64,000 bases of DNA from Achromobacter sp. UMC46 (lineage in GTDB: Bacteria > Pseudomonadota > Gammaproteobacteria > Burkholderiales > Burkholderiaceae_B), in the NCBI RefSeq assembly GCF_014170335.1, contig NZ_LZZS01000042.1:1-64000 (forward strand), in the 5' to 3' direction. Below are positions 1-64,000 of this stretch, piece after piece; positions within the stretch are counted from its first letter, which is position 1; the number at the start of each line of letters is the position of its first letter. The translations under genes and the position numbers were made by a program. The notes under the pieces were generated by a model, which was given only the letters and a program-made list of their open reading frames with translations, did no database searches and was not told the DNA's origin.

Positions 1-106
1 GGGGAGGTTGGCGGGGGCGGGACGTTGCATGGTCGAAGAAGGCGTGGTCATTACGGCATTTTCCCAAAAAAAGAACGGCCCTGCTGCGTGTGTTTGCCGC
101 CTACAA

Positions 107-140
107 AAGACAAACCCCGCGACAGGCGCGGGGTTTGTTT
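107..140 (-). terminator. Rho-independent terminator after rhlE
   Basis: Arms 111-121 and 127-137 pair perfectly (11 bp, GC-rich, 5-nt loop). On the minus strand the hairpin is followed by TCTTTTGT. It lies 20 bp past the rhlE stop codon. The plus side also has a T-rich flank, so it may act in both directions. Confidence 0.8.
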
Positions 141-157
141 GGGGTCAAGCGGGCGAA

Positions 158-1972
158 TTAGCCGCGGCGGTCAGCCGGCTTGGCAAAGCGCTTGGCGGGG
201 CCGCCGGGGCGCTTGTCGAACGAGGGCTTGGCGCCGCGGAAACCGCCTTCCGGACGGTCACCGCCGCGGAAGCCGCCTTCGCGCGGGGGACGGTCGCCGA
301 AGCTGGGACGATCGCCGAAGCTCGGACGGGCGTCACGGTCACCACCGCGGAAACCGCCTTCGCGGGGAGCACGCTCGCTGAACGGGCGGGCATCGCGCTG
401 GGGGCGGTCGCCAAAGCTGGGACGGTCGCCGCCGAAGCTGGGACGCGCATCGCGGTCGCCGCCACGGAAGCCGCCTTCACGCGGGGGACGGTCGCCGAAG
501 GGACGATTGCCCTGGTAGCCGCCTTCGCGCTGGGGACGATCACCGAAGCTGGGGCGGTCGCTGAACGAACGGGCCGGGCGGTCGCCGAAAGGACGATTGC
601 CTTGGTAGCCGCCTTCGCGCGGTGCGCCGTCGCGGTTGCCTTGGTAACCGCCTTCACGCGGCTTGAACTCGCCACGCGGGGCAGCGCCTTCACGCGGGCC
701 ACCGAAAGAACGGCCTTCGCGGTTGCCTTGGTAGCCGCCTTCATGGCGCGAACCACCGAAACCGCCAGGACGCTTGCCGAACGGCTTGCCGCCGCGCGGG
801 GCGCCGCTGCCGCCGGCCGACGGACGCGGCGTGCGCTTGGGTTCCAGGCCGGCGATCACTTCAGGCGTGATCGTTTGGCCGATGTAGTGCTCGATACGGC
901 GGACCTTGTGGCGCTCGGAGTGCGTGGCCAGCGTGAACGCCAGGCCACTGCGACCGGCGCGGCCGGTACGGCCGATACGGTGCACGTAGTCTTCGGCTTG
1001 CATCGGCAGGTCGAAGTTGACGGCGTGGCTGATGCCTTGCACGTCGATGCCACGGGCGGCCACGTCGGTGGCGACCAGGATGCGCAGTTGGCCGCGTTGC
1101 AATTGCGACAGCGTACGGGTACGTTGGCGCTGGTTCATGTCGCCGTGCAGGGCGGCGGCGGCAAAACCCTGGTCGGCCAGGCGGTCGGCCAGGTCATCGG
1201 CGCCGCGCTTGGTCGACGTGAAGACAATGGCCTGGTCCAGCTTGGCGTCGCGCAGCACGTGATCCAGCAATTGCATCTTGTGGCTGGCATCGTCCGCGTA
1301 CAGCAGGCTTTGCGTGATGTTGGTGTGCTTTTCCTTGGCGCCGGCCAATTCGATGCGTTGCGGGTCGCGCATCATTTTCGCAGCCAGCTTGGCGATCGTG
1401 CCGTCCAGCGTGGCCGAGAACAGCAGCGTCTGGCGGTCTTCCGGCAGGCGGCTGACGATGGTTTCGATATCTTCGATGAAGCCCATGTCCAGCATGCGGT
1501 CGGCTTCGTCCAGCACCAGCGTGTGCACGGTGTTCAGCTTGACGCGGCCCGATTGCAGGTGGTCGATCAGGCGGCCGGGGGTGGCAACCAGCACGTCCAC
1601 GCGGCGCGACAGCGCCTTCAGTTGCGCGCCGTAAGGCATGCCGCCCACGACGGTGGCCGTACGCAGGTCAGCCAGCTTGCGGCCATACGTATCGGTCGCT
1701 TCGGTAACTTGCAGGGCCAATTCGCGGGTCGGGGTCAGGACCAGCACTTGCACGCCGACGCCTTTATTGGCGGGCATCTGGGCAATGCGATGCAGGGCCG
1801 GCAGCATGAAGGCGGCGGTCTTGCCGCTACCCGTTTGCGCGGACACCATCAGGTCGTGACCGGCCAGCGCTTGCGGAATGGCAGCGGCCTGGACGGGGGT
1901 GGGGGTGCTGAAGCCAGCTTCTTGGACGGCCGACAACAGAGCGGGTGCGAGACCCAGGTTTTCGAAAGACAT
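158..1972 (-). CDS. rhlE: DEAD-box ATP-dependent RNA helicase, RhlE type
   Basis: An ATP-dependent RNA helicase of the RhlE group, which remodels structured RNA during ribosome assembly and RNA decay. The 604-aa protein starts at MSFENLGL (the open frame extends 6 codons further). In order it shows a Q motif, Walker A AQTGSGKT, PTRELA, the DEAD box, SAT and HRIGRTGR. From about residue 380 it changes to a Gly/Arg/Asp-rich tail of about 220 residues built from degenerate units such as REGGYQGNR and PSFGDRP. Such basic, disordered tails bind RNA without sequence preference. It is longer than compact RhlE proteins only because of this tail. A hairpin with a T-rich flank lies just downstream. Family assignment is secure; the specific RNA target is unknown. 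Confidence 0.95.
   Translation of the reverse strand: MSFENLGLAPALLSAVQEAGFSTPTPVQAAAIPQALAGHDLMVSAQTGSGKTAAFMLPALHRIAQMPANKGVGVQVLVLTPTRELALQVTEATDTYGRKLADLRTATVVGGMPYGAQLKALSRRVDVLVATPGRLIDHLQSGRVKLNTVHTLVLDEADRMLDMGFIEDIETIVSRLPEDRQTLLFSATLDGTIAKLAAKMMRDPQRIELAGAKEKHTNITQSLLYADDASHKMQLLDHVLRDAKLDQAIVFTSTKRGADDLADRLADQGFAAAALHGDMNQRQRTRTLSQLQRGQLRILVATDVAARGIDVQGISHAVNFDLPMQAEDYVHRIGRTGRAGRSGLAFTLATHSERHKVRRIEHYIGQTITPEVIAGLEPKRTPRPSAGGSGAPRGGKPFGKRPGGFGGSRHEGGYQGNREGRSFGGPREGAAPRGEFKPREGGYQGNRDGAPREGGYQGNRPFGDRPARSFSDRPSFGDRPQREGGYQGNRPFGDRPPREGGFRGGDRDARPSFGGDRPSFGDRPQRDARPFSERAPREGGFRGGDRDARPSFGDRPSFGDRPPREGGFRGGDRPEGGFRGAKPSFDKRPGGPAKRFAKPADRRG
165..790 (-). repeat. Degenerate in-frame repeats coding for the RhlE Gly/Arg tail
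   Basis: This stretch is a patchwork of 20-50 bp degenerate repeats inside the helicase gene. Recurring codon blocks encode GGYQGNR, RPSFGDRP and REGGFRGGDRDARPSFG. Repeat units are multiples of three, so slippage or recombination would change tail length without breaking the frame. Confidence 0.85.
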
Positions 1973-2251
1973 TACTTTCCCTTGCCGCAATCAATGCGAC
2001 GCAGTGCTTGGTCGGGCCAGGGGATTAGGCGGCCGGATCCAGGCGACGGTTGATGGAGCATCGTGCCGACCGAATCAACCGTGCGCATGGCGCGTTCTCG
2101 TATACAGAGTGGAACGCAGGGCGAAAGGAAAGGAGGTCAGGAATCGATGATAGTTCGGCATGGGGCCGGGGCGTAGATTGCCCGGCAGACTGCAGAAAAT
2201 TCCGCTAAATCAAGGCGGTAAATGCCGAACTCGTTTTGTGCAGTGCGACGA
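1973..2251. other. Intergenic region between rhlE and ung
   Basis: About 280 bp without a supported gene. It should hold the rhlE promoter and the ung 3' end. I see no convincing hairpin, repeat or small ORF here. Confidence 0.6.
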
Positions 2252-3013
2252 TCATAACCCGAATTCGCCTTGCAGGGGAATTATTTTTTTGTCCAGTCCC
2301 CAATCAATAGGGTTTTTCCCTTGGTCGGCGAGCCAGTCGTTGGTCGCGTGGAAGTGGCCGCAGCCCAGAAACGGCACGGGCGGCCTCCGGGCCGACAGCG
2401 GGGAGGGATGGTTGGACATCAGGACCAGATGGCCGCTGTTGTCAGGAAGCAACAACCGCTTGGCTTGCGCATGGGCGCCCCACAGCAGGAAGGCCTTGGG
2501 CGAGGGGTCATGGGCGACCAGCGAGATCAGCGCGTCGGTCACGGTTTCCCAGCCGCGCTTGGCGTGGGAGGCCGGTTGGCCGTCTTCCACGGTCAGCGCG
2601 GTGTTCAGCAGCAGCACGCCCTGGTCTGCCCAGGGGCTCAGGTCGTTGCCCTGTGGCACCGGCGTGCCGGGGAATTCCTGCGCGATCTCATTGAAGATGT
2701 TGCGCAGGCTGGGCGGGCGCTTGCAATCGTCGGGCACCGAGAACGCCATGCCCTGTGCCTGACCGGGGCCATGATAGGGATCTTGACCCAGAATCACCAC
2801 GCGCACGTCGGACGGCGCCAGGCCGTGCAGGGCGCGGAACGGGGTGGCCGGATAGACCGTGGCGCCCTCGGCCAGGCGCTTTTCGACGTGGGCGGTCACC
2901 GCGGCCAGCGCGTCGGCGACGGCGCGGTGCGCGAAGGCGGCGGCCCAGGCGTCGGGAAGTTGTGCCGTCTGGGCGGCAAGGGCGTGGGGAACGAGGCGGT
3001 TATCGATCGGCAT
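2252..3013 (-). CDS. ung: Uracil-DNA glycosylase, family 1
   Basis: Removes uracil from DNA as the first step of base-excision repair. The 253-aa protein has the water-activating motif GQDPYHGPGQAQG with the catalytic Asp, and the C-terminal HPSPLSARR motif that inserts into the DNA. Length is slightly above the usual 220-230 residues because of an N-terminal extension. I start at MPIDNRLVP; the open frame continues upstream but that part is arginine-rich shadow sequence. No operon partner is obvious; tenA lies 60 bp upstream on the same strand. Confidence 0.95.
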   Translation of the reverse strand: MPIDNRLVPHALAAQTAQLPDAWAAAFAHRAVADALAAVTAHVEKRLAEGATVYPATPFRALHGLAPSDVRVVILGQDPYHGPGQAQGMAFSVPDDCKRPPSLRNIFNEIAQEFPGTPVPQGNDLSPWADQGVLLLNTALTVEDGQPASHAKRGWETVTDALISLVAHDPSPKAFLLWGAHAQAKRLLLPDNSGHLVLMSNHPSPLSARRPPVPFLGCGHFHATNDWLADQGKNPIDWGLDKKIIPLQGEFGL

Positions 3014-3072
3014 GGGCGCGATTTTGGCATAGCCGGCGTGCCGGAATACGCGCGCCCCGGTCCATTCTGGAC

Positions 3073-3735
3073 TCAGACCGGCCAGCCGGCTTGGCGGTGA
3101 GCCGAATCCCAGAACATCCACTCCAGCTGGGCGGCGTGCGTGTAGGCCTGGTGCATGGCCTCGCGCGTGTGTGCCGACGCGGTCTCGGCGGCGCGGTCCA
3201 CCGAGGCGATCACTGCCCGCACCAGCGCGTGGAAATCGTCGCCGGCGTACGTGTCGATCCATGCCGCGTAGGGGTTGGGGCGCGCCGCATGCGCGTGGAT
3301 CTCGCGGCCGATCTCGGCGTAGATCCAGAAGCACGGCAGCAGCGCCGCCAGCGCCACCGGGTAGGGCGCGCTCCAGGCGGTGGCGATCAAAAAGCTGGTG
3401 TAGTGGTGACTGGCGGGCGTCAGCGGCGTGGCCTCGAAGGTGGCGGCGTCGATGCCGAACTGCTTCATGAAACCGGCGTGCAAGCTGCGTTCGGCCACGA
3501 CGGCGCCTTTGGCCGCATCCGCGAACTGCACCACGCCGTCTGCGTCGTCCGCCTTGGCGGCCGCGATCGCCAGCGCGCGCCCGAACGCCACCAGGTAGTG
3601 CGCGTCCTGGATCATGTAGTGCTTGAACGCGTTCTCGTCGAGCTGGCCGCTGGCCAGCTCCCGGTTGAACGGCATGTCGCGCGTTTTTTCGTAGAGCGCG
3701 GCGTTGCGCGCCCAGGCGTCAGAGCTGAAAGACAT
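3073..3735 (-). CDS. tenA: TenA-family aminopyrimidine aminohydrolase / thiaminase II
   Basis: TenA enzymes hydrolyse aminomethylpyrimidine breakdown products of thiamin so that the pyrimidine can be reused. The 220-aa all-helical protein matches the family length. It has the pattern HYMIQDAHYLVAFGRAL near the N-terminus, LLPCFWIYAEIGREI with the probable active-site Cys, and a C-terminal LEWMFWDSAH with the conserved Glu. Start is MSFSSDAW. No thiamin genes and no THI box are visible nearby, so its salvage role rests on family membership. Confidence 0.88.
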   Translation of the reverse strand: MSFSSDAWARNAALYEKTRDMPFNRELASGQLDENAFKHYMIQDAHYLVAFGRALAIAAAKADDADGVVQFADAAKGAVVAERSLHAGFMKQFGIDAATFEATPLTPASHHYTSFLIATAWSAPYPVALAALLPCFWIYAEIGREIHAHAARPNPYAAWIDTYAGDDFHALVRAVIASVDRAAETASAHTREAMHQAYTHAAQLEWMFWDSAHRQAGWPV

Positions 3736-3834
3736 GGGATTCCTTATGCCTGCATGCAGGCCAATGGCGGCCGGTACGCAACGCCGCGCCCGGCCCAACG
3801 GCATAAGGGTATCAACTTCGGCGCATCCGCTCGT

Positions 3835-4620
3835 CTATTGCATGTACCAGCCGTGGCTGACCACGAACGATTGCCCGGTGAAGGCCGCGCTGGGGAAGGC
3901 GCACAGGAACAGCGCGGTCTGCGCCACGTCTTCGACGGTCGTGAAGACGCCGTCCACCGTGTCGCCCAGCATCACTTTCTTCACCACGTCCTCTTCGCTG
4001 ATGCCGAGTTCGCGGGCCTGCTCGGGGATCTGCTTTTCCACCAGCGGCGTGCGCACGAAGCCCGGGCAGATGACGTGCGAACGCACGTTGTGCGCCGCGC
4101 CTTCCTTGGCCAGCACGCGGGCCAGGCCCAGCAGCGCGTGCTTGGCGGCTACATAGGCCGACTTCAGCGGCGAGGCTTCGTGCGAATGCACGGAACCCAT
4201 GTAGATGACCACGCCGCCCCGGTTGCCCTGGTACATGTGCTTGAGCGCCGCCTTGGTCGTCAGGAAGGCGCCGTCCACGTGGATGGCCTGCATCTTCTTC
4301 CAATCCGAATAGGCGAAGTTCTCGATCGGGTTGACGATCTGGATGCCGGCGTTCGAGATCAGGATGTCGATGCCGCCGTACGCGGCCGCGACCTTGTCGA
4401 TGCCCTGGTTCACGGCGTCTTCGCTGGTGACGTCCATGGCCACGCCCATGGCCTTGCCGCCAGCTTGCTCGATGTCGCGGGCCACCGCGTCCGCACCGGC
4501 CTGGTTCAGGTCGGCGATAGCGACGGTCGCGCCGGCACGCGCGAGGGTCAGGGCGATTTCCTTGCCGATGCCGCTGGCCGCGCCGGTCACCACGGCGACT
4601 TTTCCATTCAATTGGCTCAT
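3835..4620 (-). CDS. bdhA: 3-hydroxybutyrate dehydrogenase (SDR family)
   Basis: Oxidises D-3-hydroxybutyrate to acetoacetate with NAD, typically in polyhydroxybutyrate turnover. The 261-aa protein starts [13 protein letters not shown]. It shows the SDR cofactor motif [10 protein letters not shown], the NAG motif in ISNAGIQIV, and a catalytic Ser plus YVAAK. The C-terminus ends HGWYMQ, in line with known bacterial 3-hydroxybutyrate dehydrogenases. It is divergent from the amidase gene. No PHB genes are adjacent; the substrate call rests on overall resemblance. Confidence 0.88.
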
Positions 4621-4773
4621 GTTGCAACCTCCGGGTAGGGAATCTTGATGGTAGTCCTTCCGCTTGAGCGCCGCCTGAACGCCTGCGGCGCGCCGGATGC
4701 CGGTAACATCTGGCTCATTCCCGGCGGCCGGGCTCTGCCCTTGCGCCGACACTTCTTCCAGGCGGTCATCGGC

Positions 4774-5502
4774 GTGGCAACAACTCTCGTTCGTCGTTTT
4801 TCATGGACCGCGGCCCGCGTGGCGTTCTGCGCGGCGGCTTCACTGGCGGCGCTGCCGGCGCAGGCCGCGCATATCGTCGTGGATACCGGACATACGGTCA
4901 GCCGGCCCGGCGCGACGGGCGCGAGCGGGCGGGTGGAATACCTGTACAACCTGGACGTCAGCAATCTGGTAGCGGCCGATCTGCGCGCGGCAGGCGACCG
5001 CGTGACCCAGGTGGCGGCCGACGGCGCGGAGGTGGCGTTGGGCCAGCGTTCGCGTGTGGCGCCGACAGCGGATTTGTTCGTCTCGATCCATCACGATTCG
5101 ATGCAGCAGAAGTACATCGACGCGGGCCGCCAACGCGAGTTCGCGGGCTTCGCCGTGTTCGTGTCCGAACGCAATCCCAAGTATGAACAGAGCCTGCGCT
5201 GCGCGCGGGCCATCGGCGAGCAACTGGTGGCCGCGGGCGAGAAGCCTTCGCTGTATCACGCGGAACCGATCGCCGGTGAGAACCGGCCGCTGCTCGACCG
5301 CCGGCTGGGCGTGCACCGGTTCGACGGCCTGGCCGTGCTGAAGACCGCGCCCGTGCCCGCCGTGCTGGTGGAGGTGGGCGTGATCGTGAATCCGGACGAA
5401 GAGCGCCGCCTGGCCCGGCCCGAAGTCATCAAGCGGCTGGCACAGGCGATCGCAAACGGCGCGCGCGACTGCCAGCAGACGGAGCCTGCGGAAAGGCGCT
5501 AG
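4774..5502 (+). CDS. Secreted N-acetylmuramoyl-L-alanine amidase (Amidase_3)
   Basis: A zinc amidase that cleaves the bond between MurNAc and the stem peptide, acting in the periplasm. Zinc ligands fit VVDTGH (His), GRVEYLYNL (Glu) and SIHHDS (His); the catalytic Glu fits VLVEVGV. I choose the GTG at 4774 (242 aa) because AGGCGG lies 8 nt before it and a signal peptide ([14 protein letters not shown], cut after AQA) follows directly. The frame is open back to an ATG at 4645, which would put 43 unlikely residues before the signal. It lacks the AMIN targeting domain of AmiA/B/C-type enzymes. Confidence 0.82.
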
Positions 5503-5527
5503 CGCCGCAACGCCCGCCGGGCCGGAT

Positions 5528-6748
5528 TCAGCGCGGCGGCGCGTGTTCGGCGGGTGTGCCGCCCAGGCGCAGCAGCAGGAAGCCGATGAGCGCCGAGGCG
5601 AGCGATCCCGTCAGTACGCCGATCTTGGTGGCGTCTACGGTGGCCGCGTCGGAGAAGGCCAGCGCGCCGATGAACAGGCTCATGGTGAAGCCGATGCCGC
5701 ACAGCAGCGCCACGCCGTACAACTGCGTGAACGTGGCATGGCGCGGCAGGCTGGCGACGCCTGTCTTGATGGCCAGCCAGGCAAAGCCGAACACGCCCAG
5801 CTGCTTGCCCAGGAACAGGCCCAGCGCCACGCCCAGCGGCACAGGCTGCGCCAGGCTGTCCAGGCCCATGCCGGCGAAGGACACGCCGGCGTTGGCAAAG
5901 CCGAATATGGGCACGATCAGCAGCGCCACGGGCTTGTGCAACGCGTGTTCCAGATCATGCAGCGGCGAATGCGCTTCCGGCTTGCCCGCGTTGCGCGGAC
6001 GCAGCGGGATCGTCAGCGCCAGCGCCACGCCGGCCAGGGTGGCATGCACGCCGGACTTCAGCACGAAATACCACAGCACGGCGCCGATCAGCAGGTATGG
6101 CGTCAGGCGCAGCACGCCCGCGCGGTTCAGGCAGAACAGACAGGCCAGCAACGCGCCGGCCATGACCAGCGCGAAGACTTTCAGTTGCGAGGTGTAGAAC
6201 AGCGCGATGATGACGATGGCGCCCAGGTCGTCCAGGATCGCCAGCGCGGTCAGGAAGATCTTCAGGGACGTCGGCACGCGGCTGCCCAGCAGCGCCAGGA
6301 TGCCCAGCGCGAAGGCGATGTCGGTGGCTGCGGGGATGGCCCAGCCGCGCAGGGTTTCCGGGTTGCCCAGGTTGATCAGCACATAGATCAGCGCTGGCGC
6401 CACCATGCCGCCCAGGGCAGCGATCCCGGGCAGGATGATTCGTCCCGCGCCGCGTAATTGGCCGTCCAGCACTTCGCGCTTGATCTCTAAACCCACCAGC
6501 AGGAAGAACACGGCCATGAGGCCGTCGTTGATCCAGTGCAGCACGGTTTCCTTGAGCAGCACGGGGCCCGTCTGGAAACCCAGCTTGGTTCCCAGCACAT
6601 CGAAGTAGAGCGGCGCGGCTGGACTGTTGGCGATGATCAGGGCGACCAGGGCGGCGGCCATTAGCACGTAGCCGCCCAGCGCTTCTGACTGCAGGAAGGC
6701 CTGAAGGAATGACGGGGGGCGGGAATGGGGCTGAACCTGCTGGGTCAC
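5528..6748 (-). CDS. nhaA: Na+/H+ antiporter NhaA
   Basis: Inner-membrane antiporter that exports Na+ in exchange for H+, for salt and pH homeostasis. The 406-aa protein has about 12 hydrophobic segments and the hallmark [18 protein letters not shown] with the two adjacent Asp residues that carry the ions. GTG start at 6748 is preceded by AAGGAG at good spacing. It converges with the amidase gene (26-bp gap). Upstream lies an AT-rich intergenic stretch. Confidence 0.95.
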
Positions 6749-6897
6749 TCGGTCTCCTTGGACATATTTTGTTAAGATGGCGGGCTTTCTAAGCTGAATT
6801 TTAACTGAACATAGTTTCAGGGACAGGCTTATTCCGTCGAACGTCGGCTATTTTCCAGTCAATTATTTCAAAATCGGGTCGATATCGACAAAATTTC

Positions 6898-6914
6898 CGC
6901 GATTCTGAATCGCG
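6898..6914. promoter_or_regulatory. Perfect palindrome CGCGATTC-T-GAATCGCG
   Basis: Two 8-bp arms around one central base, in the AT-rich gap upstream of nhaA and of the glycosyltransferase unit. It could bind a dimeric regulator. No regulator gene is adjacent, so the ligand is unknown. Confidence 0.45.
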
Positions 6915-7040
6915 GTGAGTACTGATGACATTCGCAGGGCTTTCGATTAAATTCCGGTCTTCGGTGCCTTGGTATGTAAAAGATATTTCAACCGATTTCA
7001 AAAAAATCGCGCCTCTCTTGAACATTTTGACCAGTTCGTG

Positions 7041-7072
7041 GCTAGCAACGCCGCCTGGCGACACCTGCTAGC
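7041..7072 (+). promoter_or_regulatory. Hairpin abutting the start codon of the 7075 ORF
   Basis: GCTAGCA (7041-7047) pairs with TGCTAGC (7066-7072), and CGCC (7049-7052) can pair with GGCG (7057-7060) inside. The stem ends 2 nt before the ATG at 7075, where a ribosome-binding site would be expected. Confidence 0.45.
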
Positions 7073-7074
7073 AC

Positions 7075-7470
7075 ATGACCCTGCCTTCCCTATCTGTGCT
7101 CCTCTACACGCCCGCCAAGCTTGGCGCCACGAGCCGTCTGGTCGACGTCGGAACGTCCCTGGACGCGCCCGCCGGCCAGCCGTCGCATGGCAGCTATCAC
7201 ATGAGGCGGCTGGCGCCCAGCATGCGCCTTTTGACGTGGCAACGCGAGGGGGCGCGCTTCGATTTTTCGCGCACCGGCGGAATCCGCGTGTGGGCAGGTG
7301 GCCACTTGACGGCGGCAGAGGGCGCGCCCGACGGCCATCCGCCGTCCGCATTGCCGCTTGAGCCGGACGACGTCGCCTATCTCGAAGCCTACCTGCTGCT
7401 GCAGAACCGCAGCTGGAACGACCTTAACGCCGCTGAAGGCCCGTCTTGCCATGATGCCGACCCCCGCTGA
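7075..7470 (+). CDS. Hypothetical protein coupled to the glycosyltransferase
   Basis: A 131-aa ORF with no family I recognise, no signal peptide and no membrane segment. The sequence looks protein-like (stretches such as DDVAYLEAYLLLQNRSWNDL) and ends 20 bp inside the downstream glycosyltransferase gene, which suggests translational coupling. Against it: there is no clear ribosome-binding site, and the ATG is directly preceded by a hairpin. It may be a small partner or leader ORF of the glycosyltransferase, or a chance frame. Confidence 0.45.
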   Translation: MTLPSLSVLLYTPAKLGATSRLVDVGTSLDAPAGQPSHGSYHMRRLAPSMRLLTWQREGARFDFSRTGGIRVWAGGHLTAAEGAPDGHPPSALPLEPDDVAYLEAYLLLQNRSWNDLNAAEGPSCHDADPR

Positions 7471-8605
7471 ACCGCAAGCCGGCCACGCCGGCGCCCGTCT
7501 GCGCATCCTGCACACCGAGGCCGCCACGTCGTTTGGCGGGCAGGAATTCTGCATCTATAAAGAGATGATCGCCATGCGCGACCGCGGCCATCATCTGGAA
7601 CTGGTCTGCCAGCCCGAGGCCGAGCTCGGAGACCGCCTGGGCGAGGCCGGGTTCACGGTGCACCGCATCCTCATGGACGGCGCGGGCAATTTTGTGCGCG
7701 GCGTGGCTTTCGTGCGTCGCTTGCTGCGGCAGGGGCGCTTCGACGTGGTGAACACCCACAGCCGCCGCGATACCGTGCTGGCCGCCATCGCGGCCCGCCT
7801 GGCGGGCACGCGGTTGATCGTGCGCACGCGGCATCTGGCCAAGCCCATCAATTCCCTCTATGCCTACACATGGCTGGCGCACCGCGTCATCGCCGTCAGC
7901 CGCTATGTGCAGAAGCAACTGCTGGATGGAGGCGCGCGGCCGGAGTCGGTCGCGACGATCCATTCCCCGGTCGTCTTGCCGCAGGTGCGCGAAGGCGCTT
8001 GCGTGCGCCGCGAACTGGGCCTGCCCCTGGATGCGCTGGTGGTGGGCTGCGTGGCCGTGATGCGGGCAGAAAAGGGACATTGCGATCTGATCGACGCGTT
8101 CCATCGGGTGTCCGTCCGCTTCCCGTCGGCGCACCTGGTCCTGGTGGGCGACGGCATGCCGTTGTTCGATCAGCTGCGCGCGAAGGCGTCGGCGTTGGCG
8201 CTGGCGGACCGGGTGCATTTCACCGGACGCCGGCAGGATATCGGCAACGTGCTGGTGGCTCTGGACGTGTTCGCCTTGCCGACACATCGCGAGGCCCTGG
8301 GCACGGTGTTCATCGAAGCCGCGGCGATGGGCGTCCCCGTTATCGGCACGGACGTGGGCGGCGTGCCGGAAACCATGCAGGCGGGCGTGACCGGCCTGCT
8401 GGTGCCGCCGCGCGATCCGGCCGCGTTGGCGGCGGCGCTGGAAACGCTGCTGGCCGACTCGGCCATGCGCCGCCGCATGGGCGACGCGGGCCGTGAACTT
8501 ATCCGGGGCCAGGGCCTGTTTTCGGCCGAGCGCACCGCCGGCCAAGTGGAACACGCCTACACCCATTGGCTGGCCGAGCTGGGCTGGCCCGTGCGCGTGG
8601 CCTGA
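7451..8605 (+). CDS. Glycosyltransferase family 4 (GT-B)
   Basis: A GT-B glycosyltransferase that would transfer a sugar from a nucleotide donor to a cell-surface glycan or lipid. The 384-aa protein starts at MMPTPAEPQ. The N-terminal acceptor domain begins LRILHTEAATSFGGQEF. The C-terminal donor domain has GCVAVMRAEKGH, LVLVGDG, FTGRRQDI, and PTHREALGTVFIEAAAMGVPVIGTDVGG with the E-x7-E motif. It stands outside any visible LPS or capsule cluster, so acceptor and sugar are unknown. It converges with the HIT gene. Confidence 0.9.
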   Translation: MMPTPAEPQAGHAGARLRILHTEAATSFGGQEFCIYKEMIAMRDRGHHLELVCQPEAELGDRLGEAGFTVHRILMDGAGNFVRGVAFVRRLLRQGRFDVVNTHSRRDTVLAAIAARLAGTRLIVRTRHLAKPINSLYAYTWLAHRVIAVSRYVQKQLLDGGARPESVATIHSPVVLPQVREGACVRRELGLPLDALVVGCVAVMRAEKGHCDLIDAFHRVSVRFPSAHLVLVGDGMPLFDQLRAKASALALADRVHFTGRRQDIGNVLVALDVFALPTHREALGTVFIEAAAMGVPVIGTDVGGVPETMQAGVTGLLVPPRDPAALAAALETLLADSAMRRRMGDAGRELIRGQGLFSAERTAGQVEHAYTHWLAELGWPVRVA

Positions 8606-8635
8606 GGCCGGGCCCGCGCCGGCCGGCGTCGGCGT

Positions 8636-9100
8636 TCAATGCATGAGCAGCGCGTTCATCGCTTCGATCACGCGATTGCGGTAGCGGGGCAGCAGGGCCT
8701 GCGCGCGAGCCTGCCGGTCGTGCCATTCGGCGGGTTCCGACCCCGCCGCGACGCGGGGCGCCGCCCAGATCGGATCCGGAAAATGGCGGTCGCCGCGCCA
8801 ACGCGGAATCACATGCCAGTGCAGGTGCGGCACCATGTTGCCCAGCGAGGCCAGATTGATCTTGTCGGGTGCCAGCACCGATTGCTGCGCTTCTTCCACC
8901 GCGTACACGGCGCGCATCAGCAGGTCGCGCCCATGCGTGGACAGGCTGGTCATTTCAGCCAGATGCGCGTTCCAGACGACACGCGTGAAACCGGGGTAGT
9001 CCGCATCGCCGACTTCGATCACGCGCAGGTGCGGGCCGCGCCAGAGCAGCGTGCCGCCGTCTTCCTGGCACAGGGGGCAGTTCGGGTCGCGAGCGCTCAA
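8636..9100 (-). CDS. HIT-family nucleotide hydrolase/transferase
   Basis: HIT proteins hydrolyse nucleoside phosphoramidates or dinucleoside polyphosphates. The 154-aa protein has the histidine triad NMVPHLHWHVIPRW at about residues 90-103 and an N-terminal CPLC pair. The frame opens with TTG at 9100, which overlaps the TGA of the upstream GNAT gene as TTGA, so translation is probably coupled; no ATG lies nearby in frame. The C-terminal 50 residues are longer than in minimal HIT proteins. Substrate unknown. Confidence 0.85.
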   Translation of the reverse strand: MSARDPNCPLCQEDGGTLLWRGPHLRVIEVGDADYPGFTRVVWNAHLAEMTSLSTHGRDLLMRAVYAVEEAQQSVLAPDKINLASLGNMVPHLHWHVIPRWRGDRHFPDPIWAAPRVAAGSEPAEWHDRQARAQALLPRYRNRVIEAMNALLMH

Positions 9101-9546
9101 GCCATCACCTTGCGGTACTGAATGAAGCCGGAGCGGTCCGCGATGCGGTCATACAGCTGCATCGCGGTCGCGTTGGTTTCGTGGGTCAGCCAGTACACGC
9201 GGGCGCAATTGTTGGCGGCGGCCTGGGCGTAGACATGTTCGATCAGCTTGCGGCCCGCGCCAGTGCCGCGCACGTCCGGATCCACATACAGGTCTTGCAG
9301 GTAGCAGTAATCGCCCGCCGTCCAGGTGGAGCGGTGGAAGATCCAGTGCACCATGCCGACCGCCCGGCCGCTTTCATAGGCAAGCGCCGCGTGCATGGGT
9401 TCGGCAGGGTCCAGGAAGCGCGCCCAGGTGTTGCGGGTGACGGCGTCGTCGATGCTGACGCGGTAGAACTCCTGGTAGCCCTTCCATAGCGGCAGCCAGA
9501 GTTCGAAGTCGGTGGCGACGATGGGGCGGATATCGGCGGTGCTCAT
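9097..9546 (-). CDS. GNAT-family N-acetyltransferase
   Basis: A 149-aa GNAT protein that transfers an acetyl group from acetyl-CoA to an unknown amine. Start MSTADIRPI. The acetyl-CoA loop is visible as DLYVDPDVRGTGAGRKLIEHV, followed by a conserved YWLTHETNATAMQLYD that closes the fold. It precedes the HIT gene with a 3-nt overlap. The pair suggests a shared detoxification or modification task, but this is inference. Confidence 0.88.
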   Translation of the reverse strand: MSTADIRPIVATDFELWLPLWKGYQEFYRVSIDDAVTRNTWARFLDPAEPMHAALAYESGRAVGMVHWIFHRSTWTAGDYCYLQDLYVDPDVRGTGAGRKLIEHVYAQAAANNCARVYWLTHETNATAMQLYDRIADRSGFIQYRKVMA

Positions 9547-9568
9547 GGCGCAAGGCCTCCTGTCAGTG

Positions 9569-11035
9569 TCAGAGTTGATCTTCCATCGCTTCGACGATGT
9601 GTCGTAGCACTTGCAGGCGAGCGTAGCGCTTGTCGTTGGCCGACACCAGATGCCACGGCGCATGCGCGACGTCGGTGCGGGTCAGCATCTCGTTGGTCGC
9701 GGCTGCGTATTCCTTCCATTTGTCGCGGTTGCGCCAGTCGTCGGGCGTGATCTTGAAGTTCTTGAAGGGCGATTTCTCGCGCTCTTTGAAGCGCTCGAGC
9801 TGCACGTCGGCGGTCACCGCCAGCCAGAATTTCAGCACGATCGCGCCGCTTGCCGCCAATTGCCCTTCGAAGTCGTTGATCTCGGCGTAGGCACGGCGCC
9901 AGTGGGCGGGTGCCGTCAGCTTTTCCACCCGTTCGACCAGCACGCGGCCGTACCAGGAACGGTCGAAGATCGCGACGCGGCCGTGGCGCGGCAGTTGGCG
10001 CCAGAAGCGCCACAGGTACGGGCGCGACAGCTCGTAGCTGTTCGGCGCGGCCACGGGCGTGATGTCGAATTGCCGGGCGTCCAGCGCGTGGGTCACGCGG
10101 CGGATGGCCCCGCCCTTGCCGGCGGCGTCCTGCCCTTCGAACACCAGCACCAGCGAACGGTCCAGGAATTTCTTGGACCGCGCCGCACGCGCCAGCCGGC
10201 CTTGCAGCAAGCCGAGTTCGGACTCGTAGTCGCCCTTGTCGACGCGGGCTTCGTAATCCAGGTCGCCCAGGCGGTCGACGATGCGGGCGGGGGTGGAGTG
10301 CGCCAGGAACGATTGCGGAATGCGCGGCACGCCGCGCTGGCGCATCGCGGCCAGCACCGCTTCGGCCGTGCGGGCCGAACGCATGTTCTCGTCGGCGCTG
10401 GGGATGACCACCCAAGGCGCGTGGCCGCTGTCCGTGTGGTTCAGCACGATCTGGCCGCCTGCGCGGATGCGGTCGTAGCGCTTATGGACTTTCAGATCTA
10501 CCGGGCTCACCTGCCAGGAGGTCTCGGGGCTGGCCAACAGGCGTTGCGCGCGTTCCTTTTGCGCCTTGGCAGACAGATGGAACCACAGCTTGACGATCTG
10601 CACGCCTTCCGCGGCCAGCATGGCTTCGAAGCGGCGGATGGCGGCGGCCTGCGCCTCGATGGCTTCCTGGTTGGGTTTCTTGCGGGCGGATTCGATAATC
10701 AGCGGCGCATACCAGGAACCGAACACGATGCCCGTGCTGCCTTTGGGCGGCAGGTCTTTCCAGTAACGCCAGAACGGCGGGCGGTCCTGTTCTTCGCCTT
10801 CGGGCGGGCCATAGGCCAGCGTCTTGATGTGGCGCGGGTCCATCCATTCGTTCAGCAGGTTGACCGTGGCGCCCTTGCCTGCGCCGTCGATCCCCGCCAC
10901 CACCACAAGCAGCGTCTTGTCCGCTCTTTCCAGGCGCTGGTATTGCGCGTTGAGCAGGGCGACGCGCAGCCGCGCCTCCAGCGGTTTGAATTCCTCTTTG
11001 GACAGGCTGGGGTCGGCTTCGGCTTCTGCGAACAT
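9569..11035 (-). CDS. pap: Polyphosphate:AMP phosphotransferase (two PPK2 domains)
   Basis: Transfers phosphate from polyphosphate to AMP, giving ADP. The 488-aa protein contains two tandem PPK2 units: the first with a P-loop in VAGIDGAGKGATVNLL, the second with FEGQDAAGKGGAIRRV and FDRSWYGRVLVERVE. Double-domain PPK2 proteins of this length are the AMP-phosphorylating class. Start MFAEAEADP, just before the first domain. No polyphosphate kinase gene is adjacent. Confidence 0.9.
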   Translation of the reverse strand: MFAEAEADPSLSKEEFKPLEARLRVALLNAQYQRLERADKTLLVVVAGIDGAGKGATVNLLNEWMDPRHIKTLAYGPPEGEEQDRPPFWRYWKDLPPKGSTGIVFGSWYAPLIIESARKKPNQEAIEAQAAAIRRFEAMLAAEGVQIVKLWFHLSAKAQKERAQRLLASPETSWQVSPVDLKVHKRYDRIRAGGQIVLNHTDSGHAPWVVIPSADENMRSARTAEAVLAAMRQRGVPRIPQSFLAHSTPARIVDRLGDLDYEARVDKGDYESELGLLQGRLARAARSKKFLDRSLVLVFEGQDAAGKGGAIRRVTHALDARQFDITPVAAPNSYELSRPYLWRFWRQLPRHGRVAIFDRSWYGRVLVERVEKLTAPAHWRRAYAEINDFEGQLAASGAIVLKFWLAVTADVQLERFKEREKSPFKNFKITPDDWRNRDKWKEYAAATNEMLTRTDVAHAPWHLVSANDKRYARLQVLRHIVEAMEDQL

Positions 11036-11122
11036 GGGGGATCCGTCTGATCGGCAATCGGGAGATCGGCCGATCTTGCGGGATAAGCGCCCGCTGCGCA
11101 AGTGCAGGGGCGGCAGGCGGGA

Positions 11123-11977
11123 TCAGAGCCCGTCGATGGGGATTTTCAGGTAGCGCACCCCGTTGTCCTCGGGCGGCGGGAAATGGCCGGCGCGGATGTT
11201 CACCTGGATGGCGGGCAGGATCAAGGTGGGCATGGAAAGGGTGGCGTCGCGCCGGGTCCGCATCGCGACGAAGTCGTCTTCGCTGATGCCGTCGTGCACG
11301 TGGATGTTGGCGGCGCGCTGTTCGGCCACCGAGGTCTGCCAACACACTTCGCGCGCCGGCGGCGGGTAGTCGTGGCACATGAAGAGCCGCGTGCCCCCGG
11401 GCAGGCGCAGCAGCCGCTGGATCGACCGGTACAGCTGGTGCGCGTCGCCGCCAGGGAAATCGCAGCGCGCGGTGCCCACGTCGGGCATGAACATCGTGTC
11501 GCCCACGAACGCGGCGTCGCCGACCAGGTAGGCCATGTCGGCCGGCGTGTGGCCGGGCACATGGATCGCGGTGGCTTCCAGCGCGCCGATGCGGAAAGTT
11601 TCGCCGTCGGCGAACAAGTGGCCGAACTGGGAGCCGTCCAGCTGGAACTCCGGTTCCAGATTGAAGATCTGCTTGAAGACGCCCTGCACCGCGCGGATGC
11701 TCTGCCCGATGGCGATGACTCCGCCCAGCTGCCGTTGCAGGTAGGGGGCCGCCGACAGGTGGTCGGCATGGGCATGGGTTTCCAGCAGCCATTGCGTGGT
11801 CAGCCCGTTTTCGCGCACGTAGGCCGCCACGCGGTCCGCGCTGGCCGTGCTGCTGCGCCCGGACTTGGGGTCGTAGTCCAGCACCGAATCGACGATGGCG
11901 CAGGCGCTGCCGTCGTGCACGACGTAGGTGACGGTGGCGGTGACGGGGTCGAAGAACGCTTGTATGTGGGGATTCAT
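11123..11977 (-). CDS. MBL-fold persulfide dioxygenase / Blh-like hydrolase
   Basis: A metallo-beta-lactamase-fold protein of the ETHE1/Blh group, which oxidises glutathione persulfide to sulfite with O2. The 284-aa protein has the metal motif THAHADH (LLETHAHADHLSAAP), the GHTPADMAYLV His, FVGDTMFMPD and a late MCHDYPP. It is divergent from a BigR-type ArsR regulator with an AT-rich dyad between them, and the regulator is followed by YeeE transporters and a sulfide:quinone reductase. This context supports sulfide/persulfide detoxification. A glyoxalase-II-type thioesterase activity is the main alternative. Confidence 0.85.
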   Translation of the reverse strand: MNPHIQAFFDPVTATVTYVVHDGSACAIVDSVLDYDPKSGRSSTASADRVAAYVRENGLTTQWLLETHAHADHLSAAPYLQRQLGGVIAIGQSIRAVQGVFKQIFNLEPEFQLDGSQFGHLFADGETFRIGALEATAIHVPGHTPADMAYLVGDAAFVGDTMFMPDVGTARCDFPGGDAHQLYRSIQRLLRLPGGTRLFMCHDYPPPAREVCWQTSVAEQRAANIHVHDGISEDDFVAMRTRRDATLSMPTLILPAIQVNIRAGHFPPPEDNGVRYLKIPIDGL

Positions 11978-11991
11978 GGCCGCCGGCAGAT

Positions 11992-12020
11992 AACAATATA
12001 TATATTTAAATAATATTGTT
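11992..12020. promoter_or_regulatory. AT-rich dyad, probable BigR-type operator
   Basis: AACAATAT (11992-11999) and ATATTGTT (12013-12020) form a perfect 8-bp inverted repeat around an AT-only centre, in the 100-bp divergent gap between the MBL gene and the ArsR-type sensor. BigR boxes in other bacteria are AT-rich dyads over promoters. It could control both directions. Confidence 0.65.
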
Positions 12021-12077
12021 TGATAATTTATCCGTCAATATAATGATCCGTTCACGCTCGAATTGTCTACCCGCCTT

Positions 12078-12413
12078 ATGAATGCCGCCCTGACCGATTG
12101 TGAACTTGCCGTCCTGCGGGAATCCGCCGCCCAGGCCTGCGCGCTGCTCAAAGCGTTAGCGAACGAAGACCGCCTGCTGCTGCTGTGCCAACTGGTGCAG
12201 AACGAACGCAACGTCAGCGAACTGGAATCGCTGACCGGCATCCGCCAGCCGACCTTGTCCCAGCAACTGGGCGTGCTGCGCGACGAAGGGCTGGTCACGA
12301 CGCGCCGCGACGGCAAGTACGTCTACTACCAGATGGCCAGCTTCGAAGTCAGCCAGGTCATGAAAACCCTATCCAGTTTGTACTGCGGCCGCGCGTTGGA
12401 GTCACTCGCGTGA
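12078..12413 (+). CDS. bigR: ArsR-family persulfide-responsive repressor (BigR/SqrR type)
   Basis: A winged-helix repressor of the ArsR family. Two cysteines, C37 (LLLLCQLV) and C103 (SLYCGRAL), lie 66 residues apart at the positions that form the sensing tetrasulfide/disulfide in BigR and SqrR. The metal-binding ELCVC motif of ArsR is missing. The DNA-reading helix is TGIRQPTLSQQLGVLRDEGLV. I use the ATG at 12078 (111 aa); an in-frame TTG at 12063 would give 116 aa. Its TGA overlaps the GTG of the YeeE gene. It likely represses itself, the transporters, sqr and the divergent MBL gene. Confidence 0.85.
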   Translation: MNAALTDCELAVLRESAAQACALLKALANEDRLLLLCQLVQNERNVSELESLTGIRQPTLSQQLGVLRDEGLVTTRRDGKYVYYQMASFEVSQVMKTLSSLYCGRALESLA

Positions 12414-12841
12414 ATCCGGACTGGTCCGCCTTCACCCCGGCGTCGGCCACGGCCGGCGGCCTGCTGATCGGCGCCGCCGCCGTGCTGTTGATGGCGGGGG
12501 CGGGGCGCATTGCCGGCATCAGCGGCATCCTCGGCGGCTTGCTGCCGGCGCGGGGCGACGGCCTGTGGCGTGTGGCGTTCCTGTTGGGCCTGTGCGCGTC
12601 GCCCTGGCTATACCAATTGGGGGCGGCGCTGCCGGTGGTTACGGTCGAGGCCGGCACGCCGCGCTTGATCGCCGCCGGCCTGCTGGTGGGCGTCGGCACC
12701 CGGTTCGCGTCGGGCTGCACCAGCGGCCACGGCGTCTGCGGGTTGTCGCGGGGATCGCGGCGCTCGTTCGCGGCGACCGCGTTGTTCATGGCGGCCGGCT
12801 TCGCTACGGTCTACGCCGTGCGGCATCTGGCGTCGGGCTGA
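12410..12841 (+). CDS. YeeE/YedE-type sulfur-compound transporter, half 1
   Basis: A 143-aa membrane protein with about four hydrophobic segments, covering the first half of a YeeE/YedE transporter, a family that takes up thiosulfate or moves other sulfur species. The signature FASGCTSGHGVCGLSRGS holds the conserved cysteines. It starts with GTG overlapping the bigR stop, so translation is coupled. Half-size pairs of this type are found in bigR operons of other bacteria. Substrate (sulfite, thiosulfate or sulfide) not decided. Confidence 0.85.
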   Translation: MNPDWSAFTPASATAGGLLIGAAAVLLMAGAGRIAGISGILGGLLPARGDGLWRVAFLLGLCASPWLYQLGAALPVVTVEAGTPRLIAAGLLVGVGTRFASGCTSGHGVCGLSRGSRRSFAATALFMAAGFATVYAVRHLASG

Positions 12842-12842
12842 C

Positions 12843-13262
12843 ATGGCGGCGCTGATCGCCTTCGCGTCGGGCCTCGTCTTCGGGCTGGGCCTGATCGTGT
12901 CGGGCATGGCCAACCCCGCCAAGGTGCTGGGCTTTCTGGATGTCGCCGGCAGTTGGGACCCGTCGTTGGCTTTCGTGATGGCAGGCGCGGTGCTGGTCAC
13001 GGCGGCGGGCTTCGCCGTCTTGCGCCGTCGCCGCGCCAGCGTGTCCGGCGAACCGATGTGCTGGCCCGCCGCCACCCGCATCGACCTGCGCCTGGCCGCC
13101 GGCAGCCTGGCGTTTGGCGCCGGCTGGGGGCTGGCGGGCTTCTGCCCGGGGCCTGCGCTGGTGGCCGCTTCGGCGGGCGTGACCGAGGCGCTGATCTTCG
13201 TGGCCGCGATGGTTGCCGGCATGGGGGTATTCTCGGCGTTCGAGCATTTCAACAGCCGGTAG
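12843..13262 (+). CDS. YeeE/YedE-type sulfur-compound transporter, half 2
   Basis: A 139-aa membrane protein forming the second half of the split transporter. It begins 1 nt after the stop of half 1. It shows LIVSGMANPAKVLGFLDVAG typical of the DUF6691/YeeE group and a Cys in WGLAGFCPGPALVA. About four membrane segments. The two halves most likely assemble as one channel. Confidence 0.85.
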   Translation: MAALIAFASGLVFGLGLIVSGMANPAKVLGFLDVAGSWDPSLAFVMAGAVLVTAAGFAVLRRRRASVSGEPMCWPAATRIDLRLAAGSLAFGAGWGLAGFCPGPALVAASAGVTEALIFVAAMVAGMGVFSAFEHFNSR

Positions 13263-13280
13263 ACCGGCGCGGAGACAGAC

Positions 13281-14528
13281 ATGCCCCAGGCACAGTCAGC
13301 AGCACAGACATCCGCCGATTTCGATGTGGTGGTGGTGGGCGGAGGCGCAGCAGGCATCGGCGTGACGGCCAGCCTGCTGCGGCGCCGGCCGGACTTGCGC
13401 ATCGCCGTCATCGAACCCAGCGACAAGCACTATTACCAGCCGGCCTGGACGCTGGTGGGCGGCGGCGCGTTCGACGTGAAGAAGACCGTGCGCCCGACCC
13501 GTTCGGTGATGCCGTCGCGTGCCACATGGCTGCACGCGTCGGCGGCGGGGTTCGAGCCGCAAGCGAACCGCGTGCGGCTGTCGGATGGCGGCAGCGTGAC
13601 CTACCGGCAATTGATCGTGTGCCCAGGCCTGCGGCTGGCCTGGGACAGGATCGACGGCTTGTCCGATGCGCTGGGCAAGCACGGGGTGACCTCCAACTAC
13701 CGCTACGACCTGGCGCCCTACACCTGGGAGACGGTGCGGTCGATGAAGGAAGGGCAGGCGCTGTTCACCCAGCCCGCCATGCCGATCAAATGCGCCGGCG
13801 CGCCGCAAAAGGCCATGTACCTGGCTTGCGACCATTGGCGCCGCACCGGCGTGCTGGACCGCATGCAGGTCGAATTCGACCTGGCGGGCGCAGCGTTGTT
13901 CGGCGTGCCGGCTTTCGTGCCGCCGTTGATGCGCTATGTCGAAAGCTATGGCATTGGCCTGGCGTTCAATTCCACGCTGGTGGCGGTGGACGGCCCGGCG
14001 CGCAAGGCCTGGTTCGATGTGAAGGGCGCCGATGGCGCCGTGTCGCGCATGGAGAAATCCTTCGGCATGCTGCACGCCGTGCCGCCGCAAGTGCCGCACG
14101 ACGTGGTGCGCGATAGCGCGCTGGCGGACGCGGCGGGCTGGTGCGAGGTCGACCCCGGCAGCCTGCGTCACGTGCGGTTCGACAACGTGTTCGGCCTGGG
14201 CGACGGCATCAGCACCAGCAACGCCAAGACGGCGGCCGCCGCGCGCAAGCAGATCGTCACCGTGGCAGAGAACCTGATCGCGGTGCGTGAAGGGCACGCC
14301 ATGCCGGTCACGTACGACGGCTACGGCTCCTGCCCGTTGACGGTCGAGCGCGGCCGCATCGTGCTGGCCGAGTTCGGCTACGGCGGCAAGCTGCTGCCCA
14401 CGTTCCCGCTGGACCCGACCGTGCCCCGCAAGAGCGCCTGGTTCCTGAAGGCCACGTTGCTGCCGTGGATCTACTGGAACGGCATGCTGCGCGGCCGCGA
14501 ATGGCTGGCGCGGCCGCTGGGCAACTGA
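13281..14528 (+). CDS. sqr: Sulfide:quinone oxidoreductase-like flavoprotein
   Basis: Oxidises sulfide to (per)sulfide sulfur and passes electrons to quinone. The 415-aa protein has an N-terminal FAD Rossmann motif VVVVGGGAAGIGVTA, a Cys in LIVCPGL and one in PIKCAGAPQKAMYLACD, at places expected for the active-site cysteines of type II SQR, and a second FAD motif FGLGDGISTSNAKTAAAA. Last gene of the bigR operon, 18 bp after half 2. The persulfide it makes would be substrate for the divergent dioxygenase-like MBL protein. Confidence 0.88.
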   Translation: MPQAQSAAQTSADFDVVVVGGGAAGIGVTASLLRRRPDLRIAVIEPSDKHYYQPAWTLVGGGAFDVKKTVRPTRSVMPSRATWLHASAAGFEPQANRVRLSDGGSVTYRQLIVCPGLRLAWDRIDGLSDALGKHGVTSNYRYDLAPYTWETVRSMKEGQALFTQPAMPIKCAGAPQKAMYLACDHWRRTGVLDRMQVEFDLAGAALFGVPAFVPPLMRYVESYGIGLAFNSTLVAVDGPARKAWFDVKGADGAVSRMEKSFGMLHAVPPQVPHDVVRDSALADAAGWCEVDPGSLRHVRFDNVFGLGDGISTSNAKTAAAARKQIVTVAENLIAVREGHAMPVTYDGYGSCPLTVERGRIVLAEFGYGGKLLPTFPLDPTVPRKSAWFLKATLLPWIYWNGMLRGREWLARPLGN

Positions 14529-14535
14529 ACGCGCG

Positions 14536-15804
14536 CTACTCGTAGGTGCGCACGTCGTCGATGACCTTGCCGTCGTTGGGCAGGCCGTCGGCGTCCACCC
14601 ATTCCACGTCGGCGCGCAGCTTGGTCACGTCGCGCACCGATTCGGCGATGCGGTGGGACAGCTCTTCGCCGCGCACGCGCGAATCCACCTTCAACACCAT
14701 GCGGTCCGATCCCGTGCTGCCGCTGATGACGAGCCGGGCGCGCAGGATTTCGGGATGGCGTCGCACCACGTCGGCGACTTGCGACGGGTGCACGAACATG
14801 CCGCGTACTTTGGTGGTCTGGTCCGCGCGCCCCATCCAGCCCTTGATGCGCGTATTGGTGCGCCCGCAAGGTGAGATGCCGGGCATGACCGCCGACAGGT
14901 CGCCGGTGCCGAAGCGTACCAGCGGATAGTCCGGATTCAAGGTGGTGACGACCACTTCGCCGACTTCACCGTCGGGCACGGGTTCGCCGGTGCCGGGGCG
15001 CACGATCTCGACGATGATGTCTTCGCCCAGCACCAGGCCCTGGCGGGCGGGCGTCTCGAAGGCGATCATGCCCAGGTCGGCGCTGCCGTAGGCCTGGTAG
15101 CCTTCGATGCCGCGGGCCGCCAGCCAGTCGCGCAGCGACGGCGGGAAGGCTTCGCCCGACACCAGCGCGCGCCGCAGCGAATCCAGCTTCACGCCCAGTT
15201 CGTCGGACTTCTCCAAAATGATCTTCAGGAAGCTGGGGGTGCCCGTGTAACCGCTGGGGGCCAGGTCCTGGATGGCGCGCACCTGCTGTTCGGTCTGGCC
15301 CGTGCCGCCGGGAAAGACCGTGCAGCCCACGGCGTGCGCCGCCGTCTCCATCATCGAGCCGGCCGGCGTGAAGTGGTAGGAAAAGCAGTTGTACGCCAGT
15401 TCGCCGGCGCGAAAGCCCGCCGCGTACAGCGCGCGCGCAAAGCGCCAGTAATCCGCGCGCGCGCTTTCCGGTTCGTAGATGGGGCCGGGCGAGGCGAAGA
15501 CGCGCATCGCTTCGCCCCAGCCGATCGCCGAGAAGCCGCCGAAGGCTTTGCCGGGGCCGGCGGGCGCCGCGGCATCGTCGCGGCTGTGCTGCTGGCGTTC
15601 CAGCAGTTCGTGCTTGCGCAGCACGGGCAGGCGGGCCAGTGCCGCGCGCGACGTGATGGTGGCGGGGTCAATGCCGCGCAGCTGCTCGGCAATCGCCGGC
15701 GCGCGCGCCATCGCCCGTGTGATCGCGCCGGGCAAGGCGGCCATCAGCTCGCGCTCGCGTTGCTCGGGCGCTCGGGTTTCCAGGACATCGAAAAACTCGG
15801 ACAT
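14536..15804 (-). CDS. Phenylacetate-CoA ligase family protein (AMP-forming)
   Basis: An AMP-forming ligase of the PaaK-like group that would activate an aromatic or other carboxylic acid with CoA. The 422-aa protein has the Tyr-rich GYTGTPSFLKI loop, EAFPPSLRDWL, YGSADLGMIAFE and GTGDLSAVMPGISPCGRTNTRIKGWMGRADQTTKVRG-type domain hinge elements. Start MSEFFDVLE. It is convergent with sqr (7-bp gap) and lies 82 bp downstream of the Liv ATPase, at the end of the transporter cluster. True substrate unknown; paa genes are absent here. Confidence 0.85.
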   Translation of the reverse strand: MSEFFDVLETRAPEQRERELMAALPGAITRAMARAPAIAEQLRGIDPATITSRAALARLPVLRKHELLERQQHSRDDAAAPAGPGKAFGGFSAIGWGEAMRVFASPGPIYEPESARADYWRFARALYAAGFRAGELAYNCFSYHFTPAGSMMETAAHAVGCTVFPGGTGQTEQQVRAIQDLAPSGYTGTPSFLKIILEKSDELGVKLDSLRRALVSGEAFPPSLRDWLAARGIEGYQAYGSADLGMIAFETPARQGLVLGEDIIVEIVRPGTGEPVPDGEVGEVVVTTLNPDYPLVRFGTGDLSAVMPGISPCGRTNTRIKGWMGRADQTTKVRGMFVHPSQVADVVRRHPEILRARLVISGSTGSDRMVLKVDSRVRGEELSHRIAESVRDVTKLRADVEWVDADGLPNDGKVIDDVRTYE

Positions 15805-15886
15805 GGGATCGCACCCTCTCGTGTGCCTTACTGCGGTGTCGTTGCCGGCGGGCCGCCGGTCCACACCGGCGTTGCCGCTCCAGGAA

Positions 15887-16750
15887 TCAGGCCAGCCAGC
15901 GTTTGCGGCGGCGATAGAACTTGTTGTCGCGGAAGCTCTTTCTCTCGCCGCTGGAAATACCCAGATAGAACTCCTTCACGTCTTCGTTCTGGGCCAGGTC
16001 CAGCGCGGCGCCGTCCATCATCACGCGCCCGTTCTCCAGGATGTAGCCGTAGTCGGCATACCGCAGCGCGATGTTGGTGTTCTGTTCGGCCAGCAGGAAG
16101 CTCACGCCTTCGCGCTGGTTCAGATCGCGCACGATCTCGAAAATCTCTTCCACGATCTGCGGGGCCAAGCCCATGGACGGTTCGTCCAGCAGGATCATGT
16201 TGGGGTTGGCCATCAACGCGCGGCCGATGGCGGTCATTTGCTGTTCGCCGCCCGAGGTATAGCCGGACTGGCTCCCGCGGCGCTGCTTCAAGCGCGGAAA
16301 ATACTGGTACACGCGCTCCAGCGCGGCCGCCGTGTCGCCGCGGCTCATGCTGCGGGTGTAGGCGCCGGTCAAGAGGTTCTCTTCGATGGTCAGGTGGGCG
16401 AAGCAATGCCGGCCTTCCATCACCTGTACGACGCCGCGCTTGACCAGTTCCGCCGGGGACAGCCTTTCGATGCGCTGGCCGCGGTACTGGATATGGCCCT
16501 TGGTGACGTCGCCGCGCTCGCCCTTGAGCAGGTTCGAGATGGCGCGCAAGGTGGTGGTCTTGCCCGCGCCGTTGGCGCCCAGCAGGGCCACGATCTTGCC
16601 TTCGGGCACTTGCAGGGACACGCCCTTGAGCACCAGGATCACATGGTTGTAGATCACCTCGATCCCGTTCACGTCGAGCAGCACGGTGGGCGCGCTGGTG
16701 GCGGAGGGGAGGGGGGCAGCGGTAGATGCGGCGGTTGTTGCAGCGGTCAT
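15887..16750 (-). CDS. livF: ABC transporter ATP-binding protein, LivF type
   Basis: Cytoplasmic ATPase of a Liv-type (HAAT) importer. The 287-aa protein has Walker [12 protein letters not shown], the signature TSGGEQQM, Walker [14 protein letters not shown] and the switch His region LLAEQNTNIAL. It carries a 25-residue Ala/Thr/Pro-rich N-terminal extension and a basic C-terminal tail (RDNKFYRRRKRW) not typical of LivF from amino-acid systems. It is placed after the binding protein, separated by a strong intercistronic hairpin. Confidence 0.9.
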   Translation of the reverse strand: MTAATTAASTAAPLPSATSAPTVLLDVNGIEVIYNHVILVLKGVSLQVPEGKIVALLGANGAGKTTTLRAISNLLKGERGDVTKGHIQYRGQRIERLSPAELVKRGVVQVMEGRHCFAHLTIEENLLTGAYTRSMSRGDTAAALERVYQYFPRLKQRRGSQSGYTSGGEQQMTAIGRALMANPNMILLDEPSMGLAPQIVEEIFEIVRDLNQREGVSFLLAEQNTNIALRYADYGYILENGRVMMDGAALDLAQNEDVKEFYLGISSGERKSFRDNKFYRRRKRWLA

Positions 16751-16770
16751 GACGATTCCTGCGGCGTGGT

Positions 16771-16802
16771 GGCGGCGGGCGCCGGCAAAGGCGCCCGCCG
16801 CC
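16771..16802 (-). promoter_or_regulatory. Strong intercistronic hairpin after the binding-protein gene
   Basis: Perfect 13-bp GC-rich arms 16771-16783 and 16790-16802 with a 6-nt loop, between the substrate-binding-protein stop and livF start. There is no T-tract. Such hairpins protect upstream mRNA from 3' exonucleases and raise the level of the binding protein relative to the ATPase. Confidence 0.7.
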
Positions 16803-16810
16803 GGTTCACA

Positions 16811-18145
16811 TCAGTTCTCGCAAGTGCGGGGCGTGATGTTCTTTTCCTTGGCGTACTTGGCCGCGGCTTCCTTGACCATCGGATCCAGGATGGTCTTGTC
16901 GGCCTGGTACCAGTCGGAGGCGACCTTGAACTTGGCGCCGTCCCACTGCACGATGCGGGCCCAATCGTCGCCCTTGTGGTTGCTGCACGAGGTCTTGACC
17001 GGGCGCATGATCTGGCCGAAGCCCAGCTTGTCCAGCTTCTCTTGCGTCAGGTTCAGGTTCTCGAAGCCCCAACGCACCTGCTCGGGCGTCAACGCCTTGC
17101 CCTTGCCGTACTTCTCCTGCGCCGTGCGGATCGCTTCCACTTGCAGCATCGAAATCATCATGCCGCGCGTGTGGGCGATGGTGCCCAGCGTGTTCTTGGC
17201 CGTCTTGTCCGAACCCTGGCCCTTGTCGTAGACGAACTTCTTCAGGTCGTCATAGACCTTGTCGTGTTCGGCGCCGCTGTTGTGCACGGTGATGGCGTTG
17301 TAGCCCTTGGCGACATCGCCCAGGTCTTTCACGTCGCCTTCGGAGCCGGCCCACCAGATCGCGTACATCTTGTCGCGCGGATAGCCGCTGGCCTGCGCTT
17401 CGCGGATGGCGGTGGGCGTCATGATGCCCGCGCTCCACAACAGCACATAGGCCGGACGCGCCTGGCGGATCTGCAGCCAGGTGGACTTCTGCTCGACGCC
17501 CGGCGCCGTCACCGGATACAGCACCAGTTCGAAGCCTTCCTTGGCGGCGCGCTTCTGCAGCAGCGGGATCGGTTCCTTGCCATACGGCGAGTCGTGGTAC
17601 ACCAGGGCGATCTTCTTGCCCTTGAGCTTGTCCATGCCGCCTTCTTTCTTGGCGATGTCCTGGATCATCACGTCGGCCGCGGTCCAGTACGTGCCCAAGA
17701 GCGGGAAGTTCCACTCGAACACGCTGCCGTCGACCGACTGCGACAGGCCGTAGCCCATCGTTTCGACGGGCACCTTGTCGACCATGGCCTTGTCGCTGAC
17801 CGCGAACGTGATGCCGGTGGACTGGGTGTCGAAGCCCGAGGCCCCCGTGCCCTTGCCCTTCAGGCGTTCATAGCATTCCACGCCGCGGTCGGTGGCGTAG
17901 GCGGTCTCGCATTCTTCATACGTGATCTTGACGCCGTTGACGCCGCCGTCGCGTTCGTTGACCAGCTTCAGATAGTCCAGCTTGCCATCGGCCCAGGGAA
18001 TGCCCAGCGGCGCGAACGACCCGGTGCGATACACCAGCAACGGAACGAACTGCTCTTCGGCCGCCATTGCCGGCGTGGCCACGGCGCCGATGGCGCCGGC
18101 TGCGGCCACCAGGGCTGCCGCCAACTTCAGGTTAAGACGCTTCAT
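16811..18145 (-). CDS. Periplasmic substrate-binding protein of Liv-type ABC importer
   Basis: Type I periplasmic binding protein (444 aa) that captures the solute for the LivHMGF-type importer around it. A Sec signal peptide (LAAALVAAAGAIGAVATPAMA) precedes EEQFVPLLVYRTG. I start at the second Met (MKRLNLK) because AGGAGG is 9 nt before it; the first Met is too close. Extra Cys pairs occur (YEECE/VECYE, SCSNH). It is longer than leucine-binding LivK (about 370 aa) and belongs to the branch found next to acyl/aryl-CoA ligases, suggesting an organic acid as ligand. Confidence 0.9.
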   Translation of the reverse strand: MKRLNLKLAAALVAAAGAIGAVATPAMAAEEQFVPLLVYRTGSFAPLGIPWADGKLDYLKLVNERDGGVNGVKITYEECETAYATDRGVECYERLKGKGTGASGFDTQSTGITFAVSDKAMVDKVPVETMGYGLSQSVDGSVFEWNFPLLGTYWTAADVMIQDIAKKEGGMDKLKGKKIALVYHDSPYGKEPIPLLQKRAAKEGFELVLYPVTAPGVEQKSTWLQIRQARPAYVLLWSAGIMTPTAIREAQASGYPRDKMYAIWWAGSEGDVKDLGDVAKGYNAITVHNSGAEHDKVYDDLKKFVYDKGQGSDKTAKNTLGTIAHTRGMMISMLQVEAIRTAQEKYGKGKALTPEQVRWGFENLNLTQEKLDKLGFGQIMRPVKTSCSNHKGDDWARIVQWDGAKFKVASDWYQADKTILDPMVKEAAAKYAKEKNITPRTCEN

Positions 18146-18289
18146 CTCCATTTACCTCCTGCGTGGTGTTTGGGGCAGTAAACCCTGGGACACCGGGATT
18201 GGCCCGGTCTTGAGCCGGGTATTCAGGATGTGGACCGGGCGTTTGTGGCGCCGCGGGCCGCAGAAATCAATGCGAAATCAAAAATGCGG

Positions 18290-19354
18290 TCAGTGCGGGA
18301 AAGGCCAGATGCGCAGCTTCTCTTTCCCGATGCTCCACAAGCGCGCCAGCCCGTGCGGTTCGGCGATCAGGAAGAACACGATCAGCGCGCCGAACACCAT
18401 GTGCTCGATGTGCGCCGCGGTGTCTACCGACAGCGGGATGCCCAGCGCGTGCGGGATGTTCGACAGCGCCACCGGCACCAGCACGATGAAGGCCGCGCCG
18501 AAGAAGCTGCCGATGATCGATCCCAGCCCGCCGATGATCACCATGAACAGCAGCTGGAACGAGCGCGTCAGGTCGAACGCCAGCGGTTCCCACGAACCCA
18601 GATGGATGTAGCCCCACAAGGCGCCGGCCACGCCGACGATGAACGAGCTGACCGCGAACGCGGTGAGCTTGGCGTACATGGGCCGGATGCCGATGACGGA
18701 GGCGGCCACGTCCATGTCGCGGATCGCCATCCACTGGCGGCCGATGGCGCCGCGCACCAGGTTCTTGGCCAGCAGGCTGAAGACCACCACCAGGATCAGC
18801 ACGAACAGGTACTTTTCCAGCGCGCTCTGCACCGGCAGGCCGAAGGCCGTCAGCGGCGGTACCGACACGTTGCCCGACGACGAGTAGTTGGTGAAGAACG
18901 GGATGCGCAGGAACGCCCAGTCCACGAAGAACTGCGCGGCCAGTGTGGCCACCGCCAGGTACAGGCCGCGGATGCGCAGGCTGGGGATGCCGAAGAGCAC
19001 GCCCACGATGGTGGCGAAGCAGCCGCCCAGCAGGATCTGTACCACCAGCGGCATGCCGGGAAAGCGCACGCCGAAGTTCCAGGCCGCATACGCGCCCACC
19101 GCCATGAAGGCGCCGGTGCCCAGCGAGATCTGGCCGCAATAGCCGACCAGGATGTTCAAGCCCACCGCCGCCAGCGACAGGATCAGGAACGGGATCAGGA
19201 TGGCGCGCAGCAGATAGTCGGACGACAGCGCCGGCACGGCGATGAACGCCACCGCCAGCAGCAGCCAGATGAAGATGCGGTCCTGGCGGATCGGGAAGAT
19301 CTGCTGGTCGGCCCGGTAGCTGGTCTTGAACTGGCCGTTTTCGCGATAGAACAT
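18290..19354 (-). CDS. livM: ABC transporter permease, LivM type
   Basis: Inner-membrane permease (354 aa, about nine hydrophobic segments) of the first Liv-type importer. It has the LivM core LNILVGYCGQISLGTGAFMAVGAYA and the cytoplasmic coupling stretch RGAIGRQWMAIRDMDVAASVIGI with the EAA-like loop. N-terminal 40 residues (FYRENGQFKTSYRADQQIF) are an extension also seen in relatives outside true leucine transporters. It pairs with LivH 25 bp upstream. Confidence 0.92.
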   Translation of the reverse strand: MFYRENGQFKTSYRADQQIFPIRQDRIFIWLLLAVAFIAVPALSSDYLLRAILIPFLILSLAAVGLNILVGYCGQISLGTGAFMAVGAYAAWNFGVRFPGMPLVVQILLGGCFATIVGVLFGIPSLRIRGLYLAVATLAAQFFVDWAFLRIPFFTNYSSSGNVSVPPLTAFGLPVQSALEKYLFVLILVVVFSLLAKNLVRGAIGRQWMAIRDMDVAASVIGIRPMYAKLTAFAVSSFIVGVAGALWGYIHLGSWEPLAFDLTRSFQLLFMVIIGGLGSIIGSFFGAAFIVLVPVALSNIPHALGIPLSVDTAAHIEHMVFGALIVFFLIAEPHGLARLWSIGKEKLRIWPFPH

Positions 19355-19379
19355 GTTTTTATCCTAGAGGGCCTGGTGG

Positions 19380-20309
19380 TTACACGCGGTCGATGATTTT
19401 CTCGCCGAACAGCCCTTGCGGACGGAACAGCAGGAACACCAGCGCCAGCACATAGGCGAACCAGATTTCGATACCGCCGCCCACGAGCGACCCCAGGTAG
19501 ACCTCGGACAGCTTTTCCCCCACGCCGATGATCAGGCCGCCAAGGATGGCGCCCGGCACCGACGTCAGGCCGCCCAGGATCACCACCGGCAACGCGCGCA
19601 GCGCCGCGGTGGACAGCGTGAACTGCACGCCGAACTTCGATCCCCAGATGATGCCGGCCACCAGCGCGACCAGGCCCGCCACGCACCACACGATCACCCA
19701 GATGCGGTTCAGCGGGATGCCGATGGACTGCGCGGCCTGGTGGTCGTCGGCCACCGCGCGCAGCGCGCGGCCGGTCGAGGTGTACTGGAAGAACAGCGCC
19801 AGCACCGCCACAAGCAGGGCCGCGATGACGGCCGCCGTCAGGTCTTCCAGGTTGATGAGCAATCCCCCTTCGAAGACGGTGTCCAGGATCATCATCGGAT
19901 CCTTGGGCATGCCCACGTTGATGGAATACACCGAGCTGCCGAACGTGATCTGGCCCAGGCCGTCCAGGAAGTAGCTGATGCCCAGCGTGGCCATCAGCAA
20001 GGTCGTGGCTTCCTGGTTGACCAGGTGGCGCAGCACGAAGCGTTCGATGGCGACCGCCAGCAGGAACATCACCATGGCGCTGACGATGAACGCCAGCACG
20101 TTGGCCAGGATCATGTTGTCGAAGCCGAGCCAGCGCGGTATCCACTCCGAGAAGCGCGCCATCGACAAGGCGGCCACCAGCACCATCGCGCCTTGCGCGA
20201 AGTTGAAGACGCCTGATGCCTTGAAGATCAGCACGAAGCCCAGGCCGATCAGCGCATACATCATGCCGCTCATCAAGCCGCCGAATAAGGTCTCTAGAAA
20301 AAATCCCAT
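19380..20309 (-). CDS. livH: ABC transporter permease, LivH type
   Basis: Second membrane subunit of the importer, 309 aa, starting MGFFLETLFGGLMSGMMYAL. LivH hallmarks are FKASGVFNFAQGAMVLVAAL and the coupling region TSTGRALRAVADDHQAAQSIGI. The frame is open far upstream of this Met but that sequence lies over livG in another frame. The start is 11 bp downstream of the livG stop, consistent with one operon. Confidence 0.92.
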   Translation of the reverse strand: MGFFLETLFGGLMSGMMYALIGLGFVLIFKASGVFNFAQGAMVLVAALSMARFSEWIPRWLGFDNMILANVLAFIVSAMVMFLLAVAIERFVLRHLVNQEATTLLMATLGISYFLDGLGQITFGSSVYSINVGMPKDPMMILDTVFEGGLLINLEDLTAAVIAALLVAVLALFFQYTSTGRALRAVADDHQAAQSIGIPLNRIWVIVWCVAGLVALVAGIIWGSKFGVQFTLSTAALRALPVVILGGLTSVPGAILGGLIIGVGEKLSEVYLGSLVGGGIEIWFAYVLALVFLLFRPQGLFGEKIIDRV

Positions 20310-20320
20310 GTCTGTCCGCC

Positions 20321-21118
20321 TTAGTGCGACACGCCGAGGTAGGCTTTGATGACGTCTTCGTTCGCGCGGACTTCGTCCGGCCGGCCGTCGCCGATCTTCT
20401 TGCCGTAGTCCAGCACCACCACGCGGTCCGAGATGTCCATGACCACGCCCATGTCGTGCTCGATCAGCACGATGGTCGTGCCGAATTCGTCGTTCACATC
20501 CAGGATGAAGCGGCTCATGTCTTGCTTTTCCTCGATGTTCATGCCGGCCATCGGCTCGTCGAGCAGCAGCAGGCGCGGCTCCATCGCCAGCGCCCGGCCC
20601 AGGTCCACGCGCTTTTGCAGGCCGTAGGGCAGGCGGCCTACCGGCGTCTTGCGGTAGGCCTGGATTTCGAGGAAGTCGACGATGTTCTCGACGAACTCCC
20701 GGTGCCGGGTCTCTTCGCGCTCGGCCGGACCCAGACGGAACGCTTGCGCCAGCAGCCCGCACTTCATGCGCAGGTTGCGGCCGGTCATGATGTTGTCCAA
20801 CACGCTCATGCCCTTGAACAGGGCCAGGTTCTGGAACGTGCGCGCGATGCCCATTTCGGCGGCGCGGCGCGGGTTCATCTTCGAGAAGCGCTCGCCCCGG
20901 AACGCGATGCCGCCCTGCTGCGGCGTGTAGACGCCGTTGATCACGTTCAGCATTGAGCTCTTGCCCGCGCCGTTGGGGCCGATGATGGCGCGGATCTCGT
21001 GCTCGCGCACATTGAAGGAAATATCCGTCAGCGCTTTGACGCCGCCAAAGGACAAGGAAATGTTCTGCATGTCCAGCATGACGTCGCCGATACGCTGGTC
21101 GCGGTCGTTGTTGCTCAT
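20321..21118 (-). CDS. livG: ABC transporter ATP-binding protein, LivG type
   Basis: Second ATPase of the importer, 265 aa. Walker A IGPNGAGKSS, a LivG-type ARTFQNLALF Q-loop, signature LPYGLQKRVDLGRAL, Walker B LLLLDEPMAGMN, and C-terminal GRPDEVRANEDVIKAYLGV that is diagnostic for LivG. The signature reads LPYGLQKR instead of LSGGQ-like LPYGQQR, a small deviation. It begins 5 bp downstream of the acyl-CoA ligase stop. Confidence 0.92.
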   Translation of the reverse strand: MSNNDRDQRIGDVMLDMQNISLSFGGVKALTDISFNVREHEIRAIIGPNGAGKSSMLNVINGVYTPQQGGIAFRGERFSKMNPRRAAEMGIARTFQNLALFKGMSVLDNIMTGRNLRMKCGLLAQAFRLGPAEREETRHREFVENIVDFLEIQAYRKTPVGRLPYGLQKRVDLGRALAMEPRLLLLDEPMAGMNIEEKQDMSRFILDVNDEFGTTIVLIEHDMGVVMDISDRVVVLDYGKKIGDGRPDEVRANEDVIKAYLGVSH

Positions 21119-21123
21119 GATCT

Positions 21124-23100
21124 CTACGCGGCCTTGGCAGTGAGGGCGGGGAACGTCTTGACGGGGCGGATCTTCAGGTCGGCCGAGATCTTGCCGGAGC
21201 GTCCGTCTTCGAACTTCACTTCAGTCTCGATGAACTGCGATTGCTTGCCGCCGAACAGCGCGTCGATCAGCACGCCGTACTTCTGCGCGATGAAGGCGCG
21301 GCGCACTTTGCGCGTGCGCGTCAGCTCGTCGTCGTCCGGGTCCAGTTCCTTGTGCAGGATCAGGAAGCGGCTGACCTGCGAGGCTGACAGCTTCGGGTCG
21401 GTGGCCAGGTCGGCATTGATCTGCTCGACGCATTCCGCGATCAGCTGGTAGACCTCGTCTTTCGCGGCCAGGTCGGTATAGCCGGCGTAGGGCAGCCCGC
21501 GGCGCTCGGCCCAGTTGCCCACGGCTTCCAGGTCGATGTTGATGAAGGCGCAGACGTCTTCGCGGTCGGCGCCGAAGGCCACGGCTTCCTTGATGTGCGG
21601 GAAGAACTTCAGCTTGTTTTCGATGTACTTGGGCGCGAACAGGCTGCCGTTGGCCAGCTTGCCCACGTCTTTGGCGCGGTCGATGATCTTCAACTGGCCG
21701 TCGGTGTCCAGATAGCCCGCGTCGCCCGTATGGAACCAGCCGTCGGCGCTGCGCGCCTCGGCGGTGGCGTCCGGGTTGCGGTAGTACTCCTTGAAGAGCC
21801 CCGGGCTCTTGACCAGGATCTCGCCGTTGTCCGCCACCCGGATCTCGACGCCTGCCACCGGCGGGCCGACGGTGTCGTCGCGCACGTGGCCGTCGGGCTG
21901 CACGCAGACGAACACGGACGTTTCAGTCGAGCCGTACAGCTGCTTCAGGTTGATGCCGATGGAACGGTAGAAGACGAACAGGTCGGGGCCGATGGCTTCG
22001 CCGGCGGTATAGGCCACGCGCACGCGGCTCATGCCCAGCGCATTGCGCAGCGGGCCGTAGATCAGAACGTTGCCCAGCGCGTAGCGCAGGCGGTCCCAGG
22101 CGTTGACGGATTCCCCGTCCAGGATCTTCGTGCCGACGCGCCGCGCCAGGTTCATGCAGGCGCCGAACAATTTGCGCTTGATGAAGCCGGCGTCTTCCAT
22201 GCGGATCATCACGTGCGTCAGCAGCCCTTCCAGCACGCGCGGCGGCGCGAAGTAGTAGGTGGGGCCGATGTCGCGCATGTCGATTGACACGGTGTCGGGC
22301 GATTCGGGGTGGTTCACGGTGAAGCCCGTGACCAGCAGCTGCGTGTACGAGAACATGTTCTGGCCGATCCACGCGGGCGGCAGGTACGCCAGCACGTCTT
22401 CCTGGTCGGTCAGCTTCTCCATGTCGGACACGGCGCGCGCGCGGTCGATCAGGGCGTGGTGCGTCAGCACCACGCCCTTGGGCTTGCCGGTGGTGCCCGA
22501 GGTATAGAACATGGCCGCCGGGTCGTGCGGCTGCACGGCGGCGATGGCGCGGGCGAGGAAATCGGGGTGCTGGGACGCGTATTCCTGGCCCAGCGTTTCC
22601 AGCTGCTCGTACGACATCAGCATGGGGTCGGCGTAATGGCGCATGCCGCGCGGGTCGTCGAACACCACGTGCTTCAAGGCCGGGCATTGCGCGCGCACTT
22701 CCAGCATCTTGTCGACCTGTTCCTGGTCTTCCACGACGGCCACGCTGATCTCGGCGTCTTGCAGCACGTAGACCATTTCCTGCGCGACGGCATCCTGGTA
22801 GAGCGGAACGGGGATCGCGCCCAGCGACTGCGCGGCCATCATCGCCATATACAGGCGGGGCCGGTTTTCACCGATGACGGCGACGTGCATGCCGGGCCGG
22901 ATTCCCTGCGAGGCAAAGCCGTTCGCTACGTGTCGGACATGCTCCGCCACGTCGGACCACGTAAGGGTTTGCCAGATCCCCAGATCTTTCTCACGTATCG
23001 CGGGCCGCGACCCGCGAACTTCGGCATGCGCGAACAGCAGCGCTGGAAAGGTGTCCAGCGCCGCCGGCACCTGTGCAGATGCGGGCGATGAATGTGCCAC
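21124..23100 (-). CDS. AMP-dependent acyl-CoA synthetase (long-chain type)
   Basis: Activates a carboxylic acid with ATP and CoA. The 658-aa protein has the P-loop MFYTSGTTGKPKGVVLTH, the acyl-binding YGSTETSVF and the hinge DGWFHTGDAGYLDTDGQLKIIDRAKDV with a C-terminal domain. GTG start at 23100 follows GGAGGAG at ideal spacing; the longer frame has no site. It is the first gene of the importer operon, so the imported solute is probably activated at once (import plus vectorial CoA capture). Substrate may be a fatty, dicarboxylic or aromatic acid. Confidence 0.9.
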   Translation of the reverse strand: MAHSSPASAQVPAALDTFPALLFAHAEVRGSRPAIREKDLGIWQTLTWSDVAEHVRHVANGFASQGIRPGMHVAVIGENRPRLYMAMMAAQSLGAIPVPLYQDAVAQEMVYVLQDAEISVAVVEDQEQVDKMLEVRAQCPALKHVVFDDPRGMRHYADPMLMSYEQLETLGQEYASQHPDFLARAIAAVQPHDPAAMFYTSGTTGKPKGVVLTHHALIDRARAVSDMEKLTDQEDVLAYLPPAWIGQNMFSYTQLLVTGFTVNHPESPDTVSIDMRDIGPTYYFAPPRVLEGLLTHVMIRMEDAGFIKRKLFGACMNLARRVGTKILDGESVNAWDRLRYALGNVLIYGPLRNALGMSRVRVAYTAGEAIGPDLFVFYRSIGINLKQLYGSTETSVFVCVQPDGHVRDDTVGPPVAGVEIRVADNGEILVKSPGLFKEYYRNPDATAEARSADGWFHTGDAGYLDTDGQLKIIDRAKDVGKLANGSLFAPKYIENKLKFFPHIKEAVAFGADREDVCAFINIDLEAVGNWAERRGLPYAGYTDLAAKDEVYQLIAECVEQINADLATDPKLSASQVSRFLILHKELDPDDDELTRTRKVRRAFIAQKYGVLIDALFGGKQSQFIETEVKFEDGRSGKISADLKIRPVKTFPALTAKAA

Positions 23101-23170
23101 GTTGTCTCCTCCGGTTTGGGCACATCGCGCCAGCATCCGCGGGAGCGGCATTGGCGATGAAGGGCTTGAC

Positions 23171-23228
23171 CAGTTGGTTTTAGATTTACGGCAGGAGTTA
23201 AGGTATAAGGTTGGGTTGCTACCAACTG
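23171..23228. promoter_or_regulatory. Inverted repeat CAGTTGGT ... ACCAACTG in divergent promoter
   Basis: Perfect 8-bp arms (23171-23178, 23221-23228) 42 bp apart in the 168-bp gap between the acyl-CoA ligase operon and the Crp-family gene. Possibly two half-sites for a regulator acting on both promoters. Confidence 0.45.
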
Positions 23229-23268
23229 TCACCATCGCGACATTCAAGGAACTTTTAGGGTATTCCCG

Positions 23269-23976
23269 ATGCAGCTAGCCGACTCCCTGCAACTCGCCGC
23301 GGCCTGGTTTCGCTTGCTCAACGCCGAACAGCAAACGCGCGTCGAGCGGGACCTGTCCGTGCAGCAAGCCGTTGCCGGATCGATCATAGAGCGCAAAGGC
23401 GAACTCGCCCAGGCTTGGATTGGCGTACTGGCCGGACTGGTCAAGGTGTCGGTCGGCAATGCCGAGGGCAAGGTCGCGTCGCTGACCGGCGTGCCCGCCG
23501 GCGGCTGGATCGGCGAAGGGTCGTTGCTGAAGCGCGAAGTCCGCAAGTACGACATCGTGGCGTTGCGCGATTCGGTGGTGGCGCGCCTGCCGGCGCCCAC
23601 GTTCGACTGGTTGCTGGACACCAGCATCCCGTTCAACCGCTATCTGCTCCATCAATTGAACGAGCGCGTGGCGCAGTTCATCGGCAAGGCGGAGTACGAC
23701 CGTCTGCTGGATCCCGACGCGCGGGTGGCCCGCTGCCTGGCCGAGCTCTTCAACCCGTTGCTGTATCCCGGCATGGGGATGCGCCTGACGATTACGCAAG
23801 AAGAAGTCGGCTATCTGGCCCGGGTGTCGCGCCAGCGCGCGAACCAGGCGCTGCGCAAGCTGGAAGAGGCGGGCCTGTTAAACGTGGAGTACGGCGCCGT
23901 CCGCGTGCTGGATCTTGATGGCCTGAAACTGTACGGATCCGACCGCAGCACGGTCGAGGGCGAACACACCGCCTAG
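23269..23976 (+). CDS. Crp/Fnr-family transcriptional regulator
   Basis: A 235-aa regulator with an N-terminal cyclic-nucleotide-binding-like beta-barrel (GELAQAWIGVLAGLVKVSV ... WIGEGSLL) and a C-terminal winged helix with TQEEVGYLARVSRQRANQALRKLEEAGLL. No Fnr-type iron-sulfur cysteines are present, so the effector is not an Fe-S cluster; the cAMP contact residues are not clearly conserved. Divergent from the ligase-importer operon, which it probably controls. Confidence 0.88.
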   Translation: MQLADSLQLAAAWFRLLNAEQQTRVERDLSVQQAVAGSIIERKGELAQAWIGVLAGLVKVSVGNAEGKVASLTGVPAGGWIGEGSLLKREVRKYDIVALRDSVVARLPAPTFDWLLDTSIPFNRYLLHQLNERVAQFIGKAEYDRLLDPDARVARCLAELFNPLLYPGMGMRLTITQEEVGYLARVSRQRANQALRKLEEAGLLNVEYGAVRVLDLDGLKLYGSDRSTVEGEHTA

Positions 23977-24011
23977 GCGGTGGAATGTCTTCATCAAAAA
24001 AGAGCTTGACG

Positions 24012-24029
24012 ATAAATAGTGCGCTATTT
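24012..24029 (+). promoter_or_regulatory. OhrR operator upstream of ohrR
   Basis: AAATAG (24014-24019) and CTATTT (24024-24029) form a dyad with a 4-nt centre, 11 bp before the ohrR ATG. The 11-mer ATAAATAGTGC recurs before ohr (24536-24546), which marks it as the likely OhrR box and suggests autoregulation. Confidence 0.6.
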
Positions 24030-24040
24030 AATATTGCGCA

Positions 24041-24502
24041 ATGAAATCCAGATCCAAACCCAAAGGCGCCTTCAACCCGCTGCTGCTGGACAGCCAGTTG
24101 TGCTTCGCCCTGTACTCGACTTCGCTGGCGATGAACAAGGTGTACCGCAAGTTGCTGCGGGGGCTGGATCTGACTTATCCGCAGTATCTGGTGATGCTGG
24201 TGCTGTGGGAGGGCGACGAGATCACGGTGACGGATATCGGCGACCGCCTGTTCCTGGATTCCGCGACGCTGACGCCGCTGTTGAAGCGCCTGGAAGCCGC
24301 GGGCCTGGTCAGCCGGAAGCGGGCGGTGGACGACGAGCGCCAGGTGATCGTGTCGCTGACCAAGCAAGGCCGCGACCTGCGCGAGCAGGCGGAATCCGTG
24401 CCCCACGCGATCGCGGGCGCCGCGCAATGCACGCTGGATGAGGCGCAGGGCATGATGAAGACGCTGCATGCGCTGCGGGAGAAGCTGGTCGACAGTGTTT
24501 GA
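24041..24502 (+). CDS. ohrR: Organic hydroperoxide sensor, MarR family
   Basis: A 153-aa MarR-type repressor that senses organic hydroperoxides through one N-terminal cysteine. The reactive Cys sits in [13 protein letters not shown], the usual OhrR place, with the two Tyr of YSTS...KVYRKLL that contact it. Winged helix: [33 protein letters not shown]. It is followed by ohr, with matching operator-like boxes before both genes. Confidence 0.92.
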
Positions 24503-24535
24503 AGGGCAGGGTGGCGCTTGTCATCCTTCGGTCTA

Positions 24536-24570
24536 ATAAATAGTGCACGATATATTTGTGTGCTATTGAT
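24536..24570 (+). promoter_or_regulatory. OhrR operator and promoter region upstream of ohr
   Basis: The 11-mer ATAAATAGTGC (24536-24546), shared with the ohrR upstream region, is followed by an AT-rich stretch and GTGTGCTATT, an imperfect inverted copy of AATAGTGCAC. It lies about 100 bp before the ohr start and probably overlaps the ohr promoter. Confidence 0.6.
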
Positions 24571-24665
24571 ATACGAAAGCAGTGGGCAGGTCATCGGTAA
24601 GCGCCGCGGCGGGAGGGCCCGCCAGGCGAGGCAGTTCAACTTTAATCCTTAAAAGGAAACGCACC

Positions 24666-25091
24666 ATGTCTATCGAAAAAGTCCTCTACCGCGCCAATGC
24701 CACCGCAACCGGCGGCCGTGAAGGCCGTGGCGTCAGTGATGACGGCAATCTGGACGTCAAGCTGACGACGCCGCGCGAGCTGGGCGGCGCAGGCGCGGCC
24801 GGCACCAATCCGGAACAACTGTTCGCAGTGGGCTATTCGGCCTGCTTCCTGGGCGCCATGAAGTTCGTCGGCGGCCGCGACAAGATTGCGATCCCGGCGG
24901 ACGTGTCGGTGAACGGGATTGTTGGCATCGGACCGATCCCGACGGGATTCGGAATCGAAGTCGAATTGAAGATTGCGTTGCCGGGAATGGAGCGTGAGCT
25001 GGCTGAGAAGCTGGTGGCGGCGGCGCATATCGTTTGCCCTTACTCGAATGCTACGCGCGGGAATATTGATGTGACGTTGACGATTGTTTGA
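24666..25091 (+). CDS. ohr: Organic hydroperoxide resistance peroxiredoxin Ohr
   Basis: Thiol peroxidase that reduces organic and fatty-acid hydroperoxides. The 141-aa protein has both catalytic cysteines: YSACFLGAM (about residue 60) and [17 protein letters not shown] (about residue 125), and the family start [22 protein letters not shown] at 24666 follows AAAAGGAAAC. Controlled by the adjacent ohrR. A structured repeat element begins 16 bp after its stop. Confidence 0.95.
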
Positions 25092-25585
25092 TCGTTGCTT
25101 GGTTTGGGGCGGGTGGCGGATCTTCGCAGGTCGCCCGCCGGCGGGGTCGGCCTGACGGCGCGCGCCCACGATTGCGGTCCGGAGCCTTCGCTCCGGACTT
25201 CCCCGTTGTCATCCTCGTACGCCTTCGGCTCCCTTCGGATTCCCTCGGGCGCATCGAGGTTGCGTGCCGTCAGGCCGACCCTGCCGACGGGCTGCCGCCG
25301 TCTTGGTTCGTTGCCCCGCTAGACCGCGGTTCAATGACGAGACTTGCGTTGCCCGCCGACTTGCGGCCGCCCGGGCGGCGCGCAATCGGCATACGCGCCG
25401 TTGATGCGTCGTGGCGGTGGCCGCTTGCGCGCGGCAAATCCGTCACGAGACCGATGTCCGTCATCGCGCGCACCCCATCATGCGGGCATGATTCGATGGG
25501 GGAGGATCATCACGACGCAAGACGCCGCGTAAGCCCCACGTGCCGGGCGGCCTAAGAACACTGACACCCGCACAAAAATCACCCT
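25092..25585. other. Intergenic region between convergent ohr and livF
   Basis: 494 bp without a credible gene, almost all occupied by copy A of the structured repeat element (25108-25537). Open frames in this stretch exist in several phases because of high GC; homology to copy B persists across frame changes, so I read it as non-coding. Confidence 0.75.
25108..25537 (+). repeat. Structured intergenic repeat element, copy A
   Basis: Homologous to copy B at 48936-49464. Helices visible: 25108-25113/25134-25139; closing helix 25144-25159/25266-25281 (16 Watson-Crick pairs, extendable both ways); hairpin 25177-25185/25190-25198 (9 bp, 4-nt loop); short hairpin 25221-25223/25227-25229; 25243-25247/25255-25259; 25286-25290/25298-25302; and 25361-25365/25381-25385 enclosing a GCCGCC/GGCGGC stem. 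Several arms differ from copy B with pairing kept. The end is marked by a 21-bp block (25517-25537) shared with copy B. It starts right after ohr. Function unknown: structured RNA, 3' processing or nucleoid-related DNA element are possible. Confidence 0.8.
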
Positions 25586-26308
25586 CTAATGCCCACCCCC
25601 GAGATAAGCCGCAACCACCGCCGGATCACCACGTAGTTTCTCCGCGCTGCCATGCACCGAAATCCGCCCGTTCTCCAGCACGTACCCGTAATCCGCCACA
25701 TTCAGGGCGGCGGCTGCGAACTGTTCCACCAGCAGCATCGTCACGCCTTCGTCCTTCAACCGCGCAATGATCCGGAACACTTCCTCCACCAGGATCGGGG
25801 CGAGCCCCATCGATGGTTCGTCCAGCAGCACCAGTTCGGGGTTCAGCATCACGGCGCGGGCCATGGCCAGCATTTGCTGCTCGCCGCCGGACAGGGTGCC
25901 GGCCAACTGCTCGCGGCGTTCCTTCAGTCGCGGGAACAGGTCCATGGCTCGGCCCAGGTCGGCCTGCACGTCGCCCTTGGGGCGGCTGCCGGTCAGGCGC
26001 GGGAAGGCGCCCAGCAGCAGGTTGTCGGTCACCGACAGGGTCGGGAACACGCGGCGGCCTTCCGGCGAATGGGCCAGGCCCAGCCGCGCGATGCGGTGGG
26101 ATTCCAGGCCGTCGATGCGCTTGCCGCCTAACGTGACCTCGCCCGCGGTGGGGCGGATCATGCCGGATAGCGCGCGCATCGTGGTGGTCTTGCCGGCGCC
26201 GTTGGAGCCGATCAGCGTCACTACCTTCGCCTTCGGCACCTCCATGCTGATGCCGTGCAGCACCTTGACCTTGCCGTAACCCGCTTCCAGATTCTTGATC
26301 GATAGCAT
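25586..26308 (-). CDS. livF: ABC transporter ATP-binding protein, LivF type (second system)
   Basis: ATPase of the second Liv-type importer, 240 aa. Walker [12 protein letters not shown], signature [14 protein letters not shown], Walker [14 protein letters not shown], and [14 protein letters not shown] near the end, all standard for LivF. It begins 19 bp after the stop of the LivM-LivG fusion and is the last gene of the livKHMGF order read on the minus strand. Confidence 0.94.
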
Positions 26309-26326
26309 CTTGTCGTCCTCTTGGCG

Positions 26327-28249
26327 TCAGGCGGGCGCGCCGCCCAGATACGCCTCGATAACCTTGGCGTTGCTCTGCACTTCGTTCGGCAGGCCCTCGG
26401 CGATCTTCTGGCCGAAGTCCAGCACCGACACGGTGTCGCACACCCCCATCACCACATCCATGTGATGTTCGATGAGGATCAGCGTGATGCCGTGGTCGCG
26501 TACCTTGCGGATGATGGCCAGCAGCTCGACGATGTCGGGCGCGGTCAGGCCGGCCGCGGGCTCGTCCAGCAACAGCAGCTGCGGGTCCAGCGCCAGCGCG
26601 CGGGCGATTTCCAGCAGGCGTTGCTTGCCGTAGGGCAGGTTGCGGGCTTCTTCGCTGGCCAGCGATTCCAGGCCCACGAACTCCAGCAGCGCCATCGCGC
26701 GGGCCCGGGCGCCTTGTTCTTCACCCTTCCACTTCGATGTGCGCAGCGCAATGCCGGCCAGCCCCGTGGTGAAAGTGTGGTGCAGGCCTACCAGCACGTT
26801 TTCAAGCGCGGTCATTTCGCCGAACAATTGCACGTTCTGGAACGTGCGGGCGATGCCGGCGGCGGCGATGTCCGCCGGCGCCAGGCCGACCAGCGACTTG
26901 CCCGAGAACTCCACCGCGCCGGCGGTCGGCACATAGATGCCGGTCAGCACGTTCATCATGGTGCTCTTGCCGGACCCGTTCGGGCCGATCAGCCCGTGGA
27001 TGGTGCCGCGCTTGATGGTCAGGTCGACCTCGTTCAGCGCTTTCAGGCCGCCGAACTGCATCAGCACGCTCTTGGCCGTCAGCAGCGTCTCGCCCTTGCC
27101 GGCCACGGCGTCGGGCACGGCCTCTTGCGCCTTCACCAGGTCCGACTTGACCGCCAGGGCCGCGCGGCGGTTCGAGAAGAACAGGTTGCGCACGAAGCCG
27201 ACGATGCCGTCGGGCAGGTAGTACACGACGAACAGGATCATGGCGCCGAAGATGGTCAGGCGCCAGTCGGTGACGGCTTCCAGCCAATACGAGAACACCG
27301 CCAGCACAATGGTGCCGACGACGGGCACCACGACTCGCCGGGGTTCGGCGCGGCCCTTGGACACCGCGATGATGCTGCCCACCGTCACCAGGATGGCGAC
27401 CGCCAGCGCGATCAGCCGGAAGGTGCCGATGTCGTCCAGCATCTTGGGCAGCAGCACGATGATGGACGCGCCAAGCAGGGCGCCCGTGCGGCTCTTGCGC
27501 CCGCCCATGATGATGGCCAGCAGGAACAGGATGGTCAGTTCGAAGTTGTACGTGTTGGGCGAGATGTACTGTTCCGAATACGAGTACAGCGCGCCCGCCA
27601 GACCGGCGAAACCGGCGCTGATCACGAAGGCGAACACTTTGTGCCGGTAGACCGACACGCCCATGCAGTCGGACGCGATCGGGCTGTCGCGCAGGGCCTC
27701 GAAAGAGCGGCCCAGGTGCGACTTCAGGATGCGGTGCACGACGATCAGCGAGATCACCAGCAGCGCGCCGACCAGCCAGAAGTACTCGCTTTTCGTCAGG
27801 ATGTGTCCGCCGATGGACGGCTTTGGGATCTTGATGCCCAAGGGGCCTTCGGTCATGAAGGTCATCTCGTTGATCAGGATCTGGATGATGGTGCCGAACG
27901 CCAGCGTCACCATGGCCAGGTAGGGCCCCGTGACCCGTAGCGCCGGCAGCGCCAGTACCGCGCCGAACGCCGCGGCGATCAGGATGGCGGCGGGAAGGAT
28001 CACCCAGATGGGCATCTGCAAATGGAAGAACAGCACGCCGGCGACGTACGAGCCGATGCCGAACAGCCCGGCATGGCCCAGCGACACCTGGCCGGTGTAG
28101 CCCACCACGATATCGAGCCCGAACAGCAGGATCGAATAGATCATGATCGTTTCGATCAGGTGCAGGTAATACGTGTTGGTCACGCCCAGCGGCACGGCCG
28201 CCAGGCAGGCGACGGCGACGACGGACAGCAATAGGTGCAAGGGTTTCAT
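26327..28249 (-). CDS. livMG: LivM-LivG fusion: permease plus ATP-binding protein
   Basis: A single 640-aa protein in which an N-terminal LivM permease (about residues 1-340, nine hydrophobic segments, [20 protein letters not shown]) is joined to a LivG ATPase (about 375-640: Walker [50 protein letters not shown], end VIEAYLGG). The linker of about 35 residues includes [20 protein letters not shown]. No stop or frameshift separates the halves. Fusion fixes a 1:1 ratio of the two subunits in this branched-chain amino-acid type importer. Confidence 0.93.
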
Positions 28250-28252
28250 CGC

Positions 28253-29125
28253 TTACACCTTCTTGATCGCGGTCTTGCCGAACAGGCCGGCGGGCTTGAA
28301 GGTCAGAACGAGCAGCAGCAACACCAATCCCGGCACGTCTTTGTACCCCGTCGAAATATAGAAACCGGTGGTGGTCTCGGCGATCCCCAGGATCAGCCCG
28401 CCCACCACGACGCCCATCCCGCTGGACAGGCCGCCGATGATCGCCACGGCGAACGCCTTCAGCCCCAGCACCGCGCCCATCGTGGCGCCCGTCAACGTCA
28501 GCGGCGCCACGAGGACGCCCGCGAACGCGGCGGTCAACGACGACAGCGCATAAGAGAACGTGATCACCATGCCGGTGTTGATGCCCATCAGGCCGGCCGC
28601 GTCGCGGTCGTTGGACGTGGCGACGAAGGCCTTGCCGTAGATGGACTTGCGGTTGAATATCTCCACCAGGATCATCATGCCCAGCGCGCCGAACACGACC
28701 AGCAGCTCCATGGGCAGTACGTTCGCGCCCATCACCTGGATCGGCGCTTCGGGCAGCGGCGAGGGAAAGCGCAGATCGTCGCGGCCCCAGATGTTCTCGG
28801 CCACGTTCTTGAAGATGATCCCCAAGGCGATGGTGGCCATGATCCAGCCGAATTCTGATCGCGTCTTGATGGCCGGCCGCACGCCGACCCGTTCGACCAG
28901 CGCGCCTTGCGCGAAGCCGAAAATGCAGACGATGGGGATCATGACCCAGTAGTTCACGCCCAGGCCGACGAGCGTCAGCCCGACCAGCGCGCCCAGCATC
29001 AGGGCTTCGCCCTGGCCGAAGTTCAACGTGCCCGACGTGGCGAAAGTAAGCTGGTATCCGAACGCGATGACGGCATAGATCATGCCTAGCGCGATACCGC
29101 TATAGATAAGCTGTAGAAGAATCAT
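28253..29125 (-). CDS. livH: ABC transporter permease, LivH type (second system)
   Basis: Membrane permease, 290 aa, about eight hydrophobic segments, starting MILLQLIYSGIALGMIYAVIA. It has LTFATSGTLNFGQGEALMLGALVG and the coupling stretch KSIYGKAFVATSNDRDAAGLMGI. It ends 3 bp before the LivMG fusion starts, so the two are co-translated. The upstream binding-protein gene is separated by 139 bp with a hairpin. Confidence 0.94.
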   Translation of the reverse strand: MILLQLIYSGIALGMIYAVIAFGYQLTFATSGTLNFGQGEALMLGALVGLTLVGLGVNYWVMIPIVCIFGFAQGALVERVGVRPAIKTRSEFGWIMATIALGIIFKNVAENIWGRDDLRFPSPLPEAPIQVMGANVLPMELLVVFGALGMMILVEIFNRKSIYGKAFVATSNDRDAAGLMGINTGMVITFSYALSSLTAAFAGVLVAPLTLTGATMGAVLGLKAFAVAIIGGLSSGMGVVVGGLILGIAETTTGFYISTGYKDVPGLVLLLLVLTFKPAGLFGKTAIKKV

Positions 29126-29198
29126 GGTGTGTGTCTTGAAGCGCTGTGTTCCGTCCCAACCCCCTTGGGCAGAACGCGGTTTTCAGGCGGCTGCATGC

Positions 29199-29222
29199 CC
29201 CGCGCCCGGGAGGGGGCGCGGG
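29199..29222 (-). promoter_or_regulatory. Intercistronic hairpin between livK and livH
   Basis: CCCGCGCCC (29199-29207) pairs with GGGCGCGGG (29214-29222), loop 6 nt, no T-tract. As in the first system it directly follows the binding-protein gene, and probably stabilises that message or partly terminates. Confidence 0.6.
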
Positions 29223-29264
29223 CGGCGGCGGCCGGGTAGCCGCCGCCTTCCTGCTTGTTCAGGC

Positions 29265-30428
29265 TTAGTTGGCCTTGACGACGCGGCCGCCCTTGACCTC
29301 GCCGATGACCACTTCCTTCGCGGTGATCGCGTCGTGGTTGTCGTGGGTGAACGGCTTGTTGTAGGTCATCACCACGCCTTCCACCGGCGTCTGCAGGTTC
29401 TCGAGCGCTTCGCGGACCTTCGGGCCGTCGGTGGAGTTCGCCTGCTTGATGGCCGCGGCCAGCAGGAAGATCGAGTCATAGCCCTGGGCCGCCGACACCG
29501 GCGAATCGATGCGGTTGTTCTTGGGCTTGAACTTGGCCAGGTAGGCGTCGATGAAGGCCTTGCGCTTCGGGGTGTCCGGGTCCTGGATGAAGGTCTGCGG
29601 CATGCGCGCGCCTTCGCCGTTCGAGCCCGAGTTGTCGATGTAGTTGGCCATCGACAAGGTCCAGCTGCCGATGATCGGCACCTTCCAGCCCAGCTTGGTC
29701 ATGCCGTTGGCGATCTGCGCCAGTTCGGGGCCGATGCCGTAGGTCAGCACGGCTTCGGCGCCGGCGGCCTTGGCTTTCAACAGCTGGGCCGTCATGTCGA
29801 CGTCCTTGATGTTGAACTTCTCGACGGCGACGGCCTTGACGCCCTTGGCGTTCAGGGCTTTTTCCAGGTCTTCGCGGCCCAATTGGCCGTAGTTGGTGGA
29901 GTCGGCCAGGATCGCGACCTTCTTGAAGCCGCGGCGGGTGACCGCTTCTTCCACGATCATCGGGGCCTGGATGCTGTCATGCGCCGCGTTGCGGAACACG
30001 TAGTTGTCGGGGAATTCCGGGGCATTGAACTGGTGCGTGATGACGCTGCCGGTCGCCACGTTGTTGAAGACGGGGATCTTGGCGTCCTGGTAGAAACGCT
30101 GCGAGGCCAGCGCCACGCCCGTATTGATGTAGCCGACCGTGGCCGCCACCTGTTCCTTGTTGATCAATTCCTGGGCGATCTGCACGCCGCGTTCGTTCTT
30201 GGCTTCGTCGTCGCGCTCGACGGCCACCAGTTGGCGGCCCAGCACGCCGCCGTTCTTGTTGATTTCCTCAATCGCCAGCCGCACGCCGTCGCGCATGCTC
30301 ACGCCCATGGACGAGGAGCCGCCGGTGTAGGGGCCAGCCACGCCGATCTTGATGGGGTCGGCGGCGTAAGACGCGGCCGATGCGGCAAATGCAAGGGTTC
30401 CTGCTAGCAGCTTCAAACGAAAATCCAT
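29265..30428 (-). CDS. livK: Periplasmic amino-acid-binding protein, LivK type
   Basis: Type I binding protein of the second importer, 387 aa, typical LivK length. Signal peptide LKLLAGTLAFAASAASYA then ADPIKIGVAGPYTGGSSSMG. Conserved features include the ligand loop VGYINTGVALASQ, and KVAILADSTNYGQLGRED. It is the promoter-proximal gene of the livK-livH-livMG-livF unit. Ligand is probably a branched-chain or other aliphatic/aromatic amino acid; the sequence alone does not say which. Confidence 0.92.
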   Translation of the reverse strand: MDFRLKLLAGTLAFAASAASYAADPIKIGVAGPYTGGSSSMGVSMRDGVRLAIEEINKNGGVLGRQLVAVERDDEAKNERGVQIAQELINKEQVAATVGYINTGVALASQRFYQDAKIPVFNNVATGSVITHQFNAPEFPDNYVFRNAAHDSIQAPMIVEEAVTRRGFKKVAILADSTNYGQLGREDLEKALNAKGVKAVAVEKFNIKDVDMTAQLLKAKAAGAEAVLTYGIGPELAQIANGMTKLGWKVPIIGSWTLSMANYIDNSGSNGEGARMPQTFIQDPDTPKRKAFIDAYLAKFKPKNNRIDSPVSAAQGYDSIFLLAAAIKQANSTDGPKVREALENLQTPVEGVVMTYNKPFTHDNHDAITAKEVVIGEVKGGRVVKAN

Positions 30429-30761
30429 GGATGTCTCCGTTGTAATTAGATGAACTGCGTGGAAAACCGTGTGCCGGCGCCAGACGGCGAGGAATCAAAT
30501 GCTGCGGCGCTCTCCTGTGTTGCGTGTTGTGACTCTCTGCTTAATCGCTTACGCGAATCTGACCCGGCGGGTCATTTCCGCGTAAATACCTAGTACGGCC
30601 GCATGGGGCGCCGACCGTGCGCTGCAACGCAGCATGGGCGGGCAGGCAAGCCGGGCTTGCGATGCGCCGGGGTGTGCGACGGGCGGACAGCCGCGTTGGC
30701 CGCATGCTAGCCACCGCAGGGGGCAGGCGCACGGAAATTCGTTCCGCCCTTTACTGGAAAT
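30429..30761. other. Intergenic region upstream of livK
   Basis: 333 bp with the livK promoter and the 3' end of the LysR gene. It contains a nested palindrome at 30549-30585 and a perfect 7-bp dyad GCAAGCC/GGCTTGC at 30646-30660 that may end the LysR message. No ORF is convincing. Confidence 0.6.
30549..30585. promoter_or_regulatory. Nested palindrome upstream of livK
   Basis: TTACGCG (30549-30555) with CGCGTAA (30579-30585), and inside it TGACCC (30560-30565) with GGGTCA (30569-30574), spaced symmetrically by 4 nt on each side. About 120 bp before the livK start. A candidate operator for the binding-protein operon, or a leader hairpin. Confidence 0.5.
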
Positions 30762-31703
30762 TTATTCCTGACGGGTCGCAAGGCCGCGTGGCCATTGGGA
30801 TGCCAGTTTGCACACGTCTTCCAGCCATAGGGAAAACGCTTGGACCGCACGGCCCGGCGGGCGCGCGCTTTCGGTGCACAGGTGGTACTGGGATTCGCCG
30901 GGGATGTCGATGTCCAGAACGCGCACCAGCTTGCCCTCATCCAGCCATTCCGCGGCAAGCGTGCGGCGCGTCAGGGCCAGGCCCTGGCCGGCGCGCGCGG
31001 CGGCCAGCATCATGCCCAGGTCCACCAGCCAGACGCCGCGCGAGGGCTCGGGCCAGTCCAGGCCGGCCGCGTCCAGCCAGGGGCGCCAGGGCTCCATCGG
31101 GCAACGCAGCAGGCCGGCGGGCGCCAGGTCGGCGGGGCGATGGAACGGGCCGTGCGCGGCCAGGTACGACGGTGAGCAGACGGCGAACACGGGGTCGGCC
31201 GTGAGCTGGCGTGTCTGCAGGCCGGGATACTTGCCGCTGCCGAAGCGTATCCAGACGTCGGCGTTGGGCGGCATGATGTCCAGGTAGGGGATGGACAGCA
31301 TGATTTCCAGCTCGACGTCGGGATGCGCGGCGGTGAAGCCGGGCAGATAGGGGATCAGCACCTGACGGGCGAAGGTGGGGGTGGAGACGACGCGCAGCGG
31401 TTCGGGCTTGGGCTCGCCGCGCTTGTGCAGCGAGGCGTCGGACAGCAGGTCCAGCGCGGTGCGCACCTGGTTCAGGTAGTCGCGTCCGGCGGCGCTGAGG
31501 GTGGCGCCGCGGCTGCTGCGGATGAACAGCGACACGTCCAGCAGCGCTTCCAGGGCGGCGATGCGCTTGCCGATGGCGCTGGCGGTGACGAAGAGTTCTT
31601 CGCTGGCGCGCTCGAACGAGCCCAGCCGGGCGGCGGCTTCAAATGCCTGGATGGCGGCCAGCGGGGGCAGGCGCACATCTTTGGAGGGGGAGGGTCCGCG
31701 CAT
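30762..31703 (-). CDS. LysR-family transcriptional regulator (GcvA-like)
   Basis: A 313-aa LysR regulator. Start MRGPSPSKDVRLPPLAAIQAF leads directly into the winged helix (RLGSFERASEELFVTASAIGKRIAALEALLDVSLF). The effector domain begins LRVVSTPTFARQVLIPYLPGF, of the GcvA-like type. The next gene upstream on the same strand is a LysE exporter, 115 bp away. The target is unknown; livK, which has a palindrome in its promoter region, is a possible one. Confidence 0.88.
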   Translation of the reverse strand: MRGPSPSKDVRLPPLAAIQAFEAAARLGSFERASEELFVTASAIGKRIAALEALLDVSLFIRSSRGATLSAAGRDYLNQVRTALDLLSDASLHKRGEPKPEPLRVVSTPTFARQVLIPYLPGFTAAHPDVELEIMLSIPYLDIMPPNADVWIRFGSGKYPGLQTRQLTADPVFAVCSPSYLAAHGPFHRPADLAPAGLLRCPMEPWRPWLDAAGLDWPEPSRGVWLVDLGMMLAAARAGQGLALTRRTLAAEWLDEGKLVRVLDIDIPGESQYHLCTESARPPGRAVQAFSLWLEDVCKLASQWPRGLATRQE

Positions 31704-31818
31704 GATCGTCTGGCGGGCCGGCCGTGCGCCCGACGAAAGAGTGGCAACGGGGACATTATAAAAGTGATGGCGGCGCGCGGTCCGGACGCGCCGCCATGAC
31801 CAGCACGCCCGGCCGGGT

Positions 31819-32451
31819 TCAGACGCCCTTGATCGCCAGGCTGACTGCCAGCCCCGCCATGACCACGGCGATGACGCCGTCCAGGACGCGCCAGGCCGAC
31901 GCGCTGGCGAAGAAGCGGGCGAACAGGCGCGAGCCGATGCCCAGCACGGCCAGCCACAGCAGGCTGGCGGTGAAGGCGCCGGCGGCGAACGCCATGCGGG
32001 CGTCGTCGAAGCCGTGCGCAAGCGAACCGACCACCACCATGTCCAGCCAGAAGTGGGGGTTCAGCAGCGAAAAGCCCAGCGCGCCCAGCATCGCGGCGCG
32101 GCGCGACGGCACCACGTCGCGCGCGGCGGCCAGACCGCCGGTGGCGGTCCAGGCGCGGCGGGCCGATTGCAGCGCGTACCACGACAGGAAGGCCACGCCG
32201 AACCACAGGACGGCGGTGGTCAGCCACGGGAACCAGGCCGTCAGCGCCTGCAGCCCGGACACGCTGGCGAAGATGAACACGGCATCGATCAGCGCGCAGA
32301 TGGCGACCACGCTGAGCAGATGCGCGCGCATCAGGCCCTGGCGCAGGATGAATGCGCTTTGGGCGCCGACGACGGCGAACAGGCCCAGCCCGGTGGCGGT
32401 TCCGCTGGCCCAGGCGGTCAGGAAGAGGGGGGATGACAAGGTGGCGAACAT
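31819..32451 (-). CDS. argO: LysE/ArgO-type basic amino-acid exporter
   Basis: Inner-membrane exporter, 210 aa with about six hydrophobic segments. It has the family start GLGLFAVVGAQSAFILRQGL and LGFSLLNPHFWLDMVV, matching LysE/ArgO, which export arginine or lysine. Divergent from an ArgP/LysG-type LysR gene, the classic partner that turns on the exporter when basic amino acids build up. Confidence 0.9.
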   Translation of the reverse strand: MFATLSSPLFLTAWASGTATGLGLFAVVGAQSAFILRQGLMRAHLLSVVAICALIDAVFIFASVSGLQALTAWFPWLTTAVLWFGVAFLSWYALQSARRAWTATGGLAAARDVVPSRRAAMLGALGFSLLNPHFWLDMVVVGSLAHGFDDARMAFAAGAFTASLLWLAVLGIGSRLFARFFASASAWRVLDGVIAVVMAGLAVSLAIKGV

Positions 32452-32531
32452 GATGCAAATACCTGTGACTGCAACGCCTGTGGCGGCGCTTTGATGTGGG
32501 TTCCGGAGGCATTGCGCACCCCGGCTATAAC

Positions 32532-32561
32532 GTATTTTCTCTTGCGCGCGAGATGAAATAC
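32532..32561. promoter_or_regulatory. Dyad GTATTT-TCTC...GAGA-TG-AAATAC, probable ArgP operator
   Basis: An imperfect palindrome in the 148-bp divergent gap between the exporter and argP. Arms GTATTT (32532-32537) with AAATAC (32556-32561), and TCTC (32538-32541) with GAGA (32550-32553). It fits the size of a LysR-type recognition site. Confidence 0.55.
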
Positions 32562-32599
32562 AGCTAATTTTCCTTCACTATATTAAGTAAAACTAATCT

Positions 32600-33499
32600 A
32601 TGAAACTCGATCACGGAAACCTGCGGGCGCTGGCCGCCGTGGTGCGCGAAGGCAGCTTCGAGCGCGCCGCGCTGTCGCTGAGCGTCACGCCATCGGCGGT
32701 GTCGCAACGGATCAAGGCGCTGGAAGACCGGATGGGCCGGCTGCTGGTGCAGCGGACGGTGCCGGCCGCCGCCACGGCGGACGGGCAGGTGCTGGTGCAG
32801 CTGGCCGAACAGACGGCGCTGCTGGAGCACGATGCGCTGAACCGGCTGGGGGTGTCGGACGACGAGGTCCCCCACGCCAGCATCCCCATCGCGGTCAACC
32901 ACGACAGCCTGGAGACCTGGTTCGTCGACGCGGCCCTGCAGTTTTCGGCGCGTACCCGGGCCACGCTGGATATGCTGTCCGAAGACCAGGACCACACCGC
33001 GGCACTGCTGCGCAACGGGTCGGTGCTGGGCGCCGTGACCACCCTGGCGGACCCGGTGCAGGGCTGCCGCATCCATGCGCTGGGCAGCATGCGCTATGTG
33101 GCCACCTGCACGCCGGATTTCCATAAGCGCTACTTCGCGCAGGGCGTGAACGCGCAGACGCTGGCCGAGGCCCCGGTGCTGGTGTTCAACCGCAAGGACG
33201 CCTTGCAGGCGCGTTTTGCGCACAAGATCTCGGATCCCGCGCCGTGGCAGCCCCCGGTGTGGTGGGTGCCGTCCACGCGCGCCTTCGTGCAGGCCACGCT
33301 GGGCGGGCTGGGCTGGACCATGAATCCGTTGCCGCTGGTCCAGGAGCACCTTGATGCCGGTCAGTTGATGCTGCTTCGGGGCCGCGCCTGGGAGGATGTG
33401 CCGCTGTATTGGCAGCATTGGCGGGTAAACTCCGAGGCGATGGAAGCCTTGACCGATTCGGTTCTGTCTGCCGCCCGCAGCTTGGTCCGGCGGCGTTAA
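32600..33499 (+). CDS. argP: LysR-family regulator ArgP (LysG/IciA type)
   Basis: A 299-aa LysR regulator. The N-terminus (LDHGNLRALAAVVREGSFERAALSLSVTPSAVSQRIKALE) is characteristic of ArgP/LysG. The effector domain has IPIAVNHDSLETWFVDAAL. These proteins bind lysine or arginine and activate the divergent LysE/ArgO exporter gene, which is the arrangement here. The PCu(A)C gene starts 19 bp after the stop and could be transcribed with it, though the functions are unrelated. Confidence 0.9.
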   Translation: MKLDHGNLRALAAVVREGSFERAALSLSVTPSAVSQRIKALEDRMGRLLVQRTVPAAATADGQVLVQLAEQTALLEHDALNRLGVSDDEVPHASIPIAVNHDSLETWFVDAALQFSARTRATLDMLSEDQDHTAALLRNGSVLGAVTTLADPVQGCRIHALGSMRYVATCTPDFHKRYFAQGVNAQTLAEAPVLVFNRKDALQARFAHKISDPAPWQPPVWWVPSTRAFVQATLGGLGWTMNPLPLVQEHLDAGQLMLLRGRAWEDVPLYWQHWRVNSEAMEALTDSVLSAARSLVRRR

Positions 33500-33518
33500 C
33501 CCACTAGGAGGACACCCC

Positions 33519-34019
33519 ATGAACATCCGCAAGTTCGCAGTCATCGCCGCCCTGGGCCTGTGCACGGCCGGCTCGGCGTGGGCGAAGGACTACAAGGTCG
33601 GCCAGGTCGAAGTCGACGACCTCTGGGTCCGCGCCTCGGCGCCGGGCCAGTCCAATGGCGCGGGGTATATGGATATCGATAACGACGCCAAGACCGAAGA
33701 CCGACTGCTGTCGGTGTCGTCCGACGCCGCCGAGCGCGTCGAGCTGCATACCGTGCAGACCGAAAACGGCGTGTCGAAGATGCGCCAGGTCGAAGGCGGC
33801 GTGGCGCTGCCGGCCGATACCGAGGTCAAGCTCAGCCCGGGCGGCTATCACGTCATGTTCATCAAACTGAAGGCGCCGTTCGTCGACGGCGCGACCGTGC
33901 CGGCCACCTTGAAGTTCGAAAAGGCCGGCGAAGTCGCCGTGCAGTTCAAGGTCAAGCCGGCCTCGCACAACCCCGGCATGAGCCAAGGCGGCATGGACCA
34001 CGGCGCGATGAAGCACTGA
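33519..34019 (+). CDS. Periplasmic copper chaperone PCu(A)C
   Basis: Delivers Cu(I) in the periplasm, usually to the CuA or CuB site of cytochrome c oxidase. The 166-aa protein has a signal peptide (AVIAALGLCTAGSAWA). The copper motif H-x10-M-x21-H-x-M is visible as ELHTVQTENGVSKM ... GGYHVMF. The C-terminal tail HNPGMSQGGMDHGAMKH is rich in Met and His and may hold a second copper. AGGAGG precedes the start. No SCO gene is adjacent. Confidence 0.92.
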   Translation: MNIRKFAVIAALGLCTAGSAWAKDYKVGQVEVDDLWVRASAPGQSNGAGYMDIDNDAKTEDRLLSVSSDAAERVELHTVQTENGVSKMRQVEGGVALPADTEVKLSPGGYHVMFIKLKAPFVDGATVPATLKFEKAGEVAVQFKVKPASHNPGMSQGGMDHGAMKH

Positions 34020-34126
34020 GCGCCCAGCGCTACCCGCGCCTGCTGGCGCGGGTGTGTTTCATATGAACAGACAAGTCCCTCTTAATCGGGCAAGTCTCTC
34101 CAGACCAGGCACAGGCCTACCCCAAT

Positions 34127-34204
34127 CGGGGCCGCGCGGAGCCGGCTTCGCCGGTCCGCAGCGGCGCCCCCCTGGGGGGGAAGCGCGCAGCGCTGCGGGG
34201 GGGG
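34127..34204 (-). repeat. GC-rich 3' repeat, copy 1 (after gdhA)
   Basis: About 78 bp nearly identical to 53940-54015. It consists of three consecutive hairpins: CCGGC/GCCGG, CCCCCC/GGGGGG, and a GCGCAGCGCTGCG palindrome. It abuts the gdhA stop codon and is read in the same direction as copy 2 after argB. Likely a transcript-end structure spread through the genome. Confidence 0.75.
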
Positions 34205-35551
<1,347 letters not shown>

Positions 35552-35617
35552 GATCTCCTCGGGGGTGCTTCGAACAGGTGCGGGTGTGCGCCGTTTTGGG
35601 GCGCGAATTATTTATTC

Positions 35618-35645
35618 TGGTGCATTGATCGCACCAGCATGGTGC
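35618..35645. promoter_or_regulatory. Alternating TGGTGC / GCACCA / TGGTGC arms upstream of gdhA
   Basis: TGGTGC at 35618-35623, GCACCA at 35631-35636 and TGGTGC at 35640-35645. The middle arm can pair with either neighbour. It is 67 bp before the gdhA start and could be an operator or a leader switch. Confidence 0.4.
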
Positions 35646-35698
35646 GGAATTGTAGGGGCAAAATGTTGCTCTGCGCAAAGCTGAAAATGCGGCCATCA

Positions 35699-35712
35699 CT
35701 TTGATATCAAAG
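35699..35712. promoter_or_regulatory. Perfect palindrome CTTTGATATCAAAG
   Basis: A 14-bp uninterrupted palindrome 150 bp upstream of gdhA, followed on the plus strand by TATAAT 7 bp later. Candidate regulator site; the partner is not known. Confidence 0.45.
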
Positions 35713-36014
35713 CGATTTTTATAATAGTTTAATGGGGGCGCATCATATTTGGAGTCGCTGGGATTCCGGTGTGAAATACGGACTACAGGTGTCCTGCCGT
35801 TGAATTCACAGGGAAAATTATTATGTCCCCATTTTATATGGAGATGTCGCGATGCCGGAAAAGGCGTAGGACCTCAGGAAACAAGCGGTTCTCGGCTGGG
35901 TTCCACGGGGCGGGGGGCCGGCATTTCCTCTCTATACGTCCCCATTATTTATTTGAGAAAAATCACGCGCACCTGTTCGGCACGGGACCCGCATGTGCCC
36001 GGTACATGCCCGGA

Positions 36015-36626
36015 TCAGACCTGCACGATCGCCAGCGCCGCACCCAAGGCCATCAAGATCGCACCCACGACCCGGTCGGCGGTGCGTTGATGATCCAGCA
36101 ACAGCCGCCGCAAGATCACGGACGACACTGACCACGCGACGACACTGAACCACACCCAGTGGGCGAACGACATGAAGAGCCCATAGCCGAACTGCTGGGC
36201 CAACGGCGTGCCCGGCGACACCACTTGCGTATAGGTGCTGACGACGAACAGGGTGGTCTTGGGGTTCAGCGCGTTGGTCAGAAAGCCGCTGTAAAGCGCC
36301 TGCCAGGCCGAAATGGGCGGACGCGCGGACAAGTCCCGGCTGACCGGGGTGCGGTTGAAGAACGTCTTCCAGCCCATGTAGACCAGATAGCACGCGCCCG
36401 CCAGTTTGATGCCCTGCAGCACCGGTTGCGCGTAATGGGCCAGCAGGCTGACGCCGAACATCGTGTAGAAGACGTGGACCTGCACGCCCAGGGCGATGCC
36501 CAAGGCGCAAACCAGCCCCGTGCGCCGGCCGAACAGGTAGCTGTAGCGCGTCACCATCGCAAAATCCGGTCCCGGGCTGATGACGGCAAGCACGGTAATG
36601 AGGGCAACGGCGATCAGTTCGGTCAT
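36015..36626 (-). CDS. LysE/RhtB-family amino-acid exporter
   Basis: A 203-aa inner-membrane exporter with about six hydrophobic segments, starting MTELIAVALITVLAVISPGPDFAMV. The ISPGPDF and GFLTNALNPKTTLFV motifs are typical of the RhtB branch that exports homoserine, threonine or other neutral amino acids. Divergent from a GcvA-like LysR gene, which probably regulates it. Confidence 0.9.
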   Translation of the reverse strand: MTELIAVALITVLAVISPGPDFAMVTRYSYLFGRRTGLVCALGIALGVQVHVFYTMFGVSLLAHYAQPVLQGIKLAGACYLVYMGWKTFFNRTPVSRDLSARPPISAWQALYSGFLTNALNPKTTLFVVSTYTQVVSPGTPLAQQFGYGLFMSFAHWVWFSVVAWSVSSVILRRLLLDHQRTADRVVGAILMALGAALAIVQV

Positions 36627-36754
36627 GGTGGTGTGGCGGGCGGGGAAGCGCCCGGGCAAGGCAGGAAGAAAGGGCGCCCATTGTGTGGCGCTGGCGCGGC
36701 GATGAAAAACGATTTTTAATGCCGGTTATCCGTCAGGAAAAATCACTGATCACC

Positions 36755-37690
36755 ATGAAACTTCCCCCGCTTGGATCTTTGCGCGTATTCGATGCGGCAG
36801 CCCGTCATGAGGCCTTCGGCCGGGCGGCGGAAGAGCTGCATGTGACCCACGGCGCAGTCAGCCGCCAGATCAAACAGCTTGAGCAGGCGTTGGGGCTGAC
36901 CTTGTTCGAACGCCGGAATCGGGCTGTTTTCCTGACCGATTCCGGACGCCAGCTGCTGGGCCTGACCCGTGGCCTGTTCGAACAGCTGGCCGCCGGCCTG
37001 GCGCAACTGCGGCAACCCGCCGCGGACGCGCCGCTCGTGCTGTCGTGCGAGCCCACGATCGCCATGATGTGGCTGATCCCGCGCCTGCCCGATTTCCAGC
37101 GGGCGCATCCCGACGTGCAGGTGCATCTGTATGCGGCCGGCGGGCCCGTGGATTTCGCGGCGCAGGGCGTGGACGTGGCGTTGCGGCGCAACGATTTCGA
37201 GTGGGACGCCGCCTTGCACGCCGAACGGGTGTGCGAAGAATGGACTGGCCCTGTCTGCCGCCCAGGCTTGGGGGGCGCTTCAGGCGAGGCTGCCTGGCAG
37301 GGCGCGGCGGCCTTGGGCAGCGCGACCCGGCCGGGCGCCTGGCGGCAATGGGCGCAGGCATCGGGCAAGAAGGCGCCGCGCCGGACGGGGCCGGTGTATG
37401 AACATTTCTATCTCAGCCTGCAGGCGGCCGCGGCGGGCTTGGGCGCCGCCATCGGTTCGGCGCTGATGGTGCAGGACGCGTTGCGCGACCGCCGGCTGCA
37501 AGCCCCTTGCGGATTCATCCGGGACGGTTCGGCGTACTTCCTGCTGTCGCCGCGCCCGTTCCGGGACGATCCCCGGGCAGCGGCCTTTTTGGCGTGGTTG
37601 CGGCAACAGGCCGAGGCGTCGCTGCCTGGCCCCGAAGACGGGGCCGGCGGCGCCGCCGGGCCGGGCGCGGATCAGAGCGTGGCGTCGTAA
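36755..37690 (+). CDS. LysR-family transcriptional regulator (GcvA-like)
   Basis: A 311-aa LysR protein. I start at MKLPPLGSLRVFDAAARH, which leads straight into the winged helix (FGRAAEELHVTHGAVSRQIKQLEQALGLTLF). The effector domain begins LVLSCEPTIAMMWLIPRLPDF. An in-frame ATG at 36719 would add 12 residues. Divergent from the RhtB-type exporter. Its last 19 bp overlap the 3' end of xthA on the opposite strand; the Gly/Ala-rich tail (GPEDGAGGAAGPGADQ) looks like a recent extension into that overlap. Confidence 0.88.
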   Translation: MKLPPLGSLRVFDAAARHEAFGRAAEELHVTHGAVSRQIKQLEQALGLTLFERRNRAVFLTDSGRQLLGLTRGLFEQLAAGLAQLRQPAADAPLVLSCEPTIAMMWLIPRLPDFQRAHPDVQVHLYAAGGPVDFAAQGVDVALRRNDFEWDAALHAERVCEEWTGPVCRPGLGGASGEAAWQGAAALGSATRPGAWRQWAQASGKKAPRRTGPVYEHFYLSLQAAAAGLGAAIGSALMVQDALRDRRLQAPCGFIRDGSAYFLLSPRPFRDDPRAAAFLAWLRQQAEASLPGPEDGAGGAAGPGADQSVAS

Positions 37691-38460
37691 TCGATCGTCA
37701 GCGGCGCGTGGTCCGAGAAGCGCTCGTCCTTGTAGATGGCCACGTTGCGGGCGCGGGCGGCGATGCCCGGGGTCGCGATCTGGTAATCGATGCGCCACCC
37801 GACGTTCTTGGCCCAGGCCTGGCCGCGATTGCTCCACCACGTGTACTGGTCGGGGCGGTCGTCGATGGTGCGGAACACGTCCACGAAGCCGCGCTTGTCG
37901 AACACGTCGGTCAGCCAGGCGCGTTCTTCGGGCAGGAAACCGGAGTTCTTCAGGTTGCCCTTCCAGTTCTTCAGGTCGATTTCCTTGTGCGCGATGTTCC
38001 AGTCGCCGCAAATGATGAATTCGCGGCCGGTGGTCTTGTGTTCGTGCATCAGGGCGTCGATCCACGGGCCGAAACGGTCCAGGAAGCGGTACTTGGCTTG
38101 CTGCCGTTCGTCGCCGCTGGAGCCCGAGGGCAGGTAGGCGCTGATCACCGACAGGTTCTTCCAGTCGGCGCGGATGACGCGGCCTTCGGGATCGAATTCT
38201 TCGCAGTCCAGGCCGATGTTCACGCGTTCGGCGGCGTCGCGCAGGTAGATGCCCACGCCGCTGTAGCCCTTCTTGACCGCATGGTGGAAATGCCCGGTGT
38301 AGCCGGGCGGATGGCGCAGGTCATCGGTCAGGTCCGTGTCGGCGATCTTGATTTCCTGAAGGCAGAGGACGTCTGCGGCATGCTTCTCCATCCAGGGTTG
38401 CAGGCCCTTGCGGAAGGCGGACCGGATGCCGTTGAGATTGATGGACGTGATGCGCAGCAA
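37672..38460 (-). CDS. xthA: Exodeoxyribonuclease III
   Basis: AP endonuclease and 3'-5' exonuclease of base-excision repair. The 262-aa protein shows LRITSINLNGIRSAF, LCLQEIK with the catalytic Glu, GDWNIAH, WWSNRGQAWAKNVGWRIDY and C-terminal SDHAPL with the catalytic Asp and His. The start is TTG at 38460, preceded by AGGAG at 7 nt; no ATG is available, and the longer frame is a shadow of pyrE. Converges and overlaps with the LysR gene by 19 bp. Confidence 0.93.
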   Translation of the reverse strand: MLRITSINLNGIRSAFRKGLQPWMEKHAADVLCLQEIKIADTDLTDDLRHPPGYTGHFHHAVKKGYSGVGIYLRDAAERVNIGLDCEEFDPEGRVIRADWKNLSVISAYLPSGSSGDERQQAKYRFLDRFGPWIDALMHEHKTTGREFIICGDWNIAHKEIDLKNWKGNLKNSGFLPEERAWLTDVFDKRGFVDVFRTIDDRPDQYTWWSNRGQAWAKNVGWRIDYQIATPGIAARARNVAIYKDERFSDHAPLTIDYDATL

Positions 38461-38592
38461 AGCGAAGCTCCTGTAGAGCGGCCGCAGGGGCCGGAACAAT
38501 GCCAGGAATTTAACCGACTCGGCGCCACGGGCCGGGGAAAGCCCTGACAACGGATAAAATGCCGGGGTTTTCCATCTACCGGATTCCTTCGT

Positions 38593-39279
38593 ATGCCCGC
38601 CGCCACTTCTTCCGCCACCTCCCTGGATTTCGTCCGTTTTGCCCTGAACGAAGGCGTGCTGCGCTTTGGCAGCTTCAAGGTCAAATCGGGCCGGATCAGC
38701 CCCTATTTCTTCAATGCCGGCCTGTTCAACAGCGGCGGCTCGGTCGGCAAGCTGGCGCAGTTCTATGCCCAGGCGCTGCTGGATTCGGGTGTGGCGTTCG
38801 ACATGCTGTTCGGCCCGGCATACAAGGGCATCCCGCTGGCCACCGCAACGGCCGTGGCGCTGGCCGGCCACCCGGCCATGCAAGGCCGCGGCGACGTGCC
38901 GTTCGCCTACAACCGCAAGGAAGCCAAGGACCACGGCGAAGGCGGCACGCTGGTGGGCGCGCCGCTGAAGGGCAAGGTCGTCATCATCGACGACGTGATC
39001 ACGGCCGGCACGTCGGTGCGCGAATCGGTGGAGATCATCCGCAGCGCCGGCGCCGAGCCCGCCGCCGTGCTGATCGCCATGGACCGCATGGAACGCGCCG
39101 GCCCGGACGACGCGCTGTCGGCCCATTCGGCGGTGCAGGACGTGGCCAAGACCTACGGCATCCCGGTGGTGGCGATCGCGTCGCTGTCGGACATCATGGC
39201 GTTGCTGCAAGACGATGCGTCGTTCGCCGAAAACCGCGACGCCGTGCAGGCGTACCGGACGAAGTACGGGGTGAAGTAA
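38593..39279 (+). CDS. pyrE: Orotate phosphoribosyltransferase
   Basis: Couples orotate to PRPP to form OMP in pyrimidine synthesis. The 228-aa protein has the orotate-binding [26 protein letters not shown], the catalytic [15 protein letters not shown] loop and the PRPP motif [14 protein letters not shown]. Divergent from xthA with 132 bp between. No attenuator is evident in the short leader. Confidence 0.96.
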
Positions 39280-39342
39280 GGGACTCCGTAGAGGGCCGGG
39301 GAGAGCGCGTCTAGCCTCGGTCTGTCTTCGCGTGCTGCGGGT

Positions 39343-39519
39343 TCACGCCAAGATGGTGTCGTACATGTCTTTGGTCATGTCAGGATTTGCCGGGCGGATG
39401 TAGGCACGCGCCTTTCCGTTCTGCACGATGACGATGCGCGCGCCGTTTTGCGCCACCGCGATCAACGCGTCGAGTCGTATTGCGACGGCTTCTTGCAGCC
39501 CTTCGATGTAATCAGACAT
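39343..39519 (-). CDS. Small antitoxin-like protein (58 aa)
   Basis: A 58-codon frame beginning MSDYIEGLQEAVAIRLDA and ending DMTKDMYDTILA. The middle (NGARIVIVQNGKARAYIRPA) resembles the beta-hairpin of Phd/YefM-type antitoxins, where a short 'RNGKPVAYL' stretch is typical. A DNA-binding dimer of that fold normally needs about 80 residues, so this may be a truncated or solitary member. The only ribosome-binding hint is GGA about 8 nt upstream. No toxin gene flanks it: pyrE is on one side, the gatB terminator on the other. Moderate confidence that it is a real gene. Confidence 0.5.
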   Translation of the reverse strand: MSDYIEGLQEAVAIRLDALIAVAQNGARIVIVQNGKARAYIRPANPDMTKDMYDTILA

Positions 39520-39559
39520 TGGGGGTTCCGATCAAAAATTGACCGCCCCCATTCTTCGC

Positions 39560-39595
39560 AAAAACAAAGGCCGCGGCAATGTGCCGCGGCCTTTT
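39560..39595 (-). terminator. Rho-independent terminator after gatB
   Basis: GGCCGCGGCA (39569-39578) and TGCCGCGGCC (39582-39591) pair perfectly with a 3-nt loop; AAA/TTT extends the stem. On the minus strand it is followed by TTTGTTTTTG. It lies 27 bp past the gatB stop and ends the gatCAB transcript. Confidence 0.9.
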
Positions 39596-39621
39596 ATCAG
39601 CCTTGATTCCCGAAGGAACTA

Positions 39622-41079
<1,458 letters not shown>

Positions 41080-41100
41080 TATCTGTAGTTCCAATCAATA

Positions 41101-41194
41101 GTGCCGCAGCGGAGCGCGCCAGCGGCGCCGGGCCGCCCCAAGGCGCTGGCAGCCCCCTCGGGGGGCAGCGAACGGAGTGAGCGTGGGGGCCTCA
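41101..41194 (-). repeat. GC-rich intergenic repeat after gatA
   Basis: 94 bp between gatA stop and gatB start. It holds a CCCCC-TC-GGGGG hairpin and GC-rich blocks (GCGCCGGGC, CGCTGGC) similar in style, though not in exact sequence, to the repeats after gdhA and argB. It lies inside an operon, so if it terminates it does so only partly. Confidence 0.55.
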
Positions 41195-42712
41195 TCAGAG
41201 CGGGGACCGCGTATGCCAGTCCGTCACTTGTTGGTAGCGGTCGGCGATGGCAAGGAGCTTGCCCTCGTCGAAATAGTTGCCGATGATCTGCAGGCCGACC
41301 GGGCGTCCCGAGCCGAAGCCGCACGGGATGGACATGGCCGGCAAGCCCGCCAGGCTGACACCCAGCGTGTAGACGTCGGCCAGCCAGTCGGCTGTCGGGT
41401 CGTCGCGGTTGTCGCCGATGTTCTTGGCGACCGTCGGCGTGACCGGGCCCATGATCACGTCGCACTGGCCGGCGTAGGCGCGCTGGAAATCCTGCGCGAT
41501 CAGGCGGCGCAGGCGTTGCGCTTGCAGGTAGTAGGCGTCGTAATAGCCGTGCGACAGCACGTAGGTGCCGATCAGGATGCGGCGCTTGACCTCGTCGCCG
41601 AAGCCTTCGGCGCGCGAGCGGCTGATCATCTCGGTCAGGTCGCCGTACTGCTCGGTGCGGTGGCCGTAGCGCACGCCGTCGTAGCGTGCCAGGTTGCTGG
41701 ACGCTTCCGCGGGGGCAATGACGTAGTAGGCGGGGATGGCGAGTTCCGTGCGCGGCAGCGACACCGGCACGCGCACGGCGCCCAGCGCCTCGAACTGGAC
41801 CAGCGCGGCTTCCACCGCGGCGGCCACCTCAGCGGCCAGGCCGGCGCCGAAATATTCTTCCGGCACGCCGATGCGCAGGCCCTTCAGGGGCTGGCTGCCG
41901 GCGGCGTCGAACGTGGCCTGGGCCGAATCGAAGTCGCGGCGGACGCGGCCGGGTTCGTTCACGGCGGCGTCGCACTTTTCCAGGCTGGTGGCGTCGCGCG
42001 GATCGAAGCCGCTGACGACGTCCAGCAGTTCAAGCAGGTCGCGGCTGCTGGCGGCCAGCGGGCCGGCCTGGTCCAGGCTGGAGCCGAACGCCACCATGCC
42101 GTAGCGCGACACGGTGCCGTAGGTCGGCTTGATGCCGCTGACGCCGCACAGGGCAGCGGGCTGGCGCACCGAACCGCCGGTGTCGGTGCCGGTGGCGGCG
42201 GCCACCAGGCGGGCGGCCACGGCCGCGGCCGAACCGCCCGACGAGCCGCCCGGCACGGCGGCGTGGTCCCAGGGGTTCTTCACGGCGCCGTAGGCCGAGT
42301 TCTCGTTGCCGGAACCCATGGCGAATTCGTCGCAGTTCAGCTTGCCGATGGACACGGCGCCCGCCGCGCCCAGGCGTTCGACGACGGTGGCGTCGAACGG
42401 GCTGACGTAGCCTTCCAGCATCTTGCTGCCGGCGGTGGTGCGCCAGCCGCGGGTCACAAACGCGTCTTTGTGGGCGATCGGAACGCCGGCCAGCGGGCCG
42501 GCCGAACCGGCGGCCAGGGCCGCGTCGGCGGCGCGGGCCTGGGCCAGCGTCAATTCGGCGTCAATATGTAAAAAGCAATTCAGGCCGCTGGCCGCGTCGG
42601 CGGCCGCCAGGGCGCTTTGCGCCAGTTCGACGGCGCTGACCTGGCGTTGGGCGAGGGCCGCGCGCAAAGCGGCGATCCCCTCGAATTGGGTGTGCAAGGC
42701 AGGTTTCGTCAT
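41195..42712 (-). CDS. gatA: Asp/Glu-tRNA amidotransferase subunit A
   Basis: Glutaminase subunit of GatCAB. The 505-aa amidase-signature protein has the Ser-cisSer-Lys triad: VPIAHKD (Lys), [15 protein letters not shown] (Ser) and [17 protein letters not shown] (cis-Ser and nucleophile Ser). Starts 3 bp after the gatC stop. Confidence 0.96.
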
Positions 42713-42715
42713 GGC

Positions 42716-43024
42716 TTAGTCTAGGACTTTAGGAACCAGGAACAAGCCTTCCTGGGCGTCGGGGGCGTTGGCCAGCAGCGCCTGGCGGCGGGCTTCCGAG
42801 CTGGCCTCGGTGACGGCGTCTTCACGCAGGCGCAGCACGATGTCCTCATGGGCGGACAGGGGGTGGGCCAGGGGTTCTACGCCTTGGGTGTCGACGGACT
42901 GGAGCCGTTCGATCAGGTGGAGGATGCCGTTTAACTCGGCCTGCGCAAGCGTGCGCTGGTCGGGGGTCAGTTCGATTCTGGCCAGCCGGGCAATGCGGGC
43001 CACATCTTTGTCATTGAGCGCCAT
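42716..43024 (-). CDS. gatC: Asp/Glu-tRNA amidotransferase subunit C
   Basis: Small subunit (102 aa) that holds GatA and GatB together. Typical start ALNDKDVARIARLARIELTPDQ and end EGLFLVPKVLD. First gene of gatCAB; divergent from mreB. Presence of GatCAB implies that the organism charges Asn or Gln (or both) by the indirect route, at least in part. Confidence 0.95.
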   Translation of the reverse strand: MALNDKDVARIARLARIELTPDQRTLAQAELNGILHLIERLQSVDTQGVEPLAHPLSAHEDIVLRLREDAVTEASSEARRQALLANAPDAQEGLFLVPKVLD

Positions 43025-43245
43025 AGGGATTGCAAAATCGATAAGCGAAGGCCGAAGGGCGGGACTGGGCAGTATGTACCCTCCAATCCCGTTACAAAGC
43101 TTGAATAGCCTGCATTTATGCGCTATTTCCGGTGAAATTATAAGTTATGATTCACGGTTTAATCGCCGTGATGACAGGCGGACCCGACGTTTTTCGGGCC
43201 AAACGCCCCACGACTTGAACCCAATTCCCCCCAGAATTTAGCTGA

Positions 43246-44295
<1,050 letters not shown>

Positions 44296-44379
44296 TACCG
44301 CCCGCCAGCCCGGAGCCCCGCTTTTTTACGGCTCCGGCCGCTGCGGGAGCTACGGACGCGGGTGCCCGGGCTGAGATTC

Positions 44380-45264
44380 ATGCAACGACAAGGGACCCCC
44401 CCCCTATTCAGGCGCGGCCCACCTGCGGAGGTGCGGCTGGTCGTTCTGGTCGTCCTTGCTTTGGCCCTGATCATCATGGACTCGCAATGGCGCATGCTGG
44501 AACCGGCGCGCCGTGCGATATCTGTGGCGCTTTACCCCTTCCAGCGCGCAGTCATGGCGCCGCGCGACCTCGTCCAGCAAGTCAACGAATGGGTCAATGC
44601 GGCCAACCTCATCCGCAGCGAAAACGAAGCCTTGCAGCGCCAGCGCATCGAGCTGGCCCAGGTGGCCAGCCATGCGGCGCAATTGGCCGCTGAAAACGCG
44701 CAACTGCGCCGCCTGCTGGGCGTGACCGACACCGTGGCGCAATCGGCCGTGGTGGTCGAAGTCATGTACGAACCCACCAATGCGTTCACCCAGCGCCTGG
44801 TGTTCAACAAGGGCAGCAAGGCCGGCCTGGCGCCGGGCATGCCCGTAATCGACGAAGGCGGCGTGGTCGGCCAGATCGTCCGCGTGACGCCGATGACGGC
44901 CGAAGCCGCACTGGTGACGGATGAGCAGGTGTCCATCCCCGTCCAGCTGCTGCGCAACGGGCTGCGGCTGATCGCGTTCGGCGGCAATTCACCGGGCAAG
45001 ATGGAAGTCCGTTACCTTGCCGCCAATGCCGACATCAAGGAAGGCGATACTATCGTCACCAGTGGCGTCGGCGGTTTGTTCCCCGCCGGCCTGCCCGTGG
45101 CCAAAGTGACCTCGGTCGAACGCGACACCGCCTCCGGTTTCGCGCGCGCCGTGTGTGAACCGCTGGCCCACCCCGAACGCTATCGCCACTTCCTGGTATT
45201 GCAGGTGGATGTGGCCCGCGCCGAGTCCAACCGTCAGGAGGTCGATTCCGGTGGATCGGACTAA
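44380..45264 (+). CDS. mreC: Rod-shape-determining protein MreC
   Basis: Bitopic protein linking MreB to the periplasmic wall enzymes. The 294-aa protein has a short cytoplasmic start (MQRQGTPPLFRRGPPAEV), one membrane helix (LVVLVVLALALIIMD), a coiled coil (NLIRSENEALQRQRIELAQVA) and the beta-domain with GGVVGQIVRV. I use the ATG at 44380; a GTG at 44362 in frame would add 6 residues. Confidence 0.95.
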   Translation: MQRQGTPPLFRRGPPAEVRLVVLVVLALALIIMDSQWRMLEPARRAISVALYPFQRAVMAPRDLVQQVNEWVNAANLIRSENEALQRQRIELAQVASHAAQLAAENAQLRRLLGVTDTVAQSAVVVEVMYEPTNAFTQRLVFNKGSKAGLAPGMPVIDEGGVVGQIVRVTPMTAEAALVTDEQVSIPVQLLRNGLRLIAFGGNSPGKMEVRYLAANADIKEGDTIVTSGVGGLFPAGLPVAKVTSVERDTASGFARAVCEPLAHPERYRHFLVLQVDVARAESNRQEVDSGGSD

Positions 45265-45811
45265 TCAATCGCAACCCAGGCGCCGCCTGGGAACGCCCAG
45301 CAACGTGCATCCCGACCGCCTGTCCGGTCCGGCCCATGGCGTCTTCGTCTGGGCCACGGTGCTGCTGGTGTGGCTGGTGTCGCTGCTGCCGTGGCGGCTG
45401 TGGCAGGGCGCGCCCGACGTGCTGCTGCTGATCATCGCCTTCTGGTGCGTGCACGAGCCGCGCCGCGTGGGCCTGTTCACCGCCTTCTTCTTCGGGTTGC
45501 TGATGGACGTGCATGACGCGGGTCCGCTGGGCGAGCACGCCTTGTCGTACACGCTGGTCGCCTACGGCGCCGTAGTGCTGCACCGCCGGCTGCAACGGTT
45601 CGACCTCTGGAGCCAGGCGATGCACATGCTGCCTGTCTTCTTCATCGCCCGTTTCCTGACCCAGATCATCCACGCCTGGCTTGCCGGCAAGTGGCCGGGC
45701 TGGGACTGGTGCATCAGCGTGGCCATCACCGCCGCCCTGTGGCCGTTGGCGGGCTGGGTCCTGCACTTGCCGCAGCGCGGTGCCGACGACGCCGAATCCT
45801 CCTCCGCCTGA
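45251..45811 (+). CDS. mreD: Rod-shape-determining protein MreD
   Basis: Small multi-spanning membrane protein (186 aa, five to six helices) of the elongasome. Starts at GTG 45251, overlapping mreC by 14 bp, so it is translationally coupled; AGGAGGT lies upstream within mreC. Conserved elements include DVLLLIIAFWCVHEPRRVG and FFFGLLMDVHDAGPLGEHAL. Confidence 0.94.
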   Translation: MDRTNQSQPRRRLGTPSNVHPDRLSGPAHGVFVWATVLLVWLVSLLPWRLWQGAPDVLLLIIAFWCVHEPRRVGLFTAFFFGLLMDVHDAGPLGEHALSYTLVAYGAVVLHRRLQRFDLWSQAMHMLPVFFIARFLTQIIHAWLAGKWPGWDWCISVAITAALWPLAGWVLHLPQRGADDAESSSA

Positions 45812-45826
45812 GGGCGGCGTCGCGTC

Positions 45827-47752
45827 ATGTTTGAATTCAAGAAAACCGGCCAGCAGCAGAAGCAGCGCTTCCGCCTTCGCGCATGGGTGGGCGGCGTGTT
45901 CGCGCTGCTGTGCTTCGGCGTGCTGGTGGGGCGGTTCTGGTACCTGCAGGTCGACCGCTACGAAGGCCTGTCCGAACGCGCTGACCGCAACCGCATCGCG
46001 GTCGTGCCGATTCCGCCCCGGCGCGGCGAGATCCTGGACCGCAACGGCGAAGTCCTGGCCCGCAACTACCGCACCTACACGCTGGAAGTGGTGCCCGCCC
46101 ACGCGGGCAACATGAACGAGCTGTTCGAACGCCTGACCGAAGTCGTCTACATCAGCCCCACCGACCAGCGCCGCTTCAAGCGGCGCGCGGCGGAATCCAG
46201 CCGCTACGCCAGCCTGCAGCTGCGCAACAACCTGAACGAGACCGAGGCCGCCTGGTTCGCCGCGCACTCGTTCCAGTTCCCGGGCGTCGAGCTGCGCGCG
46301 CGCTGGGTGCGCGAATATCCTCAAGGCGTGTCGGCCGCGCACGTGGTGGGCTACATCGGCCGCATCGCGGAAGGCGACAACGAAGAGCTGGAACGCGCCG
46401 GCCAGCTGGGCAACTATCGCGGTACCGATGTCATCGGCAAGAAGGGCATCGAGAAAACCTGGGAAGAGCAGCTGCATGGCCGCACCGGCCTGGAAGAAGT
46501 CGAAGTCACCGCCGGCGGCCGCCCCATGCGCACCCTGCGGCGTATCGACCCGGTGCCGGGATCGGACATCATGCTGTCCATCGACCTGGGCCTGCAGAAA
46601 GTGGCCGAAGAGGCCTTCGAGGGCCAGCGCGGCGCGCTGGTCGCGATCGACCCCGACACGGGCGAAGTCCTGGCTTTCGTCTCGCAGCCGTCCTTCGACC
46701 CCAATCTGTTCGTGGACGGCATCGACGTGGACAACTGGCGGATGCTGAACGAATCGCCGGACCATCCGCTGATCAACCGCCCGCTGTACGGCACTTATCC
46801 CATCGGCTCGACGTACAAGCCCTTCGTGGGCCTGGCCGCCCTGGAACTGGGCAAGCGCCGCGCGACCGACCGCATTTCCGATCCGGGCTACTACGAATTC
46901 GGCGGACAGAAATTCCGCAACGCCGGCGGCGCCGCCTATGGCATGACCGACATGCACAAGGCCATCGTGGTGTCGTCGGACACGTATTTCTATTCGCTGG
47001 GCCCCGAGATCGGCGTGAACGCGCTGCACGATTTCACCAAGCAGTTCGGTTTCGGCCAGATCACCGGCATCGACCTGGAAGGCGAGAAGCGCGGCGTGCT
47101 GCCGTCCACCGACTGGAAACGCGCGGCCTACAAGGACAAGGACCGCCAGCGCTGGTATGCGGGCGAAACCATTTCGGTCGCCGTGGGCCAGGGCTACAAC
47201 GCCTTCACCCTGCTGCAACTGGCGCAAGGCACGTCGACGCTGGCCAACAACGGCCTGTTTCGCCGTCCGCACCTGGTGCACGCGGTGCGCGACCCGCGCA
47301 CCGGCGTGGCCAAGCCCACCGAATCCACGCCCGACTACCGGATCCCGCTGAAGCAGGCCAATGTGGATGTCATCAAGAACGCGATGGCGGATGTGGTGCG
47401 GGCCGGCACGGCGCGGCGCGCATTCGCCAACGCGCCATATCAGGCGGCCGGCAAGACCGGCACGGCGCAGGTGTTCAGCCTGCGCGGTGGCCACTACCGC
47501 GCCAGCGCCATCGACGAACGCCTGCGCGACCATGCGCTGTTCATGGGGTTCGCGCCGCTGGAGCATCCCCGCATCGCGGTCTCGCTGATCGTCGAGAACG
47601 CCGGTTGGGGCGCCAGTGTGGCCGCGCCGGTTGCGCGCAAGGTGTTCGACTACTGGCTGGCCAAAGACCGCCAGGACAAGATCGTGCGGCCGGAACGGGC
47701 CGATCCGCTGGCCTCCGTTGAATCTATTACTACCGACGTGGTGCGCCAATAA
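45827..47752 (+). CDS. mrdA: Penicillin-binding protein 2 (elongation transpeptidase)
   Basis: Class B PBP that cross-links peptidoglycan in lateral growth together with RodA. The 641-aa protein has one N-terminal membrane helix (VGGVFALLCFGVLVGRFWYLQV), RGEILDRNGEVLARN, the SxxK motif in IGSTYKPFVGL, SSDTYFYSLG (SxN-like region) and the KTGTAQ motif. Stop and rodA start overlap as TAATG. Confidence 0.96.
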   Translation: MFEFKKTGQQQKQRFRLRAWVGGVFALLCFGVLVGRFWYLQVDRYEGLSERADRNRIAVVPIPPRRGEILDRNGEVLARNYRTYTLEVVPAHAGNMNELFERLTEVVYISPTDQRRFKRRAAESSRYASLQLRNNLNETEAAWFAAHSFQFPGVELRARWVREYPQGVSAAHVVGYIGRIAEGDNEELERAGQLGNYRGTDVIGKKGIEKTWEEQLHGRTGLEEVEVTAGGRPMRTLRRIDPVPGSDIMLSIDLGLQKVAEEAFEGQRGALVAIDPDTGEVLAFVSQPSFDPNLFVDGIDVDNWRMLNESPDHPLINRPLYGTYPIGSTYKPFVGLAALELGKRRATDRISDPGYYEFGGQKFRNAGGAAYGMTDMHKAIVVSSDTYFYSLGPEIGVNALHDFTKQFGFGQITGIDLEGEKRGVLPSTDWKRAAYKDKDRQRWYAGETISVAVGQGYNAFTLLQLAQGTSTLANNGLFRRPHLVHAVRDPRTGVAKPTESTPDYRIPLKQANVDVIKNAMADVVRAGTARRAFANAPYQAAGKTGTAQVFSLRGGHYRASAIDERLRDHALFMGFAPLEHPRIAVSLIVENAGWGASVAAPVARKVFDYWLAKDRQDKIVRPERADPLASVESITTDVVRQ

Positions 47753-48888
47753 TGAAGCGCTTGGGCCTTATCCTGCTACGCGTGTTCACAGCGTTCGACT
47801 GGCCGCTGCTGGCGATCCTGATGATGTTCGCCGCGTTGGGCCTGACCGTCATGCATTCGGCGGTGGGCGGCACCGATTGGCGTTTCGCGGAGCAGTCGCG
47901 CAACTTCATCATTGCGTTCTTCGCGATGTGGGCGATGGCGCTGATCCCGCCCAAGTGGCTGATGAAGCTGGCCTTGCCCTTCTATGTGGTGGGCGTGGTG
48001 CTGTTGCTGGGCGTGGAGTTCTTCGGTGAAACCAGCAAGGGCGCGACCCGCTGGCTGAACCTGGGCGTGACGCGCATCCAGCCTTCCGAGATGATGAAGA
48101 TCGGCGTGCCGATGATGCTGGCCTGGTACTTCCAGCGCCACGAGGGCGCGGTGCGCATCCGTGACTTCCTGGCCGCCGCCGCGATGCTGGCCGCGCCGTT
48201 CGCCCTGATCGTGCTGCAACCCGACCTGGGCACGGCGCTGCTGGTGTTCGGCGCCGGCTTTTTCGTGATCTATTTCGCGGGCCTGTCGTTCAAGCTGCTG
48301 GTGCCGGTGATGCTGGCAGGCATCATCGCGATCGGCACGCTGGTGTATTACGAAGACCAGCTGTGCGAACCGGATGTGGACTGGGTGGTGCTGCACGACT
48401 ATCAGAAGCACCGGGTCTGCACGCTGCTGAACCCCAGCTCCGATCCGTTGGGCAAGGGCTTCCACACGATCCAGTCGATGATCGCGGTGGGCTCGGGCGG
48501 GGTCTACGGCAAGGGCTACATGAAGGGCACGCAGACGCACCTGGACTTCATCCCGGAACGCACGACCGACTTCATCTTCGCGGTCTACGCCGAAGAATTC
48601 GGCCTGTACGGCGGGATTGCGATCCTGGTGCTGTACGGCCTGATGATGGCGCGCGGCCTGACGATCGCATCCCGGGCATCGTCGCAGTTCGGGCGCTTGC
48701 TGGCGGGGGCGCTGACGATGATGCTGTTCATCTATGTGTTCGTGAACGTGGGGATGGTGACGGGGATCTTGCCTGTCGTCGGGGTGCCGTTGCCGTTCAT
48801 GAGTTACGGGGGGACGGCGTTGTTCACGATGGGGATCGCGTTCGGGATCATGATGAGCATCAGCAGGCATCGGTCGGCGAAGGGTTGA
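47752..48888 (+). CDS. rodA: Peptidoglycan glycosyltransferase RodA (SEDS)
   Basis: SEDS-family polymerase of lateral peptidoglycan. The 378-aa protein has ten hydrophobic segments, GATRWLNLGVTRIQPSE, ALLVFGAGFFVIYFAGL and the C-terminal signature GMVTGILPVVGVPLPFMSYGG. It carries a larger periplasmic loop with two Cys (DQLCEPDVDWVVLHDYQKHRVCTLLNPSSD) than E. coli RodA. Last gene of the operon; the structured repeat element follows about 50 bp later. Confidence 0.95.
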   Translation: MKRLGLILLRVFTAFDWPLLAILMMFAALGLTVMHSAVGGTDWRFAEQSRNFIIAFFAMWAMALIPPKWLMKLALPFYVVGVVLLLGVEFFGETSKGATRWLNLGVTRIQPSEMMKIGVPMMLAWYFQRHEGAVRIRDFLAAAAMLAAPFALIVLQPDLGTALLVFGAGFFVIYFAGLSFKLLVPVMLAGIIAIGTLVYYEDQLCEPDVDWVVLHDYQKHRVCTLLNPSSDPLGKGFHTIQSMIAVGSGGVYGKGYMKGTQTHLDFIPERTTDFIFAVYAEEFGLYGGIAILVLYGLMMARGLTIASRASSQFGRLLAGALTMMLFIYVFVNVGMVTGILPVVGVPLPFMSYGGTALFTMGIAFGIMMSISRHRSAKG

Positions 48889-49619
48889 TGCGGGAGTGAG
48901 GTTCGTCGGGGGAGGCTTGCGGGGCTTCTTCGGTGTCGCGGGTGGTGCTTCGTGGGTCGCCCGTCGGGGTGGGCGGCATGGGCACTCGCGCCCACGATTG
49001 CGGTCCGGCGCGCAGGCGCCGGACTTCCCCTTCGTCATCTTCGTCCAGGCCTACGGCCTTCCCTTCAGATTCCCTCGGGCGCATCGAGGTTGCTCGCGCC
49101 CATGCCGCCCACCCCGACGGGCTCACGCCGTCTTGGCTCGGCGCGTTGCTGGGCCTGTCAATCATGTCGAGATTTGCGGGGCCCGCCGATTGCGGCCGCG
49201 CGGGCGGCCACAATCGGCATACGCGTGGTGCGTCGTCAGGGGGGTGATCGCTTGCGCGCTTGCGTGGAGGGATTGCTGATGGGCCCGCAATCAAGTGGGG
49301 GGGTAGAGATGGGCGGCGCGCGGCAGGGAGCCTGTTGCGTATGCAGACCCTCTCGCGCACGCCGCCCATCCGGCACAGGGGTTCAAGTGGCGATTAGCGG
49401 CGGCCCGTTTTCTTGCCTATACGCGTGGCGGCAGCACGTCGATGCAAGACGCCGCGTAAGCCCCCAAAGGCCGCCCGCGCGGCCGGCCGGGGGCGGGCAC
49501 TACAAGCTATTTCTCTTCTCGATGCCGTATGCCAGAACCCTAAGCATGCAGCTCGCCCCGGCAGGCCACCGCCGCGACGGGCGTCTCAAGAACCAGCACC
49601 CGTCACCAAACACACACCA
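48889..49619. other. Intergenic region between convergent rodA and Ldh-family gene
   Basis: 731 bp with no credible gene. Most of it (48936-49464) is copy B of the structured repeat; the remaining 155 bp next to the Ldh-family stop shows nothing I can name. Open frames are long in several phases but none has a ribosome-binding site or known motif. Confidence 0.75.
48936..49464 (+). repeat. Structured intergenic repeat element, copy B
   Basis: Homologue of 25108-25537. Helices: closing helix 48961-48983/49098-49120 (23 pairs, no mismatch, although its last five pairs compete with the GACGG/CCGTC hairpin); 49003-49011/49016-49024 (9 bp, 4-nt loop); 49037-49041/49045-49049; 49073-49077/49085-49089; 49116-49120/49128-49132; 49188-49192/49211-49215 enclosing 49194-49198/49205-49209. 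It has about 100 bp more than copy A before the shared 21-bp end block (49444-49464), including GGGCGGCG and CGCCGCCC arms around 49311-49370 that could form another long hairpin. It lies after rodA in the same orientation relative to the gene as copy A. Confidence 0.8.
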
Positions 49620-50672
49620 TCAACCCGGCAACGCCTCCGGCACACCCAGGTCGGACGCCAGCTTCTTCAACCCATCCCAGATCCGGCTATCGAACTCCAC
49701 CGAATCTGCGTTCACGGCGCGGTTGCGGGCTTCGTATTCGCCCGGGTATTGCACCGCCTCGACGCCCGGCTGCGGCTTGCATGCGTGCAGGTAGTCGATG
49801 AACGCGCCGACTTCCATCGTGCGCCAGTCGGTGTTGAAGTCCACTTGCGGATCCAGCAGTAGCGCGAACATGTTGTTGGTCGCCACGCCGATGCGGGGAT
49901 GCTCCGGCTGGATCGTGCCGCCGCCCGACAAGACGCCGGCCAGCAGTTCAGCCACCAATCCCAGCGCGTAGCCCTTGTGGCCGCCGAAGGGCAGCAGGGC
50001 GCCGGGCGGGTCGGCGAACAGCGCGCCGGGGTCCGTCGTGGGGTTGCCGTCGGCGTCGATCAGGGATCCGGGGGGCGCCTGTTCGCCCTTGGCCGCCAGC
50101 ACGCGCGCTTTGTTCACCGCGATCGAACTGGTGGCCATGTCCACGATGAATGGGGGGCGGCCGCCCGGCAGCGGGCCGGCGAAGCACAGCGGGTTGGTGG
50201 TCAGGCACGCCTGGGCGCCGCCGAACGGCGCCACGGTGGGCGCGCGGTTGATCACGTTGGTGAAGGCCAGCAGGATCAGGCCCTTGGCCGCCACCATTTC
50301 CCCGAAGTGGCCCATGCGGCCCAGGTGATGGCTGTGGCGCAGGGTCACGATGCACTGACCGTGTTCCTGGGTGCGCTCGATGGCCTTTTCGATGACGACT
50401 TTGCCCACGTACTGGCCCAGGCCGTGGTGGCCGTCATAGGCCAGCATGGCGCCGCGGTCGTTGACCAGTTCGGGCCGGCCGTCGGCCTGCGCCAGGCCTT
50501 CGGACAGCACGCGCCGGTAGTTCGTCAGGATCGACAGGCCGTGGCTGGTGTAGCCGACCCGGTCCGACTCAACCAGGTGTTCGGCCACGTCGCGGGCGAT
50601 GTCTTCGGGTACGCCTTGCGCCATCAGCACGCGGCGGCCGTATTCATTGGCTTGGGCAATGGAGAGTTTCAT
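49620..50672 (-). CDS. Ldh/MDH2-family NAD(P)-dependent oxidoreductase
   Basis: Member of the malate/L-lactate dehydrogenase family that is unrelated to classic MDH (YbiC/ComC/AllD group); it interconverts 2-hydroxy and 2-oxo acids. The 350-aa protein shows RVGYTSHGLSILTNYRR, TLRHSHHLGRMGHF with the catalytic His, FGGAQACLTTNPLCFAGP and LPFGGHKGYALGLVAELLAG. It begins 12 bp downstream of a dicarboxylate-type transporter, so the pair may take up and oxidise a hydroxy acid such as a malate or tartrate analogue. Confidence 0.9.
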   Translation of the reverse strand: MKLSIAQANEYGRRVLMAQGVPEDIARDVAEHLVESDRVGYTSHGLSILTNYRRVLSEGLAQADGRPELVNDRGAMLAYDGHHGLGQYVGKVVIEKAIERTQEHGQCIVTLRHSHHLGRMGHFGEMVAAKGLILLAFTNVINRAPTVAPFGGAQACLTTNPLCFAGPLPGGRPPFIVDMATSSIAVNKARVLAAKGEQAPPGSLIDADGNPTTDPGALFADPPGALLPFGGHKGYALGLVAELLAGVLSGGGTIQPEHPRIGVATNNMFALLLDPQVDFNTDWRTMEVGAFIDYLHACKPQPGVEAVQYPGEYEARNRAVNADSVEFDSRIWDGLKKLASDLGVPEALPG

Positions 50673-50684
50673 GATGCGTTCTCC

Positions 50685-52178
50685 TTAGAGCCAGCCGAGC
50701 CAGCGCCAGTAGGTCGCGCCCATCACCAGCATCAGCAGGTAGCCCACGATGGTGACGATGATGCCGACTTTGGCGAACTGCTTGGCGTTGAAGGTTTCCG
50801 TGCCCAGGCACACCATGTTCTGCGGCGCGTTGATCGGCAGGATGAAGCCGTAGCTGACGACGAAGCCCAGCAGCATGGTCATGCCCAGGCGGCTGAAATC
50901 GCCCGGCAGCGTGGCCAGCACCGAGATCAGGATGGGCAGCATGGCCGAGGTCAGCGCGGTGGCGCTGGCAAAACCCAGGTGGATGACGATCAGGAACGCG
51001 GCAAGGACGGCGAAGATCGCCAGCGGTCCCAGGTGATCCAGCCCGGTATGCGCCACGACCTGGTTGCCCAGCCATTGGCCGGCTTGCGTCGTCAGCAGGG
51101 CGGTACCCAGGCTGATGCCCACGCCGAACACGATCACCGTGCCCCATGGGATGCGCGATTGCACGTCTTTCCACGTCATCACGCCAAAGCGCGGCAGCAT
51201 CAGCAGGACCAGGCCAAAGTAGGTGGTCGACGTGGTGTCGAACTTGTGCAGCTTGCCTTCGGTCGACCAGAACAGCAGCAGCATGATCGACACCGCCATC
51301 AGGCGTTTTTGCGCGCTGGTCATGGGGCCCAGTTCAAGCAGCGACTTTTCGACGGCTTCCTTGCCTCCGGCGATGCTGTCGCTTTCCGGCGGCAGCAGTT
51401 TCAGCACGACGAAGATCAGCACAGCCGACATGATCAGCGACCAGGGGGCGCCGGCGATCAGCCAGTCCGACCACGCCACGCGTTCGCCCAGCATCTTTTC
51501 CATAAAGCCGACCGTCAGCAAGTTTTGCGCGGCGGCGGTCTGGATGCCGACGTTCCAGATGCTGGTGGCTTGCGCCACGATGATCATGATGCCGGCGGCG
51601 ATGTTCGAACGCTTGTCCACACCGAAGGCCGCGATGACGCCCATCATGATGGGCACCACGGCCGCACTGCGCGCCGTGGCGCTAGGCACGACCAGGCTCA
51701 GCACGATCGTCACGGCGATACATCCGATCAGGATGCGGCGCGTGCTGGTGCCGACCTTGGACAGGGTGACCAGCGCGATGCGCCGGTCCAGCCCGGTGAA
51801 GGTCATGGCGGCGGCAATGAACAAGGCGCCGGTGACAAGCGCCAGCGCCGAGTTCGAGAAGCCGGTAAGGGCCATGCTGATGGCGGCCGACGTGCCGTAC
51901 AGCACGTTCGGGTCTTTGATTGTCGGAGCCGTGCCCAACAGGAAAGCCATCAGCGTCGTGATCATGATCGCGCTGGCTTCGTAAGACACGGCTTCGGTAA
52001 TCCAGACCACCACGGCAAATGCCAGGATCGCCAGCATGCGGTGGCCCGCGACCGGCAGGTCGGCGGGCAGGGGCATCATCAGCACCCCGATCATCACCAG
52101 GATGCCGGCGACGAGTCCGATTGGGATTTTTGCTTTCTTTGGGGCTTGCGAGGCAGGGACAGCGGCTGGCGCGGTCAT
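50685..52178 (-). CDS. DASS/SLC13-family anion transporter
   Basis: Sodium- or proton-coupled uptake of di- or tricarboxylates or sulfate. The 497-aa protein has about 12 hydrophobic segments and the hairpin motifs VVPSATARSAAVVPIM and YGFILPINAPQNMV that carry the SNT-like anion sites (here SAT and NAP). I start at the second Met (52178) because GGAG is 6 nt before it. Transcribed with the Ldh-family enzyme, which suggests an organic acid as substrate. Confidence 0.9.
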   Translation of the reverse strand: MTAPAAVPASQAPKKAKIPIGLVAGILVMIGVLMMPLPADLPVAGHRMLAILAFAVVVWITEAVSYEASAIMITTLMAFLLGTAPTIKDPNVLYGTSAAISMALTGFSNSALALVTGALFIAAAMTFTGLDRRIALVTLSKVGTSTRRILIGCIAVTIVLSLVVPSATARSAAVVPIMMGVIAAFGVDKRSNIAAGIMIIVAQATSIWNVGIQTAAAQNLLTVGFMEKMLGERVAWSDWLIAGAPWSLIMSAVLIFVVLKLLPPESDSIAGGKEAVEKSLLELGPMTSAQKRLMAVSIMLLLFWSTEGKLHKFDTTSTTYFGLVLLMLPRFGVMTWKDVQSRIPWGTVIVFGVGISLGTALLTTQAGQWLGNQVVAHTGLDHLGPLAIFAVLAAFLIVIHLGFASATALTSAMLPILISVLATLPGDFSRLGMTMLLGFVVSYGFILPINAPQNMVCLGTETFNAKQFAKVGIIVTIVGYLLMLVMGATYWRWLGWL

Positions 52179-52522
52179 ATCCATCTCCGGTTGAGGTCAA
52201 ACTTCCGACACATTCCCCGCGAGCTCGGGTTTGTTCAATTCGATGTGTCGGTGCTACAGGATGATCGTGACGGCATTGAGGAAAACCCGTATTGATGTGG
52301 GTCAAACCGAAGAGGTTTTGCGCTTGTAGAAACCCACCTCGGGCATTATGCTCGTCGGCCCTCGTTGGTCGCAAGCGTTGGAATGTTGCATAAATGCCCA
52401 CCACTTGGGCCGGAGGTCGATGTGCCCCGCCCGGTGAGATTCGGGTAATTCGATCGTGTTATGGCGCAAATTGGTCGCGAAAGAATCACAAATGGACCAC
52501 GTCTGGGCCGCCAGCGGGGGGT
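52179..52522. other. Intergenic region between slmA and the anion transporter
   Basis: 344 bp with no convincing ORF. It contains a 9-bp inverted repeat (52205-52251) in the transporter leader and the slmA 3' end. No clear terminator after slmA. Confidence 0.55.
52205..52251 (-). promoter_or_regulatory. Inverted repeat CCGACACAT ... ATGTGTCGG upstream of the transporter
   Basis: Perfect 9-bp arms 52205-52213 and 52243-52251, 29 bp apart, beginning 27 bp before the transporter start. It could be a leader hairpin or paired operator half-sites for a substrate-responsive regulator not encoded here. Confidence 0.5.
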
Positions 52523-53098
52523 TCAACCCAGCGCCAGCCGCAGTTGCTCGTCCAGATGCAGCGTGGGCGTCACGCGCCAGCCGCTCTGCGCATAGCGCAG
52601 CCAGCGGCCCAGCACCAGATGCGTCAGCAGGCTGGCGTGCGCGGCCACATTGGCGTCCGGCGGCAGGCCGCCGTCCGTGATGGCGATGCGCAGCGATTGC
52701 TTCAGCGAAGTTTCGATGCGGTCGTTGATGTGGTTGATGCGCTCTTGCAGTCGGTTGTCTTCCGTGACCAGCGCATCGCCGGTCAGCACCCGCGTCATGC
52801 CCTTGTTGCGTTCCGAGAAGGTCAGCAGCATGGAGACGGTCTTGTGCGCTTGCGGCACGCCGTAGGGTTCGGCGGTGGCAATCTGGTTCACCAGCGTGAA
52901 GATGCTGGTTTCGATGAATTCGATCAACCCTTCGAACATTTGCGCCTTGCTGGCGAAGTGCCGGTAGAGCGCGGCTTCCGACACCTCAAGGCGCGCGGCC
53001 AGCGCAGCCGTAGTGATGCGGGCCGCATGCGGCTGCTCCAGCATTTCGGCCAGAGTCTGCAGAATCTGGGTCTTGCGCTCGCCGGGTTTGCTCGCCAT
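52523..53098 (-). CDS. slmA: Nucleoid occlusion factor SlmA (TetR family)
   Basis: TetR-fold protein that binds DNA and blocks FtsZ over the chromosome. The 191-aa protein has KTQILQTLAEMLEQPHAARITTAALAARLEVSEAALYRHFASKAQMFEGLIEF, which is the SlmA type of helix-turn-helix, and an FtsZ-contacting C-terminal domain of standard length. Its neighbours (HAD nucleotidase and argB) are the usual ones in beta-proteobacteria. Confidence 0.92.
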   Translation of the reverse strand: MASKPGERKTQILQTLAEMLEQPHAARITTAALAARLEVSEAALYRHFASKAQMFEGLIEFIETSIFTLVNQIATAEPYGVPQAHKTVSMLLTFSERNKGMTRVLTGDALVTEDNRLQERINHINDRIETSLKQSLRIAITDGGLPPDANVAAHASLLTHLVLGRWLRYAQSGWRVTPTLHLDEQLRLALG

Positions 53099-53152
53099 GG
53101 AAGGTACTGCTCTCGCGCAGGCTTGACGGTGAATGGGGGGAGGAGCGCGCCG

Positions 53153-53899
53153 CTATCCCCGCAGGGGACGCCGGCGTAACAACAAATCACTGACGGAGTT
53201 TACCCGCAAGTCGACGTAGGCCGGACGATGCGAGCGGCCGCGGGAAAAAGGCGTGCCGGGGTGATAGACATGCACCGTGCGGACCCCGGCCCGGCGTGCG
53301 CCGCGCAGGTTGGCCAGGGTGTCTTCCACCAGGACCGCGCGGTGGGCGGGCACGCCTTCCCGCGCCAGCACATAGCGCAGCAGGGCGGGCGACGGCTTAG
53401 GCCGGAATTCACCATGCAACCGCATGTGCTCGATGGCCCACAGGCTGTCGAACTGGCGCAGGATGCCCAGCCGGGCCAGCACCGCCCGGGCGTATTGCAG
53501 CGGCGCGTTGGTCAGCAGCACCTTGCGGCCCGGCAACTGCCGCAGCTTGTAGGCCAGCGCCTTTTCGGCGCGCACCAGCGGGTTGACGTCGAAGTCGTGG
53601 CTGCGGTGCAGGAAGTCGTGCGGGTTCACGCCGTGGTGGCGCACCATGCCGATCATCGTGGCGCCGTAGCGCTTCCAATACCGGCGGCGCACGTCGTTGG
53701 CCGTGTCGATGTCCACGTTCAAGGCCTCGGCCACGGCCATCGTCATGCCGTGGTCGATCTTGGGGAAGATGGCGTGCGAGGTGTCGTGGAGCGTATTGTC
53801 CAGATCGAACAACCACAGGCGTTCGGGAACGCCCGTGGCCATGCGGCGCGAGCGGCGCACGCGCACCGCCGGTCGCAACAATTGTCGGCGCGCTTGCAT
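53153..53899 (-). CDS. HAD-family pyrimidine 5'-nucleotidase
   Basis: Phosphatase of the HAD superfamily related to YjjG/SDT1, which dephosphorylate pyrimidine nucleotides. Motif I is LWLFDLDNTLHDTSHAIFP, motif II VLLTNAP, motif III/IV FRPKPSPALLR and VLVEDTLANLRGARRAGVRTVHV. The start is uncertain: GTG 53911, ATG 53899 or ATG 53842 are all in frame and none has a good ribosome-binding site; I list 53899 (248 aa). Placed between slmA and argB. Confidence 0.88.
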   Translation of the reverse strand: MQARRQLLRPAVRVRRSRRMATGVPERLWLFDLDNTLHDTSHAIFPKIDHGMTMAVAEALNVDIDTANDVRRRYWKRYGATMIGMVRHHGVNPHDFLHRSHDFDVNPLVRAEKALAYKLRQLPGRKVLLTNAPLQYARAVLARLGILRQFDSLWAIEHMRLHGEFRPKPSPALLRYVLAREGVPAHRAVLVEDTLANLRGARRAGVRTVHVYHPGTPFSRGRSHRPAYVDLRVNSVSDLLLRRRPLRG

Positions 53900-53939
53900 C
53901 AAAAACGCCACCGGAGAGACATGGCAAAGCCGTCCCGAT

Positions 53940-54015
53940 CCGGGCCGCGCGGATCCGGCTCCGCCGGTCCGCAGCGGCGCCCCCTGGGGGGAAGCGCGCA
54001 GCGCTGCGGGGGGGG
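53940..54015 (-). repeat. GC-rich 3' repeat, copy 2 (after argB)
   Basis: Near-identical to 34127-34204, with a few substitutions and two small length changes in the C/G runs. It lies 2 bp past the argB stop codon and contains the same three hairpins. On the minus strand it is followed by CGGGAC, not by a T-run, so if it ends transcription it is not a standard intrinsic terminator. Confidence 0.75.
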
Positions 54016-54017
54016 CA

Positions 54018-55037
<1,020 letters not shown>

Positions 55038-55088
55038 CTAAAACCTATGTCCATATGCCCGACAAATAACCGGCATTCAGGTAAATTG

Positions 55089-55165
55089 GGGGCGTTTTCG
55101 AGAGCGCGGCGCCCCGCAAAAGGGGGTGAATCCGCATCCGGGCGGACATGGGCCCCCATTTTTAT
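55089..55165 (+). promoter_or_regulatory. Attenuator-like leader of metQ
   Basis: Four complementary segments: 1 GGGGCG (55089-55094), 2 CGCCCC (55110-55115), 3 GGGGG (55122-55126), 4 CCCCC (55153-55157). 1:2 and 3:4 can form together, with an inner TCCGC/GCGGA stem in 3:4, and 3:4 is followed by ATTTTTAT (55158-55165) like an intrinsic terminator. 2:3 is the mutually exclusive alternative. The metQ ribosome-binding site AAGAGG comes right after. It does not match the SAM riboswitch classes I know. Confidence 0.6.
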
Positions 55166-55183
55166 CCCTATAAGAGGCAAAAC

Positions 55184-55972
55184 ATGCGTTTGAACTTCGT
55201 CCGCTCTGCCCTCGTGGCATCGGCCTTCCTGGTGGCGGCCAATGCCGCTCATGCTGAAAAAGTGGTGGTGGGCGCGACCCAGGTGCCGCATGCCGAGATC
55301 CTGGAAGTGGTGAAACCGCAGTTGGCCAAGCAAGGCGTCGAGCTCGACATCAAGGTGTTCAGCGATTATGTACAGCCCAACCTGCAACTGGCAGACAAGC
55401 AGCTGGACGCCAATTTCTTCCAGCACAAGCCCTATCTGGATTCCTTCAACCGGGACCGCAAGGCCACGCTGGTGCCGGTGGCGCTGGTGCACGTCGAACC
55501 TTTCGGCGGCTACTCCAAGAAGATCAAGAGCCTGTCCGAATTGAAGGACGGCGCCACGGTCGCCATCCCGAACGACCCGTCCAACGGCGGTCGCGCGCTG
55601 GTGCTGCTGCAAAAGCAGGGCGTGATCAAGCTGAAGGATCCGTCCAACATCCTCGCGACCGCTGCCGACGTGGTCGAAAATCCCAAGAAGCTGAAATTCC
55701 GCGAACTCGAAGCCGCGATGCTGCCGCGTTCACTAGACGACGTGGACCTGGCGCTGATCAACACCAATTACGCGCTGGAAGCCGGCCTGGTGCCGACGAA
55801 AGACGCGCTGTTCATCGAAGGCGCCGATTCGCCCTACGCGAACGTCCTGGTCACCCGCTCCGACAACAAGGACGCGCCGGGCATCAAGAAGCTGGTCGAA
55901 GCGCTGCACTCGCCCGCCGTGAAGACGTTCATCCAGGAAAAGTACAAAGGCGCCGTGGTGCCCGCGTTCTGA
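55184..55972 (+). CDS. metQ: Methionine-binding protein MetQ (NlpA family)
   Basis: Periplasmic binding protein for D/L-methionine import. The 262-aa protein has a signal peptide (SALVASAFLVAANAAHA) without a lipobox Cys, unlike most MetQ lipoproteins, then VVVGATQVPHAEILE, DANFFQHKPYLDSFN, IPNDPSNGGRALVLLQ and LALINTNYALEAGL, all NlpA hallmarks. No metN or metI is adjacent, so it must work with subunits encoded elsewhere. It ends at a strong bidirectional terminator. The leader has attenuator-like pairing. Confidence 0.92.
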   Translation: MRLNFVRSALVASAFLVAANAAHAEKVVVGATQVPHAEILEVVKPQLAKQGVELDIKVFSDYVQPNLQLADKQLDANFFQHKPYLDSFNRDRKATLVPVALVHVEPFGGYSKKIKSLSELKDGATVAIPNDPSNGGRALVLLQKQGVIKLKDPSNILATAADVVENPKKLKFRELEAAMLPRSLDDVDLALINTNYALEAGLVPTKDALFIEGADSPYANVLVTRSDNKDAPGIKKLVEALHSPAVKTFIQEKYKGAVVPAF

Positions 55973-55994
55973 ATCCGGCCGGTCTCCGGCCAAG

Positions 55995-56029
55995 CATGAA
56001 AAAACCGCCCATCGGGCGGTTTTTTCATG
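55995..56029. terminator. Bidirectional Rho-independent terminator
   Basis: A perfect 16-bp inverted repeat with a 3-nt loop: CATG-A6-CCGCCC (55995-56010) and GGGCGG-T6-CATG (56014-56029). It lies between convergent metQ and tlpA and has a T-run for both directions. Confidence 0.95.
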
Positions 56030-56046
56030 GGGCGGCGGCGGTGCGT

Positions 56047-56541
56047 CTAGCCTGCCGCCAGCGCCTTTTCCACGGTGGCGTGGAATTCGGCCACATCGTA
56101 TTCGCCCAGATAGCGCTTGATGATGTGTCCCTGCTTGTCGATCAGGAAGGCCGTGGGCGTCAGGCGGATGTCGCCGAAGGCGCGGGCAATGTCGCCCTTG
56201 GTGTCCAGCGCCACGGGGAAGGGCAGCTTGCGTTGCTCGGCGAAGTTCAGCACGAAGTTGGGCGGGTCGTAGTCCATGGCGACCGCCACGGCCTCGTAGC
56301 CCTTGCCCGCGTACTGTTTATAGGCGGCGATGGTTTCCGGCATCTGCTTCACACAGGTCACGCAGCTGGTCGCCCAGAACTTGACCAGCACGACCTTGCC
56401 GCGCAGGTCCTGCATCGAGAAGGACTTGCCTTCCAGCGTGGTGAAGGTGACGTCGGGCGCGGTCTGGGCAGGGCGCCAGACGAACCATGCGCCGATGCCG
56501 ACCGCGACCAGCACGGCCAGGGCTACGATGGCTTTTTTCAT
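56047..56541 (-). CDS. TlpA/ResA-like membrane-anchored thioredoxin
   Basis: Thiol-disulfide oxidoreductase tethered to the inner membrane with its domain in the periplasm. The 164-aa protein has an N-terminal anchor (IVALAVLVAVGIGAWFVW), the active site FWATSCVTCVKQMP (CVTC instead of the common CPxC) and the cis-Pro region LTPTAFLID. Its ATG overlaps the dolP-like stop as ATGA. Reductant for outer-envelope or cytochrome maturation is likely; the CVTC centre is atypical. Confidence 0.9.
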   Translation of the reverse strand: MKKAIVALAVLVAVGIGAWFVWRPAQTAPDVTFTTLEGKSFSMQDLRGKVVLVKFWATSCVTCVKQMPETIAAYKQYAGKGYEAVAVAMDYDPPNFVLNFAEQRKLPFPVALDTKGDIARAFGDIRLTPTAFLIDKQGHIIKRYLGEYDVAEFHATVEKALAAG

Positions 56542-57278
56542 TTGATGGGCATGGCCTCTACGCCGTTGCTCGTGCCGGCTGCGTTGTTGCTGGGTGCCGC
56601 GCCGGCGCCGCTTTCAATGGGCGCCTTGGTTTCCGTGGATTGGTCCCGGGTGCTGCTGTTGGACAGCCGGATTGCTTCTTCCCGGCTGATGGTCTCGAAC
56701 AGTTTAACCACCTTGGCGACCCCGCCGACGTCGGCGGTGGCGTTGGCGGCGTAATCGCCCTCGGCCTGGGTGACCTTGCCCATCAGGTAGACGACGCTGT
56801 GGTCCGTCGTGAGCGCGATGGTGCCGGACGGCACGTACTTGGTGTTGATCAGCGCCGTCTTCACCTTGGAGGTCAGCCAGGTGTCGTTCGAGCGGGTGCC
56901 GAAGGAGGCGATTGGGCCGACGTTCAACTGGTTGACGACCTGTTTGACGTTCTCGATGCCCTGCGCGATGGTGGTGGCCTGGGCCTTGGCTTCTTCGGTG
57001 GGCACGTCGCCCGTCAGCAGCAGGTGGCCGCCGTAAGCCATCGCGTTGACCCGGGCGGTGTCGCCCAATTTCTGCGAGATCTGGCTTTGCGCCTTGAAGG
57101 CCATGTTCTGGTCTTCAAGCTGGATACCGGATGTGCGGCGGTCCGTGACCACGACTGCCGTGGTGGCGGCGGCGCCGCCTACGATCAGGGGCGCGCAGGC
57201 CGTCAGCGAAAGCGCCGCGGTGGACATCGCGGCCGCGAGCATCAGGGGGCGGACGGCGGTTCTGACGTCAGAAATCAT
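56538..57278 (-). CDS. dolP: BON-domain outer-membrane lipoprotein (DolP/YraP-like)
   Basis: Lipoprotein with two BON domains, like DolP, which supports outer-membrane integrity. The 246-aa protein has a signal with lipobox (AALSLTAC), then BON 1 (FKAQSQISQKLGDTARVNAMAYGGHLLLTGDVPTEE-type) and BON 2 (TSKVKTALINTKYVPSGTIALTTDHSVVYLMGKV). The C-terminal 40 residues are Ser/Thr/Ala-rich and extra. Overlaps diaA upstream and tlpA downstream by 4 nt each. Confidence 0.88.
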   Translation of the reverse strand: MISDVRTAVRPLMLAAAMSTAALSLTACAPLIVGGAAATTAVVVTDRRTSGIQLEDQNMAFKAQSQISQKLGDTARVNAMAYGGHLLLTGDVPTEEAKAQATTIAQGIENVKQVVNQLNVGPIASFGTRSNDTWLTSKVKTALINTKYVPSGTIALTTDHSVVYLMGKVTQAEGDYAANATADVGGVAKVVKLFETISREEAIRLSNSSTRDQSTETKAPIESGAGAAPSNNAAGTSNGVEAMPIK

Positions 57279-57868
57279 TCGGTGTCTCCAAGCAGAAGAG
57301 CGTCGATGCCATCGCACAGCGCGTGCAGCAGCAGAATATGGACTTCCTGGACCCGCATCGTGCGGTCGCTGGGAACACATAGATGGACGTCCATCGGCGT
57401 AATGAGTTCCCCCATGACGCCGCCGCCCTTGCCGGTCAGGGCAAGAACGTGCATTTCGCGCGCGCTGGCGGCTTCCATGGCGCGGACCACGTTGGGGGAA
57501 TTGCCGCTGGTGGAGATCGCCACCAGGACGTCGCCGGCCTGGCCGAAGGCGTTGACCTGGCGCTCGTAGATTTCATCGAAGCCGTAGTCGTTGCCGACGG
57601 CCGTGAGGATGGCGGTATCCGTATTGAGCGCGATGCCCGCCAGCGGCAGGCGTTCGCGTTCGAAGCGGCCCACCAGTTCGGCGATGAAATGCTGCGCGTC
57701 AGCGGCGGATCCGCCGTTGCCGCAAGCCAGAATCTTGCCGTTGTTCGCCAGGGCGCCGAATAGCACGTCCACCGCCACTGCCAGCGGTTCGGCCAGGACG
57801 TTCATACTTTGTTCGCACGCAGCCATGGCGTCGCGAAAGTGCGACGTCATACGAGAGGTCATATCCAT
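57275..57868 (-). CDS. diaA: SIS-domain protein, DiaA / phosphoheptose isomerase family
   Basis: A 197-aa SIS protein. GmhA isomerises sedoheptulose 7-phosphate for LPS heptose; DiaA binds DnaA. The sequence has ILACGNGGSAADAQHFIAELVGRFERERLPLAGIAL, ISTSGNSPNVVRA and CVPSDRTMRVQEVHILLLHALC. Gene order (yraN-this-dolP, divergent from rsmI) is the E. coli diaA locus, which favours DiaA; the two are hard to separate by sequence. Start at 57868; ATG 57862 is possible. Confidence 0.85.
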   Translation of the reverse strand: MDMTSRMTSHFRDAMAACEQSMNVLAEPLAVAVDVLFGALANNGKILACGNGGSAADAQHFIAELVGRFERERLPLAGIALNTDTAILTAVGNDYGFDEIYERQVNAFGQAGDVLVAISTSGNSPNVVRAMEAASAREMHVLALTGKGGGVMGELITPMDVHLCVPSDRTMRVQEVHILLLHALCDGIDALLLGDTE

Positions 57869-57983
57869 GGCCGCGATTATCTCACGGGGCGGTCATGCTG
57901 TTCTGTCGATCCGTAACGATGCTGCGGCAGGTCGTTACGGCGGCGTCCCGCCGGGGCCGGACCGGGGCGGACGCATGCGCAAA

Positions 57984-58466
57984 TCAAGCCAGCAGGAACG
58001 CGCCGCGCAGCCATTGCGGCTGGCCGTCATCGAAGACCACGGCGTCGAAGCGGGCCGCGGGCGGCGTGCCGTGCCAGTGCCGCCGGGCCAGTTCCGGCAG
58101 CCATTGCGCCGCGGCGCGGGCCAGCCGGGCCTGCTTGTCGCGGCCGATGCTGGCCGCGGCGCCGCCGTATCGGGTGCGGCCGCGCGCCCGGACTTCCACG
58201 AAAACCAGCGTGTCGCCATCGCGCATGGCCAGGTCGATCTCGCCCGCCCGCGTCCACAGGTTGCGCGCCAGCAGCACGAGGCCCTGGGCCAGCAGCAGGC
58301 GCAGCGCGGCGTCTTCGTGGAAATCGCCGCGGCGTTGCATGGGCGAACGGCGCACGGGCGTGTCGTCCGGTGACGCGCTCGGCCGGGCGCGGCGGCGGCG
58401 CTTGTCCGCGCGGCGCCGGGCCACCAGCGCCAGTTCACAGGCCAGGCGCAGGGTGTCGTCCGTCAT
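57984..58466 (-). CDS. yraN: YraN family protein (UPF0102, endonuclease-like)
   Basis: Small conserved protein with a restriction-endonuclease-like fold; a role in recombination or DNA repair is suspected in the family but not proven. The 160-aa protein shows [42 protein letters not shown], holding the E-x-D...E-V-K-like core (VEVR here). About 45 N-terminal residues, rich in Arg ([14 protein letters not shown]), come before the usual YraN start and are unusual. First gene of the yraN-diaA-dolP-tlpA unit. Confidence 0.85.
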
Positions 58467-58531
58467 GGGGGCTCCGAAAGGGCGGGCATTGGCGGCTACA
58501 CTGACATGGTTTTCCGTGTCAGTAGGCTGCA

Positions 58532-59467
58532 ATGAATCAAAATGTCTCACCCCCGCCTGCCGGCGATGCCTGGAGCCGCGTTTCCGAACGCGTGGCCGGG
58601 CAGCATTGGCCCGCGTCGACCTTGTACGTCGTGGCCACGCCGATCGGCAACCTGGGCGACTTGGGGCTACGGGCCTGGCATGCGCTGCAACGCGCCGATG
58701 TGATCGCCGCCGAAGACACGCGGGCCAGCCGCACGTTGCTGGACGCCTGGGGCGTCAGCACGCCGCTCATGGCAGCCCACCGCCACAACGAGGCCGCCGC
58801 CGCCCAAGCCATCTGTGAACGCCTGGCGCAAGGCCAGCGCGTGGCGCTGGTGTCGGACGCGGGCGCGCCCGCCGTCAGCGACCCGGGCGCCCGTGTGGTG
58901 CGCGCGGTGCGCGAAGCGGGGTTCACCGTCGTGCCCGTGCCCGGTCCCAGCGCCGTCATCACGGCCTTGATGGGCAGCGGCGTCACGACCGACGAAAACC
59001 CGGCCTACGCGTTCGCCGGCTTCCCGCCGCCCAAGGCCGTGGCCCGCCAGCGCTGGCTGCGGTCGTGGTGCGCGTTGCCCGCGCCGGTCGTCATGTTCGA
59101 ATCGCCGCATCGGTTGGCCGCCACCCTGGCCGACCTGCTCGAAGTCTGCGGCCCCGACCGCCAACTGACCGTGGCGCGCGAACTCACCAAGCGCTTTGAA
59201 GAGATCGCCACCTTCACGCTGGGCGAGTCCGCAGCCTGGCTGGCGGCCGACTCGCACCGCGAACAGGGCGAATTCGTGCTGATCGCTCACGCGCAAGCTG
59301 GACAAGACGTCGACGAGGACGCCGACCCGCGCACGGACGTGCTGCTGGACGCGTTGTTGGAATCGATGTCGGTGCGCGACGCCGCCCGCGTGGCCGCCAA
59401 GGTCACGGGCGTGGCGCGCGACGTGTTGTACAACCGGGCGCTGGCCCGCAAGAAGTCGTCGGAGTAA
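58532..59467 (+). CDS. rsmI: 16S rRNA 2'-O-methyltransferase RsmI
   Basis: Methylates the ribose of C1402 in 16S rRNA with SAM. The 311-aa tetrapyrrole-methylase-fold protein shows [65 protein letters not shown] and MFESPHRL. Divergent from yraN (65 bp), which is the same arrangement as in E. coli. Confidence 0.95.
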
Positions 59468-59470
59468 GGC

Positions 59471-60055
59471 ATGGTGTATTCAACGGTCGTGTCGAACAAG
59501 CCCGCCGACCCCCTCGAACCGATCACCTATCGCGACATGGCCACGCCGCTGGGCCAGATGCGGCTCGTCGCCAGCCCCAAGGGCCTGCGCGGCGCCTGGT
59601 TCACCGACCAGGAACTGCTGCCGTCGGCCGATGGCTGGACGCAGACCGAAACCGACCCCATCCTGGAGCAGGCGCGGCGCGAACTGGAAGAATGGTTCGC
59701 GGGCCAGCGCCAGGGGTTCGACGTGCCGCTCGACCCCGTCGGCACGACGTTCCAGCATAAGGTCTGGCACGCGCTCTGCGCGCTGGATTTCGGCAAGCTC
59801 GCCAGCTATGGCGATCTGGCGCGCACCGTGGGACGCCCGAAAGGGGCGCAGGCGGTTGGCGGCGCGGTGGGCCGCAATCCGATCATCATCATCATCCCTT
59901 GCCACCGTGTGATCGGCGCCGATACGTCGCTGACGGGATTCGGCGGGGGCTTGCCGCGCAAGCAGGCGCTGCTGGCGCACGAAGGCAACCGGTACGTCAG
60001 CCGCAACCCGCGCGCGCGCCGCGTCTGCGACGGTCAGGCCGAATTGCCCTGGTAA
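59471..60055 (+). CDS. ogt: Methylated-DNA--protein-cysteine methyltransferase
   Basis: Repairs O6-methylguanine by moving the methyl to its own Cys. The 194-aa protein has the active site IIIPCHRVIGADTSLTGFGGGLPRKQALLAHEG and the DNA-reading SYGDLARTVGRPKGAQAVGGAVGRNP. It begins 3 bp after the rsmI stop, with GGAG inside the rsmI end, so it is co-transcribed. N-terminal half is a weak, non-metal-binding Ogt-type domain. Confidence 0.94.
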   Translation: MVYSTVVSNKPADPLEPITYRDMATPLGQMRLVASPKGLRGAWFTDQELLPSADGWTQTETDPILEQARRELEEWFAGQRQGFDVPLDPVGTTFQHKVWHALCALDFGKLASYGDLARTVGRPKGAQAVGGAVGRNPIIIIIPCHRVIGADTSLTGFGGGLPRKQALLAHEGNRYVSRNPRARRVCDGQAELPW

Positions 60056-60073
60056 GCCGTTGGCCCCCTGCGC

Positions 60074-61033
60074 TTATTGCGTGGCGATGCTCGGCAGGAT
60101 GCCGATGCGGTCCGATACCCGCTGCACGGCGTTCAAGGCGCTTTGCCGGTCGGGGTAGGGCCCGATCCTGACCCGGTACAGGTTGTTGGATTGCTCTACC
60201 TGAGCAGGCGGCGCGCCTGCCGCACCCAACTGCGAATTGATGCGGGCGACCAGCGATTGCGCGTTGGCCGGCTGGCTGAAGGCGCCCACTTGCAGATACA
60301 CGCTGCCTGCGCCGGCCACCGGGGCCTGGCGTACCGGGGCCGAGCCGGGCGCGGGGCCCGGCAGCGGTTCAGCGGTCAGCGCGACGGGCAGGGCGGCCAC
60401 CGGCGCCAGAACGGGCATCGAGCCCGTGGCCGATGCGGGTTCCGGCGCCGCGGCCGGCGCGCCTTGCGAGGCCAGGCGGCGGATCTCGGCTTGCGGAATG
60501 CTCTCTACGACCACCTGCCCGCTGCCCGGCCCGATGATGCCCAGCTTGTACGCCGCGACGTACGACAGGTCCATGATCCGGTCGCTATGGAACGGCCCGC
60601 GGTCGTTCACGCGCACGACGATCGTCTTGCCGTTGACCAGGCTCGTGACGCGCGCATAGCTCGGGATCGGCAGCGTCGTGTGGGCGGCCGTCATGGCGTA
60701 CATGTCGTAGGACTCGCCGATGGACGTGGAGTTGCCGTGGAATTTCTTGCCATACCAGGACGCCGTGCCGCGCTGCTTGTACGGCTGGCCGCTGGTGTCT
60801 GGCACATAGCGCTGGCCGAACACCACGTAGGGCCGGTTGGCGCCGCTGGCGTAGGGTTCGATGCGTGGCACCGCGTCGGGCACCTGGTCCAGGTTGGACG
60901 GCGGGTTGGCGTCCGGGCCGTCGTCCTTGTAATAGCCGCCGCCCTTTTTACGTCCACCGCTGGAAGAGCATCCCGCCACGGCAATGGCCAGGAACAGCAT
61001 CAGGATCAGGTGGAGCGGGCGGGACAGGGTCAT
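60074..61033 (-). CDS. rlpA: Septal lytic transglycosylase-like lipoprotein RlpA
   Basis: Outer-membrane lipoprotein of the septal ring; RlpA homologues cut glycan strands lacking stem peptides. The 319-aa protein has a lipobox (LAIAVAGC), the DPBB domain at about 90-180 (RGTASWYGKKFHGNSTSIGE ... VVRVNDRGPFHSDRIMDLS, with the catalytic Asp-His region), a Pro/Ala linker and a C-terminal SPOR domain (VYLQVGAFSQPANAQSLVARI) that binds denuded septal glycan. Its ATG overlaps the rapZ stop as ATGA. Confidence 0.92.
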   Translation of the reverse strand: MTLSRPLHLILMLFLAIAVAGCSSSGGRKKGGGYYKDDGPDANPPSNLDQVPDAVPRIEPYASGANRPYVVFGQRYVPDTSGQPYKQRGTASWYGKKFHGNSTSIGESYDMYAMTAAHTTLPIPSYARVTSLVNGKTIVVRVNDRGPFHSDRIMDLSYVAAYKLGIIGPGSGQVVVESIPQAEIRRLASQGAPAAAPEPASATGSMPVLAPVAALPVALTAEPLPGPAPGSAPVRQAPVAGAGSVYLQVGAFSQPANAQSLVARINSQLGAAGAPPAQVEQSNNLYRVRIGPYPDRQSALNAVQRVSDRIGILPSIATQ

Positions 61034-61908
61034 GCGGATTCGGCGGGCAATTGGTTGCGGTGGCGCACCAGCAGGGGATCGTGGTCGGCGAAGCGCAGCG
61101 CCAATTGTTCGACGACATAGACCGAGCGGTGCTGGCCGCCCGTGCAGCCGATCGCCACGGTCAGGTAGTTGCGGGTGTCTTGCGTGTACTGCGGCAGCCA
61201 GCGGTTCAGGAAGCCGGCGATGTCGTCGATCATCTGCCCGACCTGCTCGTACCCGGCCAGCCATGCGGCCACGGGTTCGTCGCGGCCGGTCAGCGGACGC
61301 AGGTTGCGGTCGTAATGCGGGTTGGGCAGGCAGCGCACATCGAACACCAGGTCGGCGTCGCCAGGCACGCCGCGCTTGTAGGCGAAGGATTCGAACGTCA
61401 GCACCAGCGGCGCGCGGTCCGCCTGGATCAGGTCGCGGACCCAGGCGCGCAGCTGGCCGGGCGTCAGGTCAGACGTGTCGATCACATGCTCTTGCTCGCG
61501 CAGCGGCGCCAGCAGTTCGCGCTCCAGCGCGATGCAGTCGGTGAGCGACGGCGGGGTGCCGCCGCGCTGCAGGCGGTCGGTCAGCGGATGGCGGCGGCGG
61601 GATTCGGAGTAGCGTTGCACCAGCGTCGAGGTGTTGGCGTCCAGGAAGACCACGCGCAGGCTGGTGCCCATGGCGCGCAGCGCCGTGACCACGTCGGGCA
61701 GTTCCGCCAGTTCGCCCGGGGACCGCACGTCGATGGCCACCGCGACGCGCTCCAGGCCGTCATCCCGCGCGTTGGCGATGAATTCGGTCAGGAACCGGAC
61801 GGGCAGGTTGTCGACGCAGGTGTAGCTGGCATCCTCGAGCATGCGCAGGGCGACCGATTTGCCTGAGCCAGAGATACCGGTGACAAGGACGACTTTCAAC
61901 ATGGACAT
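61030..61908 (-). CDS. rapZ: RNase adapter protein RapZ
   Basis: GTP/ATP-binding protein; in enterobacteria it directs RNase E to the GlmZ sRNA. The 292-aa protein has Walker A LVTGISGSGKSVAL, a Walker-B-like LRVVFLDAN, VVFDVRCLPNPHYD and the C-terminal IGCTGGQHRSV motif with Cys. Start at the first Met of MSMLKV. Usually next to ptsN or hprK; here it leads rlpA by a 4-nt overlap, so both are co-translated. Confidence 0.94.
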   Translation of the reverse strand: MSMLKVVLVTGISGSGKSVALRMLEDASYTCVDNLPVRFLTEFIANARDDGLERVAVAIDVRSPGELAELPDVVTALRAMGTSLRVVFLDANTSTLVQRYSESRRRHPLTDRLQRGGTPPSLTDCIALERELLAPLREQEHVIDTSDLTPGQLRAWVRDLIQADRAPLVLTFESFAYKRGVPGDADLVFDVRCLPNPHYDRNLRPLTGRDEPVAAWLAGYEQVGQMIDDIAGFLNRWLPQYTQDTRNYLTVAIGCTGGQHRSVYVVEQLALRFADHDPLLVRHRNQLPAESA

Positions 61909-62086
61909 GATTGTGGCACGCTTTTCCAGGACGATGCCGGCGGGATGGCATCTGATATGGCCGTAAACTGGGAATCTGCGCCTGTACCGTTTCGGTGGCC
62001 CTGGCGTAAGCTTGGGCCCGGATACTTGATCGATTCACTTACGCGCCCCGCCGTCATGCGTTTCGGGGGATTGGAATTCGACCTAG

Positions 62087-62845
62087 ATGTTAGCCCTCAT
62101 TTCGTTTTGTAGTGTTTCACTGCCGCGGTTTGGGGCGATTTTCCGCGTGATGGCGGCAGCCGTTGTTGCCTTTATGGCAACGTCCGCGCTGGCGCAGCCG
62201 GCGGCCCAGGACACCTTGCGCCCCGACACCATGGCGGCCCGGGTCGCGGCCTGTACGGCCTGTCATGGGGCGCAGGGCAAGGCCGGCTCTGACGGCTACT
62301 ACCCGCGCCTGGCGGGCAAGCCGCAGGAATACCTCTATCACCAACTGCTGAATTTCCGCGATGACCGTCGCCAGTACCGCCCCATGGCGCATCTGCTGGC
62401 CGGCTTGCCCGACGACTACCTGCGCGAGATGGCCGCGTATTTCTCCGGGCAGCATGTGCCGTATCTGCCGCCAGCGCGTGCGCCGGTATCGGGCGCCACG
62501 ATGGAAGCCGGGCGCGCGCTGGCCTTGCATGGCGACGCCGCCCGCGGCCTGCCCGCCTGTGCCGCCTGCCACGGCACCGCCCTTGGCGGCCTGATGCCGG
62601 CCATTCCCGGCCTGCTGGGTCTGCCCCGCGACTACATCGGATCGCAGATCGGCAGCTGGAAGAACGGGCTGCGTCACGCCGCTGCGCCGGACTGCATGGC
62701 GGACATCGCCGACAAGCTCACCCCCGCCGACATCGGCGCCCTGGCGGCGTGGTTGTCGTCGCAGCCGGTCGTCGAGCCCTATGCGCCCGAGGCCGCCGGA
62801 TCGCTGCGCCTGCCCGCCGAGTGCGGCAGCCAGGCGCAACGCTGA
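62087..62845 (+). CDS. Diheme cytochrome c4-type protein, secreted
   Basis: Periplasmic electron carrier with two c-type hemes. The 252-aa protein has a signal peptide (VMAAAVVAFMATSALAQ), two CXXCH sites (CTACHGAQG and CAACHGTALGG) and the repeated YLYHQLLNFRDDRRQYRPM / YIGSQIGSWKNGLRH pattern typical of c4 halves with the axial Met. An ATG further in (62150) would also keep the signal peptide. It is followed 12 bp later by a triheme cytochrome, so the two may form one electron chain. Confidence 0.9.
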   Translation: MLALISFCSVSLPRFGAIFRVMAAAVVAFMATSALAQPAAQDTLRPDTMAARVAACTACHGAQGKAGSDGYYPRLAGKPQEYLYHQLLNFRDDRRQYRPMAHLLAGLPDDYLREMAAYFSGQHVPYLPPARAPVSGATMEAGRALALHGDAARGLPACAACHGTALGGLMPAIPGLLGLPRDYIGSQIGSWKNGLRHAAAPDCMADIADKLTPADIGALAAWLSSQPVVEPYAPEAAGSLRLPAECGSQAQR

Positions 62846-62857
62846 CAGGGGGCCCCG

Positions 62858-64000
62858 ATGAAACTGCTGAAGAAGATCCTCTGCGTATTGCTGTTGGCGG
62901 TGGTTGCCGCCGTGGGCATCCTGTATTGGCTGGGCACGCGCGACGACGCCAGCACCGGGCCCGCCGCGGCGTCCGCCGATGCCTCCACGCTGATCGAGCG
63001 CGGACGCTACCTGGCGCTGGCGGGCAACTGCATGGCCTGCCATACCAGCCGTGGCGGCAAGGCGCTGGCGGGTGGCACGCCGATCCCGACACCGTTCGGC
63101 ACCGTGTTCGGCCCGAACATCACCCCCGACGACAAAACAGGCATCGGCACCTGGACCGCCGACGACTTCTGGCAGGCGCTGCACAACGGCAAGTCGAAAG
63201 ACGGCACGCTGCTGTATCCGGCCTTCCCGTACACGGAATACACGCGCGTCACGCGCGCCGACGCCGACGCGCTGTATGCCTATCTGCGCAGCGTGGCGCC
63301 CGTCAGCCAGCCCAACCGCCCGCCAGAAATGGAGTTTCCCTACGACCAGCGCGCATTGCTGGCCGCGTGGCGCGCGCTGTACTTCAAACCCGGCGTGCAG
63401 GAGACCGACGCCGGGCAGTCGGTGCAATGGAACCGCGGGCGTTATCTGGTCGAAGGCCTGGGGCATTGCGCCGCTTGCCATACGCCGCGCAACAGCTTGG
63501 GCGCGACGCGCGCGTCGGAATCATTGACCGGCGGCGTCATCCCGGTGCTGGACTGGTACGCGCCGCCGCTCACCAACGACATGCAGACGGGCATGGGCCG
63601 CTGGACGGCGGCCGATATCGCGGCCTTGCTCAAGACGGGCATTTCCGCGCATTCCAGCGCCAGCGGCCCGATGGCCGAAGTGGTGCTGGGCAGCACGCAG
63701 CACCTGACGGACGACGACGCGTTGGCGATCGGCGTCTACATCAAGACGCTGCCCGCCACGCCGGCTTCCACGCCGAGGCCGAAGGTGGCGGCGGCGCCGG
63801 CCGCGATGGAACTGGGCAGCAAGATCTATGAACAGCAATGCGCGCAATGCCATCAGTCGAAAGGCGAGGGAAGCGGCACGGCCTGGCCCGCGCTGGCCGG
63901 CAACCCCACGGTGACGGCGCCGTCGCCGCTCAACGTGATCCGGATGGTGCTGGACGGCGGCTATGCGCCGGCGACGGCCGCCAATCCCCGGCCTCACGGC
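62858..64000 (+). CDS. Triheme cytochrome c subunit of a membrane dehydrogenase (partial)
   Basis: The frame starts at ATG 62858 and is still open at the window end (381 codons seen, frame in register with the last base), so the gene is truncated here. It has an N-terminal anchor (ILCVLLLAVVAAVGILYWLG) and three CXXCH hemes (CMACH, CAACH, CAQCH), with GTPIPTPFGTVFGPNITPDDKTGIG after the first. This is the pattern of the cytochrome subunit of flavin- or PQQ-dependent alcohol, gluconate or sugar dehydrogenases that feed electrons to quinone. The catalytic subunit is not in the window. Confidence 0.9.
   Translation, partial: MKLLKKILCVLLLAVVAAVGILYWLGTRDDASTGPAAASADASTLIERGRYLALAGNCMACHTSRGGKALAGGTPIPTPFGTVFGPNITPDDKTGIGTWTADDFWQALHNGKSKDGTLLYPAFPYTEYTRVTRADADALYAYLRSVAPVSQPNRPPEMEFPYDQRALLAAWRALYFKPGVQETDAGQSVQWNRGRYLVEGLGHCAACHTPRNSLGATRASESLTGGVIPVLDWYAPPLTNDMQTGMGRWTAADIAALLKTGISAHSSASGPMAEVVLGSTQHLTDDDALAIGVYIKTLPATPASTPRPKVAAAPAAMELGSKIYEQQCAQCHQSKGEGSGTAWPALAGNPTVTAPSPLNVIRMVLDGGYAPATAANPRPHG

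Follow-up and report, generated by a model that had tools for sequence, protein, structure and literature searches.

An intergenic repeat family of Achromobacter with covarying three-way-junction domains at its ends and a mismatch polarity that favours the outward strand

MITEs such as Correia/NEMIS are short, non-coding sequences with terminal inverted repeats that are present in many intergenic copies. The intergenic repeat described here, 0.4–1 kb in size, is likewise short, non-coding and bounded by terminal inverted repeats, but differs from Correia/NEMIS by its long structured ends and a strand-specific constraint, and neither a target duplication nor a parent transposase was seen in the copies and searches detailed below. 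The T-shaped terminal hairpins of parvoviruses consist of a long stem closing two small hairpins, with the 3′ strand at the end; the ends of our element resemble them in shape only, with no replication protein, and no relation is claimed. The core of integron attC sites is GTTRRRY, a motif that was not seen by eye in the terminal repeats of the element.

REP, BIME and REPIN sequences are palindromes located between genes, of two types that form inverted pairs, and the type I and type II ends of the present element are inverted as well. According to the available part of PMC3733652, REPs measure 20–40 bp and many are GTAG- or CGTC-tagged, while untagged REP-like families are mentioned in Bordetella. 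With ~140-nt branched domains and a total of 0.4–1 kb, the element is far from a 20–40 bp unit, and the Y1 transposase of RAYT-associated REPs has no match in its own genome. The BRE of Bordetella, portrayed in the accessible part of PMC3110155 as ~90 bp long, often in tandem and also present in Comamonadaceae, resembles the element in being usually intergenic, GC-rich, found in the same bacterial family and variable between species, but differs in size and layout as far as that description goes. Stem-loop families have been catalogued in Bordetella genomes (PMC2267715, in the part available), which share with the element the repeated stem-loops and the bacterial family, again compared by description. 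Relatives of the element in Bordetella may already be included among the families of PMC2267715 or PMC3733652. A description of the element in Achromobacter was not found among open-licence papers, and the family is apparently undescribed. In agreement with the initial annotation, which knew no named family of this layout, none of 4227 Rfam families gave a covariance-model match at its gathering score; in permissive scans the best was MIR1858 (E 0.025, 34.6 bits versus a gathering score of 137).

The window, i.e. the whole analysed stretch of 64,000 nucleotides from Achromobacter sp. UMC46, harbors two copies, A and B. The initial annotation had given A the span 25108–25537, which is too short; the unit extends over 25120–25559 and its counterpart B over 48948–49593. 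The blocks said to be shared by the two regions are real: the 26 bases 25238–25263 equal 49068–49093 exactly, and the 21-base end block GCAAGACGCCGCGTAAGCCCC is present at 25518–25538 and 49444–49464. Both copies are flanked by converging genes: copy A by one of the OsmC family (ohr-like) and one for an ABC-transporter ATPase, copy B by a rodA/ftsW-type gene and an Ldh_2 gene. The parts of both copies are as follows.

25120–25559, no strand assigned: whole of copy A, with both ends kept and without the right-hand junction domain; ends set by comparison with complete copies
25120–25136, plus strand: left terminal inverted repeat of copy A, ATCTTCGCAGGTCGCCC
25132–25163, minus strand: outer arm of stem P1, copy A
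25170–25176, minus strand: one arm of the conserved inner helix of copy A, partner 25250–25255
25177–25198, minus strand: hairpin H2 of copy A (GTCCGGAGC, 4-nt loop, GCTCCGGAC)
25211–25240, minus strand: hairpin H3 of copy A, an ATCC/GGAT helix plus a GCC-TTC-GGC hairpin with the outward loop GAA
25262–25292, minus strand: inner arm of stem P1, copy A
25355–25390, no strand assigned: hairpin 2 of copy A (GCCGA...GCGGCC...TCGGC)
25518–25538, plus strand: conserved 21-base end block of copy A, GCAAGACGCCGCGTAAGCCCC
25545–25559, minus strand: right terminal inverted repeat of copy A, GGGCGGCCTAAGAAC
48948–49593, no strand assigned: whole of copy B, without the right-hand junction domain
48958–49122, minus strand: junction domain of copy B, with P1 arms 48958–48989 and 49092–49122, H2 49003–49024 and H3 49037–49070
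49185–49218, no strand assigned: hairpin 2 of copy B
49308–49370, no strand assigned: central hairpin of copy B (GATGGGCGGCGCGC ... GCGCACGCCGCCCATC)
49444–49494, no strand assigned: end block of copy B (49444–49464) and inverted hairpin 2′ (49460–49494)
49580–49593, minus strand: right terminal inverted repeat of copy B, GGCGTCTCAAGAAC

BLAST returned 71 pieces in the own genome, so that the likeness of A and B is not due to chance; merged by hand they amount to about 23 places, or 21 without a duplicated contig end. The further copies expected in related genomes were found in large numbers by BLAST as well as by covariance-model search. BLAST matches occur in 37 of 61 genomes, namely in 36 of the 37 genomes of the genus, with 3–34 matches each, and weakly in one of 24 others. 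A pattern scan of genomes yielded at least 115 stretches, all from Achromobacter among the matches listed. When 250 genomes of the family were searched with R1, a covariance model built on the junction domain, 50 matched: 28 belong to the genus and 22 to other genera, the latter among about 221 family genomes outside the genus; in an order-wide draw only 3 of 300 genomes matched, all three within the family. The same architectural plan is found in another genus, where copies in unrelated locations are as much as 96% alike. The plasmid and phage collections searched gave no element match. The sole genome of the genus without the element by BLAST, G003 (4.9 Mb), does not match R1 either; it would serve as a natural control in a search for the putative mobilising enzyme.

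In an alignment of 16 complete copies with A and B, the element consists of two halves that are inverted relative to each other and flank a variable centre. From the end inward, a half comprises a terminal repeat that is imperfect (CTTCGTAGGTCGCCC on the left, GTTCTTGAGACGCCC on the right when read inward, GTKCTWTTGGACGTCGAG in the genome G160), a domain of ~140 nt and hairpin 2, which is flanked by conserved letters. The domain is of type I at the left end and of type II at the right end, the two being inverted relative to each other. Its fold had been taken for a junction of at least three hairpins; instead, it is a three-way junction in which a ~30-bp stem, P1, averaging 32 bp per arm, and an inner helix (GAUGCG/CGCAAUC) close on two hairpins. 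A and B are shortened members: both ends are present, but the junction domain found on the right in complete copies is missing. Among 109 type I copies, the 31 with a right end recognised by pattern measure 437 to 3196 bp, 23 of them 545–1042 bp, the longest values being due in part to insertions or to right ends matched by chance. Measured between fixed anchors, the core has 83, 84, 86, 87, 88, 89, 97, 100, 101 or 102 nt; since such insertions and deletions break every frame, a conserved reading frame is unlikely, and protein coding was rejected.

Between A and B the closing helix changes with pairing kept (GGTCGGCCTGACGGC / GCCGTCAGGCCGACC in A, GGTGGGCGGCATGGGC / GCCCATGCCGCCCACC in B), and in the small hairpin A-T is swapped for C-G (GTCCGGAGC / GTCCGGCGC), both as initially observed. 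Across many copies the covariation is very strong. Alignment A2 holds 83 of 174 copies, those with stem scores below 22, cores above 90 nt or arms more than 86% alike having been left out. In these 83 diverse copies standard pairs occupy 94.7% of 3460 cells versus 81.7% after shuffling, and the covariation score is 0.300 compared to 0.074 ± 0.005 for shuffled alignments and 0.100 for the best slid control. All 13 counted pairs of P1 show changes on both sides, the 5′ arms of different copies being only 45% alike. The six pairs of the inner helix form in 83 of 83 copies, with C-G replacing G-C at one pair in one copy. The element thus possesses covarying helices like a structured non-coding RNA; such covariation, commonly taken as evidence for RNA, may here stem from DNA.

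The folding strand can be read from the mismatches, which were counted in stems scoring at least 20 (168 of 174). Watson-Crick pairs make up 96% of the 4032 interior P1 cells; in the inward reading, i.e. on the plus strand at the left end, the remaining cells are A.C/C.A 121, T.C/C.T 26, G.T/T.G 11, G.A/A.G 3 and C.C 2. In unique contexts A.C outnumbers G.T by 80 to 11 (p 4e-14). On the outward strand A.C becomes G.U (or G.T) and T.C becomes G.A, the better tolerated mismatches. The A.C:G.T bias is alike in type I (92:6) and type II (29:5) ends, and it is alike for neighbour genes pointing toward (83:7) or away from (31:3) the end, for which reason transcription-linked mutation was rejected as the cause of the polarity. 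As judged from this excess at ends of both types, selection acts on the outward strand at both ends, which is the minus strand for A and B. The outward strand is also predicted to be the more stable one in 83 of 83 copies with RNA parameters and in 82 of 83 with DNA parameters. For hairpin 2 and the central hairpin no outward polarity was seen, a weak comparison that depends on the chosen register and from which nothing is drawn.

These findings bear on the original proposal of a folded RNA or cruciform. The selection for folding stands, while a single folded plus-strand RNA of 400–500 nt is not supported, since the polarity points to the minus strand and the second, inverted domain has the same outward polarity; one transcript would not contain the favoured strands of both inverted domains, which makes such an RNA unlikely. 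The loops are suggestive only. Seen from the outward strand, H3 has a C(GNA)G loop in 168 of 174 copies, and H2 has GAAG or GAAC as its loop in 144 of 174, both of which we take to be extra-stable DNA loop motifs; read inward, the H3 loop is UNCG, the classic RNA tetraloop, so that the loop shape is ambiguous. The conserved unpaired stretches of the outward strand are purine-rich by eye.

Comparison of close copies shows how the arms change. Each event was counted once per context in stems of at least 26 bp. Achromobacter pairs that differ at 1–3 P1 positions comprise 25 double Watson-Crick changes (15 transversions), two further double changes that were not Watson-Crick on both sides being left out, versus 27 single changes; in G160 there are 8 double (7 transversions) versus 4 single changes. 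In pairs with exactly one differing position, 6 single, 1 double and 1 other change were found in Achromobacter, and 2 single and 3 double in G160; coordinated change is therefore not visible at the closest range in Achromobacter. Pairing in G160 is nearly perfect (1016 of 1020 stem cells Watson-Crick in 34 ends, though the stems differ), partly because of how the ends were chosen, a strict terminal motif and a good stem having been required. A stepwise route through G.U would favour transitions, so the transversion-rich doubles speak for DNA. Coordinated changes of both arms, mostly transversions, are hinting at hairpin-templated DNA copying.

With respect to gene orientation, assigned by our own simple gene caller, the elements avoid divergent promoters: of 118 gaps with an element 69 are convergent, 46 tandem and 3 divergent, compared to 120, 562 and 101 of the other gaps at the same loci, or to 21, 30 and 9 of the 60 other gaps of 300–2500 bp. 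The ohr-livF junction, where copy A resides, contains an element in 14 of 20 genomes (own, G012, G023, G014, G018, G016, G001, G004, G019, G006, G008, G002, G015, G020) and none in six (G007, G013, G011, G010, G017, G003). This pattern fits an old insertion followed by losses as well as repeated gain, and the element at this site looks old rather than freshly moved.

No target-site duplication was found for the element, none being visible by eye in the flanks of five G160 copies, and no clean empty site was obtained. Within the copies no transposase in cis was found, the transposase genes inside them belonging to inserted IS256 and IS110 elements. In the own genome there were no matches to RAYT-type Y1_Tnp (PF01797; controls positive 5 of 14), to the TnpB-type domain that would be expected of TnpB-type guide-RNA elements (PF07282; 6 of 14) or to the reverse transcriptase of retroelements such as group II introns and retrons (RVT_1, PF00078; 3 of 14). 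An autonomous parent was sought in G160, where five isolated terminal repeats, out of 51 sites found, led to solo ends or decayed copies. As target duplication, empty site and parent gene were not found, movement of the element is inferred.

The elements of the own genome contain IS256-type and IS110-type transposases. G105, which belongs to another genus, has 10 full copies of one IS256-type element, and all 10 sit within structured elements, at positions that vary; target duplications are readable for eight of them and are not the same. The own genome has six IS256-type matches, of which 5 are located in or beside an element, while the remaining one is a fragment that opens contig C1 and has no element within the neighbouring 4 kb. 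For the genus 37 IS256-type loci were listed and 30 fetched; an element is clearly adjacent at 8 of these, weakly so at 2, and not adjacent at 20; four of the 8 clear loci are from the own genome, and G009 contributes 0 of 5. Among the seven loci nearest to the IS256-type copy of the own genome (93–100%), four are clear, two weak and one is without element. The link is limited to some lineages and is not general. The IS256 gene was rejected as the element's own transposase, since it comes with terminal repeats and target duplications of its own and at differing places within the elements. Five insertion-sequence families have been described as targeting REP sequences; IS256 is one of them, with ISRm5 as a member (5/7; PMC1525189, in the part available), so that insertion into the elements is behaviour of a known kind.

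The reading we tentatively prefer, at a little short of an even chance from these sequence comparisons, is a non-autonomous MITE- or BIME-like intergenic element that would work through folded DNA ends. The family would then comprise non-autonomous intergenic DNA elements built of two inverted halves and bounded by imperfect terminal inverted repeats; at each end the outward strand, with its 3′ end at the element boundary, would have to fold into the long stem closing the three-way junction. The folded form would most likely be DNA, as single strand or cruciform, and would serve the spread of the element via a putative enzyme supplied in trans; the arms would stay complementary partly through copying of one on the other, and several IS256-family insertion sequences use the element as a landing site. 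A DNA cruciform fits somewhat better than RNA owing to the coordinated two-arm changes, the terminal inverted repeats and the insertion-sequence landing. With the double changes of close copies, the G160 pairing, the outward loops and the insertion-sequence preference, DNA is probably ahead of RNA, yet less than twice as probable. The covariation and the G.U tolerance speak for RNA, and a structured RNA is a possible though doubtful alternative: each end would encode an outward-transcribed three-way-junction RNA of ~150–300 nt that acts in trans or binds protein. The strong covariation, the G.U-like tolerance on one strand, the higher stability of the outward strand in 83 of 83 copies and its purine-rich conserved unpaired stretches are what such an RNA might show, but it would have to be reconciled with two divergent domains per element, with the transversion-rich double changes between close copies, and with pair 48/77 of alignment A2, which is U-A in 43, C-G in 29 and G-C in 11 of the 83 copies and never G.U; moreover, a consensus scan of copy A (24900–25800) revealed no sigma70-like promoter or intrinsic-terminator-like site.

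Quasipalindrome template switching, which in E. coli makes quasipalindromes more perfect inverted repeats in a strand-biased manner (PMC7202029, in the part available), might alone keep the arms of functionless palindromes complementary and would produce coordinated two-arm changes; we consider this improbable, since the 121:11 mismatch polarity tied to the element ends, the conserved unpaired core and loops and the conservation of the plan in another genus are left unexplained. Even less probable is a bidirectional transcription terminator or insulator between convergent genes, for although 69 of 118 element gaps are convergent and 3 divergent, against 21 and 9 of the 60 other 300–2500 bp gaps, 46 are tandem, 24900–25800 of the window is free of intrinsic-terminator-like sites, and the mismatch polarity disfavours the strand carried by the flanking mRNAs. 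Going beyond the preferred MITE- or BIME-like reading, the family would represent a new class of bacterial mobile elements that move or are copied by way of single-stranded DNA ends folded on themselves, with a T-shaped hairpin at each 3′ end, arms kept complementary by copying of one on the other, mobilisation by a putative chromosomal enzyme and recognition of the structure by some IS256-type transposases, which we regard as unlikely.

New here are the outward-strand mismatch polarity, its symmetry at both ends, the joint changes of the arms and the IS256-type landing in G105. The elements form a large genus-wide repeat family without Rfam match and provide a clean natural case in which mismatch polarity tells which strand folds. 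Insertion sequences would moreover find in them a structured place to land, and they would be a cause of broken Achromobacter assemblies.

Several minor observations concern parts of the element. In loci L035, L036, L042, L074, L094 and L174 the terminal motif is often found in tandem just beyond the left end with a period of about 18–21 bp by eye, as though the boundary had been duplicated. Two loci of G105 (L277 and L278) have an element centre made of ~165-bp tandem units, each with a hairpin-2-like palindrome, likewise by eye. In G160, solo terminal repeats of ~20 bp, TCGACGTCCAATAGAAC, lie between convergent genes with the rest of the element absent (L356, 5389; L360, 5048). A distinct palindromic repeat, GTGTCTGACACCC, occurs in like intergenic regions (L207, L215, L042), in L207 with the hairpin element absent. 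In the own genome, finally, the end of contig C42 (49k–153k; window 48955–64000) is apparently repeated in reverse at C3:1–104062; two compared stretches (6480 and 7201 bases) are 100% identical, and the paths diverge inside copy B. This duplication probably arose at the repeat as an artefact of assembly or of mixed strains and may be the source of part of the 4.33% contamination of that genome.
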